Assembly: GCA_020354555.1 (NCBI GenBank)
Contig: CP070648.1
Location: forward strand, 3,691,257 to 3,736,607
Reading direction: 5' to 3'
Source of the DNA: Armatimonadota bacterium
GTDB taxonomy: Bacteria; Armatimonadota; Hebobacteria; GCA-020354555; CP070648
DNA: 45,351 nt
A model generated the notes under the pieces. The model had not been told where the DNA came from and searched no databases. It was given only the letters and a program-made list of their open reading frames with translations. Position numbers and translations under genes: made by a program. Shown piece by piece: positions 1-45,351 of this stretch. Numbering within the stretch: the stretch's first letter is position 1; each line of letters begins with the position of its first letter.

Positions 1-1
1 G

Positions 2-2026
2 GCGCACCCGAACAGCCGGTTCACCACGCCGCTGACGCAGTGCCCTTCCCATTCGTTCAGAACCGAGCACCATCACGGCGTCCCGATCTCGGCGGTTGTG
101 TTCGGCGGGCGCCGCGCGCATCTGGCGCCGCTGGTATATGAGGCATTCGACTGGGAACACGGGGCGTACGTCGGAGCCGCCATGGCGTCGGAACGCACGG
201 CCGCGCAGTTCGGCAAGCTCGGCGAAGTACGGCGCGACCCGATGGCCATGCTGCCGTTCTGCGGCTACCACATGGGCGACTACTTCGAGCATTGGCTCAA
301 CATGGGACAGCGCATGACGCAGCCGCCCAGGATCTTCCATGTCAACTGGTTCCGCACCGACGAGAACGGCGACCTGCTGTGGCCAGGATACGGGGAGAAT
401 CTCCGAGTCATCGAGTGGATTCTCGACCGCTGTCGCGGGGAAGCGGACGCTCGCCGGACCCCCATAGGCTACGTGCCGACCCCGGACGCCCTCGACCTGG
501 CCGGCCTTGAGTTCTCCCATGAGGATATGGAGAAGCTGCTCGCCGTCAACTGCGAGGACTGGTACGAAGAGACCGAAAGCGTCACCGGTTTCTTCCAGCA
601 ATTCGGCAGCAGGTTCCCGAAAGCGCTGTGGGAGCAGCACGAAGCGCTCCAGCTCCGGCTCAGGGCGCCGATCTCGTTGCTCAAGCCGGGCGCCGAAATC
701 CGGCCCCTCGCCGCCGAACTCAACGAGGTCATTGAGCGCGAGAACCCTCAAGTCTACGCCATGCTCTCCGAGTTCGGCAGGCGCATCCACTTCCCCAAGG
801 GCATCCTGAGCCAGAGCGCCGAGGCGAAAGAGAAGGCCAGCCGCTTCAACGCGACCATCGGCATCGCGCGCGAGCGCGGCGCGCCGATGTTCCTGCCGTC
901 CATCATGGAGAGCTTCCCGGGCCTCACCCCAGCTGCAGCTCTGAGCTACGCGCCTGCCACCGGTCAGCCGGATCTGCGCCGCATGTGGCGCCAGCTCCTG
1001 CTCGACAAGAACCCGAGCCTCGCCGGCAAGAGCTTCTCGACACCCATCGTCACCAGTGGCGTAACGCACGCCCTCAGCCTGGTCGGCGACCTGTTCGTAG
1101 ATCAAGGCGACGTCGTCCTGCTGCCGGACAAGTTCTGGGAGAACTACGAGCTTCTGTACGCGGCCCGGTTCCAGGCGCAACTGATGCTCTACCCGTTCTT
1201 CAGCGCCGCGGGCGGCTTCAACGTGGAGGGGCTGCGCCAGGCGCTGTTCACCCGGGTCGGAAGCTGGAAGACGATCGTCGTGCTCAACTTCCCGAACAAT
1301 CCGACCGGGTACTCGGTGACGATGCAAGAAGCCGACGCCGTTGTCTCCGCGCTGATCGAGGCAGCGGACAACGGCTGCAACCTGGTGGTCGTGACGGACG
1401 ATGCATACTTCGGCCTGTTCTACGATGAGCAGGTGCTGCAGGAGTCTCTGTTCGCCCGCCTGGCCGGCGCCCACGAGCGCATCCTGGCGATCAAGGCGGA
1501 CGGCCCAACCAAGGAGCAGTTCGTCTGGGGGTTCCGCACCGGCATGATGACGTTCGGGGCACGCGCTGCCCTCAGCGACGAAGCGCTCTATGCCGCGCTG
1601 GAGAAGAAGGTCGCCGGGGCGATCCGCAGCGTAATCTCCAACTGCTCCCAGCCCGCGCAGTCCGTGCTGGCGAAGGCACTTGCCGGCGACGCCATTGCCG
1701 CGCAGCATCAGGAGAAGCGCGCAGTCCTCGAAGCCAGGGCCAAGGCGGTGCGCGACATCCTCAGCTCCTCGGAGTTCGCGGATGTGTGGGAGCCGTATCC
1801 CTTCAACTCGGGCTACTTCATGTGCTTGACGCTCAAGGACACAACTGCGGAGATCTACCGCAAGCACCTGCTGGACAAGTACGGCATCGGGGTGATCGCC
1901 GACGGCGAGCGCGACATTCGGGTGGCGTTCTCGGCGGTGGAGTTGGACGAACTCCCCGAGTTGTACAGGACCATGGCGGCGGCAGCCAGAGAACTGCGCG
2001 ACGACCAGGAGGCCGCCGGCAGCTAA
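2..2026 (+). CDS. GTP-type PEP carboxykinase C-terminal part fused to a class I/II aminotransferase (5' partial)
   Basis: The reading frame is open from base 2, so the N-terminus lies outside the window. The first ~220 codons match the C-terminal third of GTP-dependent PEP carboxykinase: AHPNSRF, FGGRR, PLVYEAF, the DPMAMLPFCGY stretch, FHVNWFR and LWPGYGENLRVIEW. The usual PEPCK end (LWEQHEALQLRL) falls near base 665. With no stop or good start the frame runs on into a complete PLP-dependent fold I aminotransferase: NNPTG near base 1300, DDAYFGLF near 1400, and the probable PLP lysine in GPTKEQ with a following FRTG near 1510. PEPCK converts oxaloacetate to PEP. An aspartate-type aminotransferase would make or use oxaloacetate, so the two domains could share it. 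The substrate of the aminotransferase half is inferred, not visible. The family calls are firm; the fusion could be checked for a missed stop codon. Confidence 0.88.
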   Translation, partial: AHPNSRFTTPLTQCPSHSFRTEHHHGVPISAVVFGGRRAHLAPLVYEAFDWEHGAYVGAAMASERTAAQFGKLGEVRRDPMAMLPFCGYHMGDYFEHWLNMGQRMTQPPRIFHVNWFRTDENGDLLWPGYGENLRVIEWILDRCRGEADARRTPIGYVPTPDALDLAGLEFSHEDMEKLLAVNCEDWYEETESVTGFFQQFGSRFPKALWEQHEALQLRLRAPISLLKPGAEIRPLAAELNEVIERENPQVYAMLSEFGRRIHFPKGILSQSAEAKEKASRFNATIGIARERGAPMFLPSIMESFPGLTPAAALSYAPATGQPDLRRMWRQLLLDKNPSLAGKSFSTPIVTSGVTHALSLVGDLFVDQGDVVLLPDKFWENYELLYAARFQAQLMLYPFFSAAGGFNVEGLRQALFTRVGSWKTIVVLNFPNNPTGYSVTMQEADAVVSALIEAADNGCNLVVVTDDAYFGLFYDEQVLQESLFARLAGAHERILAIKADGPTKEQFVWGFRTGMMTFGARAALSDEALYAALEKKVAGAIRSVISNCSQPAQSVLAKALAGDAIAAQHQEKRAVLEARAKAVRDILSSSEFADVWEPYPFNSGYFMCLTLKDTTAEIYRKHLLDKYGIGVIADGERDIRVAFSAVELDELPELYRTMAAAARELRDDQEAAGS

Positions 2027-2273
2027 CCCGCTTCACGTCAGTCTATGAGTCGGCGCCAGCGACTTCGGCGCGGCTCTCGCTCGCCTTGCGCCGAGAGGAC
2101 GGAGCGGAACACTGACGTAAAGCGGCGGCTGAAAGACGCTCTGGTGCAGCGGACGCTGGGCGACGTTGAGCCGACTCCCCTTTGCTCAGCTACGGACGCG
2201 CGTGATGATGGATCCGCTGCTGACCCAGATCGCCCCGTTGAGCCACGGTTCCCATCGCTCAGTCGGCGAGGCT

Positions 2274-3827
2274 TCAGAGGGTCGGTGAGAAGCTGAGGTC
2301 GGCCGGGGGCTTGCCGTCGGCGTCTGTGAACCGCATGAAGAACCCCCACTGCCCGACTCCGTTGTACACCTTTACCACAACGCGAGTGTCACCCGCTTCC
2401 AGCTTGACCGGGACGACGTCGGAATCCCAGTGCACGCCCCGCGGCCCGTCGTGCCGCCACACCTGTCGTCCATTCAACCATACGATGGCCGCGTCATCGC
2501 TGGAGAACCGCATCTGCACGTCCTGCTCGCGCGGGCTTGTCACGTCGCACGTCGCGTAGGCCAGGCAGTGCGCGAGATGCTCTATGTCACCGTAGAGTTC
2601 CACGAACCCGACCGCGCCGGCGATCGTCCGCTGTGTCATCCAGCGGATCGTTCTGCCCTTGCCGGAGTAGGTCGCTTCGAGATCAACCTCGTCCTCCGGC
2701 GGAAACGCGGCGTCGAGCTTCTTTGCTTGGGCGTCATCGAACGGCGCAAGGACGTGCCATGCCGGGACGATGCCGGGCACGTCGCGCGGGTGCGTCCAGT
2801 GCCCGGTGGGCTGGAAGCGCGCCCGCGCCATGTCCGGCGATTCCGGCGGCACGGTCAGGCCGCCGGTGCTGAGGATCTCATGGTTGGCGTCGCGGATGAC
2901 CCGCTGCATGTCCTGGTTCAGGTTCCATCCGCCCAGCGGGCCGTCGTCGGGCGCGAGGTAGAACGCGATCAGGCCCGACGCGCCCTCGCGCACGAAGTCT
3001 TCGATCTGCTCTCGCACCTCGGCGGCAGTGAGCGGCTCCTGCTTGTTCCAGTCGCCGCCCCAGAATGCCTGATAGATGCCGAAGAACGGTATGCCTGGAA
3101 CGCGCCGACGGGCATCGGTCAGCATCCACTGCGTGTCGTAGCTCGTCATCGTTCGGTCGCAGCCGGTCTTCAGGACCGGATAGTAATACAGCATCAGGAC
3201 ATCGGCGGCATCCCGCGCGAAGTTGTGGAGCGTCGTGGCGCCGCTGTATCCGCCGCACAGTGGACGGACGCTGTCCGCGCGTCTGACAACTCGGTACATC
3301 CCGCGGAGCGCGGACAATGCCGGGCCCGGGCTATCGTCGAGGATGTAGTAGCCATAAAGGTTGGGCGAGGCCTGGACGCCGGCGACTTCCCTGGCGAGCG
3401 GCTCGGGCCAGAACAGGATGATTCCGGCGCGATGGGGCGCCGGCGTCGTCCCTTCGGCCCCGCGCTCGCAGCCCAGGAGCGCCGCCGGCGTGGCTTCCCG
3501 GTAGCGGATGAGTTCGTCGTCGACTTGCACCGGCCCGGGCGGCGGAAGCGGCACGCCGCCGCGGATCGGGATCTCCGTCTGCGTCTCGGTGACATCGTCG
3601 CTCAAGCCCGGTCTGCCGTGGACGTGTCCGGTGATGGAGTACATCACCTTGATCCCGTTGTCGCGGCAGAACTCCCCTCGCTCCGTGGTCGCGTCGAGCA
3701 GGTCGGCCCCGCCGAAGACGAGGTTCATCCCGACCTCTTTCACCAGCGCCAGGGCTTCGAGGTCGGTTCGGCCGTACGTGCCGAGCACAGGCTTCCCGTT
3801 GATGGCATATGCTGTATGCAGCTTCAC
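2274..3827 (-). CDS. Glycoside-hydrolase-like TIM-barrel protein with C-terminal jelly-roll-like domain
   Basis: About 517 residues with no signal peptide. The first ~330 residues look like a (beta/alpha)8 barrel of the glycoside hydrolase type: repeated strand ends such as MNLVFGGAD, IKVMYSITGH, LYGYYILDDSP, ADVLMLYYYP and IPFFGIYQAFWG, with acidic residues at strand ends. The last ~120 residues (DVQMRFSSDDAAIVWLNGR, VVVKVYNGVGQWGFFMRF) resemble the sandwich domain often found after such barrels, which usually binds carbohydrate. A GTG start at 3827 is chosen because GAGGAGG sits five bases upstream; a GTG two codons earlier would overlap that site. I cannot assign a GH family or a substrate. 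It is divergent from the next gene and lies near other glycosidase-like genes. Confidence 0.7.
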   Translation of the reverse strand: MKLHTAYAINGKPVLGTYGRTDLEALALVKEVGMNLVFGGADLLDATTERGEFCRDNGIKVMYSITGHVHGRPGLSDDVTETQTEIPIRGGVPLPPPGPVQVDDELIRYREATPAALLGCERGAEGTTPAPHRAGIILFWPEPLAREVAGVQASPNLYGYYILDDSPGPALSALRGMYRVVRRADSVRPLCGGYSGATTLHNFARDAADVLMLYYYPVLKTGCDRTMTSYDTQWMLTDARRRVPGIPFFGIYQAFWGGDWNKQEPLTAAEVREQIEDFVREGASGLIAFYLAPDDGPLGGWNLNQDMQRVIRDANHEILSTGGLTVPPESPDMARARFQPTGHWTHPRDVPGIVPAWHVLAPFDDAQAKKLDAAFPPEDEVDLEATYSGKGRTIRWMTQRTIAGAVGFVELYGDIEHLAHCLAYATCDVTSPREQDVQMRFSSDDAAIVWLNGRQVWRHDGPRGVHWDSDVVPVKLEAGDTRVVVKVYNGVGQWGFFMRFTDADGKPPADLSFSPTL

Positions 3828-4201
3828 ACTCACCTCCTCATTCCGCGCTGAGCCGCGGCAAGCGCACCTGCGACGCAGCGGCGAAACGCCAAGCGCAGCG
3901 TACCGAGACTCGACTCACCGGGGCAATCGAACCGGACGTGACATCGGTTCTCGCTGCTTCCGTCAAGTCCTGCCGTCCGGCGGTGATCGTGAAGGTCGGC
4001 AACGCTCCGCGGCGGCGGCGAATCGTCGGTGTCTCGGGCTGCGTGGTCCGCACGGCTCGGCTCGAAGCGCGCGCCGGTGCGCTGGAGCGGCTCGTGCAGG
4101 ATGGCGGTGGCTCGACGCGGAAGAACGCCCGGCATGCGAATCACGCGCCGCGGCGCCGCGTCATGTGCGCGCGCCCGGTGCCGCGCCGCAAGGAGACCGC
4201 T
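3828..4201. other. Divergent intergenic region
   Basis: This 374-base gap separates the leftward TIM-barrel gene from the rightward UroD-family gene and should hold both promoters. I see ribosome-binding sites at each end (GAGGAGG on the minus strand near 3834-3840; AAGGAG on the plus strand just before 4202) but no convincing promoter boxes or RNA gene. The long open frames crossing it on both strands look like high-GC shadows. Confidence 0.5.
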
Positions 4202-5440
4202 ATGGGAATGCCGGACAAAGAGCGGGCGATGGTTCGCGATCTCGCCAAGCAGGTCGCCGAGATCGCTTCCCTCCCGATCCAAAAGGAGAAGGCCGAGCTG
4301 TGGCGCCGGCTCAACCGCCTCGACCCGATGCGGCCGATGGTGATGCTGCAAAACGGTGCGTGGAACGAAACACTGGATGACAGCGAAGCGCAGTGCAGCA
4401 ACGGCTTCTGCCGCGCGCAGGAGCTGCACCTGCGCCGCGTGCTCTACCAGTGGGAGCACATGCCCGGCGATATGGTCGTCGAGGATGTCATCTACTCGCC
4501 GATTGTCGTGCGCGATACCGGATGGGGCTTGAGCGTCAACGCGGTGCGCCCCGACCATTACTTCGGCGCTGCGCACTACGAGCCGGTCATTAGGTCGGAA
4601 CAGGACATTGATAAGATCCAACTGCCCCGGGTCACTGTTGACTGGGAGGAAACGGAACGGGCCTTCGAGCGCCACGCTGATTTCTACGACGGCATCTTCA
4701 CCGTGCGGAAGAGGGGGCAGTGCGGCTTCTGGTTCGCCATCTTCGACCAGTTCATCCAGTGGCGAGGTCTGGATCAGGCCTTTGTGGATATGGTTGATCG
4801 CCCGGCATGGATGCACCGCGTGCTGGAGCGCATGACCGAAGGCATGCTCGATCAACTCGAGGCGCTGGAACGGCAGAACGCGCTGGGGTTGAACAACGGC
4901 AACGTGGGCGTCGGGCCGGGGGGGCTGGGCTTCACCGATGAACTGCCGCAAGCGGATTTCGACGGCGCCCACGTGCGCGCCAGAGATATGTGGGGGCACG
5001 CGACGACGCAGATCTTCTCGGTCGTCTCTCCGGCGATGCATGAGGAGTTCGGCCTGCAATACGAAGGCCGCTACCTCAAGCGCTTCGGCCTTGCGGGCTA
5101 CGGGTGCTGCGAGCCGCTGCACCGAAAAGTGGACATCGTCAGGAAGCACATCCCGAACCTGCGCCGCATTTCCATGAGCCCCTGGGTTGACGTCGAAACG
5201 GGAGCCGCCGCCGTGGGACAGGACCTCGTATTCTCCTACAAGCCCAACCCGGCGATTCTCGGCGGCGAGGCGTGGGATCCGAACGCGGCGAGGGCGGGTC
5301 TGCGTGACGTGCTCGAGAAGACGCGGGGCTGCGCGGTCGAGATCATCATGAAGGATCTTCACACCTGTCGCAACGAGCCGCACCGCATGTGGGAATGGAC
5401 GCAGATCGCTCAGGAGCTGGCCGAGGAATTCGCGCGCTGA
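4202..5440 (+). CDS. Uroporphyrinogen decarboxylase (UroD) family protein, probably a methyltransferase-like member
   Basis: 412 residues. The ATG at 4202 has AAGGAG just upstream; the frame stays open further 5' but that part has no recognisable protein. The fold is that of the UroD family: PVIRSEQDIDKIQLP, the FWFAIFDQFIQWRGLD segment, FSVVSPAMHEEFGLQYEGRYLKRFGLAGYGCCEP and SMSPWVDVETGAAAVGQD. Many members outside haem synthesis are corrinoid-dependent methyltransferases or of unknown role in carbohydrate-rich loci. True HemE is unlikely because its N-terminal substrate-binding motif is absent, and the window also carries AhbC, which belongs to a haem route that does not use HemE. Substrate unknown. 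Confidence 0.8.
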   Translation: MGMPDKERAMVRDLAKQVAEIASLPIQKEKAELWRRLNRLDPMRPMVMLQNGAWNETLDDSEAQCSNGFCRAQELHLRRVLYQWEHMPGDMVVEDVIYSPIVVRDTGWGLSVNAVRPDHYFGAAHYEPVIRSEQDIDKIQLPRVTVDWEETERAFERHADFYDGIFTVRKRGQCGFWFAIFDQFIQWRGLDQAFVDMVDRPAWMHRVLERMTEGMLDQLEALERQNALGLNNGNVGVGPGGLGFTDELPQADFDGAHVRARDMWGHATTQIFSVVSPAMHEEFGLQYEGRYLKRFGLAGYGCCEPLHRKVDIVRKHIPNLRRISMSPWVDVETGAAAVGQDLVFSYKPNPAILGGEAWDPNAARAGLRDVLEKTRGCAVEIIMKDLHTCRNEPHRMWEWTQIAQELAEEFAR

Positions 5441-5489
5441 CCGACCGGCTCGCCGTGCGGCCGTTGCGCCAACCCGCTGATGGGCGCAG

Positions 5490-5508
5490 TTGCCGCGCGA
5501 GACGGCAA
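5490..5508. terminator. Weak hairpin between convergent genes
   Basis: TTGCCG and CGGCAA form a six-base-pair stem with a seven-base loop in the short gap between two convergent genes. There is no T-run, so this is only a possible bidirectional terminator. Confidence 0.22.
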
Positions 5509-5522
5509 TCGGCCTGACGCCG

Positions 5523-6113
5523 CTACTTCTTGAGCGGCATCGCCAGGATCCGATGCACGTCGATGTCGAAGAAGTTCGCACCCGCCGCGGAGGTCGCGAC
5601 CACCGCGGTGTCCGACCCGTGGCCCGTGCCCGCGCATGAGATCACCTGCACCCCCTCGGGAACCAGGCCGGCGTCGCACGCCATGGCAATGATCTCCAGG
5701 CACACCTTCATGCCCTGCGAGAACAGGTAGAGCGTCTCCGCCATCACCGCGCTCGGCGGAAAGCCCTCGAACTTCGCCCGCAGCGCGTGATCCACTCCGC
5801 CGGTCAGCGCGTGCACTCCGCACACCACCTTGATGCCCGCTTTGTCCATTGCTTTGGCGTAGCGCGCGTTCCATTTGATGTCGTACATCTTATCCACGGC
5901 CGGCGCCATCTTCACCGCGACGAAGTTCACCTTGCGGTGGGCATCCGCCAGCCGCGCGAACTGCGCGCCGACATACCCCGTGTTCGTGGCCATCACGACG
6001 TGCCGCGCGCGGTGATCCTTGAGGTATTCGCCCACCGTTTCCACGACGATCCGGGTATTCCGCTGAACCTTACCCGTGTCCTCGAAATAGACAACCGGCT
6101 CCACTCGTGGCAT
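5523..6113 (-). CDS. Stand-alone pyruvate kinase alpha/beta (C-terminal) domain protein
   Basis: 196 residues, ATG with GGAGG about eight bases upstream. The whole protein resembles the C-terminal allosteric domain of pyruvate kinase (PF02887-like): VGEYLKDHRARHVVMATNTGYVGAQFARL, then NFVAVKM and the glycine-rich end VISCAGTGHGSDTAVVATS. No catalytic barrel is present, so it cannot be a pyruvate kinase by itself. Free-standing versions occur in archaea and some bacteria without a known function. It may bind a phosphorylated ligand. The gene converges with the UroD-family gene. Confidence 0.82.
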   Translation of the reverse strand: MPRVEPVVYFEDTGKVQRNTRIVVETVGEYLKDHRARHVVMATNTGYVGAQFARLADAHRKVNFVAVKMAPAVDKMYDIKWNARYAKAMDKAGIKVVCGVHALTGGVDHALRAKFEGFPPSAVMAETLYLFSQGMKVCLEIIAMACDAGLVPEGVQVISCAGTGHGSDTAVVATSAAGANFFDIDVHRILAMPLKK

Positions 6114-6246
6114 CGCTGCACCTCCAGGTTCCCTCTCCGCTTAATGCATCTTCTCTGGCTGCCGTTGCGCTCCTGCCGTCCGCATGCCCGGGGCGATACG
6201 GCCCAGTCGATCACATCAACCCGTGGCCCAAGGCTCCGCGGCCTCG

Positions 6247-8844
6247 TCATCCTTTCCGAGGCAATGCGCTCAGCGCCATGAGGTACCACATGTTGTGGGT
6301 CAGCCACGGCTCGCTGGTGCGATATGACGGGTGGTCGCGCCCCGAGCCGACGCGCGACAGGTCAAACCCGGGCTGATCCAGCCCGTAGGCCGACCGGACG
6401 AATCCGTTGGGAATGGCGCCGGGCACGGCGCCCCGGGGCCGGCCGGCGATGGCGTCGTATCGATGATGATAGCGTGGAGGGTTGAACGTGCCCTTCCCCT
6501 CGAACATGCACAGGCCGATCGGGTTCTTCCCCAGCACCCAGTCGATCTGATCGGCTGCGAAGCGGAGCGCACGCCGATCACCAATGAGGTGATGTATCTG
6601 TGCCGCCGCCCATGCGCGGCCAAGGCACTCGAAATTGTGCCCCAGGGTTGACGTGGGCTCGAAGAAGTAGTCCTGCTGCCCCACCGCCTGCTTGCTCAGT
6701 CCGAAGGGGTTGTCGGCAGTGCTCAGGCAGAACCTGACAAATGGGCGCATGGCCGCCCGAATCCTCGCGCACACGGGGTCATCCGGGTAGTTCAGCGCGA
6801 AGGTGGCGAGCGCCCCAGCGCTGATCTCGCCATAACTGCCGAATGCGCCCCGCAGGCGGCCGGCCGGTTGCTGCGTTGCCATAATCGCTTCCGCGCTGTC
6901 GCGCGCGAAGTCGAGGTAGCGCCTTTCGCCCGTGACTGCGTGGAGATCCATTGCGCTCAGCAGGAGATGCGGACTGCCGCTTGACGTCGCGCCCTGTGTT
7001 GCGTGATCGAAGAGCTTGACCGCCCGCCGGAGGTAGTCGTCGGCCGCGGCGGCCAGCTCCGGCATGGCCGAGAGGCGCGCCCAGGCTCCGATCACCAGCG
7101 GGGAACTCCCTTCTCCTTCGGCGACGACCGGGTCGTCATCGGTACCTATGATGTTGTCGGTATGGACCTCCGGCGGAGACCACTTCGTCCACGCGCGGCC
7201 CGGCCCCTGAGAGATCGTGCCGTACAGCCCGCCGCTCTCCGGGATCTGCATCTTGGCCACGAAACGGGCGCCCCATGTCGCTTCGTCAAGCACGTCGGAT
7301 GTGCCGTCACCATTGCGGTCGAAGCGAGCGAAGATCTCGGGCGCAGCATGGTGCGCCTGGAGCAGCGCGTAGGCGACGCCCCCGTCGCCATTCTCATACA
7401 TTATCTTGTTGTAGTCGCCTGCGCTGTGCCAGCCGCCCGTGGCGTTAATGTGGGTACCGTCGGGCAGCCGGGCGTCATCGAGGTGACACGCCCGGTGCCA
7501 CCCGGGCACGTCGAAGCCGCACCGCTGGACGAAGAAGAACTTGACGCCGAGGTCGGCGGTCCGGCGTAACAGGAGATCGCGGCCGATTTCGAAGGGCGGC
7601 GATGTTCCGTTCCGGGCGCCGAAGCGCGCCGCCGCGCGGTATCTCCCGGGAGCGGTGAGCGAAGAGAAATCAGCTCGCCAGTAGTAATCGCCCCAGTCAG
7701 CGGGTTGGCCCTCGTGGATGCGCCCGGAACACCGCAGCGGCAGCTTCACAACCGGCCGGCCAGATTCGGACCTAATCTCGAGTTCCCCCTGTGCCGAATC
7801 CGTCGGGAAGAAGTTAGTGGCAACGACCAGGCTCTTCGGCCCCTTCAGTTCGTAGCCGACCTGGTTCACATGCACGCGGACTACCGGGTGCCGCCGGGTA
7901 GCGGGCGCACAGAGCGAGAACCGGAAATCATCCAGCCATGCCCTGCCGCCGCGCACCGCAACGACCAACCTCGCCCCCACCGCGCCGGCCGGAGGGCCGA
8001 CCCGGCACTCCCACCGCGCCCAGTCCTGCTCCGTCGCCACGCGCGCGGCGTGATCCGCGCCGATGACCTTGCCCCAGGCGTTGACCCAGACGACCCACAG
8101 GCGCAACTCGGCAGCGTCCGCGCGGCTCCAGCCCGAGAACCGGAACAGCGTGTATCCCTGGGGTAGAGGCATGTCAACCATGCGCGCCGCATACCATCCG
8201 CTCTCCGCTTCGAGCAGCATGGCTCCACCGGTGCGGCCGCCGGCGGCATCGGCTCGCAGAGCCCCGGCCCCCGGCCCGGGTACCGGGGAGCGTGTCTCCT
8301 GCGACCAGTATCCCACGCGTCCCTTTGCATCGCCCTCGAAGGACGGATTGAACGCCAGGTTGGCCGCTATGGGCGCGAAGACGACATCATCGAGATAGGC
8401 CTCTCCTTCGACCTCAAACCAGAGGCTTGCCGAGGTGGCCCGCGGGGGCAGGTCGGCCTCCGCGGCGACGTATTGCCAGCGCTGCGCAGGCACGACCGGC
8501 GGCGTGCGCGCCGAGCCGATCACGCGCCCCGCCTCATCGAGCAGATCCATCCCGAGGCGCGCCACCCCTTCGCGGCACCGAATCCATCCGCCCAACCGAT
8601 AGGCCTGACCGACTTCGAGGGGTACCGGGTAGCTCGACCATGAGCGATCCGTGGAGCGCGTCGTCGCGCCCAGGGAACGCGCACCGGTCCGCGCGTAACG
8701 GGTTGCCCGCATCGCGCCCGGGCCGGGCCACCACCCTTCGGGCACATCCGCGCCCGATTCGAAGGACAGCTCTGCGCCCACACCGACCGACGCGCTGGAA
8801 CAGAGCACAAGCAGAGCCGCGAGAACAAGCACCAATTCGCGCAT
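6247..8844 (-). CDS. Secreted GH9-family glycoside hydrolase with N-terminal carbohydrate-binding-like domains
   Basis: About 865 residues. An ATG at 8844 is chosen because AGGAG lies just upstream and the next residues (MRELVLVLAALLVLCSSAS) are a clear signal peptide. Residues ~20-150 and ~155-310 look like two CBM-like beta-sandwiches (ending YLDDVVFAP and WLDDFRFS). The Ig-like domain typical of GH9 enzymes follows (VHVNQVGYELKGPKSLVV). The GH9 alpha-toroid catalytic domain fills the rest: GGWHSAGDYNK, a Ca-loop-like DRNGDGTSDVLDE, LGHNFECLGRA, WVLGKNP and the C-terminal SEPWLTHNMWYLMAL, which carries the likely acid glutamate. In the catalytic DAGD motif the first Asp is Ser, while the second Asp (the usual base) is kept. 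Likely acts on a beta-glycan outside the cytoplasm; exact substrate unknown. Confidence 0.88.
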   Translation of the reverse strand: MRELVLVLAALLVLCSSASVGVGAELSFESGADVPEGWWPGPGAMRATRYARTGARSLGATTRSTDRSWSSYPVPLEVGQAYRLGGWIRCREGVARLGMDLLDEAGRVIGSARTPPVVPAQRWQYVAAEADLPPRATSASLWFEVEGEAYLDDVVFAPIAANLAFNPSFEGDAKGRVGYWSQETRSPVPGPGAGALRADAAGGRTGGAMLLEAESGWYAARMVDMPLPQGYTLFRFSGWSRADAAELRLWVVWVNAWGKVIGADHAARVATEQDWARWECRVGPPAGAVGARLVVAVRGGRAWLDDFRFSLCAPATRRHPVVRVHVNQVGYELKGPKSLVVATNFFPTDSAQGELEIRSESGRPVVKLPLRCSGRIHEGQPADWGDYYWRADFSSLTAPGRYRAAARFGARNGTSPPFEIGRDLLLRRTADLGVKFFFVQRCGFDVPGWHRACHLDDARLPDGTHINATGGWHSAGDYNKIMYENGDGGVAYALLQAHHAAPEIFARFDRNGDGTSDVLDEATWGARFVAKMQIPESGGLYGTISQGPGRAWTKWSPPEVHTDNIIGTDDDPVVAEGEGSSPLVIGAWARLSAMPELAAAADDYLRRAVKLFDHATQGATSSGSPHLLLSAMDLHAVTGERRYLDFARDSAEAIMATQQPAGRLRGAFGSYGEISAGALATFALNYPDDPVCARIRAAMRPFVRFCLSTADNPFGLSKQAVGQQDYFFEPTSTLGHNFECLGRAWAAAQIHHLIGDRRALRFAADQIDWVLGKNPIGLCMFEGKGTFNPPRYHHRYDAIAGRPRGAVPGAIPNGFVRSAYGLDQPGFDLSRVGSGRDHPSYRTSEPWLTHNMWYLMALSALPRKG

Positions 8845-8942
8845 CTCACTCCTCGCTGAAATCATCACACCGTCCACTTGCCCGGGCCTGAAGCCCCACG
8901 CAGCGACCGGGTGTCAAAGGCAGCGGATGGGCGCGCGGCGCC

Positions 8943-10100
8943 TCAGAGTTCCACGATCCTCATGAACTTCTTGGATAGCTTCTCCACACCGGTCTTGGTA
9001 ATGCGCACGCCGTTCTCCCACCGTAAGCCGAAGTCCTCGCCTTGGAAGAACGTATCCACCTGGAAAGTCATGCCCTGCTTGAGCCTGTAGGTCGAGGTGG
9101 ACTCCATCCAGGGGCGCTCGACTTCCATCATGCCGATGCCGTGGCACGGGCCGTACAGCATGTTTGCCTTGAAGCCGCGCTGCTCGACGAAGGCCTCGTA
9201 TTCGGCAACTACTCGCGAGGCAGGCTTGCCCGCTTTGAGCAGCTCCATGGTCTTGAAATGCGCTTCGAGGCCGAATTCCACCAGGCGCCGCTTCGCGGAC
9301 GGAAGCGTGCCGAAGAAGACCGGAAGGCCCACGCTCGACGCGTATCCGCCGACGCGGGCGCCGATGTCGAGTTGGATGACCTCGCGGCGCTTAATCTTGT
9401 TGTGTGTCGGGCGGGAGATCGCGTGCCGCGTCGCGGGGCCGCAGAAGCAGTACAAAGCATGGCCTTCGTACTCGGCGCCGTGCCGGTAGATCTCGCGCTG
9501 CGCGATGCCGATGACCTGAAGTTCCGTCATGCCCGGCCTGATCTCACCGAGGACCGCGTCAATCGCTTTCTCGCTGACCTGGAACGCTTTCCTCATGAGC
9601 GCGATCTCGCTCGGGCTCTTGACGATGCGCAGGTTGATGAGCGTATCGTCAGCCCTAATCAGTTCGACTCGCGGCAACTCATTGCGCAGGCTCTCATAGA
9701 CCGGCAGCGGCATGATCGAATAGCCGACCAGGCCGAGCTTCTTGAGTCTCCGGCGCGGCATCGCCTTTCTGACAATCTGCTTGAAGCTGGCGACGGGAAT
9801 CCCCGGGTAGTCGGGATCGGCCGATTCCCGGTACTCGATCATCAGCTCTGTCCATCGAATCTTGCTGCGGGCCTCGGCGTAGGCGCCACTCTCAGGGCCG
9901 ATGATGAGCACCGGCGTGCCCGTCGCAGGCACGAACACCCCCGCGCTCTCGAAGGTCGGCCAATACTCGGAAAGGTATCGCACGTTCGCGAAATCCGCCT
10001 CATTGGAGTGCACCAGCGCCGCATCCAGGCCGGCCGCGCGGAGGTTGCGCTGGAACTTCTTCATCCGGTCGCCGTACTCGTGGTCAGGAATCGCCCGCAT
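8943..10100 (-). CDS. M24 family (creatinase / Xaa-Pro peptidase-like) protein
   Basis: 385 residues. The ATG at 10100 follows AAAGGAG at seven bases and sits two bases past the end of the deacetylase gene, so the two are translationally coupled. The N-terminal domain (MKKFQRNLRAAGLDAALVHS, VRYLSEYWPTFESAG) and the C-terminal pita-bread domain (RIVKSPSEIALMRKAF, IQLDIGARVGGYASSVG, CHGIGMMEVERP, VDTFFQGEDFGLRWENGVRI) are both complete. Of the five metal ligands of M24 peptidases only the first Asp and the His are clear. The second Asp is Ser, one Glu is Asp, and the last Glu is not in its usual place. This resembles creatinase-type members that hydrolyse small C-N compounds without metal. The substrate is unknown. 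Confidence 0.82.
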   Translation of the reverse strand: MRAIPDHEYGDRMKKFQRNLRAAGLDAALVHSNEADFANVRYLSEYWPTFESAGVFVPATGTPVLIIGPESGAYAEARSKIRWTELMIEYRESADPDYPGIPVASFKQIVRKAMPRRRLKKLGLVGYSIMPLPVYESLRNELPRVELIRADDTLINLRIVKSPSEIALMRKAFQVSEKAIDAVLGEIRPGMTELQVIGIAQREIYRHGAEYEGHALYCFCGPATRHAISRPTHNKIKRREVIQLDIGARVGGYASSVGLPVFFGTLPSAKRRLVEFGLEAHFKTMELLKAGKPASRVVAEYEAFVEQRGFKANMLYGPCHGIGMMEVERPWMESTSTYRLKQGMTFQVDTFFQGEDFGLRWENGVRITKTGVEKLSKKFMRIVEL

Positions 10101-10101
10101 C

Positions 10102-10986
10102 TCATAGCTCCTTTGCAGCGTGCTGTGCCTGAAGAAACTGCGCTCCGCGCTCGAGCAGCTCGCCAATCAGCGCGTCCAACTGCTCCGCCGCGTACGGGCC
10201 GCAGTTCCGGACGATGAATGGGTCGGGCAGAACGCTCCCCTCGCCGAAGCGGATCTCTGTCTCCGGCATCGGGTGCAGTTCCCAGGGGTGAAAGTAGAAG
10301 CACAGGAACGGCTCGACCGCTTGGGCTCGACAGTAGCCGACATAGCCGTCAATGTGTCGCAGCAGCGCCTCCGCGCTTTCCGTGCGGAAGAGCGGCCACT
10401 GATCCCGGTCGCGACCGAAGGGGTCTTGCGACGTCATCGAGAGATCCGCGAAGTTGGGCAGTTCCACGATTCGCAGGTCACCCTCCTGAGTCCAGTCATC
10501 CCGGCTCGGGTGATATGGCCTCAGGCGCTCGCGGAAGTAGTACATCGGGTACGATGCGTCCGCGACGTAGCACAGAGACTCCAAGGCATTGACGACCGCG
10601 GTCGACCCGAACAGGCGCGGGCAGCGGAACGACACGGGACGGACGCCGGCCACCTGCTCAATGCAGTCGGTGCACCGGCGCAAGCGGTTGGGCACCTCCT
10701 CCGGCAGGATCGGCATCATGCCGGGGATATCGAACAGCGCATCGCCGATCGTCTCGTGGAACAGCGTGTGCGCGCCAATCTCGTGTCCTCGCTGCTTGAC
10801 CGCCCGCACCACCTCAGGATGTTTCGTGACACTGTCGCCGGTGAAGAAGAAGGTAGCGCTGATGCCATGGCGCTCGAGGATATCGAGAATGATCGGGGTG
10901 CCGTTGACCAGCCCCTCGTAAAACGGCGTCCAGCTTCCAATGTCGGTCTCCATGTCGAAGCCGAGCACCACCGTGAGCTTGCTCAT
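10102..10986 (-). CDS. NodB-type polysaccharide deacetylase family protein
   Basis: 294 residues, no signal peptide. Motifs of carbohydrate esterase family 4-like proteins are present: LGFDMETD in place of the usual TFDDG, ATFFFTGD, and the metal-binding GHEIGAHT with a following HE. SFRCPRLFG and FYFHPWELHP correspond to the later motifs. The modified first motif is typical of the cytosolic allantoinase/PuuE-like and peptidoglycan-deacetylase-like branch rather than chitin deacetylases. The gene lies one base after the TIM-barrel gene stop and directly before the creatinase-like gene, so the products may act on one nitrogen-containing compound or amino sugar. Confidence 0.82.
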   Translation of the reverse strand: MSKLTVVLGFDMETDIGSWTPFYEGLVNGTPIILDILERHGISATFFFTGDSVTKHPEVVRAVKQRGHEIGAHTLFHETIGDALFDIPGMMPILPEEVPNRLRRCTDCIEQVAGVRPVSFRCPRLFGSTAVVNALESLCYVADASYPMYYFRERLRPYHPSRDDWTQEGDLRIVELPNFADLSMTSQDPFGRDRDQWPLFRTESAEALLRHIDGYVGYCRAQAVEPFLCFYFHPWELHPMPETEIRFGEGSVLPDPFIVRNCGPYAAEQLDALIGELLERGAQFLQAQHAAKEL

Positions 10987-10987
10987 G

Positions 10988-13252
10988 TCACATCACCCCG
11001 TGTTTCGCCCGCTGCTGCGGCATCCAGCGCGCGAGCAGATCGCGGCAGTTGACGATCTTCTCCGCGAGATCAACCGCGATGTAGAAGTACTGACACGCCG
11101 CCTCGAACCCAATGCGCGAGTCGCGGCTTTGAAGCGCGTGCAGGCGGGTGGCCAGGGCGATCTCGCTGTGGAGCACCTCGTCAAGCGTGGCGATCAGCGC
11201 GCGCGCTTCGTCCGGCGTGCTCCCGTCGTCGAGCTGGCGCCGCGCCATGACGAATCGGACCTGGTTGTACACGCTGCGAAGATGAATGGCGCACGCCTCG
11301 ACGATGCCCGTTTCCTCGTCCAAGGCGCGCGCTGCGATCGGGTCGAGGCTCAACTCGGCACCCCGCTCCTTCAATGCCGCCAGGGCGTGGTCAAACCCGT
11401 CGGCGACCTTCTTGAATTGCGCGGCGAACGCTGCGGGCGGGTAGATGGTTCGCCACGCTTCGAGGTCGTCAACCGGATGGGCGAAGGCCATAGTACCCAC
11501 GCCCTCATACCCGGTCGCTTCCCCCCACAGCAGATTGGCGGGCCCCATGTGCACTGGGCTCTGGTAGAGGGATGCGCAGGCGAACGGGTACTCCCTGAAC
11601 GCGGCGCTCAGTGCGCTCCACGCCTCGACAACGGCGGGCGCGGCGGCGCCGAAACGTCGCCTGGCGACGCCTTCCATGGCCGCTTCGACAGACGGTCTCC
11701 GCGCTTCACCGATCGCGATGATCGCCTCGAGGTTCGGCGAGGGATACCCTCCGAGCGTCCAGCTCAACATCAGGCCGTCCACATCGGCATGGCGCAGGTT
11801 CGCCGCATGCTGAGCGACGTTCGCCACCACAGGGATGTAGGGTACTGCGGCCAATTCCCAAGTGCTGCTCGCCGTGATGCGAGCGACGGTCTTCAGCCCT
11901 CGGTCTTTGGCGAGCTTCCAGTGGCGCGTAGCGCGCGGCCCCGGCCCGATCACCGACAGCGAATACTCGCCGACCTCGCTCTCGACGCCGCCGCGGTTGA
12001 TGGGCATACTCCATTCGCTGACGCTCATGAACCAGGCGTCGGGAGGCAGGCGCTGGATGATCCCCGGCGCCCATTCATCCCGCCACCCCCAATCCCACAC
12101 GATCAGCTTGCACTCGCTGCCGGCCTCGCGTATCCCCTCGTGCAGCACGGCATTGACTTCGGCGATGACCTCTTGCGGCGAGCGCTTGCCGCAGCGCGGG
12201 CATTCGTTTCCGGTGTCATGCGACCAGCAGTTGGTGTAGCTTTCCGAGGCGGTGATGGTGAACACGCCGGCGAGGTCGGGCACCGCTGCGCAGAGATAGG
12301 CCATGCCGTCACGCAGGTAACTGTGGACCTCGGGGACGCTGGTGCAAAGCGTCGCTAGTTGGCCGCGCAAGACTCCGACATCCTCGATGCCCTTCAGTTC
12401 CGGATGCTCGTCGAAGAAAGCCAGCGGCATGGGCCTCGGCTCGTTGAGATAGATATACACGCCGATGCCGTGTCGCTTCGCCCGCGCCACGAGCGCGCGC
12501 AGATTGCGTATGTATTCCTCGCGGTGCGCACCGAGTCGCTCATCCCACGGGAACGGCGCCAAGTGATACAGCGGCTCGTGCAGCCACACCCCGTCGACGC
12601 CCGCCGCGGCGAGCTGCGCGAGGTATCCCTCGGGATAGCAATCCTCGTCGCTCGACAGCGCGTTGCGGAAAGACCCGAAGTACGAGTAGCAGAAACGCGG
12701 AACGAACGCGCTGCGACGGGTCGGAGATGCAGACGCCGGGGCTTCGGATAGGCGCCCGATAAAGGACAGGAGCGGGTCGCGAGCCCGGTCGAAGTCGGCG
12801 CCCAGGTCGCTGCGCGCCGCGGCGCCGATGGCGAGGGCGCGCGCTCTGGCCTCGGCGGTGGGCGGCTCGTAGCGGAGTCGGTCAATCCGCGGCTTGTAGT
12901 TGCCCATCCACCAGAACAACCCGTCGCCCTCGCGCAGGACGAAGTCCATTTTCTCGACCGTCCATCCGAGCAGCTCGATTAGTTGTTCGTATGGCAGCAG
13001 ATGCCAGTTGCGACGAATGATCGTCACGTAGGTGCGGCGCTGCTGGTCTTCCGTGATCTCGGGCTGCTGCGACAGGCCCAGGAGGCCCGCAATTTCGCAT
13101 ATCTGCTCCGGCTGCGCGCCGATTACACCGGCGAGCCGTTCTGCGGGTATCAGTTGCCAGTTGCGCCAAACGAATGCATGCAGCCGATCCGGGAAATGAG
13201 GGCAGGCGACGGGGTCGGGCGCTGAGCCCATCGGCAGTTGACTGACATCCAT
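10988..13252 (-). CDS. Large glycoside-hydrolase-like TIM-barrel protein of unknown family
   Basis: About 754 residues. GGGGAG lies eight bases before the ATG at 13252; a GTG two codons earlier (13258) overlaps the upstream stop but is too close to that site. Residues ~15-115 carry two related helical segments, each with an RNW-(Q/H)-LxP core (WRNWQLIPAERLAGVIG and RRNWHLLPYEQLIELLGW), like a small repeat domain. The central part is a glycosidase-like barrel: GVDGVWLHEPLYHL, RHGIGVYIYLNEPRP, GVFTITASESYTNCW, LIVWDWGWRDEWAPG, VDGLMLSW. The C-terminal ~180 residues are helical. A CPRCG motif near residue 350 may hold a metal. No signal peptide. It resembles GH20/DUF4838-like barrels in organisation, but I cannot assign a family. 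Confidence 0.7.
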   Translation of the reverse strand: MDVSQLPMGSAPDPVACPHFPDRLHAFVWRNWQLIPAERLAGVIGAQPEQICEIAGLLGLSQQPEITEDQQRRTYVTIIRRNWHLLPYEQLIELLGWTVEKMDFVLREGDGLFWWMGNYKPRIDRLRYEPPTAEARARALAIGAAARSDLGADFDRARDPLLSFIGRLSEAPASASPTRRSAFVPRFCYSYFGSFRNALSSDEDCYPEGYLAQLAAAGVDGVWLHEPLYHLAPFPWDERLGAHREEYIRNLRALVARAKRHGIGVYIYLNEPRPMPLAFFDEHPELKGIEDVGVLRGQLATLCTSVPEVHSYLRDGMAYLCAAVPDLAGVFTITASESYTNCWSHDTGNECPRCGKRSPQEVIAEVNAVLHEGIREAGSECKLIVWDWGWRDEWAPGIIQRLPPDAWFMSVSEWSMPINRGGVESEVGEYSLSVIGPGPRATRHWKLAKDRGLKTVARITASSTWELAAVPYIPVVANVAQHAANLRHADVDGLMLSWTLGGYPSPNLEAIIAIGEARRPSVEAAMEGVARRRFGAAAPAVVEAWSALSAAFREYPFACASLYQSPVHMGPANLLWGEATGYEGVGTMAFAHPVDDLEAWRTIYPPAAFAAQFKKVADGFDHALAALKERGAELSLDPIAARALDEETGIVEACAIHLRSVYNQVRFVMARRQLDDGSTPDEARALIATLDEVLHSEIALATRLHALQSRDSRIGFEAACQYFYIAVDLAEKIVNCRDLLARWMPQQRAKHGVM

Positions 13253-13254
13253 CG

Positions 13255-15363
13255 TCACTGCTCCCCGCCGCTCGCTGGAGACGACGCTTCGATCACGATC
13301 GCAGCGTAGGCCTGCACAACCGCTACGTGGGCTACAAGTTTGTCGCCGTCTGCTCGCGCTTTCACATCGGCACCGCGGGCTGTCACCACGGAGTTGTGAT
13401 AGGGCTTGTCAATAGTCACCTCGATATCGTGTACCGGGATGATCTCCGTGATCTGGCGCGCGTCGGTGGGCAAGGTCCACGCGACGGTCCTATTGGCCAG
13501 GTGGATGATGGTCCTCTCGGGAGTGGTCTGCCGCCAAACGGTAACCTCGACTGTGCGCGGCGCTTGCACCGCGACCTGTCGCGCGGGAAGGATTGCGTCG
13601 AGCAACTCCGCCATCCAGGCGCCGATGTGCTCATCGCCGTGCATTGAGAAATAGCGACCGATGTCAAAGGCGACGTAGCAGGTCTCACCCTCGCCGAAGG
13701 AGCCAACCACGACCACGGGCCAGTCGCTGACCTGTACCGGCAAGGGATCCTTGGTGCCCGCAACCGAGCCGGCAGGATCCACATCGACGCGATGGGCTAT
13801 GGTCTTCCCCCGACTCGCAACCTGCTGGAAGACGCCTGACGCCGGTTCCGCCTCGTCGGGCCGCTGCACCGCGAAGTGGCCGGCGACCGAACCTCGCCAC
13901 GATATCCCCAGGGCATCCGCCAGGGCGAAATCGGTGCGCCTGCCGCCCCTGCCATCCCACAGCGACGTCTCGGCCGTAGCCAGTACCCGGCCGCCGCGGC
14001 GGACATAGTCGCGAAGTGCCCGACAGACCCGGTCGCTGAGGTTCGCGGAGTTGGGGAGGATCACCAGGTCATACTGCTTCAGGTCAGCCCCGTCGCCGAT
14101 GCGTTCGGCCGCGACTATATCATAGGGCAGATGCTCCTCGATCAGAAGACGCGCCCAACCGCTGAACTCCTCCAGCCACTGTTGATCGCCCGCGCCGAAG
14201 TACTTGCGCGTAGCCCAGGAGAAGACGAGGGCGATCTTGGCCGCCGAGACTGCGTTGTCGTCGAGGTCCGCATCGCGCATGTAGAAGTCGAAACCGTGCC
14301 TCACGTTCGCGAGCATCTTCGGTGAGGTCGTGGTGTCGGGACGGGTGCCCACGCCGCAGGGACCGAACGCCTTGCAGCCATTGGCCTTGCAGGCTGCGGC
14401 GAAGACCTCCCACAGCACCTGCGAGATCGGCCAATGGGCATAGTGTATGGGATGCTGGGTCGGGATGATCCATGCCGGCTTGCCGACGGCATGCTGCCAG
14501 CGCACATTGATGCTGGTGGAGTTGAGGTCGCTGCACGGAGCAAGGAAGCGGTCGAAACACTCCGAGAGAAAGACATCCAGAGAGTCCAACCACGCTTCAT
14601 CCTGTCCCCAGATGGCGGCCACGTAGAGCGGAGCGAAAGGATTATGTGCCGCCACGATCCCTCGTTCGCGGAGCACGGCGGACACGTTCGACAGCACCGC
14701 CGCGCTGCGCCCGCAGCGCCAATCGATAAACTCCACCCAGTGCTCGCGTATGACCTCGCGCGTGATGTCCGCGGTGCCGCAGATCCGCTCCAGCGTCGGG
14801 CGGCAGTAATCGCACACGCAGACGTCGCCGTTGCTGAACATGTCGAGGTGGAAGCCGTCCGGGTGATACCGGTCGACGATTTCACGCGCAATGCTCGCGA
14901 CTTGCTCGGCGCGCGGCGAGTTGATGCAGGGCACTTGCCACGCGCCCCCGGGCAGGGCTTGCACCCGTCCGTTGGGGTGTGACGGATCGGCCCAGCTTGC
15001 TGACTGCTGCGGGGCGCGGACTGCGGCCTGGTGGCATCCCAGCGGCACCATGTTCCATTCCGGGTGCTTCGAATCGAGCCAGTTGATATAGAGGATAACC
15101 CGCTTGTCGTGCGCGCGGAGGCGGGTGACGAGGTCGCCGACATAGTCCCTGCCCCCCAAGTTGGGATGCTGCGGCAGGATCGCGCTCGGGTAGTAAGCGA
15201 TGCCATACTGGTTGGCTGCATACACCGTAACGATATCCACGCCCACACCGACAAGCTCCGCTGCGATGCGGTCGGGATCGTATCTCGCGAACGCGGTCTC
15301 CTGTTCGTTGAGGGCATATTGATCGTACCAGTAGAGGCGACTACGTTGGTTGACCCAGTCCAT
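13255..15363 (-). CDS. Glycoside-hydrolase-like protein with beta-galactosidase trimerisation-like domain
   Basis: 702 residues, ATG with GGGAGT upstream, no signal peptide. Residues ~1-370 look like a GH29/GH42-type barrel: RLYWYDQYALNEQETAF, VDIVTVYAANQYG, RVILYINWLDSKHPEW, DGFHLDMFSNGDVCVCDYC, VFLSECFDRF. A flavodoxin-like domain (YDIVAAERIGDGADLKQYDLVILPNSANL, YVRRGGRVLATAE) resembles the trimerisation domain of GH42 beta-galactosidases. A small beta domain ends the protein. The CVCDYC cluster is common in unassigned relatives from environmental bacteria. Its stop overlaps the start region of the next gene, so the two are probably co-translated. Substrate not visible. Confidence 0.72.
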   Translation of the reverse strand: MDWVNQRSRLYWYDQYALNEQETAFARYDPDRIAAELVGVGVDIVTVYAANQYGIAYYPSAILPQHPNLGGRDYVGDLVTRLRAHDKRVILYINWLDSKHPEWNMVPLGCHQAAVRAPQQSASWADPSHPNGRVQALPGGAWQVPCINSPRAEQVASIAREIVDRYHPDGFHLDMFSNGDVCVCDYCRPTLERICGTADITREVIREHWVEFIDWRCGRSAAVLSNVSAVLRERGIVAAHNPFAPLYVAAIWGQDEAWLDSLDVFLSECFDRFLAPCSDLNSTSINVRWQHAVGKPAWIIPTQHPIHYAHWPISQVLWEVFAAACKANGCKAFGPCGVGTRPDTTTSPKMLANVRHGFDFYMRDADLDDNAVSAAKIALVFSWATRKYFGAGDQQWLEEFSGWARLLIEEHLPYDIVAAERIGDGADLKQYDLVILPNSANLSDRVCRALRDYVRRGGRVLATAETSLWDGRGGRRTDFALADALGISWRGSVAGHFAVQRPDEAEPASGVFQQVASRGKTIAHRVDVDPAGSVAGTKDPLPVQVSDWPVVVVGSFGEGETCYVAFDIGRYFSMHGDEHIGAWMAELLDAILPARQVAVQAPRTVEVTVWRQTTPERTIIHLANRTVAWTLPTDARQITEIIPVHDIEVTIDKPYHNSVVTARGADVKARADGDKLVAHVAVVQAYAAIVIEASSPASGGEQ

Positions 15364-15479
15364 GGTGAGGACTCCCGTGGATTCCTGCAGGCGGCCCGAA
15401 CCGCCCTTACGAGTTCGCCGCCCGGCCGCTGCTGGTCGTGAGCCTGTCCGCGAGCGCCAGGGGTGTGGACATCCTCTCC

Positions 15480-16652
15480 CTAGACGTCCGAGCGCAACAT
15501 CTCGTCGATCCTGGGGCTCATCGGTACCGCGCTCTGTTCGGTTATCTCGTAGCCCGTCTCGATTCGCACGCCATCAAACTCAGGGTGGCCGAAGAAACTG
15601 ATGTCCACGCACACGGTCATGCCGGCCTCGAGCATATCGTTGCTGTTCGGCCCAAAGAACGGAGATTCGGCCTCATGCAGGCCGATGGTGTGGGCAAACG
15701 GGCACACCAGGTACTGCGAGAAGCCGTGCTTGGCGAAATAGGCCCGCGCTGGGGCATCAATCTCCTTGCCGCGTTTCCCCACCACAAGCTGTTCCTTCGT
15801 GAGACGAAACGCTTCTCTCAGGTGCCGGACGCATTCCTTCTGACTTGCGGTGTATGCTCCCGATACCGGCAGTACATCCCCCACCACGCCCGCGTATCCG
15901 GCCACCTTGGGCGCAATGCCGATCATCACCATCTCGCCGGCCTCGAGTTGCTTGGAACTGGCGGTGGGCACCACCGCGTTGGACCGTTTGCCGCTGCCAA
16001 CGATGGCGCTGAAGCCGAAGCCGCTCGCGCCCCGGCTGCGTGCCGCGTATTCCCCCGCCGCCGCCACCTCGATCTCTGAAACGCCCGCCGCGATCGCCGC
16101 TTTCATCGCATCGTAGCAGCAGTCCGCGAGTGCGAACGCCTCCCGGATTCGCTCCCGTTCCCATGCAGACTTGACATACCGGAGTGCGACGAACTCGTCG
16201 GTGATGTCAACCAGTTCGACGTTCGCGAAACCTTCGACGATCTGGCGGTAACAATCCGCCGGCATGCGCCCCGCGCCCACCACACCAACCCGGTTGATCT
16301 TCCCCAGCCTGGATTGCAGCTCCGCAAAGAGAGCGCGGAAATCCGTGATCTGGGCGTTGGGATACTCCTCGTCGGGCACCATGAACACCGGGAAATTGCG
16401 GGTCTCGGGGATCGCGCTGTCGAGTTTGGCGAACGGTTCGCTCTCGGGGCCGCCCAGGATCATGGGTTCGCCGACCGCCGTAACGAGCACCGCGCCGCTC
16501 TCGAACTGAGGGCACCAGCCGGTGAGATACCAGCCGTTGCCGATGTTGAACTCGTCGTAGTAGACAAGAGCCGCCTGCAGGCTCTTGGCGCTCATGATCT
16601 CTCTCACTCGGCCGAGGCGAACGTCTCTCTCCTGCTTTGACAAGTAGCCCAT
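15480..16652 (-). CDS. M24 family (creatinase-like) protein, second copy
   Basis: 390 residues. The ATG at 16652 (MGYLSKQERDVRLGRVREIM) follows GGAGG at about nine bases; the longer frame upstream is basic and unlike the family. The two-domain creatinase layout is clear: LVYYDEFNIGNGWYLTGW and LRYVKSAWERERIREAFALAD, then VMIGIAPKVAGYAGVVGDVLP, CPFAHTIGLHEAESP, CVDISFFGHPEFDGVRIETGYEIT. The first two metal-ligand Asp positions are replaced (IGIAPKVAGYAGVV), while the His region and a late Glu (GVRIE) remain. A metal-free hydrolase is more likely than a peptidase. It shares the operon direction of the glycosidase genes and is clearly related to the M24 gene at 8943-10100. Confidence 0.8.
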   Translation of the reverse strand: MGYLSKQERDVRLGRVREIMSAKSLQAALVYYDEFNIGNGWYLTGWCPQFESGAVLVTAVGEPMILGGPESEPFAKLDSAIPETRNFPVFMVPDEEYPNAQITDFRALFAELQSRLGKINRVGVVGAGRMPADCYRQIVEGFANVELVDITDEFVALRYVKSAWERERIREAFALADCCYDAMKAAIAAGVSEIEVAAAGEYAARSRGASGFGFSAIVGSGKRSNAVVPTASSKQLEAGEMVMIGIAPKVAGYAGVVGDVLPVSGAYTASQKECVRHLREAFRLTKEQLVVGKRGKEIDAPARAYFAKHGFSQYLVCPFAHTIGLHEAESPFFGPNSNDMLEAGMTVCVDISFFGHPEFDGVRIETGYEITEQSAVPMSPRIDEMLRSDV

Positions 16653-16905
16653 GTGGCCTGGCCTCCGTTTCTCACACGCGCTGGCGAGATTCCGCTTCGC
16701 GCCGGCCGCTGTCGTTCCGACGCGCATCTGACCCAGCTCGGCGGCTGCAGGATCGATTAGATCAAATAGGTGTCCGGAACGGAGTCAAGCAGGGCCACCG
16801 CGCTATCCCAGACGCGCGTGAGGCCCCGCAGCATTCCGACGCCGGTTCACCGCGCGACATGGATTGGTGTGCCGGGTTGGGGATCGCGCGGGCGGCTTCC
16901 GCGGT

Positions 16906-17898
16906 CTATTGTTCGACGATCGTCTCGTCCACCGCGGTACCGAAATGCCGGCCGCCCTTCTCCAGGTGCGCCAGCACCTGATCGCCGACCTGCAGCTCCG
17001 CCACCGAGACCGCCTCGCCCTCGGGCGTGGTCAGCCTGATCGTCTCCGCGTTCTGGAGCACGAGCGAAATCGTCTCGCCCGCCGCTTCGGCCTCGACCAA
17101 CAGCAGCGGCCGGCGCTCGATCTTGTTTCGTCCGACATAGGCGACCGAGGTCTCCCCAGTGGCACGGACGAGCAGCACCTCGTCCCCCGCCTTCAGTTCG
17201 CTGAGATACCTGGTTGCACCGTCCGGCAGGTAGACATAGGCGTGAATCGCCCCCGCGTTTACGCGAAACGGGCGCGCCGCAACGTAGGGCGTCTCCAGGC
17301 TCTCGGAATGCACCAGCAGGAACCCGCGCCCGCTGTTGCCGACGAGCATCCCTTCGCCGCGCCCCATTTGGGTGCACGTATCAACGCACGAGCGATCACC
17401 CATGCCCAGCGGCCGTACCGACGTCACCGTCGCCGCGACGAGTTCGACCGTGGGGGATATGGAATGTACCAACTCGACCGTCTCTCGGATCGCCTCGGCG
17501 GAGCGCGATTCGAGTACCACCCCGTCCACGCCCTTCTCCAGCACCGCGATGACGAGCCGCGCTTCCGGGGCGCTGCCGATCTCCGCCATCAGATTGCCGC
17601 GTCGCGCGATCAGGTTCTCCAGGGGGATCACCGTCCAGTCGCTCGTCTTGAGCACCACGGTCTTGTCGAGGTGCGTCGCGGCGGCGGCCTCCTCATCGGC
17701 CTTGTCGCGAATCTCCATCCAGAAGACATCCGTGCCCGGAACGATATCGCCGTCCGGCGCTACCGTGGGCAGTGCCCCCAGCGCTTTCATCTTCGGGGTG
17801 TCACCGGCCGCGAGGACGACCGCGTCCGCCCCGCTCTCGAGCGCCGCGCCTGCAAGCGCCTCGTCCCACGGATCGATCTTGACCCAGATGTGTTTCAT
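16906..17898 (-). CDS. aroB': 3-dehydroquinate synthase II (archaeal type)
   Basis: 330 residues, matching full-length archaeal-type DHQ synthase II: N-terminal [27 protein letters not shown] in pieces, [30 protein letters not shown], and the signature [17 protein letters not shown] followed by [13 protein letters not shown] and [14 protein letters not shown]. It catalyses NAD-dependent oxidative deamination and cyclisation of 2-amino-3,7-dideoxy-D-threo-hept-6-ulosonate to 3-dehydroquinate. The start overlaps the stop of the ADTH synthase gene by four bases (ATGA), so the two enzymes of this alternative entry into aromatic biosynthesis are made together. Known mainly from archaea, with scattered bacterial occurrence. 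Confidence 0.93.
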
Positions 17899-18698
17899 CG
17901 GCGCGATTCCAGATACTTCTTGCTTTCCGCGGCCGTCGCCCCTTCATGCACTATCATGCTGATCGCGCGCACCATGCCCTCCGGATCGCGATGCTGAAAG
18001 GCGTTGCGCCCGATCGAAACGCCTCCCGCGCCCTCGACTTGGAGCGCGCCGGCGACCATTTGCAGCAGTTCTTCGTCGCTCCCCATCTTCTCGCCGCCGG
18101 CGATGACCACCGGCACCGGGCAGCCCTCCACTACTTCTCGGAAGGCATCGGGGGTGCCCGGGTAGTTGACCTTCACGATGTCCGCGCCCAACTCCGCGCC
18201 CACCCGGGCAGCGTGCTTGATGTGCGCGACGTCGTACTCGCTCTTGATCTTTGCCCCGCGGGTGTAAACCATCGCCACGAGCGGCATGCCCCACGTCATG
18301 CACGTGCCGGAGATCTCGCCGAAGTTCGCCAGCATTTCCGAGTCCGTGGCGGCGCCCAGGTTGACATGGATCGAGACCGCATCGGCGCCGAGCTTGATCG
18401 CCTCCTCCACGGTGCACACCTGCACTTTGGCGTGAGGGTCGGGGCTGAGCGTGGTGCCGGCCGAGAGGTGCACGATGAGCCCGACGTCCCGTCCGCCGCC
18501 GCGATGGCCCGCCGTCACCATCCCTTTGTGCATGAGAATGGCGTTGGCCCCCCCATTGACGATCTTGGTGACGGTATCGCGCATGTCTTCCAGCCCGGGG
18601 ATCGGTCCGACCGTCGTGCCGTGGTCCATCGGGACGATGACCGTGCGCTGGGTATCGCGGTTGATGATTCGTTCGATCCGGATTTGCTTACCGATCAT
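17895..18698 (-). CDS. aroA': 2-amino-3,7-dideoxy-D-threo-hept-6-ulosonate (ADTH) synthase
   Basis: 267 residues from the ATG at 18698, which has GAGGAGGG at a normal distance. Family of class I fructose-bisphosphate aldolase-like (DhnA) enzymes: [58 protein letters not shown] (Schiff-base lysine in VKVNY), PVVIAGGEK and [12 protein letters not shown]. It condenses aspartate semialdehyde with a ketose phosphate, the first step of the archaeal-type route to 3-dehydroquinate. The adjacent partner (DHQ synthase II) makes this assignment stronger than plain aldolase. Confidence 0.92.
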
Positions 18699-19139
18699 GG
18701 TGACGCCCTCCTCGGCGCCCCTATTCTCCATCAACAGCCCGATTCATGCAAGCGCATGCGGTCGCGAATCGCGCTCGTCGCGGCGGCCAAGGGGCGATGA
18801 CACCGGGTGCCAGAGGGCATTGGGACGTCAGTAGAAAGGCCTGCCCGCCAATGCACCCGATGTCCGGTACTCAGGGAATTCGGTGGCCGGTGCGTTGTGG
18901 ATTGACGGTCGGGTGGAGGAACGTCTCCATCCTCGGGACTGACGGGGCATCGCGTGCGCAGCCACGGCCTACGCGCCATTGACCTGGGTGTTCTCGCGAC
19001 CAAAACGGCTTAGGCGGCTTCGAGGATGCGGCCCCGCGCCCTCAACGAGCGGCGACATCGAGGTGCGAGGGAGCACGGCATTCGCAGCCCTCGCGCTCTG
19101 CCCGATCCTGCGAATGCGTCAAGCACCCGGCATCGGCAG
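18699..19139. other. Intergenic region, nothing recognised
   Basis: About 440 bases upstream of the ADTH synthase/DHQ synthase genes and downstream of a small membrane protein gene. I see no coding frame with believable composition, no tRNA and no strong promoter boxes. The minus-strand promoter of the aromatic operon should lie in the left part. Confidence 0.45.
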
Positions 19140-19574
19140 TCATCGCGGGCGCTCCGCACGATGTACGCGCCACAGCGCAATGGCTACAGCGACCCCCATC
19201 AGCCCATCACCGCAGCCCAGAACCGCGACCAGACGCGGGGCATCGAGCCACACGACGCTCGCCCGCAGGAACAAGAATGCGCTGACCTTTGAGCCGATGA
19301 CTAACCAGACAAACGGTCTGAAGCGGAGTGCGGCGACGTACGCGACGCCGAGTATCAGGAGAAACAGACCCGCCTGGCTGGGCCAAAACCGCGGCCCGGC
19401 GAACTCCCATCCGACAAGCCCGAGTGTCGTCAGTGGGAAGAGGAGCAGGCACACCCCGAGCACGACACTGTGGAGGGCAACGAGGACGACGAGGCCGTCG
19501 AGCACCGCATGCGACAAGCGTCGGACTACTGCATGTTGCGCGTTGACGGGGACGTGGCCTCGTTGTCTCGTCAT
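19140..19574 (-). CDS. Small four-TM membrane protein, unknown
   Basis: 144 residues with four predicted hydrophobic helices (around LVVLVALHSVVLGVCLLLF, GLFLLILGVAYVAAL, FVWLVIGSKVSAFLFL and VAVLGCGDGLMGVAVAIA). I do not recognise the family. It starts 34 bases after the stop of the cNMP/AAA/ferredoxin fusion on the same strand, so it may be cotranscribed with it and act in the same membrane complex. The ribosome-binding site is weak. Confidence 0.6.
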   Translation of the reverse strand: MTRQRGHVPVNAQHAVVRRLSHAVLDGLVVLVALHSVVLGVCLLLFPLTTLGLVGWEFAGPRFWPSQAGLFLLILGVAYVAALRFRPFVWLVIGSKVSAFLFLRASVVWLDAPRLVAVLGCGDGLMGVAVAIALWRVHRAERPR

Positions 19575-19608
19575 GCGCCTGCACCATGCATGGCAATCAG
19601 TTCCTCGC

Positions 19609-22107
19609 CTAACCTCGGCCGAGCAGCGCCAGCGCGGTCACGAGATAGGCAGCAGTCAGTAAGGCTAACGGCGTCCATGCGACAAGGGCCATCGCCAACT
19701 TCCCCGCCGCGCGTTGGCGGCACAGTCGCCACAGGGCCCACAGCGACATGAGACCGCCGACGGTAACCGCCGATCCCTGCACGAGCCGCAACAGCGATAG
19801 TCCGAACACCTCGACCTCGGTCATACCCACGCGCAGCGAGATCTCATCCAGCCACGGCGTGGACTGAACGTGGAACGCAAACAGAGCGGCTGCTGCCGCC
19901 GGCGCGAACGCATAGACGAGCCGCGCGACCCACGAGAGCGTGGTGCCGCTTTCGGTCCGGTCACGGGGTCGCAGTAGGCGCAGCAGGATGACGCCTGCTG
20001 CGACGACCGCGAGAGCGCCGGCCGTGAACCACCACTTGTTAAGCGGCGCATGCAGACTTCCCGACGGCAGTGCCGCCAGCACCAAGGCCATCAGGCCCAC
20101 GACCACTGCGAGCGGCGCCAGGTCGGCGCCGACCGAATTCGACCGCCAGATGTCTCGCACCGGCAGTTGCAGCACAAGTCGCGGGGAACGCGTGGGGCAC
20201 GCTCGCAGGCATTCAAAACACAGCTTGCAGTGTTGCCCGCTGGTGAGAAACATGGCGTGGTTGAACATTGGGCAGCCTTGAGCGTGCTCCGTGCCCTTGT
20301 AGCATTCATGGCCGGTACATGACGCCTGGCACACCTCCTTGCGCGCCTGCAGCCGCAGGGCGGAGGCGACGCTCAACACGCCACCCATCGCGCCGAGAGG
20401 GCACAGATAGCGGCACCACGCATGGCGCTGATAGAGCCAGCCCACGGCTGCGGCAATCGCCGCGAGGCCCAACAACAGCAAAGCCGTGTATCGCGGATTG
20501 CCGATCATGCCGGTGACGTGTTCGACCCAGATGATGCCCACGAAGCCCGCCAGCGCCAGAGCCGGGCCGATCCGCTTCAGACGGTCCGGCGCTGACAGCC
20601 CCCGGCCCGCGGCGCGCTGGACGACTTCCGAGCCGCTGCTGAGGGGGCAAACCGCACACCAGACACGCCCGAGGAGCACGGAAGCGATGACCAGTACCGG
20701 CCACCAGACTCCCCAGACCATCAGATTGGCGAACCGGCCGAGCGCGGACGCTGGGGCAACGAAGCAGGCCGCTATGATCCCCGCAAACGCCGCCGCGACC
20801 AATGCCTTGAGGCCGACCATGAAACGTTTGTCGAGGAACAACTGCTCCACGCGCGGCCAGCGCAGGAGGTCAATCTGAAGGGCGTCCGCTCCCGTGCCCG
20901 AGCCGAAGAAGAGATGCTCGGAGTGGACGACGTCGCCCTCCGCCAGAGCGGCAGCGAGATTGATCACCTGCCTCAGTTCCTCGACGTTCTCGAAGCGGAA
21001 GTCGTAGGTCTGAAGCTCGCGCACTGCGCTTTCGCCGAGTTGCTTAGGCGGAGAACCGTTGAGCTGACCCGCCCGTTCCAGGAAATGCTCGGCGAGTGGA
21101 ACGATGTCGCGCCGACGCTCGCGGAGAGGCCGAAGATCGATCACCTGCACGCGGGTGAGCGCCTCGAACAGCGGGCCGCGCTGGCCTTCCTCTGCACCCG
21201 AGCCCGCGCCAGGCCTGTCGGCGGTCGCGATTAGTCTCACATCCACCCGGTCGTCCGCGGACGATTCTTGCTGGGTGCGCAGGAAGGTCGCCACATCCGC
21301 CTGTACCTCAGCAGACAGGGAATCAACGTTGGCGAGGATCAGCGTCCCGCGGTCGGCAGCCTGCAGGTAGCCGAGGCTGTCAGCAAAGCGGCTCACGAAA
21401 TCAGGCGACGCGTCGCCGAACAACTGACTCCGCGCCTCCTCCGGGGACAGCTCCCGGCAGTCCACCACGAGAACCGCCTCATCCCGTCGCGCGCTGGTCG
21501 AGTGCACCTGCAAAGCCAGGGCTCTCTTCCCGACCCCCTTCTCACCGGTGATGAGCAGAGGCAGATCGGAGCCGCTCGCCTCCGCCAGGGCTGCGGTCAT
21601 CTTCGCACCGAAGCTTGGGATGTCGCGCTTGAACGGAGAACTGGGGCGGAAGCTGACGAGTTTGCTCAGGGTCGCTTGTCGCTGCTGCTGCGCCGCAAGT
21701 TGCTCATTCGTCCGCTTGAGGCGGAACGCCAGCTCCCCGGCCAGGTGTTCGAGCAGGTCCGGGTTCCGCCGCACGAGTTGATCGAACTCCTCGGCGGTCG
21801 GCGCATAGAGCACGCTTGCCTCGCACGCGACCACGTCCGCCGACACAGGCATCCCGGCGAGGATGGACATCTCACCGAAATGACTGCCCGGCCCCAGCCT
21901 GGCGACGGGCAGGCGGAGCCCCATGCCGGAGGTGACGACGACGTCGAGGGCACCCGACTCGACGAAGTAGAAACGTCGCCCCGGGTCGCCTTGGCGAACG
22001 ACGGTTTCGCCGGCTTCTACCCGGACTGGCGCGACTGCTCCGCGCAGTGACGCCGCCAGGAGAGCCGCCCCTCGTTGCGCTGTCTCTTCCTCGTTCGCGC
22101 GTTCCAC
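19609..22107 (-). CDS. Fusion of cNMP-binding-like domain, AAA+ (sigma54-activator-like) domain and NapH/NosR-type polyferredoxin membrane domain
   Basis: 832 residues, GTG start with AAAGGAA upstream. Residues ~20-140: cyclic-nucleotide-binding-like fold (VVRQGDPGRRFYFVESG, GSHFGEMSILAGMPVSADV), where the Arg that usually follows Pro is Val. Residues ~165-400: AAA+ domain like sigma54 activators, with Walker A GEKGVGK. Its Walker B reads LILANVD, lacking the Asp-Glu pair, and the GAFTGA loop is absent, so normal sigma54 activation is unlikely. No DNA-binding helix-turn-helix follows. Residues ~420-832: 8 or so TM helices with CAVCP, CRYLCPLGAMGG, a Cys cluster CQASC...ECYKG...GCP and CKLCFECLRACP, as in NapH/NosR/RdxA-type electron-transfer proteins. 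It likely couples a sensed signal to membrane electron flow. Role inferred only. Confidence 0.85.
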   Translation of the reverse strand: MERANEEETAQRGAALLAASLRGAVAPVRVEAGETVVRQGDPGRRFYFVESGALDVVVTSGMGLRLPVARLGPGSHFGEMSILAGMPVSADVVACEASVLYAPTAEEFDQLVRRNPDLLEHLAGELAFRLKRTNEQLAAQQQRQATLSKLVSFRPSSPFKRDIPSFGAKMTAALAEASGSDLPLLITGEKGVGKRALALQVHSTSARRDEAVLVVDCRELSPEEARSQLFGDASPDFVSRFADSLGYLQAADRGTLILANVDSLSAEVQADVATFLRTQQESSADDRVDVRLIATADRPGAGSGAEEGQRGPLFEALTRVQVIDLRPLRERRRDIVPLAEHFLERAGQLNGSPPKQLGESAVRELQTYDFRFENVEELRQVINLAAALAEGDVVHSEHLFFGSGTGADALQIDLLRWPRVEQLFLDKRFMVGLKALVAAAFAGIIAACFVAPASALGRFANLMVWGVWWPVLVIASVLLGRVWCAVCPLSSGSEVVQRAAGRGLSAPDRLKRIGPALALAGFVGIIWVEHVTGMIGNPRYTALLLLGLAAIAAAVGWLYQRHAWCRYLCPLGAMGGVLSVASALRLQARKEVCQASCTGHECYKGTEHAQGCPMFNHAMFLTSGQHCKLCFECLRACPTRSPRLVLQLPVRDIWRSNSVGADLAPLAVVVGLMALVLAALPSGSLHAPLNKWWFTAGALAVVAAGVILLRLLRPRDRTESGTTLSWVARLVYAFAPAAAAALFAFHVQSTPWLDEISLRVGMTEVEVFGLSLLRLVQGSAVTVGGLMSLWALWRLCRQRAAGKLAMALVAWTPLALLTAAYLVTALALLGRG

Positions 22108-22159
22108 TAGCGTTCCTTTGGAATCCGGATCGCGTTACTCGTCCGCTGCTCGGTTGGGA

Positions 22160-22566
22160 TTATTTCGCCGGTCGGCCGCCATTGGCCTCGACCGCCGCGG
22201 AGCGGTCTCCATCCAGCCCCATATTGGCGAGGCGGCCGAGTTCCTCCCAGTCCGGCTCGTAGCCGGCGACCCCAAAGTCCACATCGGACAACGCGATGCA
22301 TTGCCCGGTTTCGGGGTCGTCGTTGGTGATTACGACGGTCAGGTCGCCCGGCTCCGGGTAATCATAGAACACCATCCCGCCGGCCGGGCGTACTGCGCCA
22401 CGACAGGCTCCAATCCGTTGAGCGTGACGTGCGCTGACGGCTGGGTGAATGGCGTTACATTCCTGGACTTGTAGATCTTGATGTACTGCGCCTCAGCCGT
22501 CACGGCCGGCGTGTAGGGTGGCCCACTTAGCGCCGTGTGCGAACTAGTGAAGCAGTTCTCTTTCTG
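22160..22566 (-). pseudogene. Frameshifted small gene of unknown function
   Basis: Two adjoining minus-strand frames read like one protein. The downstream frame (22160-22375) begins MVFYDYPEPGDLTVVITNDD and ends in a stop at 22160. The upstream frame, open from the TAA at 22567-22569, reads YIKIYKSRNVTPFTQPSAHV then LNGLEPVVAQYARPAG and runs into the first frame one base out of register near 22376-22392. No good ATG or ribosome-binding site is seen for the upstream part (a GTG near 22502 is possible). It could be a degraded gene or a base-calling error. Family not recognised. Confidence 0.4.
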
Positions 22567-22784
22567 TTACCCGCTCTCCTGCGCGTTTCCAACATAACCG
22601 TGCATTTCTTCTAGCAAGGTTAACGACCTCGATGCATTACGGTCGCCGACAGGCCAGGCGCTTGTTGCATCCTCGCGTACGGAAGCAGGCTGCCAGCGAT
22701 CCAGGAAAAACCGCCGCAGCGCCTGACATCTGCCATTCCGAGCGTTATGTCAAGGCCGCTATGCCCATGGGATGAGTAGGCAAT

Positions 22785-23233
22785 GTGCTGAAACTCTCAA
22801 CGCGTTCTCGCTACGCCGTGCGGGCGAGGATCGGCCTCGCGCTGCATGAAGGCACAAGGCGGCTTCAGCTTCGCCTGGCCGCCATCGTCCAGGACGTCTC
22901 GCCGAAGTACCTCGAGCAACTGGCCGCGTGGCCTTGCGGCGGGCCGGCCTGCTCGAGGCCGAACGCGGACCGCTCGGGGGCTATCGGCTCGCCCAGCCTC
23001 CGTCGGGCATCGCCGCACGGGATATCGTGGAGGCGGTTGATGGCCCGGTCGACATCCTGGACTGCGTGCACGACCCGGCAGCCTGCGAGCGTGCAGCCGG
23101 TTGTGCGGCGCGTGACCTGTGGCAGCAGGTTGACGACGCGATCATCTCGGTGTTGGAAAAGACAACGCTTGCCGACCTTCGAGAACGACACCTCGTCGCC
23201 CAGGGGGCGACGGCGGTGTGCTACGAGATCTAG
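22785..23233 (+). pseudogene. Rrf2-family (Fe-S type) regulator interrupted by a frameshift
   Basis: The GTG at 22785 starts LKLSTRSRYAVRARIGLALH and continues to VSPKYLEQLAA, the standard N-terminal winged helix of Rrf2 proteins. Near 22926 the match moves to another frame: ALRRAGLLEAERGPLGGYRL, then RDIVEAVDGPVDILDC, ACERAAGC, LWQQVDDAIISVLEKTTLADL, to a stop at 23233. One added base at the junction would restore a normal ~149-residue protein. The three cysteines (DC, AC, GC) match the Fe-S ligands of IscR/NsrR/RsrR-type members, which sense iron-sulfur status, NO or redox state. As read, the gene is broken. It is close to redox genes on both sides. Confidence 0.82.
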
Positions 23234-23424
23234 CTTTGCCGGTGCGAGTGCAGTTGGCGCCGGCGGCGCGCTGCGCAACCGCTCAGGGCTGATGGATGCA
23301 GTGGCGTGGGCCGTCGGATCCCCACCCTAGAAGAGATGTCGCGCGGATGGCAAACTGCCGTTCGACGCCCCACTTCCGGCTACCCCCATTCCTTTGCGGC
23401 CACCCACAATGTGGTCATCCACAA

Positions 23425-23453
23425 TTGGCGCGCTGCTGGACGGTCGGTACACT
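23425..23453 (+). promoter_or_regulatory. Possible sigma70-type promoter
   Basis: TTGGCG and TACACT are separated by 17 bases, about 98 bases before the ATG of the small membrane protein at 23551. The boxes match only part of the consensus, so this is a weak call. The rest of the 23234-23550 gap shows nothing else. Confidence 0.3.
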
Positions 23454-23550
23454 GTGGTTATAAGAGGGGTAATCGGACACAGTGCGGCGGCGGTCGTCGG
23501 CCGGGACGACATGGAGAGGTGTCGTCCCAGCTTCGGCCCGGAGGTGGTAC

Positions 23551-23730
23551 ATGGCAGACCTAGGTCTGAACGAGATCCTGAGTTACACGGCCGTCGGCCT
23601 GACGGTTCTCAGGTTGGCTGTCGTCCTGGTCGCCATCCCCGTCGTCTGGGGCGGGGCCCTCGTCATGTTGTACATGATGGTTCGCTCGATGCTCTCCCAT
23701 GCGCCTCGCACGGCATCACATGTCGAGTGA
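23551..23730 (+). CDS. Small single-TM protein, unknown
   Basis: 59 residues. The ATG at 23551 is preceded by a strong GGAGG at five bases. The protein is almost one hydrophobic helix (AVGLTVLRLAVVLVAIPVVW, ALVMLYMMV) with short ends. A membrane-anchored micro-protein or subunit of a larger membrane complex is possible; I do not recognise it. The good ribosome-binding site is the best evidence that it is real. Confidence 0.6.
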   Translation: MADLGLNEILSYTAVGLTVLRLAVVLVAIPVVWGGALVMLYMMVRSMLSHAPRTASHVE

Positions 23731-24197
23731 TTCGGAGTCGGGCACCTGCCGCGACGACGAAGCCACTCGCGTCTGCGCCCCCCTTTAGTTCAGCAGGCTC
23801 ATTCGCGGGCTTGAGCCTGTCGAGTTCTCCGCGCCGCTGGCCAGAGGAGCGTCACCGCGGCCGACTTCCCACGTTTCGCACTAGCCTGCATGATTGACAC
23901 CTGTCGCAGGTCGGCGGCATCGTCTTCGCGTGCGCCCCACTCACTGCTCGCGGATTATTCATGACGCTTGTGCGCCTCAGGCGCAGCCGAGGCAGGCAGT
24001 CCGCACGAAGTCTGAACTCGTCATGAATGATCCGCGCTAACGCGTCGCTGCTGTTCCCCGCGCGACGCGCGTCTCTCGCCGCCGATACCCACTCCCCCGA
24101 TCGGGCGGGCCTTCACTTGCCCCTGGGTCGTCATCGTGCGGTCGCGTGACGTCGTGGTGCTCCGCTCGGCGAGGGCCGGGGCAGTGTATTTGCCTTG
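23731..24197. other. Non-coding region upstream of the Rex-like gene
   Basis: No believable coding frame. It contains the inverted repeat at 23949-24036 and leads into the Rex-box-like palindromes from 24198. The local GC falls in the last 100 bases, as expected for a promoter region. Confidence 0.5.
23949..24036. repeat. Imperfect inverted repeat with 18-base arms
   Basis: Left arm 23949-23966 (CGCGGATTATTCATGACG) and right arm 24019-24036 are reverse complements with one mismatch. The 52-base loop holds a smaller hairpin (TGCGCC, TCA, GGCGCA). It could be a small mobile-element remnant, a structured RNA or a long terminator. No transposase is present. Confidence 0.7.
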
Positions 24198-24211
24198 GTG
24201 AAATTTTTCAC
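24198..24211. promoter_or_regulatory. Rex-box-like operator 1
   Basis: GTGAA, four bases, TTCAC: a palindrome within TTGGTGAAATTTTTCACGAA, close to the Rex consensus TTGTGAA-N4-TTCACAA. It lies about 100 bases before the start of a Rex-like gene, which suggests autoregulation. Confidence 0.6.
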
Positions 24212-24261
24212 GAAATTCGCGGCAGGCCAGGAAGGAATCGCATATCGAGGCCCGAAAGTAA

Positions 24262-24275
24262 GCGAAATACTTCAC
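24262..24275. promoter_or_regulatory. Rex-box-like operator 2
   Basis: GCGAA, four bases, TTCAC: the same layout as operator 1 with one mismatch, 64 bases further downstream. A third, weaker TTCACGAA half-site stands at 24303-24310, at the start codon region. The repetition supports a regulatory array. Confidence 0.45.
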
Positions 24276-24309
24276 GTTGTTATCGTTGGAAGCGGAAGTA
24301 GTTTCACGA

Positions 24310-25338
24310 ATGCTGGATACTCGCGTCGGCTCGGATGATGCACATTCTGGTGTATGGCGACGGGCGCCCCACAGCATCTGTGGCCTCGCCAGCTGTGCCT
24401 CGTGCGAGCACCATGTGAATGATGATTGCCCCGCGTGTCTGCGGGGGAACTCAAGGATGCGGCGCGGTGAAGGCACCGAGTGCGCTCTCTACACCTGCGT
24501 GAGGTCGAAGGGTGTACCGTCCTGCCGTGAGTGCGAATTGAGTTCTTGCCCAGTCCTTGAAGCGGGCGAGGAGATGGAGTGCAGTCTCGCCCGGAATCTC
24601 GCCGGCAAGCGGGGCGGCAGGTCGTTGGTCGAGGCACTTCTTGACCTTAGGTCTATGCGGCAGGGGCATTCTGCCGCGGATCTGCCGCCCCGTCTTATGC
24701 AGCGCTTGCCGCTGTACCTCGTGGCGCTTCACGAGTTGAGTCGGGACGGCGTTCAGCGCGTGGCCGCCGCTGAACTTGGGCTGCGCATCGGCATCTCGGC
24801 GGCGTCGGTGCGCAAGGATCTGTCCGCGGTCGGCCACTGGGGCCGACGCGGCGCGGGCTATTCGGTCGACGTCTTAAGCGAGAACCTGCGCCGCGCCGCG
24901 GGCTTGGCCGAGCCGCGCCATGCGGCTTGGCTGGGGTGTGAGCGGTTGTCGCGCTACCCGGGTGTGATCGAGGACTTCCGTAGCGTCGGGTGCATAATCT
25001 CCGCCGTCTTCTGTGATGATGGTAGACATGTCGGACAGGAGGTAGGTGGGCTCATCGTGAAGCCTGTTCGCGAATTGCCGCAGTCGGCGCGCAGTCTGGG
25101 CCTCACCGTGGCGGTGATCGCGCCGGAGAGTGATCTCGCGCAGGAGGTTGCCGAGATCGCGGCGTCGGCAGGGATTAGCTCGATCCTGAATCTGACGGAC
25201 CGGATTGTTCTGCCGGCGCAGGGCGCAACCATTGAGGACGTAAGTCCGTTGCGGGGGCTCGTGTCGCTGTTGCTGCGCACGCCGACGGCAGACAAATCTG
25301 AGGTCTTCGCCAGGGAAGCAGGTAGGCGCGATTCGTGA
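24310..25338 (+). CDS. Rex-like redox regulator with an N-terminal cysteine-rich (DUF3795-like) domain
   Basis: 342 residues from the ATG at 24310; a TTG at 24277 in the same frame would add 11. Residues ~12-90 contain 11 cysteines in a DUF3795-like arrangement (CGLASCASC, CPAC, ECALYTC, SCRECELSSC). Residues ~110-185 are the winged helix of Rex: LPLYLVALHELSRDGVQRV, SVRKDLSAVGHWGRRGAGYS. The rest follows the Rex Rossmann domain (VGCIISAVFCDD, VGQEVGGLIVKPVREL, VAVIAPESDLAQEVAEIA, GISSILNLTD). The glycine-rich NAD(H) motif is lost: the GxGxxG site reads WLGCERLSR. Canonical Rex represses respiratory genes until NADH rises. Here the Cys-rich domain may sense metal, Fe-S or redox state instead. 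The stop overlaps the hemA start (GTGA), as in known rex-hemA operons. Confidence 0.85.
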   Translation: MLDTRVGSDDAHSGVWRRAPHSICGLASCASCEHHVNDDCPACLRGNSRMRRGEGTECALYTCVRSKGVPSCRECELSSCPVLEAGEEMECSLARNLAGKRGGRSLVEALLDLRSMRQGHSAADLPPRLMQRLPLYLVALHELSRDGVQRVAAAELGLRIGISAASVRKDLSAVGHWGRRGAGYSVDVLSENLRRAAGLAEPRHAAWLGCERLSRYPGVIEDFRSVGCIISAVFCDDGRHVGQEVGGLIVKPVRELPQSARSLGLTVAVIAPESDLAQEVAEIAASAGISSILNLTDRIVLPAQGATIEDVSPLRGLVSLLLRTPTADKSEVFAREAGRRDS

Positions 25339-26696
25339 TTCGTTGCATTGGAATTAGCCACCGGCTGACGCCGGTTCATCGCCGAGAGAAGGTGGCCGTC
25401 GCTCCTGACGCCCTCTCGCTGATGCTTCAGCGCGCGCGCGAGCGCCTGAATGCCGAGGAGTGCGTTATCCTTTCCACGTGCAACCGCACTGAAATCTCCT
25501 TCGTCGGCGACGACACCAACGATCCCCAGGCGGTTGTGCTCGATCTCCTGCAGCTGGGCGATAGCGACCGCGCCGACATTCGCGCCAGTGAGGTCTATGC
25601 CCTTGCGGGCCACGATGCGGCCACCCATCTCGCCGAGGTCGCGGCAGGACTCGATTCCCTCATCCTGGGCGAGCACGAGATCATGGGTCAGGTCAAGGCT
25701 GCGTCCCGCGCCGCGCGCGACTGCGGGTGTGCCGGGCGCGTCTTGACCAGGCTGTTCGACCACGCTCTGCGCGCGGGCAAGCGCGCACGCGCGGAGACGC
25801 GCATCGCTTCCGGCATATTCTCGGTCGGCCACTGTGCGGCGCATGCTGCCAAGGAGGTGCTCGGTGATCTGAGAGGCAAGGCGCTGCTGGTGATTGGCGC
25901 CGGCCGCATCGCCGAATCCACCGCGAAGCACCTCGCGCACCAGGGGGCCGCACCTGTTACAGTGGCCAACCGTACCCTGGAGCGAGCCCGTGAAGTGGCA
26001 AACCGCCTCGGCGGCACCGCCGACACCATCGCCAACTTGCCCCGCCTGCTGACCACCGCGGATCTCGTCATCACGTGCACCTCGGCCCCTCACTTTATCC
26101 TCGAGGCCGATGAGGTGCGACGTGCGGCAGCGGAGCGCGCGGGACAGCCGCTGGTGGTGATAGATGTCAGCGTCCCTCGCGATGTCGACCCAAAGGCGAG
26201 TTCTGTCGCCGGGGTGCGCCTGTTCAATCTCGACGATCTGGAACCGTTAGTCGCCGAGAACGCTAAGGCACGCGAGGGCGAAGTCAAAGCCGCGCGCAGC
26301 ATCATCGCGGAGGAAGTCCAGTCATTCGAGGAGTGGCGGCTGCGGGGCGATATCGCCCCGCTGATCCGCGATATGCGGCGCAGTGTCGAGGCAATCAGGC
26401 AAACGTGCCTGCAACAAGTCCGCGGCAAGCTTGGTCACCTGTCATCGGAGGACCTGGAAGTCGTGGAGCGGCTGACCGATCTGCTGGTCAAGCGATTGCT
26501 CCACGCGCCGACCAAGGCCCTGCGGGCTCACCCCGATGGCGAGCAATTCACGCTCGCGGCCGCAGTGCAGGAGCTGTTTGAACTCGTCGAGCACGACGCG
26601 GCACACACCAAGGCTTCAAGTGACGCTTGCCGGGGCGCCACTGAAGATAGTCACTCCGTCCCCGGAGGGAGCGCTCATGCCAACTTCGAGTCGTAG
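25335..26696 (+). CDS. hemA: Glutamyl-tRNA reductase
   Basis: 453 residues, GTG start overlapping the Rex-like stop by four bases. Full-length GluTR: catalytic cysteine in LSTCNRTEI, SLILGEHEIMGQVK, the NADPH site LLVIGAGRIAESTAKHL, VIDVSVPRDVDP and the C-terminal dimerisation helices (LTDLLVKRLLHAPTKALR). It reduces glutamyl-tRNA to glutamate-1-semialdehyde, the first committed step of tetrapyrrole synthesis by the C5 route. The C-terminal ~30 residues are a low-complexity tail overlapping the next gene by 20 bases. Placement between a Rex-like regulator and multihaem cytochrome genes suggests that haem supply is matched to cytochrome production. Confidence 0.97.
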   Translation: MIRCIGISHRLTPVHRREKVAVAPDALSLMLQRARERLNAEECVILSTCNRTEISFVGDDTNDPQAVVLDLLQLGDSDRADIRASEVYALAGHDAATHLAEVAAGLDSLILGEHEIMGQVKAASRAARDCGCAGRVLTRLFDHALRAGKRARAETRIASGIFSVGHCAAHAAKEVLGDLRGKALLVIGAGRIAESTAKHLAHQGAAPVTVANRTLERAREVANRLGGTADTIANLPRLLTTADLVITCTSAPHFILEADEVRRAAAERAGQPLVVIDVSVPRDVDPKASSVAGVRLFNLDDLEPLVAENAKAREGEVKAARSIIAEEVQSFEEWRLRGDIAPLIRDMRRSVEAIRQTCLQQVRGKLGHLSSEDLEVVERLTDLLVKRLLHAPTKALRAHPDGEQFTLAAAVQELFELVEHDAAHTKASSDACRGATEDSHSVPGGSAHANFES

Positions 26697-29634
26697 CGTT
26701 ACTACCCAGTTGTTCGGCCTCGCGGCCCGGCAGCTCGACGGCTTTCGCCGTCGCCCGATGTGGCACTTATCACGCTTCGGCACAATCGTTGTCCTGGCGC
26801 TGGCGTGTCGGGTTTGCGCCAACGCGCCGGCGGCGTCGGAGCGCGAGTTGCCGATTCCCGGCATCGCCGCGCAGTGCGCCCAGTGTCACGAGGACCAGAC
26901 GGCGGCCTGGGCCAAGACGGTTCACCGGCGCACCGTGGATGCGCCTCAGTTGGCGGACGATCGCGAGGGCTGCGGCGGCTGTCACACCGGCTTGGCCGCG
27001 CATCTCGAGGATCCGTCCGCAACCCCGGCCGACCTGAAGACGCTTTCACGCGATCAAGTCGGCGCGATGTGCCTGTCGTGCCACAAGGGCGGCGGGCAGA
27101 TGATGTGGGGAACCACGGCGCACTCCAGGCTGCCACAGGCATGTCTCTCCTGTCACGATCCGCACGGCGGCGAGGGCCGCGCGATGCTGAGGCAGAGCGA
27201 CCCCGAGGTGTGCAGTCAATGCCATCCGCAGCAGGCGGCGGAGATGCACCTGCCCTCCCACCATCCGGTTCCCGAGGGCAAGATGGAATGCAGTGACTGC
27301 CATAACTCGCACGGCGATATCAATGGCAGCTTGGCGGCCGAGTCCAGTTCCGAGATGTGCTACCGGTGCCACGCGGAGAAGGCAGGGCCGTTCATGTACG
27401 AGCATGCGCCAGTGACGGAGGACTGCACCGTCTGCCACAAGGCGCACGGCGCGCAGAATGACCGCTTGCTCATCGTGGATGAGCCGATGCTGTGCCTGCA
27501 ATGCCACCCGGGCCATCACGATGGCCACCGCACGCCCCTGGTGCCCCTCGATACCTCAGAAGCAGGGGTGGCTGAGGCGATGACCGCCATTCACGGCTTC
27601 TATGACAAGTGCACCAGCTGCCACCCGCGCATCCACGGCAGCGACTTGCCGTCCGGCACGGACAATGGCACCTTCATGCCCGGGCGGCCTGCTTCGCCGC
27701 TCGAGCGCACCAGCAGCACCTCCCCCGCCGGGCCGTGGGCGCTGGCGGGCCTGGCGGCGCTGCCGCTTGACGCCGCCGGCGCCGCGTGGGGCTTCAGCGA
27801 CTTCGAGCTGGGCTCCATAGACGAGGAAGGTAGTCCGACCTACGTCCGCGAGTACGACGGCAAGAACTACGAGTTCCCGCGCTGGAAACTCGGCGTTGAC
27901 CAGTATGCCGAGGGCAGCGACTACCACTTGCGCCTGCGTGATCCCGCCGCGGGTGACGAGGCGGCAGAGATATACTTCGGCAGCCCGACGGTGAGTGGCG
28001 ACATCAAGTACGATGTCCTGACTCATCGCCTGCCGCGTTTTGACGATGTCGAAGGGCCGGTGGATTACCCCGGCAACAGCATTGAGACCACCGATCTCTC
28101 CAATGGTCGCCGCGACTTCGAGATCGAGCGCAACGTCACCGAGATCAACCTCGCCGCGCGCTGTCCCAAGTTGCGCAACGTGCGCTGGCTCGGCCGTTAT
28201 TGGCGCGAGTCGGAGCACGGCACGCAGCAGTTCACCTTCCTCGACCGCTGCACGAGCTGTCACAAGGTTCAGCTTGAGGAGCCGATCGAGCGGGTGACCA
28301 CCGAGGCGTCAGCCGGCGTGGAGATCGCCTCCGACGCGGCCGCCGTCCGTTACATGCACACTGAAGGCCGATTCAAGAATCGAGCCCCGGAGCTCGCGTA
28401 CGACTTTGATGAAGCACGAGGCTCCGTTTACAGCGGCCTGGCACCGCTGTTCGGCATGTCCGAGACCGAAACCAGCGCCGACGAGGTACGCTTGATGTTG
28501 GTGCCGGGATCCGCCGTGGCGCTCAGCGGACTATGGAGCAACAAGGAGCGCGACAATCTGTTCAACGGCTACGGGCTCGAGGTCCAGACCACAGGAGGCG
28601 GCGCTGGCTGGCGCATCGCACCCGACCTGAAGCTGACCGCCAGCTTCTTCAACTATGAGTTCGACAACGGCGTGTCCGACGGCATCTCTCGCGATCGCGA
28701 CACGTCGAACCTGGTGCTGCGCTACACCGCGTTGCCCTACTCGACACTGAGCGTTGGGTTCAGGCGCGACGACGTCGATCGCTCGAGTCACCACGACTTC
28801 GTGCCGCGCAATAGCGAGACCACCGCCCTGAGCGCCAATCTCGTCACGCGGCATCCGAGCGGCGCCAGTCTCAACATACGCTATCGCGACGCGAGCACCG
28901 ATGTCGAGGGCAACTATGATCCCGCTGCGGCACCGGCGCACTTCCCAGCACGCTGGATCACCGAGCCCGACGACGAGGAACTGCTGTCGGCGGTTGCCAG
29001 CTACGGACTCACGTCTCGGCTGCTTGGCACGTTGCTCTACTCCAAGCTCGATCGCGCGTGGACGGTCAACGAGCCGCTGCTGAGCGTGTTGCGCAGCGAC
29101 AACGACGAGATCACGACCAAGGGCGCGGAGTTGTATTACTCCATCGACGGGCGCACACGGCTGACGGCCGGCATCTACGATCAGGAAGGTAGCATGCGTT
29201 CGGACGTCACCTACGGCGCCGACATTTACACGCTCGAGGACGATCTGGGGAACCCCATTGCCGACTTCGACTTCATCGACTCGCACGCGGCGTTCGACTA
29301 CAACGCGCAGACGGTTCGCCTTGATGCGTCGCACTGGCTCACGCCGCGGCTGCGGCTGTTCGGGCGCTTCAACCGCACTCAGAGCGACGGCGCAACCGTC
29401 GCCAGTAACCTCGGCGACTACCTGGATCAGGATCCGGACCTCGACGGCGTGGCGCTGACGCTCAACCCGTTTGATATCACGACGAAGGACAAGTGGTTCG
29501 GGGTCGGCTACTTGGTCGATCCGTACACGGAACTTGTGTTGAGCTTCCAGCAGCGCGAATGGGTGAACGAGGACAACGCGAGTCAGGACGGATCGTACGA
29601 TCTGTGGCGCATCGGTGTGCGCAAGAAGTTCTGA
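26677..29634 (+). CDS. Decahaem c-type cytochrome (MtrA/DmsE-like) fused to an outer-membrane beta-barrel (MtrB/PioB-like)
   Basis: 985 residues. The ATG at 26677 has GGAGGGA at a normal distance and lies inside the end of hemA. After a signal-like segment (FGTIVVLALACRVCANAPAA), residues ~60-330 hold ten CxxCH motifs in DmsE/MtrA style (CHDPHGGEG, CHNSHG, CHKAHGAQN, CHPRIHG). A short Pro/Ser linker follows. The remaining ~630 residues show the alternating strands of a large barrel like MtrB/PioB (LRYTALPYSTLSVGFRRDD, WLTPRLRLFGRFNRTQSD) and end in Phe (RKKF), the outer-membrane assembly signal. An eleventh CxxCH (CTSCH, about residue 525) sits inside the barrel part. Normally MtrA and MtrB are separate proteins that form an electron conduit across the outer membrane. 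Confidence 0.85.
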   Translation: MPTSSRSVTTQLFGLAARQLDGFRRRPMWHLSRFGTIVVLALACRVCANAPAASERELPIPGIAAQCAQCHEDQTAAWAKTVHRRTVDAPQLADDREGCGGCHTGLAAHLEDPSATPADLKTLSRDQVGAMCLSCHKGGGQMMWGTTAHSRLPQACLSCHDPHGGEGRAMLRQSDPEVCSQCHPQQAAEMHLPSHHPVPEGKMECSDCHNSHGDINGSLAAESSSEMCYRCHAEKAGPFMYEHAPVTEDCTVCHKAHGAQNDRLLIVDEPMLCLQCHPGHHDGHRTPLVPLDTSEAGVAEAMTAIHGFYDKCTSCHPRIHGSDLPSGTDNGTFMPGRPASPLERTSSTSPAGPWALAGLAALPLDAAGAAWGFSDFELGSIDEEGSPTYVREYDGKNYEFPRWKLGVDQYAEGSDYHLRLRDPAAGDEAAEIYFGSPTVSGDIKYDVLTHRLPRFDDVEGPVDYPGNSIETTDLSNGRRDFEIERNVTEINLAARCPKLRNVRWLGRYWRESEHGTQQFTFLDRCTSCHKVQLEEPIERVTTEASAGVEIASDAAAVRYMHTEGRFKNRAPELAYDFDEARGSVYSGLAPLFGMSETETSADEVRLMLVPGSAVALSGLWSNKERDNLFNGYGLEVQTTGGGAGWRIAPDLKLTASFFNYEFDNGVSDGISRDRDTSNLVLRYTALPYSTLSVGFRRDDVDRSSHHDFVPRNSETTALSANLVTRHPSGASLNIRYRDASTDVEGNYDPAAAPAHFPARWITEPDDEELLSAVASYGLTSRLLGTLLYSKLDRAWTVNEPLLSVLRSDNDEITTKGAELYYSIDGRTRLTAGIYDQEGSMRSDVTYGADIYTLEDDLGNPIADFDFIDSHAAFDYNAQTVRLDASHWLTPRLRLFGRFNRTQSDGATVASNLGDYLDQDPDLDGVALTLNPFDITTKDKWFGVGYLVDPYTELVLSFQQREWVNEDNASQDGSYDLWRIGVRKKF

Positions 29635-29699
29635 TCGGTCGAACCGCCAAGGAAGCCGAGGGCCTATGGGGAATCCCTCAGCGTAGTGATACGAATGTG

Positions 29700-29726
29700 G
29701 GCCGCGCAGCGAGACGCTGCGCGGCC
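29700..29726 (+). terminator. Strong GC hairpin between cytochrome-barrel and resB genes
   Basis: A perfect 12-base-pair stem (GGCCGCGCAGCG and its complement) with a three-base AGA loop lies 65 bases after the barrel stop and 17 bases before the resB start. There is no T-run, so it may be an attenuator, an mRNA-stabilising structure or a leaky terminator that lowers expression of the downstream genes. Confidence 0.5.
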
Positions 29727-29743
29727 TGCCTATGGACTAAACC

Positions 29744-31243
29744 ATGAATGAAGAAGATGGTCCGCGCCGGCCCGGACGGCCGGAGCAAAGGCGCCCGCCC
29801 GCCGGCCGCCCGCAGCATGAGGTCGCTCAATCTCACGCTGTGGGCGCCGATGCTATGGGCGCTTCGCCGTCCGGCCGCAACGGGCGCAAAGGCGTTTGGG
29901 CCTGGCTCTACTCTCCCGATCTGACGCTGTGGCTGCTGGGCCTGCTCATCGCCTGGATGGCGGTCGGCACGGTCGTCCCCCAGCACGCCAGGCGCGAGGT
30001 TTACGAGCGGGCCTTCGGCCAAGCATTCGGCGGCTTGATCGCGCGCAGTTCCCTGAGCGGCATTTACGGTTCCTGGTGGTTCATCGCACTGTTCGCCCTG
30101 CTCGGAGTGAATCTCGCGGCGTGCGTGGTCAAGCGTCTCGGGACGCTGCGGCGGGCGAAATCCGCGGCAGCAGCGGCGGTCACCGCGTCCCAGGTGCGAG
30201 GGCAGCGCGCCGTCGCCGAGTTCACGGCGAAGCTATCCCTCCAGGACGCAGCGCAGCGACTGACGCAGGTCTTGCGCCACCGAGGGTATGACGTGTCGGT
30301 GGTCGACCCAGGCGCGGGGGAAGCCGCGGCGCTGCGCGCCCGGCGCGGCAGGGCTCGAGCGTGGGGGCCGCTTGTCGTGCATCTCGGGCTGCTCGTCCTA
30401 CTCGTGGGGGCAGCGTACGGACGGTGGCCGTCCCTGGCTTTTGACCAGCCGGCCGACGTGCGGGCTGGCGAGACTCATCGCGTTGAGATCGGCGATCTGT
30501 CGTTCGGGATTCGCCTGCTGGACGCGGGCATCGAGACCACACCCGAAGGCGCACCATCCCAGTACTGGGCGGAGACGCAGATCGTGGACGGCGGCAAGGT
30601 GGTGCGCGATGTGAGGATCACGCCGAATCACCCGCTGCGCTATCGCGGCACCAATGTCGTATTGAACAGCCTGTATCCGCTCTCCGCTCCTGACTACGCG
30701 GTCGAGGTGGCGAAGGGTGACTCGGTGTCATACGTGCCGGTGGTGCTCGACGAGCACGGTCACGTGGATATGATGGCCAGCGTGACGCACGTGGAAGACC
30801 CGCCGTGGCTGGCGTGGGTGAGCGACTTCCGCCCTGCGTCGTCGCAGGACGAACTCCCTGCCGCGCTGGTTAGTGTGGACGAGAGCGGCGCGGTGAGTCC
30901 CGACCGGCGGGACGTAGGCTGGGTGAGTGCCGGAGGCATTGAGTACAACGGCGTGCATTTTGAACTGGTGGAGGCAAGGGGGGGCAAGCAGGTTCAACTG
31001 GGTGTCCATCGCGATCTCGGCATACCGCTGGTGTGGACCGGGTTCGGGCTGATGCTGGTGGGCTCCGTGCTGGCATTCTTCGTCACCCGCCGGGACATCG
31101 TCGCGAGGCTGGCTTCCGGGCCGGGGCGGGGGACGACGATACTACTGGGGGCGAGCGCGGTGGGATTCGGTCCCGCGCCCGACCGCACGGTGCGCTCGCT
31201 GCAGGCCGATTTGTCGGCTTCGGAGGAGGTGGATACGGCATGA
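29744..31243 (+). CDS. resB: ResB/Ccs1-family cytochrome c biogenesis protein
   Basis: 499 residues. A Pro/Arg-rich cytosolic tail of ~48 residues precedes the membrane part (LTLWLLGLLIAWMAVGTVVP, WWFIALFALLGVNLAACVVK, GPLVVHLGLLVLLVGAAYG), a large outer domain (~210-420) and a last helix (IPLVWTGFGLMLVGSVLAFF), which is the Ccs1/ResB layout. With CcsA it forms the system II haem lyase that delivers haem to CxxCH motifs outside the membrane. CcsA is two genes further on, with a cytochrome between. ATGA overlap with that cytochrome gene. Confidence 0.9.
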   Translation: MNEEDGPRRPGRPEQRRPPAGRPQHEVAQSHAVGADAMGASPSGRNGRKGVWAWLYSPDLTLWLLGLLIAWMAVGTVVPQHARREVYERAFGQAFGGLIARSSLSGIYGSWWFIALFALLGVNLAACVVKRLGTLRRAKSAAAAAVTASQVRGQRAVAEFTAKLSLQDAAQRLTQVLRHRGYDVSVVDPGAGEAAALRARRGRARAWGPLVVHLGLLVLLVGAAYGRWPSLAFDQPADVRAGETHRVEIGDLSFGIRLLDAGIETTPEGAPSQYWAETQIVDGGKVVRDVRITPNHPLRYRGTNVVLNSLYPLSAPDYAVEVAKGDSVSYVPVVLDEHGHVDMMASVTHVEDPPWLAWVSDFRPASSQDELPAALVSVDESGAVSPDRRDVGWVSAGGIEYNGVHFELVEARGGKQVQLGVHRDLGIPLVWTGFGLMLVGSVLAFFVTRRDIVARLASGPGRGTTILLGASAVGFGPAPDRTVRSLQADLSASEEVDTA

Positions 31244-32187
31244 CCAGAGCGAGAATCATCGTCATAGGTTGCGTCGTGGCGGCGGCGTTGGTGGCGCCCG
31301 CGATGGGCAGAGACGGCCTCGAGGGCTATGCAGGGGTCAAACTGTGCGCCGCGTGTCACAAGAAGAGCGACGAGCAAATCGTGCAGAAGCAGCCACTTAG
31401 CGCGCACGGCGCCGCTCTCTGGGCCGTGGACGACAAGGGCCCGGCGCACAAGGTGCTCGGCGACTTCGGGGCTGACGCGGGGTTCGCGCAGGCGGACGTC
31501 GCATACGTCGTCGGCAAGGGCGTGCGCGCCCAGGCGTACCTGGGTGCCGAGTTGAATGCACTGCCCAAGGAGTGGTGGGTCGCGAGCAAGCAGTGGGAAC
31601 CGGTGCCGGCGGGCGAACCAAAGAAGAGCTGCCTCGGCTGCCATACGACGGGGTACGACCCCGCGACCGGAAAGTGGAGTGACCCCGGCGTTACGTGCGA
31701 GGCGTGCCACGGGGCGGGTTCAAGCCACGCCAAGAGCAAAGACAAGCTCGCGTCTATCGGACGCCCGCAGGAACTGCCGGCAGAGCGCCAGGCGATGATT
31801 TGCGGCCGCTGCCACGCGCGGGGCAGCAATCCGGATGGGCTGCCGTTCGCGCTTGGCTTCAAGCCCGGCGATGACTTGGCGCAATCGTTCAAGCTGGACG
31901 CAACCTGGGAGCCGGGTTCCCGGTACAGCCAGTACAACGACTTCGCGAACAGCAAACACCTGGCCCAGGGCGTCGTGTGCAGCACCTGTCACGATCCCCA
32001 CGGCGTCAGGAGCGGTCAGCCATATCAGTTGCACAAGCCGGCGGATGAGCTGTGCCTGGACTGCCACAAGGCGCCGCTCGCGGGCGACCAGCACAGCCCG
32101 CCCCAGAATTGCGCGGGATGCCACATGCCCAAGGGCAGCCATCAGTTCGAGAAGCCACAGGCCGCGTCTGCTTCGGGAGCGGGGTAG
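31240..32187 (+). CDS. Secreted seven-haem c-type cytochrome (c554-like family)
   Basis: 315 residues. The ATG at 31240 overlaps the resB stop and has GGAGGAGG upstream. Signal peptide: RARIIVIGCVVAAALVAPAMG. Seven CxxCH motifs are present (CAACH, CLGCH, CEACH, CGRCH, CSTCH, CLDCH, CAGCH), in the style of cytochrome c554-like proteins (KSCLGCHTTGYDPATGKW, CEACHGAGSSH). The long gap between the first and second motifs (about 90 residues) includes ALPKEWWVASKQWEPVP. Likely a periplasmic electron carrier or reductase, or a haem substrate of the surrounding ResB/CcsA pair. Substrate unknown. Confidence 0.9.
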   Translation: MTRARIIVIGCVVAAALVAPAMGRDGLEGYAGVKLCAACHKKSDEQIVQKQPLSAHGAALWAVDDKGPAHKVLGDFGADAGFAQADVAYVVGKGVRAQAYLGAELNALPKEWWVASKQWEPVPAGEPKKSCLGCHTTGYDPATGKWSDPGVTCEACHGAGSSHAKSKDKLASIGRPQELPAERQAMICGRCHARGSNPDGLPFALGFKPGDDLAQSFKLDATWEPGSRYSQYNDFANSKHLAQGVVCSTCHDPHGVRSGQPYQLHKPADELCLDCHKAPLAGDQHSPPQNCAGCHMPKGSHQFEKPQAASASGAG

Positions 32188-33041
32188 TGATCGAGGCCGA
32201 GGCGACATTCTTCAAGCTCTGCTTCGGGCTGTATCTCGCAGGGGCGCTGGGCTACGTGCTCTACGCCGCTTCTCGGTGGGAGCGCGTTGGGCAGCTCTCC
32301 ACGGCTCTCGCCTGGCTCGGGCTGGGGGCCAACTCTGCGGTGTTAGTGGCGCGCGGCATCGTCGCCGGCCGCGTTCCCTACGTCACGATGTACGAGTATC
32401 TGACGGCTTTCGCCTGGGCGGTGGCCGCGATATACCTCGTCCTGGAGTGGCGGTACGCCAGCGCGCGGGCGGACCTGCGCCCTGGCGGCGCGCTAGCGCT
32501 GTTCATCGCGGTGGGACTCCTCGGCTATGCGTCGAGCCTGTCGCCGGAGTTGAAGCAGGCGGAGACGCTGATGCCCGTGCTCAAGAGCAACTGGCTCATC
32601 TTCCATGTCTTCACCGCGGTCGTCGGATACGGGGCGGCGGGTGTGGCGACCGCGCTTGCGGTGCTTTACCTCGCCCGCAACCGGTGGCCTGGCGAGAAGT
32701 CGTGGCTGCGTCGCCTTCCCTCGCCCCCGGATCTCGACCAGGCGGTGTACCGCTGCATCGCGTTCGCGTTTCCGTTCCTGGCCCTGGTCAACATCACCGG
32801 CGCGATCTGGGCGTATGACGCGTGGGGGAGGTACTGGGGCTGGGATCCCAAGGAAACGTGGTCACTTATCACGTTGCTGGTGTACGCGTTCTACCTCCAC
32901 GCGCGACTGCGAGCGGGGTGGCGGGGTGTGAAGGTCAACGTCATCGCCATCGTCGGCTTTGCCGTCATCATGTTCACGTTCATTGGCGTCAGCTTCCTGG
33001 CAATCTTTTCGGAGAGTGTGCACTCCTACGCCGGCGACTAG
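32187..33041 (+). CDS. ccsA: CcsA/CcmC-family haem handling protein
   Basis: 284 residues. The GTG at 32187 shares one base with the preceding TAG; the longer upstream frame is not coding. Eight or so TM helices, an MYEY segment (YVTMYEYLTAF), a conserved His (NWLIFHVFTAVVGYGAAG) and the tryptophan-rich haem-binding WGWDPKETWSL (WWD domain), followed by HAR. It is the haem-channel half of the system II haem lyase together with ResB. Confidence 0.94.
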   Translation: MIEAEATFFKLCFGLYLAGALGYVLYAASRWERVGQLSTALAWLGLGANSAVLVARGIVAGRVPYVTMYEYLTAFAWAVAAIYLVLEWRYASARADLRPGGALALFIAVGLLGYASSLSPELKQAETLMPVLKSNWLIFHVFTAVVGYGAAGVATALAVLYLARNRWPGEKSWLRRLPSPPDLDQAVYRCIAFAFPFLALVNITGAIWAYDAWGRYWGWDPKETWSLITLLVYAFYLHARLRAGWRGVKVNVIAIVGFAVIMFTFIGVSFLAIFSESVHSYAGD

Positions 33042-33093
33042 GTCGGCTGGGCAAGTCTCTGCTGTGTTCTGTGTACCGCTGATACGAGGCCTG

Positions 33094-34974
33094 GTGCGTC
33101 TTGAAGGGAGGGCGAGACGACACGGGCGCCGAGCGGCTCCGGCGCGCGGCGCCGCGTGCCGTGGCGTCTCACCGGCCGGCGACGGTCGCCGCGCCCGTAC
33201 GGTCGCGGCGGTCTTCATGCTGGTCCTGGTGTGTGTCACCGTCCTCGTCCAGCCGGCGACGGCCGCGGTGCGCGCGGGGATATGTCTCGGCTGTCACGGC
33301 GCACCGACGGCAGAGCGGGCCGGGGCGGTCGAAGCGCGCAAAGCCGCGTTCGTTGATGAGCTTGTCCTGAGGTCATCGGTTCACAGTGACCTCGAATGCG
33401 CGGACTGCCACCGAGATGCGCGCACCGTGCCACATGCCAAGCGCCTGAGCCCAGTGGACTGCACGCGCTGCCATTACGTTCAGCCCTTGCCGCCGCTCGG
33501 CGTCGCCGAGCAAGCCGTCTCCGGCCTACACGAACGGACAGCGGACAGAGGCAAACTGCGCTCTCCAGCCTGCCGCGATTGTCATGGCGATCACAACATC
33601 AGATCTCCCCTGAATCCCCCGTCACTCGTGAGCGGCACGCGCGCGCCCGCGACCTGCGGCACGTGCCACGAGAAGGCGAGACACGATTACGAGCAGAGCG
33701 TCCACGGCACGGCGCTGCAAGCAGGGGATCGCAGCGTGCCATCGTGCCCGGACTGCCACGTGGAACATCCCCGGGACGCAGGGCGCCTGCCGGATGTCGC
33801 CCGCGGCGGCGTCATCGCGACGTGTATAGCGTGCCACGACGACCCGGGGCTTCAGCGCCGCTATGCCCTGGCGGGTGAGCGTTTCGCCACCTACTTGGGC
33901 ACCTACCACGGCGCTGCGACGGCGCTCGGATCAAGCCGAATGGCAAACTGTGCAAGCTGCCACGAGGCGCACTTGATCCTGCCCTCGAGCGACCCCCGTT
34001 CGAGCGTGAACCACGCCAATCTGCCGCACACCTGCGGGCATTGCCATCCGGGCGCGGGGGCCAACTTCCCGATCGGCACGGTTCACCTGCGCCCATCCCC
34101 GACACAGGACCGCGCGGTGTTCTGGGTCAAGATCGCGTATCAGGTTTTCATCGCCGGGCTCATGCTGGCGTTCCTGGCGTACATCGGCCTCGACCTGCTG
34201 GCGCGGCTACGCCGGCGCATCGCCGCGGGCCACCGGGCTGCGCGCGGAGAAGCGGAGCCTGAGTTCGAGAGGCTCACCCTCGCCCAACGCATCCAGCACT
34301 GGGTGCTGATCGCGACGTTCCTGGTGCTCATGTTCACAGGTCTTCCCGTCATGGTGCCGGGTGCAGAGCTTTCCCGAAGCGTCGTCACGCTATTGGGCGG
34401 CGCGGGGGCGCGAGCCATCATCCACCGCGTGGCGGCTCTGCTGCTCATCGGGCTCACCGCGTTCCACCTCATGTACGTGCTCTTCTCTCGGCGGGGCTAT
34501 TGGGAGTTCAGGCAGCTCATCCCGCTCCCCCGCGACCTGCTCCAACTTGTGCACATGCTCCTCTTCTACTCCGGCTTGACGGAGACGCGCCCCCGTTTCG
34601 ACCGCTACAACTACATCGAGAAGTTCGAGTATCTTGCCGTGGGTTGGGGCTCAGTGGTCATGATCACGACCGGGATTCTCCTGTGGTCGCCAGTGCTCAC
34701 TCTCGCAGCGCTTCCCAAGTGGGTGATGGACGTCGCCGTGGTCGCCCACGGCTGGGAGGCGATCATGGCCTTCCTGGCCATCATCATCTGGCACATGTAT
34801 AACGTTCACTTCAACCCCTCGGTCTTCCCGATGAGCAGGATTTGGCTCACGGGGAAGATCGGCTTGCAGGAGCTGCGCGAGAATCACCCGCTGGAGTACG
34901 AGCGGATGATCGCGCATGACTCGGGAAACCCTGCCGAGACTCAATCGCCGGAGCCGACGGGCCGGTCCGACTAG
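33094..34974 (+). CDS. Nine-haem c-type cytochrome fused to a membrane cytochrome b domain (CbcL-like)
   Basis: About 626 residues. The start is uncertain: GTG at 33094 is proposed; no ATG lies before the signal segment (TVAAVFMLVLVCVTVLVQP). Nine CxxCH motifs fill residues ~70-315 (CLGCH, CADCH, CTRCH, CRDCH, CGTCH, CPDCH, CIACH, CASCH, CGHCH). The C-terminal ~290 residues form a FdnI/HydC-type cytochrome b with haem His candidates in RIQHWVLIATF, HRVAALLLIGLTAFHLMYVLF and AHGWEAIMAFLAIIIWHMYN. This nine-plus-b layout is that of Geobacter CbcL, an inner-membrane quinol-cytochrome oxidoreductase used in metal respiration. By analogy it would move electrons from menaquinol to periplasmic cytochromes. 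Confidence 0.85.
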   Translation: MRLEGRARRHGRRAAPARGAACRGVSPAGDGRRARTVAAVFMLVLVCVTVLVQPATAAVRAGICLGCHGAPTAERAGAVEARKAAFVDELVLRSSVHSDLECADCHRDARTVPHAKRLSPVDCTRCHYVQPLPPLGVAEQAVSGLHERTADRGKLRSPACRDCHGDHNIRSPLNPPSLVSGTRAPATCGTCHEKARHDYEQSVHGTALQAGDRSVPSCPDCHVEHPRDAGRLPDVARGGVIATCIACHDDPGLQRRYALAGERFATYLGTYHGAATALGSSRMANCASCHEAHLILPSSDPRSSVNHANLPHTCGHCHPGAGANFPIGTVHLRPSPTQDRAVFWVKIAYQVFIAGLMLAFLAYIGLDLLARLRRRIAAGHRAARGEAEPEFERLTLAQRIQHWVLIATFLVLMFTGLPVMVPGAELSRSVVTLLGGAGARAIIHRVAALLLIGLTAFHLMYVLFSRRGYWEFRQLIPLPRDLLQLVHMLLFYSGLTETRPRFDRYNYIEKFEYLAVGWGSVVMITTGILLWSPVLTLAALPKWVMDVAVVAHGWEAIMAFLAIIIWHMYNVHFNPSVFPMSRIWLTGKIGLQELRENHPLEYERMIAHDSGNPAETQSPEPTGRSD

Positions 34975-35117
34975 GGCGGGGTCGTTTCCGATGGACAAGG
35001 ACGAGCGATGGTTCCGCGAATGCGGCACAGCTCGGACTGCGTCGCGGCACTTGCACCGACGCCTCGCGGCTCGGAGACTCCGGGTGCCGATCTCGAGACA
35101 TACGTCATAGTGAGCTG

Positions 35118-37097
35118 ATGAGAGCGATCGCACGAAAAATATGGCGCTGGCTGCGGGCCGGGATAACGCGGCGCGTCACGATACCATGGGTTTGCTGGCG
35201 CATCCCGGTGGGCATCATCCTGGCCGTTATCGTCGTCCTCGGCATGGGCACCGGAGTTGCCCTGCACGAGACGAGCCGGCCCGTGTTCTGCCTCTCATGC
35301 CACGAGATGGGGCTGCCGGTGAGCACCTGGCGCATCTCGACCCATCACGACGTCCCGTGTGCGGAATGCCATATCATGCCCGGCACGATCAACATGTTCC
35401 GCAGCAAAGTGGCGGCGTTGCGCCAGGTCTACCTGCATGTCCGCGGTCCCGTCCAGAGCTCCGCCATCCAGGCTCACGTGCCCGACGCCAACTGCAAGGC
35501 GTGCCATCCGCGGACGCGTGAACTCGTGGTCTATCACACGATCCAGATCACCCACCAGGCGCACTGGGATCGGGGCACCAAGTGCACGTTCTGCCATGGG
35601 GAGATGGTGCACGGACCGCAACCTGCTTTCGGGAATCCGCCGCGGATGGAGACGTGCTACAAGTGCCACGACGGCGAGCGCGCGCCCAACGAGTGCTCAA
35701 CGTGCCATATCGTGCTGGGGCAGCGGAGCCCAGTCACTTTTCGTCCGGAGTGGGTTGAGGCGCACAAGGAGAATATCCGGCAGCACGGCGAGTCATGCAG
35801 CCGGTGTCATCGCTCGACCTTCTGCGACAACTGTCACCGCACCGCCGATCCACACGCTGCCGACTGGGTCGCTGTGCATCCCAAGGAATTCCGCGCCAAG
35901 CCCAAGAGCTGTCGCGTGTGCCACGCGCTGCCGGGCGAAGGCGAGGAGATGTCATTCTGCAAGGACTGCCATGCCCTGCGCCGGGCTCATAGCCTGGACT
36001 GGGTCAGCACTCATCCCGAGGGGTTCAAGCGGGATCCCAAGGACTGCGCCCGGTGCCACGAGGAGCGCTTCTGTGCGGATTGCCATGCCATCTACCGCCA
36101 TCATCCCGACGACTGGCTGCGCACGCACCCGGCCCAGGCGCGCGCCAAGCCTGACGGTTGTCGAGTGTGCCATACCGAGCAGTACTGCGGCCGATGCCAC
36201 CAGCAGGCGGTGCCGAAGACGCACGATGCGCAATGGCGACAGCAACATGGCGCAGCGGTCAACGCTGGGGAAGGTGACTGCGTCGTCTGCCACCGACCGG
36301 ACTTCTGTCAGACTTGCCACAGATCCCAGGCCGGCCGGCCGCGCTCTCATGACCCGCAGTGGTCGCGGACACACGGAACGACGGCGCTGACCGGCGAAGC
36401 CGCGTGCCGCATTTGTCACGAAAGCTCCTACTGTGAATCGTGCCACCGCCTGCCGATGCCGCATCCGCAGGGCTGGTCGGACGGCCACCGGCCGGCGGCG
36501 AAGCGCGACCGGAGCGTGTGCGCGCGCTGCCACAACGAAAACTTCTGTGTCGGCTGCCACCGCAGCACGCAGCCCAAGTCACACCAGGACGGCTGGGTCG
36601 CGCGTCACGGCACCCAGGCAAAGGCCGACGCCAAGACGTGCAGGACGTGTCACACAGACAGTCTGTGTCTGGCGTGCCACCGCGGGGTCAGGATGCCTCA
36701 CCCCACGGACTGGCCTGCCGCGCACGGCAGCCAGGCGGCAACCCCCGAGAAGCGGCAGCAGTGCGCAGCGTGCCACGCCGCGTTGTACTGCACGAAGTGC
36801 CATGGCGTGGCGATGCCTCATCCCGACGACTGGGCCGGCGACCACGGCGCTCAGGCGGCGGCATCCCCCTCGACCTGCGGGAAATGCCACCGTGCCGATC
36901 ATAACGACTGCGCGACGTGTCACGCCGCGCTTGCGCCGTCCGACCACGAGTCGCCCGACTGGAAATCCGAGCATGGCAACGTCGGCGCGGGCAATATGGA
37001 CCTGTGCGCACTGTGCCACGGAGAGGACAGCTGCACCGAATGCCATGCGCAGACATCCGCGCGTCCCCGCCAGAAGGGAACCCCCAGACATGGCTAG
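35118..37097 (+). CDS. NapC-anchored 28-haem c-type cytochrome with tandem di-haem repeats
   Basis: 659 residues. One N-terminal TM anchor (VGIILAVIVVLGMGTGVAL) leads into a NapC/NirT-like head with six CxxCH motifs (from FCLSCHEMG and CAECH to CSTCH). From residue 227 to the end, 11 units of about 38-45 residues follow. Each has CxxCH, a short spacer usually ending in an aromatic-Cys pair (FC/YC), a second CxxCH, then H-x-x-DW and HP/HG positions that could supply the second axial His. The total is 28 CxxCH. NapC-type heads take electrons from quinols; the long di-haem array could act as a periplasmic wire. The predicted ribosome-binding site is weak. I do not know a named family with this layout. 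Confidence 0.9.
   Translation: MRAIARKIWRWLRAGITRRVTIPWVCWRIPVGIILAVIVVLGMGTGVALHETSRPVFCLSCHEMGLPVSTWRISTHHDVPCAECHIMPGTINMFRSKVAALRQVYLHVRGPVQSSAIQAHVPDANCKACHPRTRELVVYHTIQITHQAHWDRGTKCTFCHGEMVHGPQPAFGNPPRMETCYKCHDGERAPNECSTCHIVLGQRSPVTFRPEWVEAHKENIRQHGESCSRCHRSTFCDNCHRTADPHAADWVAVHPKEFRAKPKSCRVCHALPGEGEEMSFCKDCHALRRAHSLDWVSTHPEGFKRDPKDCARCHEERFCADCHAIYRHHPDDWLRTHPAQARAKPDGCRVCHTEQYCGRCHQQAVPKTHDAQWRQQHGAAVNAGEGDCVVCHRPDFCQTCHRSQAGRPRSHDPQWSRTHGTTALTGEAACRICHESSYCESCHRLPMPHPQGWSDGHRPAAKRDRSVCARCHNENFCVGCHRSTQPKSHQDGWVARHGTQAKADAKTCRTCHTDSLCLACHRGVRMPHPTDWPAAHGSQAATPEKRQQCAACHAALYCTKCHGVAMPHPDDWAGDHGAQAAASPSTCGKCHRADHNDCATCHAALAPSDHESPDWKSEHGNVGAGNMDLCALCHGEDSCTECHAQTSARPRQKGTPRHG
35796..37046 (+). 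repeat. Eleven in-frame di-haem repeats in the 28-haem cytochrome
   Basis: Protein-level tandem repeat of ~417 residues: CxxCH-(4-11)-CxxCH, then about 24 residues holding a conserved W and a following H. Unit lengths for the first four are 38, 45, 38 and 40 residues. The DNA has diverged, so this is an old expansion rather than a recent duplication. Confidence 0.88.
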
Positions 37098-37179
37098 CGG
37101 CGAACACCGCCGCCCCGGCGCAGCGAATCGGCAGCAAGACCAACCGCCCGCAATCTCGGCGTAGCGCGGCCGCCGGGCT

Positions 37180-39891
37180 ATGCGCGAGACCGTAACAGGG
37201 ACGTACGTGTCACGCAACTGCGGCAAACACCCAGACCGAACGCTGTGCTCCCACGGGACGAGAGTGGCAATCCTCGGCGGGGGGCCGGCGGGCGCCTTCT
37301 GCGCGATCTGGCTCAGCAGGCTGGCACGACAGGCCGGACACGACATGGAGATCGTCGTGTTCGACCACAAGAGCTTCGAGAAGCCCGGCCCGGCCGGATG
37401 CAACATGTGCGCCGGCATCATCCCCGACTCGCTCGTGCGCAACATGCGGCGCTTCGGCATCGAACTCCCCGAGCACGTCATCCAGCGCCGCATCGCCGGT
37501 TATTGTCTGGAGACCAAAGGCGGCGCAGTCGACATCCCCACTCCGCCCGGCACCCAGCTCTACAGTACCTTCCGCGGTCCCGGGCCCCTGGGTATGTACC
37601 CGTCGGCGCGACAGGGGTTCGACTACTTTCTCCTGCGCGAAGCGGAGCAGCGCGGTGTCACGTATCTCAACAAGATGGTGGTTGACGTCGCAGTGCCGCC
37701 CTCGCCGTCGGAGCCGTGCGTGGTTGTCTCGCGGGACGGAGCGCGACACGAGGCGGACATCGTGGTCGGCGCCTTCGGCGTCAACAGCAACCTGGTGCGC
37801 ATTTTCGAGCGCCTTGGCTTCGGCTACCGCGCGCCCGAGGTGGCGCGCGCGTTTCAGGCGGAGATTCCGGTTGACCCTGATTTCATCGAGCGCGAGATGG
37901 GCGACCGCGTGTTCATCTTCGCGCTCGGCCTTCCGCATCTCGAGTTCGCTGCGATCACCCCCAAGCGCCAGCACGTGACGGTGACGCTGATCGGCGCCCA
38001 CCCGCGTCGCCCCGACCTTGAGGAGTTCCTCGATTCCCCTTACGTCAAGCGGCGCATGCCGGCGGGATGGCAAGCGCCGGGACGGTTCTGCGCTTGCGGG
38101 CCTTGGCTGCCGATCACGGCGGCGCGCAACGCGGTCAGCGACCGCATCCTGATCATCGGCGATGCCCACGTGGCACGCTACCTCAAGAACGGGATCGAGT
38201 CCAGCTTCTACACTGCGTGCTGGGCCGCCCGGGCGATTGTTGCAGGCGACTTGCGGGCGGACGCGCTGGCTCGCCGGTATGTGTCGCGCTGTCAGTACTA
38301 CGTGCGCGACAATCGCTACGGACGCGCGCTGTTCAGGCTCCATGACATCATCTCATCATCGCCCACCGTGGCCCGGTCGCACGTCGCGGTCGCGCGCGCG
38401 GAGCAGGCCGCGCGCGGACGCCCGAAGCGCCTCAGCGCCGTGCTGTGGGGCATGTTCACCGGCAATATACCGTACCGATCAATCGCGTCCCGGCTGCTCG
38501 ACCTGCGCCTGCACTGGGCGATCGCGCGCGCGCTCGCGCGCGACGTGGCCGCTCGGATGCGAATCCCCGCTTTGCGCCCGCGCCGCGCGCGCCGCCCAAT
38601 CTCACCTGCGCTCGGGCCGTTGGGCTCGGAGCAGACGGTGCTCATCATCGGCGGCGGGCCCGCCGGCGCAGCGTGCGCGATAACTCTGGCCCGGGCGGGG
38701 CGGCTGCTGCGGCGCGTACCGCGGATCATCCTGATCGAGGAAAAGCGCTTCGGCGAGCACCAGAACCAGTGTGCCGGCGTCATCTCACCGCCCGGGCTGC
38801 AAATGATAGAGGGAATGCTGGGCGCGCGTCTCCCCAACGGCCTTGCCCAAAGGGATATTCGCGGCTACACGCTTCACGCCAATGGGGGCACCATCGCGCT
38901 TGACGGTGACGAACTCGGCGAACGCGCCAACGCGTTGCGGCGCGTGCAACTCGACGGCCTGCTGCTGCGAGCCGCGCAACGGGCAGGCGCGCAAGTCGTT
39001 CACGCCCGCGCGGACGATGTCGAGGTCAACCCCGACGGCGTGGTCGTGTACACCGATAGCGGGACGTTCCACGGCGATGTTGCGGTGGGCGCGTTCGGGC
39101 TCGACCCCGGTATCGCGCAGGCGTTCGCGCGCGCCACGCGGTACAGGCCGCCCGCATCGCTGGAGACCCTGGCGTGCAAGCTGCATCCCGCCGGGCTCGA
39201 CCACATACCAGGCCTGCTGGACGACCACATTCACGTCTTCTTGCCCCGTGACCGCACGGTTGAGTTCGGCGCGTTGGTGCCCAAGAGCAATCACGTGACG
39301 GTTATCATCGCAGGGCGCCGGCTCCGCGAGGCCGACATGACGACATTCCTGTCGCGGTATGCGGGGCGCCTGCTGCCGCCGGCGTGCGACATCCAAGGCG
39401 CCTTCAAGGGATCCTTTCCCCTCGGCCCCGCGGGCTGCCTTTACGGTGACCGCTACGTCGTCCTCGGCGATGCAGCGGGCCTGGTCCGGCCGTTCAAGGG
39501 CAAGGGGATCAACGCCGCCATCGAAGCCGGTTCCCTGGCTGCGACGACGATGTTGACGCGCGGCGTGTCGCGGCAAGCATTCGATTACTTCGCCGCCAGC
39601 CGTCGGCACCTGACGGGTGACTTGCAGTACGGCCGCGTCGTCAGGATGCTGACGGGGCTGGTGTCGCGCTGGGGAGTACTGCCCGCGTTCGTCGCCGAAG
39701 CGCGGGACGATGCTGATCTGCGCCAGGCGCTGTTCGACTGCGTGTCGGGGCGAACCAGCTATCGCAGCGTCGTGCTGCGCAAGTGCAACCTGCGGCTCAT
39801 CCCGCGCATGGCGTGGAAAAGCGGGTTGCACCTGCTGCTGCGGGGGAAGCGCGCCGCCCGCGCCGAGGATGCGCCGTCTCTGAAGTCATAG
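37180..39891 (+). CDS. Tandem double flavoprotein of the geranylgeranyl-reductase-like FAD family
   Basis: 903 residues made of two homologous halves. Half 1: FAD site VAILGGGPAGAFCA (GGGPAG at 33-38), GCNMCAGIIPDSL, second FAD motif DRILIIGDAHVARYLKNGI. Half 2 from ~residue 485: VLIIGGGPAGAACA, NQCAGVISPPGL, DRYVVLGDAAGLVRPFKGKG and INAAIEAGSLA. Both end with similar helical tails, including TGNIPYRS and SGRTSYRS. Family members reduce isoprenoid double bonds or act as other FAD oxidoreductases; normal ones have a single unit. Its position directly after a 28-haem cytochrome and before a haem-pathway enzyme suggests exchange of electrons with that cytochrome or modification of the quinone, but neither is shown. 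The start could be slightly downstream of the ATG at 37180. Confidence 0.88.
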   Translation: MRETVTGTYVSRNCGKHPDRTLCSHGTRVAILGGGPAGAFCAIWLSRLARQAGHDMEIVVFDHKSFEKPGPAGCNMCAGIIPDSLVRNMRRFGIELPEHVIQRRIAGYCLETKGGAVDIPTPPGTQLYSTFRGPGPLGMYPSARQGFDYFLLREAEQRGVTYLNKMVVDVAVPPSPSEPCVVVSRDGARHEADIVVGAFGVNSNLVRIFERLGFGYRAPEVARAFQAEIPVDPDFIEREMGDRVFIFALGLPHLEFAAITPKRQHVTVTLIGAHPRRPDLEEFLDSPYVKRRMPAGWQAPGRFCACGPWLPITAARNAVSDRILIIGDAHVARYLKNGIESSFYTACWAARAIVAGDLRADALARRYVSRCQYYVRDNRYGRALFRLHDIISSSPTVARSHVAVARAEQAARGRPKRLSAVLWGMFTGNIPYRSIASRLLDLRLHWAIARALARDVAARMRIPALRPRRARRPISPALGPLGSEQTVLIIGGGPAGAACAITLARAGRLLRRVPRIILIEEKRFGEHQNQCAGVISPPGLQMIEGMLGARLPNGLAQRDIRGYTLHANGGTIALDGDELGERANALRRVQLDGLLLRAAQRAGAQVVHARADDVEVNPDGVVVYTDSGTFHGDVAVGAFGLDPGIAQAFARATRYRPPASLETLACKLHPAGLDHIPGLLDDHIHVFLPRDRTVEFGALVPKSNHVTVIIAGRRLREADMTTFLSRYAGRLLPPACDIQGAFKGSFPLGPAGCLYGDRYVVLGDAAGLVRPFKGKGINAAIEAGSLAATTMLTRGVSRQAFDYFAASRRHLTGDLQYGRVVRMLTGLVSRWGVLPAFVAEARDDADLRQALFDCVSGRTSYRSVVLRKCNLRLIPRMAWKSGLHLLLRGKRAARAEDAPSLKS

Positions 39892-40175
39892 CGCCCGCCG
39901 GCGGGGCGCGCAATGGACGAACCAGTCGCGATTGCGGCGGTCTGGAGCAGCGCCGTAACGGGTACAATTCTCCTAATCGTGGTTCGCAGGTCTATCTCAC
40001 GATGGAGGGCGTCGCCCGCGAGGCGTACGCGGCGGTTGCCGCGCGCGTCGTAGTCATGTATGATCCCTAGCGCCATCTGCGCCGCGCGGGTGCGAGGCGA
40101 TCGCTGTCATGGGCAGCGCCAATGCCGGGCCGGTCGCTGCGCTTGGACGAGTACGCTCCATCTCGTTGGTTGTCC

Positions 40176-40192
40176 GGAGGAGGCAGCACTTG
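40176..40192 (+). promoter_or_regulatory. Ribosome-binding site setting a TTG start for ahbC
   Basis: GGAGGAGG lies six bases before TTG at 40190. The protein from this TTG begins exactly where AhbC proteins normally begin (IGFTKLLCGTATVSGAL), so it is preferred over the ATG at 40109. Confidence 0.8.
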
Positions 40193-41389
40193 ATCGGATT
40201 CACGAAACTCCTATGCGGCACGGCAACCGTGTCCGGCGCGCTGCGCCAGGTCAGCCAGGGCGGTCAGGAGCCCGGTCTGCTCCAGTTCACGACGGCGGAT
40301 CGCCCGCTGGTGGTGTGGAACATGACGACGCGGTGCAACCTGCGCTGCGTCCATTGCTACAACGATTCGTCGGAGGCATCGCGGCGTCCTGAGCTTACCA
40401 CCGCCGAGGCGGAGGCGCTCATCGACGACCTGTCGCAGATGGGCGTCCCGGTGCTGCTGTTCTCGGGTGGTGAGCCGGTGCTGCGGCCGGATGGCTATCA
40501 ACTCGGTCGCTACGCAAGCGACCGAGGGCTCCGCGCGGTGCTGTCAACGAACGGGACGCTCATCACCCCTGAGGTGGCGCAGCGACTGAAAGACGCGGGT
40601 TTCCAGTATGTCGGCATCTCGATCGACGGCCTCGCCGAGCGGCACGATGCGTTCCGGCGCAAAGCGGGCGCCTCTGCCGCCGCCTGGGACGGCCTGCGCA
40701 ACGCCCGCACCGCCGGCTTGAGGAGCGGCGTCAGGTTCACCGTCACCCGCGACAACGCCGACGATCTGCCCGGCGTCATCGGGCAGGCCGTGGCTGAGCA
40801 GGCGGACCGCTTCTGCCTCTACCATCTCGTCTACGCCGGGCGCGGCGCCGATCTGCCGCAGCGCGATCTCTCCGCGGCACAGCGGCGCGAGTTGATTCAA
40901 TGGCTCATCGGCAAGACGAAAGAGCTGCACCAGGAAGGCAGGAAGATCGAGATCCTGACCACGGACAACCACGCCGACGGGATCTACTTGTACCGCGAAA
41001 TCGCGGCGCGCGATCCCGGGCGGGCGGAGGAGGTCCTGCAGCTGCTCGCCATGCACGGCGGCTGCTCGGCAGGCCGGAAGTTCGCCAATATTGACGTCAC
41101 CGGGGATGTCCATGCGTGCCAGTTCTGGGGCCACGAATCACTGGGCAACGTGCGCGACCGGCCATTCTCGGCGATCTGGAACGACTCCAGCCACCCGCTC
41201 ATGGGGCGCCTGAAGCAGATGCCGCTCGGGGTCGGCGGCCGCTGCGGCGAGTGCGGGTTCAAGGATTACTGCGGCGGCTGTCGCATCCGCGCCGCAGCGA
41301 TTCACGGCGATCCCTGGGGGGCGGATCCCACGTGCTATCTCACCGACGACGAGATCTCCGGGCCTGCGCCGCCGCAGGCGTCCGGTTGA
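40190..41389 (+). CDS. ahbC: Radical SAM enzyme, 12,18-didecarboxysiroheme deacetylase
   Basis: 399 residues. N-terminal IGFTKLLCGTATVSGAL and LLQFTTADRPLVVWNMTTRC are typical of AhbC/NirJ-like proteins. The radical SAM cluster is CNLRCVHC, followed by VLLFSGGEP, LSTNGTLI, YVGISIDGL and FCLYHLVYAGRG. The C-terminal auxiliary cluster region contains CGECGFKDYCGGC, then PTCYLTDDEI. AhbC removes the acetate side chains of 12,18-didecarboxysiroheme to give Fe-coproporphyrin III in the siroheme-dependent haem pathway. NirJ (haem d1 synthesis) and AhbD are relatives, so the exact step is likely but not certain. The location next to multihaem cytochrome genes fits a haem supply role. Confidence 0.85.
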   Translation: MIGFTKLLCGTATVSGALRQVSQGGQEPGLLQFTTADRPLVVWNMTTRCNLRCVHCYNDSSEASRRPELTTAEAEALIDDLSQMGVPVLLFSGGEPVLRPDGYQLGRYASDRGLRAVLSTNGTLITPEVAQRLKDAGFQYVGISIDGLAERHDAFRRKAGASAAAWDGLRNARTAGLRSGVRFTVTRDNADDLPGVIGQAVAEQADRFCLYHLVYAGRGADLPQRDLSAAQRRELIQWLIGKTKELHQEGRKIEILTTDNHADGIYLYREIAARDPGRAEEVLQLLAMHGGCSAGRKFANIDVTGDVHACQFWGHESLGNVRDRPFSAIWNDSSHPLMGRLKQMPLGVGGRCGECGFKDYCGGCRIRAAAIHGDPWGADPTCYLTDDEISGPAPPQASG

Positions 41390-41475
41390 GTTAAGCGCTC
41401 CGCACGTGTCGTGCGGTGGCCTCATGGGCGCTCCACCGCCCCAGGGAATTCCACCGGCGAAATCCCGGAAATACA

Positions 41476-41499
41476 AGGCCCTCCCTTTCGGGAGGGCCT
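41476..41499. terminator. Bidirectional hairpin terminator
   Basis: AGGCCCTCCC, TTTC loop, GGGAGGGCCT: a perfect ten-base-pair stem between the converging ahbC and Gfo/Idh genes. Short A and T stretches flank it, so it may end transcription from both sides. Confidence 0.75.
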
Positions 41500-41531
41500 C
41501 TTGTCTCCTCGATGCATTGGGGCTGCGTGGG

Positions 41532-42905
41532 TTACACGCTGATTTCCCAGCCGCGGCGCGTGTTCTGCCGTTCGACGAATTGGTTGACCTCCGGCATGTT
41601 GGGCGAACGCATGGCTTTCGAGTCCCACTCGATCTTCTTGCCCAAGCCGGCGCGCGCTGCCAGGCTGCCCAGGTGTACCACCTCCGTGAACGGGCCGGAG
41701 TAGTCGAAATTCGAGCCCGGCAGCGGACCGCCTTTGCACGCGTTGGCGAACTCCAGGGACGAACTGCCGAGCGGCACGCGCGGGATGACTTCGTCCGGCA
41801 TCTGGAAATCCTTCATCCGCTCCTCGGGCAGCAAGCGCGTGTTGCCGCCGTAGCAGCCCGTCGTCGCCACGCCGTCGTCGCCGACGAAGTACGAGCCGTT
41901 GCTGCCGTCACCCAGTTCCGTGCCTTGCGGAACACCTGCGGGATGCGGCGGCATGCACCCGCCGTCGTACCAATACACCGTCACCGGCGGCAGGGTCTTT
42001 CCCTTCCACGCGACGTCCACCTTCTCCCGGAACGGCCGCGCCGGGAACTCGTACTTGACCACCGATCTCACGGGCGGCGTCTCCTCACTGCAGCCCTCGA
42101 GGACGACGCATTCGACACCGGTGGGCGTGCCGAGCTGGAGCGCCCAGTTCGCCGGGTCCATGATGTGGCAGGCCATGTCGCCCAGGGCGCCACAGCCGAA
42201 TTCCCACCACCCCCGCCAGTTCCACGGCGCATACCCGGGGTTGAAATGGCGGTACGGCGCGGGACCTAACCAGAGGTCCCAGTCCAGGTCGTCGGGCACC
42301 GCCACCGACGGCAGCTTCGCTGTTGCGCTCTGGTCCCACAGCGGCCGGTCGGTCCAGATGTGCGCCTCGCGAACCGGGCCGATGGCGTTCGACCAGATGA
42401 TCTCGCACATCTGCCGCACCCCGTCGCCGGCGTGGCCCTGGTTGCCCATCGCCGTCACCACGTTGTACTTGCGCGCCGCCTTCGTGAGCGCCTGCGCCTC
42501 GGCAATCGACCACGTCAGCGGCTTCTGCACCCGGACGTGAATGCCCAGTTGCATCGCGGCCAGCGCGGCTACCGTGTGGGTGTGGTCCGGCGTCGAGATG
42601 GTGACGGCGTCCAGCTTCTCCTTCTCGAGCATGACCCGGAAATCTTTGTACCGCCGGGCTTTGGGGAACCTTCCGAACGTGCCGCCCGCGCGGGCCCAGT
42701 CCACGTCACACAACGCGACGATGTTTTCCTCGTCCATGCTCGATATGTCGCCGCCCCCCTGTCCGCCCGCACCGATGGCGGCCATGTCCAGCTTCTCGTT
42801 CGGAGAAACCCTCCTCGTGGCGGAACGCCCGGCAGTCGCGAAGCCCGCAATCGCCAAGGCACTTCCCATCAGAAACGTGCGCCGCGTGAAACCGTGTTCT
42901 GTCAT
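41532..42905 (-). CDS. Tat-exported Gfo/Idh/MocA-family oxidoreductase
   Basis: 457 residues. The N-terminus has a twin-arginine signal (FTRRTFLMGSALAIAGFATAG). The Rossmann part reads LDMAAIGAGGQGGGD, IVALCDVDW, AVTISTPDHTHTVAALAAM and HVRVQKPLTWSIAEA (with the conserved KP). The second domain includes GNQGHAGDGVRQMCEII and WNWRGWWEFGCGALGDMACHIMD. Such exported members are common in Planctomycetes and relatives and act on sugars or sugar acids, often with a tightly bound nicotinamide cofactor. Single gene, transcribed away from the hairpin-operator region. Substrate unknown. Confidence 0.9.
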   Translation of the reverse strand: MTEHGFTRRTFLMGSALAIAGFATAGRSATRRVSPNEKLDMAAIGAGGQGGGDISSMDEENIVALCDVDWARAGGTFGRFPKARRYKDFRVMLEKEKLDAVTISTPDHTHTVAALAAMQLGIHVRVQKPLTWSIAEAQALTKAARKYNVVTAMGNQGHAGDGVRQMCEIIWSNAIGPVREAHIWTDRPLWDQSATAKLPSVAVPDDLDWDLWLGPAPYRHFNPGYAPWNWRGWWEFGCGALGDMACHIMDPANWALQLGTPTGVECVVLEGCSEETPPVRSVVKYEFPARPFREKVDVAWKGKTLPPVTVYWYDGGCMPPHPAGVPQGTELGDGSNGSYFVGDDGVATTGCYGGNTRLLPEERMKDFQMPDEVIPRVPLGSSSLEFANACKGGPLPGSNFDYSGPFTEVVHLGSLAARAGLGKKIEWDSKAMRSPNMPEVNQFVERQNTRRGWEISV

Positions 42906-43131
42906 GGATCCGTTCCCTCTCTTCGTCGAGCTGAGTTAGCCTGTGCCCCGGAAGATGACGGAACCGCCCCGGCCATTCATCCGGGTGACCCGCGAAAGGT
43001 CGGCGGCAGGCGCAAACCACTCCGAAGAGTATACTTCGGGAACGAAACGGAGTCAACGGTGGCAGGCCGCTGGCGCTCGGTTCGCCCCCGCGGCAGTCCT
43101 CTTCACCCTTCCACTCCTTACTATTGCCTCA

Positions 43132-43161
43132 CGCCGCCACCTCGATTGAATCGAAGCGGCG
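43132..43161. promoter_or_regulatory. Palindrome upstream of the Gfo/Idh gene
   Basis: TCGATT, one base, AATCGA forms the core; CGCCGC and GCGGCG pair outside it. It could be an operator for a LacI-like repressor or a hairpin. It is ~230 bases from the oxidoreductase start. Confidence 0.35.
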
Positions 43162-43356
43162 GGGCAAAGTATGACAAACATGCTGGAAGTGGCGAGCGCG
43201 CGCATCGTCTGACGAGGCCGCTGGCCGCTGGATGCTGCCGCCAAAGTGCTCGAGAGCCGCCCCCCTCATATGACTCTGCATGCGCCGCTCATGCCGAGCC
43301 TGCCCATCTGGGACCGCACGGGAGCGCAGCTGACGCCCTCAGATCGGCTTTTCTTC

Positions 43357-43406
43357 TTGACAAACAGAAGTTTGAGATGTACCATTATGCAAACGTTGTT
43401 TTGCAT
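43357..43406 (+). promoter_or_regulatory. Sigma70-type promoter with overlapping operator-like palindrome
   Basis: TTGACA (43357-43362), 17 bases, TACCAT (43380-43385). Directly after it ATGCAAA, six bases, TTTGCAT (43387-43406) forms a palindrome at the expected transcription start, the position of a repressor site. It points rightward to the ParB remnant and the DUF1848 gene. Confidence 0.5.
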
Positions 43407-43490
43407 CACGGACTACGAGGCACGAAGAGCCCGGATCGACCGCAAGCGTACAGACGCGATGCGTACTCGGGAGCGCAAGGACGGAGATCC

Positions 43491-43687
43491 ATGAGTGGGG
43501 TGACGGGGACGCTAGAGATTCGAGAGATCGAGTTGTCCAAGCTGACGCCCTGGCAAGACAACCCAAGGTTGAACGATCACGCGGTCAGCGCGGTAGCGCG
43601 GAGCATCGGCGGATAATCATCGATCGCTGGGAGAAGCACACTGGCAAACGTGCTAGATTACTGGATGAAGCGTCGGAAGGACAATGA
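43491..43687 (+). pseudogene. Deletion scar: ParB-like N-terminus joined to a DNA-methylase C-terminus
   Basis: The ATG at 43491 (GGAG upstream) encodes LEIREIELSKLTPWQDNPRL and NDHAVSAVARSIG, the start of ParB-like nuclease/methylase proteins, and then stops at 43614-43616. In another frame, bases 43613-43687 read IIIDRWEKHTGKRARLLDEA followed by SEGQ and a stop. That is the typical end of phage-type DNA methylases with an N-terminal ParB domain. About 350 or more central codons are missing. The tail overlaps the ATG of the next gene (ATGA). Confidence 0.7.
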
Positions 43688-44631
43688 TTATCTCTGCCAG
43701 TTCTAGAACGGACATCCCCGCGTTTTACGGGAACTGGTTCCATAACCGCCTCGATGCTGGGTATTGTCTATCGGTCAACCCCTTCAACGGCCACACTTAC
43801 CGGATCAGTCTGCGGCGTGAAGATGTCGATGGGTTCTTCTTCTGGACGAAGAACCTGCGGCCGTTTCTGCCGAAGCTCGCAGTACTTCAAGAGCGCGGCT
43901 TTCCGTTCGTCATCCACTATACCATCAATGGCTACCCGCGGTTTCTGGAGCCATCAATCCCGCCCGCGGAAACAGCCATCGCGCACATGCGGTCCGTCGC
44001 TCAAGCCTGCGGACCCGTAGTTGGCATTTGGCGCTATGATCCAATCCTCATCACGAGCGCGACGGACTTCAATTTCCATCGCGATAACTTCGCCCGACTC
44101 ACCGGTGCGCTTGCCGGTGTGGTGGATGAGGTCGTTGTGGCATATGCCTCATTTGTCTACCGCAAGACGGGAACAAGTCTGGCCCGCGCCGCACGGCAGG
44201 CGGGATTCCAGTGGGAGGATCCCGCCCGGGAACGCAAACGAGACTTCCTCACCGAGCTGTCAGCGATCGCGGCGCGGAACGGCATGACGCTCCGCCTGTG
44301 CGCTCAGCCCGAGTACCTGAGCCCGGGCATTGCGGAAGCCATCTGTATAGATGCTCAGCGTCTGAGTGAGGTCGCTAACCGGCCGATTCTTGGCTGGAAA
44401 CCGGGCCATCGCGGCACACAGTGCGCTTGCCACTACTCGCGCGACATTGGCGCATATGACACCTGCTTACACGGCTGCGCTTATTGTTATGCGGTCACCA
44501 ATCTCCAGGTCTCGAGGAAGTTCTTCGAGCAGCATGATCCCTCGGCCGAATGGTTGTGCGCCCCGCGTCGCATGCCTAAGAGAAAACCGCAGGAAGACCT
44601 ACCGCTGTTTTGCCGGGACCGCCAGGGCTGA
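43684..44631 (+). CDS. DUF1848 family protein
   Basis: 315 residues. DUF1848 features are clear: N-terminal IISASSRTDIPAFYGNWF, the VNPFNGHTYRISL and FFFWTKNLRPFLP segments, WRYDPIL, and the C-terminal cysteine motif CACHYSRDIGAYDTCLHGC followed by AYCYA. The last cysteines (CLHGCAYC) resemble an Fe-S or radical-SAM-like binding site. The function is not known. The start overlaps the methylase remnant, which suggests that a methylase was once cotranscribed with it. Codon use is less GC-biased than in the neighbouring operons, consistent with mobile or phage origin. Confidence 0.88.
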   Translation: MIISASSRTDIPAFYGNWFHNRLDAGYCLSVNPFNGHTYRISLRREDVDGFFFWTKNLRPFLPKLAVLQERGFPFVIHYTINGYPRFLEPSIPPAETAIAHMRSVAQACGPVVGIWRYDPILITSATDFNFHRDNFARLTGALAGVVDEVVVAYASFVYRKTGTSLARAARQAGFQWEDPARERKRDFLTELSAIAARNGMTLRLCAQPEYLSPGIAEAICIDAQRLSEVANRPILGWKPGHRGTQCACHYSRDIGAYDTCLHGCAYCYAVTNLQVSRKFFEQHDPSAEWLCAPRRMPKRKPQEDLPLFCRDRQG

Positions 44632-44724
44632 CAACGATCGAGACGCGGCAGCTTCTGACGCTGAGCACCGCTCACCGCCGTATGCTGCGTGGCTTGGCAC
44701 TGCCGTTGAACGGAGAGGAATCCA

Positions 44725-45123
44725 TTGAGCGGCGACCTTTACGCGGAGAAGCTCGCGCACTTCAAGCAGAACGAGAAGCCCGAGGTCGTGCTCCTGATTG
44801 GCGACGACCTGGACCTGATCAAGATTATCGTTGCGTGGACCAATACAACCGTCCTGCGCACGAAGAACCTCCGTCCTCTCCGCGGCGACTCCGAGGGCGA
44901 GGTCTGGGAGTGGCTTTGGAAGAACGCGGTGTACCCCCGTGAGGAACTCGCTGCCAAGAGCGCCCTCTCGGAGTATGCCTTCGGAAAGAAGATGAGGCTG
45001 CTGATCGGAAACCGGGTCCTGTATCCGGACGGCACCGTCAACTCGTTCGTGCAACGCTACTTGCGCGACCGTGTGCTGAAGCTTTTTGAGGCCAAGCCCA
45101 AGCGGCCCACCAAGAAGTCATAA
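44725..45123 (+). CDS. Hypothetical protein, possibly phage-derived
   Basis: 132 residues. TTG start at 44725 with GGAGAGGAA upstream; there is no ATG in a suitable place. A mixed alpha/beta protein (EVVLLIGDDLDLIKIIVAW, EGEVWEWLWKNAVYP, MRLLIGNRVLYPDGTVNSFV) with a basic C-terminus (KPKRPTKKS). I do not recognise the family. Its position after a phage-type methylase scar and a DUF1848 gene suggests an accessory or prophage remnant. Confidence 0.7.
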   Translation: MSGDLYAEKLAHFKQNEKPEVVLLIGDDLDLIKIIVAWTNTTVLRTKNLRPLRGDSEGEVWEWLWKNAVYPREELAAKSALSEYAFGKKMRLLIGNRVLYPDGTVNSFVQRYLRDRVLKLFEAKPKRPTKKS

Positions 45124-45191
45124 GCGCTTGAAGTCCCGCATGGGATAGCGGACCGATTCTGGCGTCGCGTGATCGTGGAGGACACAGACAC

Positions 45192-45351
45192 ATGACCGAC
45201 AACCCCGGCCAGATACAATCATGCTTACTGCCACCGGAGGACTGCCTGCAGTTTGCGGCCGCCGCTCCCGGCCTGGGTCTCCTTGCTCCTTCGTTGCCCG
45301 AGCGACTCCCATGTGCATCCTGCAACCAACCTTCTGTGACTACATCGGTAA
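45192..45351 (+). CDS. Possible gene start, cut by the window end
   Basis: The ATG at 45192 has GGAGGA nine bases upstream and stays open to the last base. The 53 visible residues (beginning MTDNPGQIQSCLLPPEDCLQ) do not match anything I know. It contains a CASC motif. Could be noise. Confidence 0.3.
   Translation, partial: MTDNPGQIQSCLLPPEDCLQFAAAAPGLGLLAPSLPERLPCASCNQPSVTTSV

Follow-up and report, generated by a model that had tools for sequence, protein, structure and literature searches.

In model organisms, the crossing of the periplasm in extracellular respiration is explained by diffusing shuttle cytochromes, which are invoked because the known parts are too short. Cytochromes proposed to span the periplasm are known as PCC3 from Sideroxydans, Leptothrix and others, and carry 21-27 haems in repeats (PMC5566968, PMC10734462). 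For peptide-minimised, wire-like cytochromes, defined by less than 5 kDa of peptide per haem, the relation of haem number to chain length gives about 27 haems for a periplasm of about 200 Å (PMC7096707), and this estimate makes a wire reading of a long haem array testable. A survey of haem counts gave 4-5 for CymA, 6-10 for ImcH and 3-23 for CbcL homologues, with ImcH usually having three membrane helices, an atypical CX3CH and 6-10 haem motifs (PMC6295460).

The locus described here lies in a window (the whole stretch of DNA that was analysed, 45,351 nucleotides) from an Armatimonadota genome, of which Candidatus Hebobacterum abditum is a class-mate. Its central gene encodes a 28-haem cytochrome, read here with a probability of roughly 0.6 as an inner-membrane-anchored haem wire that would lead from the quinone pool to an MtrA-MtrB fusion and bridge the periplasm wholly or for the greater part. 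The features of the cluster, with the parts of the 28-haem protein listed after its gene, are as follows:

24277-25338, + strand: Rex-like redox repressor (PF06971, PF02629), its start probably further in
25335-26696, + strand: HemA, glutamyl-tRNA reductase, haem synthesis
26677-29634, + strand: MtrA/DmsE-like decahaem domain fused to an MtrB/GSU2204-like outer-membrane barrel; start at 26677 or 26758
29744-31243, + strand: ResB, cytochrome c maturation system II (PF05140)
31240-32187, + strand: exported 7-haem cytochrome, its start overlapping the end of ResB
32190-33041, + strand: CcsB, cytochrome c maturation system II (TIGR03144, 213.3 bits, cut-off 187.6); start approximate
33217-34974, + strand: CbcL-like protein with 9 CxxCH and a b561-type cytochrome b domain (PF01292, 46 bits; PF14522)
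35118-37097, + strand: 28-haem cytochrome, 659 aa, apo-protein 73.5 kDa, 2.6 kDa of peptide per haem
35208-35273, + strand: single membrane helix, about residues 31-52, N-terminal side positive (predicted model and hydropathy)
35208-35615, + strand: NapC/NirT-like head, haems 1-4 (PF03264; CxxCH at residues 58, 81, 126 and 156)
35547-35708, + strand: Cytochrome_C7-like junction, haems 5-6, residues 144-197 (PF14522)
35751-37046, + strand: 11 di-haem units, haems 7-28, residues 212-643, consensus HPxxWLxxHGxxAxxxxxxCxxCHExxFCxxCH
37180-39891, + strand: tandem geranylgeranyl-reductase-like flavoprotein, immediately downstream (TIGR02032, 166.5 bits, cut-off 158.8)
40109-41389, + strand: AhbC/NirJ-like radical SAM haem-synthesis protein (TIGR04546, 457.6 bits, under the equivalog cut-off of 650)

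The open reading frame of the 28-haem cytochrome runs from an ATG at 35118 to a stop at 37097 and holds 28 CxxCH motifs; neither CxxxCH nor CxxxxCH occurs in the full 659-aa sequence. It has one hydrophobic helix, placed at residues 31-52 by the model and within a hydropathy segment from residue 20 on. Residues 31-166 match PF03264 (NapC/NirT) with 41.6 bits, above the curated cut-off of 24.1, and the NrfH model TIGR03153 gives 45.5 bits, short of its cut-off of 134.2; on these profile scores, the head is classed as NapC/NirT by the Pfam definition and not as an NrfH equivalog. Head haems 1-6 are spaced 23-45-30-24-13, and PF14522 scores 62.4 bits over the whole protein. Haems 7-28 then follow as 11 pairs in a unit of about 39 aa with the pattern HxxxWxxxH-x10-CxxCH-x4-CxxCH. 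Within a pair, the CxxCH motifs are mostly 9 residues apart (11 or 16 in two pairs), 29-34 residues lie between successive pairs, and in the intervening H-x3-W-x3-H each Trp is flanked by two His. Ten of the 11 units are complete, the first His being absent from unit 1. When all array residues except the CxxCH motifs, left in place, were permuted (2000 shuffles), H..W..H-CxxCH motifs numbered 0.04 on average and 2 at most, against the 10 observed. The counts bear out the preliminary description, which had proposed 28 haems, 11 di-haem repeats, a NapC-like head with one membrane helix and a regular array of CxxCH pairs, the columns of which are also kept in orthologues. Only its "Trp and His" between pairs needs amending, in that both residues are present but as two His and one Trp. 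With 2.6 kDa of peptide per haem overall and 2.2 kDa in the array alone, the protein falls under the 5 kDa limit that defines peptide-minimised, wire-like cytochromes.

Orthologues of the 28-haem protein share 38-65% identity. Across 12 from Armatimonadota, the 28 motif His, 25 further His and Met64 are invariant, and the His and Trp columns of the units vary little or not at all. A haem bound by its motif His takes a second ligand, which the 25 additional His would supply for almost all of the haems; from the alignment, bis-His ligation is thus expected nearly throughout, with a Met in the haem-1 motif (CLSCHEM, ending in Met64) as in NrfH. In an alignment with D. vulgaris NrfH (2j7a_C, E 1.4e-12), Lys97 corresponds to Lys82, His76 to His61 and Gln103 to Asp89. 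In NrfH, Lys82 is the quinol-site Lys, and Asp89 lies near haem 1; this Asp is a trait of characterised quinol-oxidising members that is outside the Pfam definition. Lys97 is kept in 11 of the 12 orthologues, and the segment just after it is deleted in part in three. NapC-family proteins are usually quinol dehydrogenases, and it is plausible from these residues that the head is tied directly to the quinone pool.

If the head is instead an anchor or relay only, then the neighbouring CbcL-like cytochrome b/c would oxidise quinol and feed the 28-haem protein. This is a serious contender, rated a little below even odds. The CbcL-like gene, with its 9 haems and cytochrome b561 domain, is directly upstream in 10 of the 12 orthologous loci (window included), and its product is, judging by its domains, a probable quinol oxidase; the loss of the Asp89 equivalent and the deletions after Lys97 also favour a relay. 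However, the haem-1 CxxCHxM, His76 and Lys97 are all retained, and the usual function of the family argues for a head that oxidises quinol itself. In either case, the 28-haem protein could serve as the wire proposed here.

At the far end of the proposed wire, the MtrA-MtrB fusion matches TIGR03508 with 215.7 bits (cut-off 192.2), PF09699 and, weakly, PF11854; its open reading frame has 11 CxxCH in all, the eleventh inside the barrel part. The downstream flavoprotein comprises two geranylgeranyl-reductase-like domains in a 903-aa open reading frame, is found beside the cytochrome cluster in two further loci (L033 and L045), and may modify a quinone. Elsewhere in the window, a regulator (19609-22107, - strand) combines a cyclic-nucleotide-binding domain, a sigma-54 activator domain and Fer4_5 iron-sulphur segments. 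In addition, a single open reading frame at 98-2026 joins the C-terminal part of a GTP-type PEP carboxykinase to an aminotransferase domain, either by fusion or by frameshift. In the genome as a whole, one NapC-family protein is encoded, and a search with two Pfam models found no small c7/c3-type shuttle. Elsewhere in the genome, searches with the Paired_CXXCH, C7 and c3 models led to a second 7-haem cytochrome, paralogous to the one in the cluster (L102:538-1854), an 8-haem protein that is possibly HAO-like (L103:1587-3071, - strand) and an UshA-like protein with 4 haem motifs (L104:381-1727). A plasmid search returned one distant NapC match only.

The same neighbourhood bears on a second and rather unlikely alternative, namely that electrons flow inward, from Fe(II) or another outside donor to the quinone pool. 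The MtrA-MtrB fusion has no adjacent MtrC-like gene, as in Mto/Pio systems, and Fe(III) reducers as well as Fe(II) oxidisers have CbcL/MtrH/MtoC homologues (PMC6295460); nevertheless, nothing in the cluster fixes the direction.

The reading as a periplasm-spanning wire also depends on length. A full-length model built on 12 orthologues has a pLDDT of 48 and was left uninterpreted. A haem-free three-unit model, made from an alignment of 38 non-overlapping three-unit windows in register, reached a pLDDT of 78 and has two helices per unit, with a pTM of 0.40 that leaves the relative placement of units uncertain. It had no Foldseek match in the PDB, which is a weak test for a short helical haem-free fragment. 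Against PDB sequences, the unit profile gave weak CxxCH-driven matches only. OmcS was found at no better than E 0.65, so the array has no detectable relation to OmcS-type sequences, in line with the preliminary description, which had called its regularity unlike typical OmcS/OmcZ-type sequences. Nanowire subunits contain 6, 4 and 8 haems each. Nanowire cytochromes rise 34-58 Å per subunit (PMC12954529), and with those haem contents, 28 haems at nanowire rises are computed to extend about 203-238 Å. The Shewanella periplasm measures 235 +/- 37 Å (PMC5971433). It is suggestive that 28 haems would approximate one periplasm width, the comparison being with the published 27-haem estimate and the Shewanella width.

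Unit numbers, which the preliminary description had proposed to compare between relatives, vary around a common value. Among full-length-type proteins, 28 haems are commonest (n=11), followed by 32 (n=3) and 30 (n=1). Some Armatimonadota relatives have 25 or 20, and short relatives in Actinomycetota, including Geothermocultor, have two units (10 haems) or three (12). The head spacing is nearly constant across relatives, and it is the number of units after the head that varies. On the head tree, proteins with 28 haems are scattered among many families, and no fewer than 3 separate changes are required for 32, several forks being weakly supported. Homologues lacking the repeats, which the preliminary description took to speak against its reading, were found for the head only: Myxococcales heads (L053-L057) carry no units, as expected of a modular fusion. 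In Actinomycetota, 10-haem NapC-type proteins are encoded as adjacent pairs, with a third protein of 12 haems further on (L042:7995-9713, L043:7812-9683 and L044:7893-9683). A 21-haem protein from Spirochaetia (L049:7890-9515) repeats a head-like spacing of 25-37-24-13-21 before its di-haem pairs.

The units also differ from one another in a conserved manner. The best-matching unit was at the same position in 597 of 1210 comparisons, a fraction of 0.49 where chance would give 0.09; this was strongest for units 1-8, and units 9-11 are less distinct. Units 1-8 are closer to their counterparts in other species than to their neighbours within the protein; because they keep this positional identity across species, the array is old. 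On the same grounds, the regular array was judged not to stem from recent duplication. Length changes probably occur at the distal end of the array, to judge from these unit comparisons.

If the array stored electrons as a capacitor, or served soluble partners as a hub of short reach, it would not need to span the periplasm. Many haems per protein permit storage, two- to three-unit relatives occur, and the cluster encodes an exported 7-haem cytochrome. On the other hand, such a role has no obvious need for 28 haems held across families with position-specific units, and it is considered improbable. An enlarged NrfH/TorC-type donor to a periplasmic reductase such as NrfA is scarcely credible, despite the resemblance of the head to NrfH in the alignment and TIGR03153 scores given above, since that score is short of the cut-off, the genes nearby encode a CbcL-like protein and MtrA-MtrB, and a genome search found no NrfA family protein; an Nrf role was accordingly rejected.

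The di-haem unit is not confined to NapC-type heads. In Armatimonadota, it also follows a cytochrome b/b6 (bc1-type) head and a mono-haem cytochrome c domain, with 6-8 units in one polypeptide and 13-17 haems in total. Examples are L045:10517-12697 (13 haems) and L018:1-2385 (15 haems), the two for which Pfam was run, and similar loci are L016, L017, L019, L020, L022 and L028-L030. These polypeptides can be read as bc-type complexes that carry a wire of their own. Similarly, MtrA-like decahaem proteins carry C-terminal di-haem units (L034:9835-10794, L035:9743-11017 and L036:9658-10776), as does another MtrA-like multihaem protein (L039:1087-1998). There are 2-3 units in each of these four loci, and in L034-L036 the gene is directly downstream of the 28-haem gene. 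In L014 and L015, di-haem units occur in proteins without a recognised head.

Overall, the wire reading would operate as follows. The N-terminal helix and NapC-type head would hold the protein at the quinone pool, and electrons would enter from quinol at its own head or via the upstream CbcL-like cytochrome b/c. They would then pass through haems 5-6 and the 22 putatively bis-His haems of the 11 units, which would bridge the periplasm wholly or for the greater part, and reach the outer-membrane MtrA-MtrB fusion at its periplasmic end; the direction may be outward, in respiration of extracellular acceptors, or inward. A direct wire to MtrA-MtrB would need no diffusing shuttle. In this scheme, we infer the geometry and length of the haem chain, its partners and its direction. 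The wire interpretation of the preliminary description draws support from the NapC-type anchor, the 11 units, the near-complete bis-His set, the electron-transfer neighbourhood and the estimate of about 27 haems per periplasm. Counting against it are the full-length pLDDT of 48, the Gln in place of Asp89 and the relatives with 2-3 units. Some of these relatives, of the same architecture, come from diderm groups, and thus the head-plus-unit design is by itself no proof of spanning. Additionally, a shuttle function is still conceivable for the exported 7-haem cytochrome (31240-32187). More tentatively, and with somewhat more doubt than confidence, the array may be a "conductive ruler", a one-polypeptide wire whose unit number is selected near the periplasm width and whose unit is a plug-in module, joined in Armatimonadota also to cytochrome b-c heads and MtrA-like conduits.

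In the open-access literature searched, no description of the 28-haem architecture was found, and its closest counterparts each share part of it. Like NapC/NirT proteins (NrfH, NapC, CymA, TorC), it has one N-terminal helix, a tetrahaem head, a haem-1 CxxCHxM, and conserved equivalents of the quinol-site Lys and His61; unlike them, it has Gln for the haem-1 Asp, and 28 haems compared with 4-5 in CymA homologues. ImcH of Geobacter, which serves quinol oxidation for extracellular respiration, likewise extends a NapC-like head by c-haems, whereas the 28-haem protein has one helix, no CX3CH and its haems in regular pairs. In CbcL/MtrH/MtoC, a membrane quinol oxidase is also fused to many c-haems (3-23), but the anchor is of the cytochrome b561 type, and the CbcL-like protein is here the neighbour and not the 28-haem protein itself. 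The OmcS, OmcE and OmcZ nanowires are similarly peptide-poor multihaem chains with bis-His ligation; however, they are polymers of separate extracellular subunits, and the unit-profile match to OmcS is insignificant (E 0.65).

If the wire reading is true, the periplasm would be crossed in a different way, by a covalent wire of about 28 haems anchored in the inner membrane, and the natural variants with 10, 12, 20, 25, 28, 30 and 32 haems would form a ready-made length series. The findings also add a widespread multihaem architecture to Armatimonadota, a phylum in which little is known of extracellular electron transfer. The nearest precedent is PCC3, which also has at least 20 haems in repeats. 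In the PCC3 system as described, the cytochrome is a separate periplasmic protein, accompanied by an inner-membrane protein of 5 helices, an extracellular multihaem cytochrome and a large porin, which sets it apart from a protein with a covalent NapC head encoded beside CbcL and an MtrA-MtrB fusion. Periplasm-spanning cytochromes have been proposed before; the new elements are the covalently joined anchor of the quinol-dehydrogenase type, a unit number that is conserved, and the occurrence of the unit with heads of other types. The 28-haem protein may be regarded as a variant of the PCC3 idea with its own quinol-dehydrogenase-type anchor.
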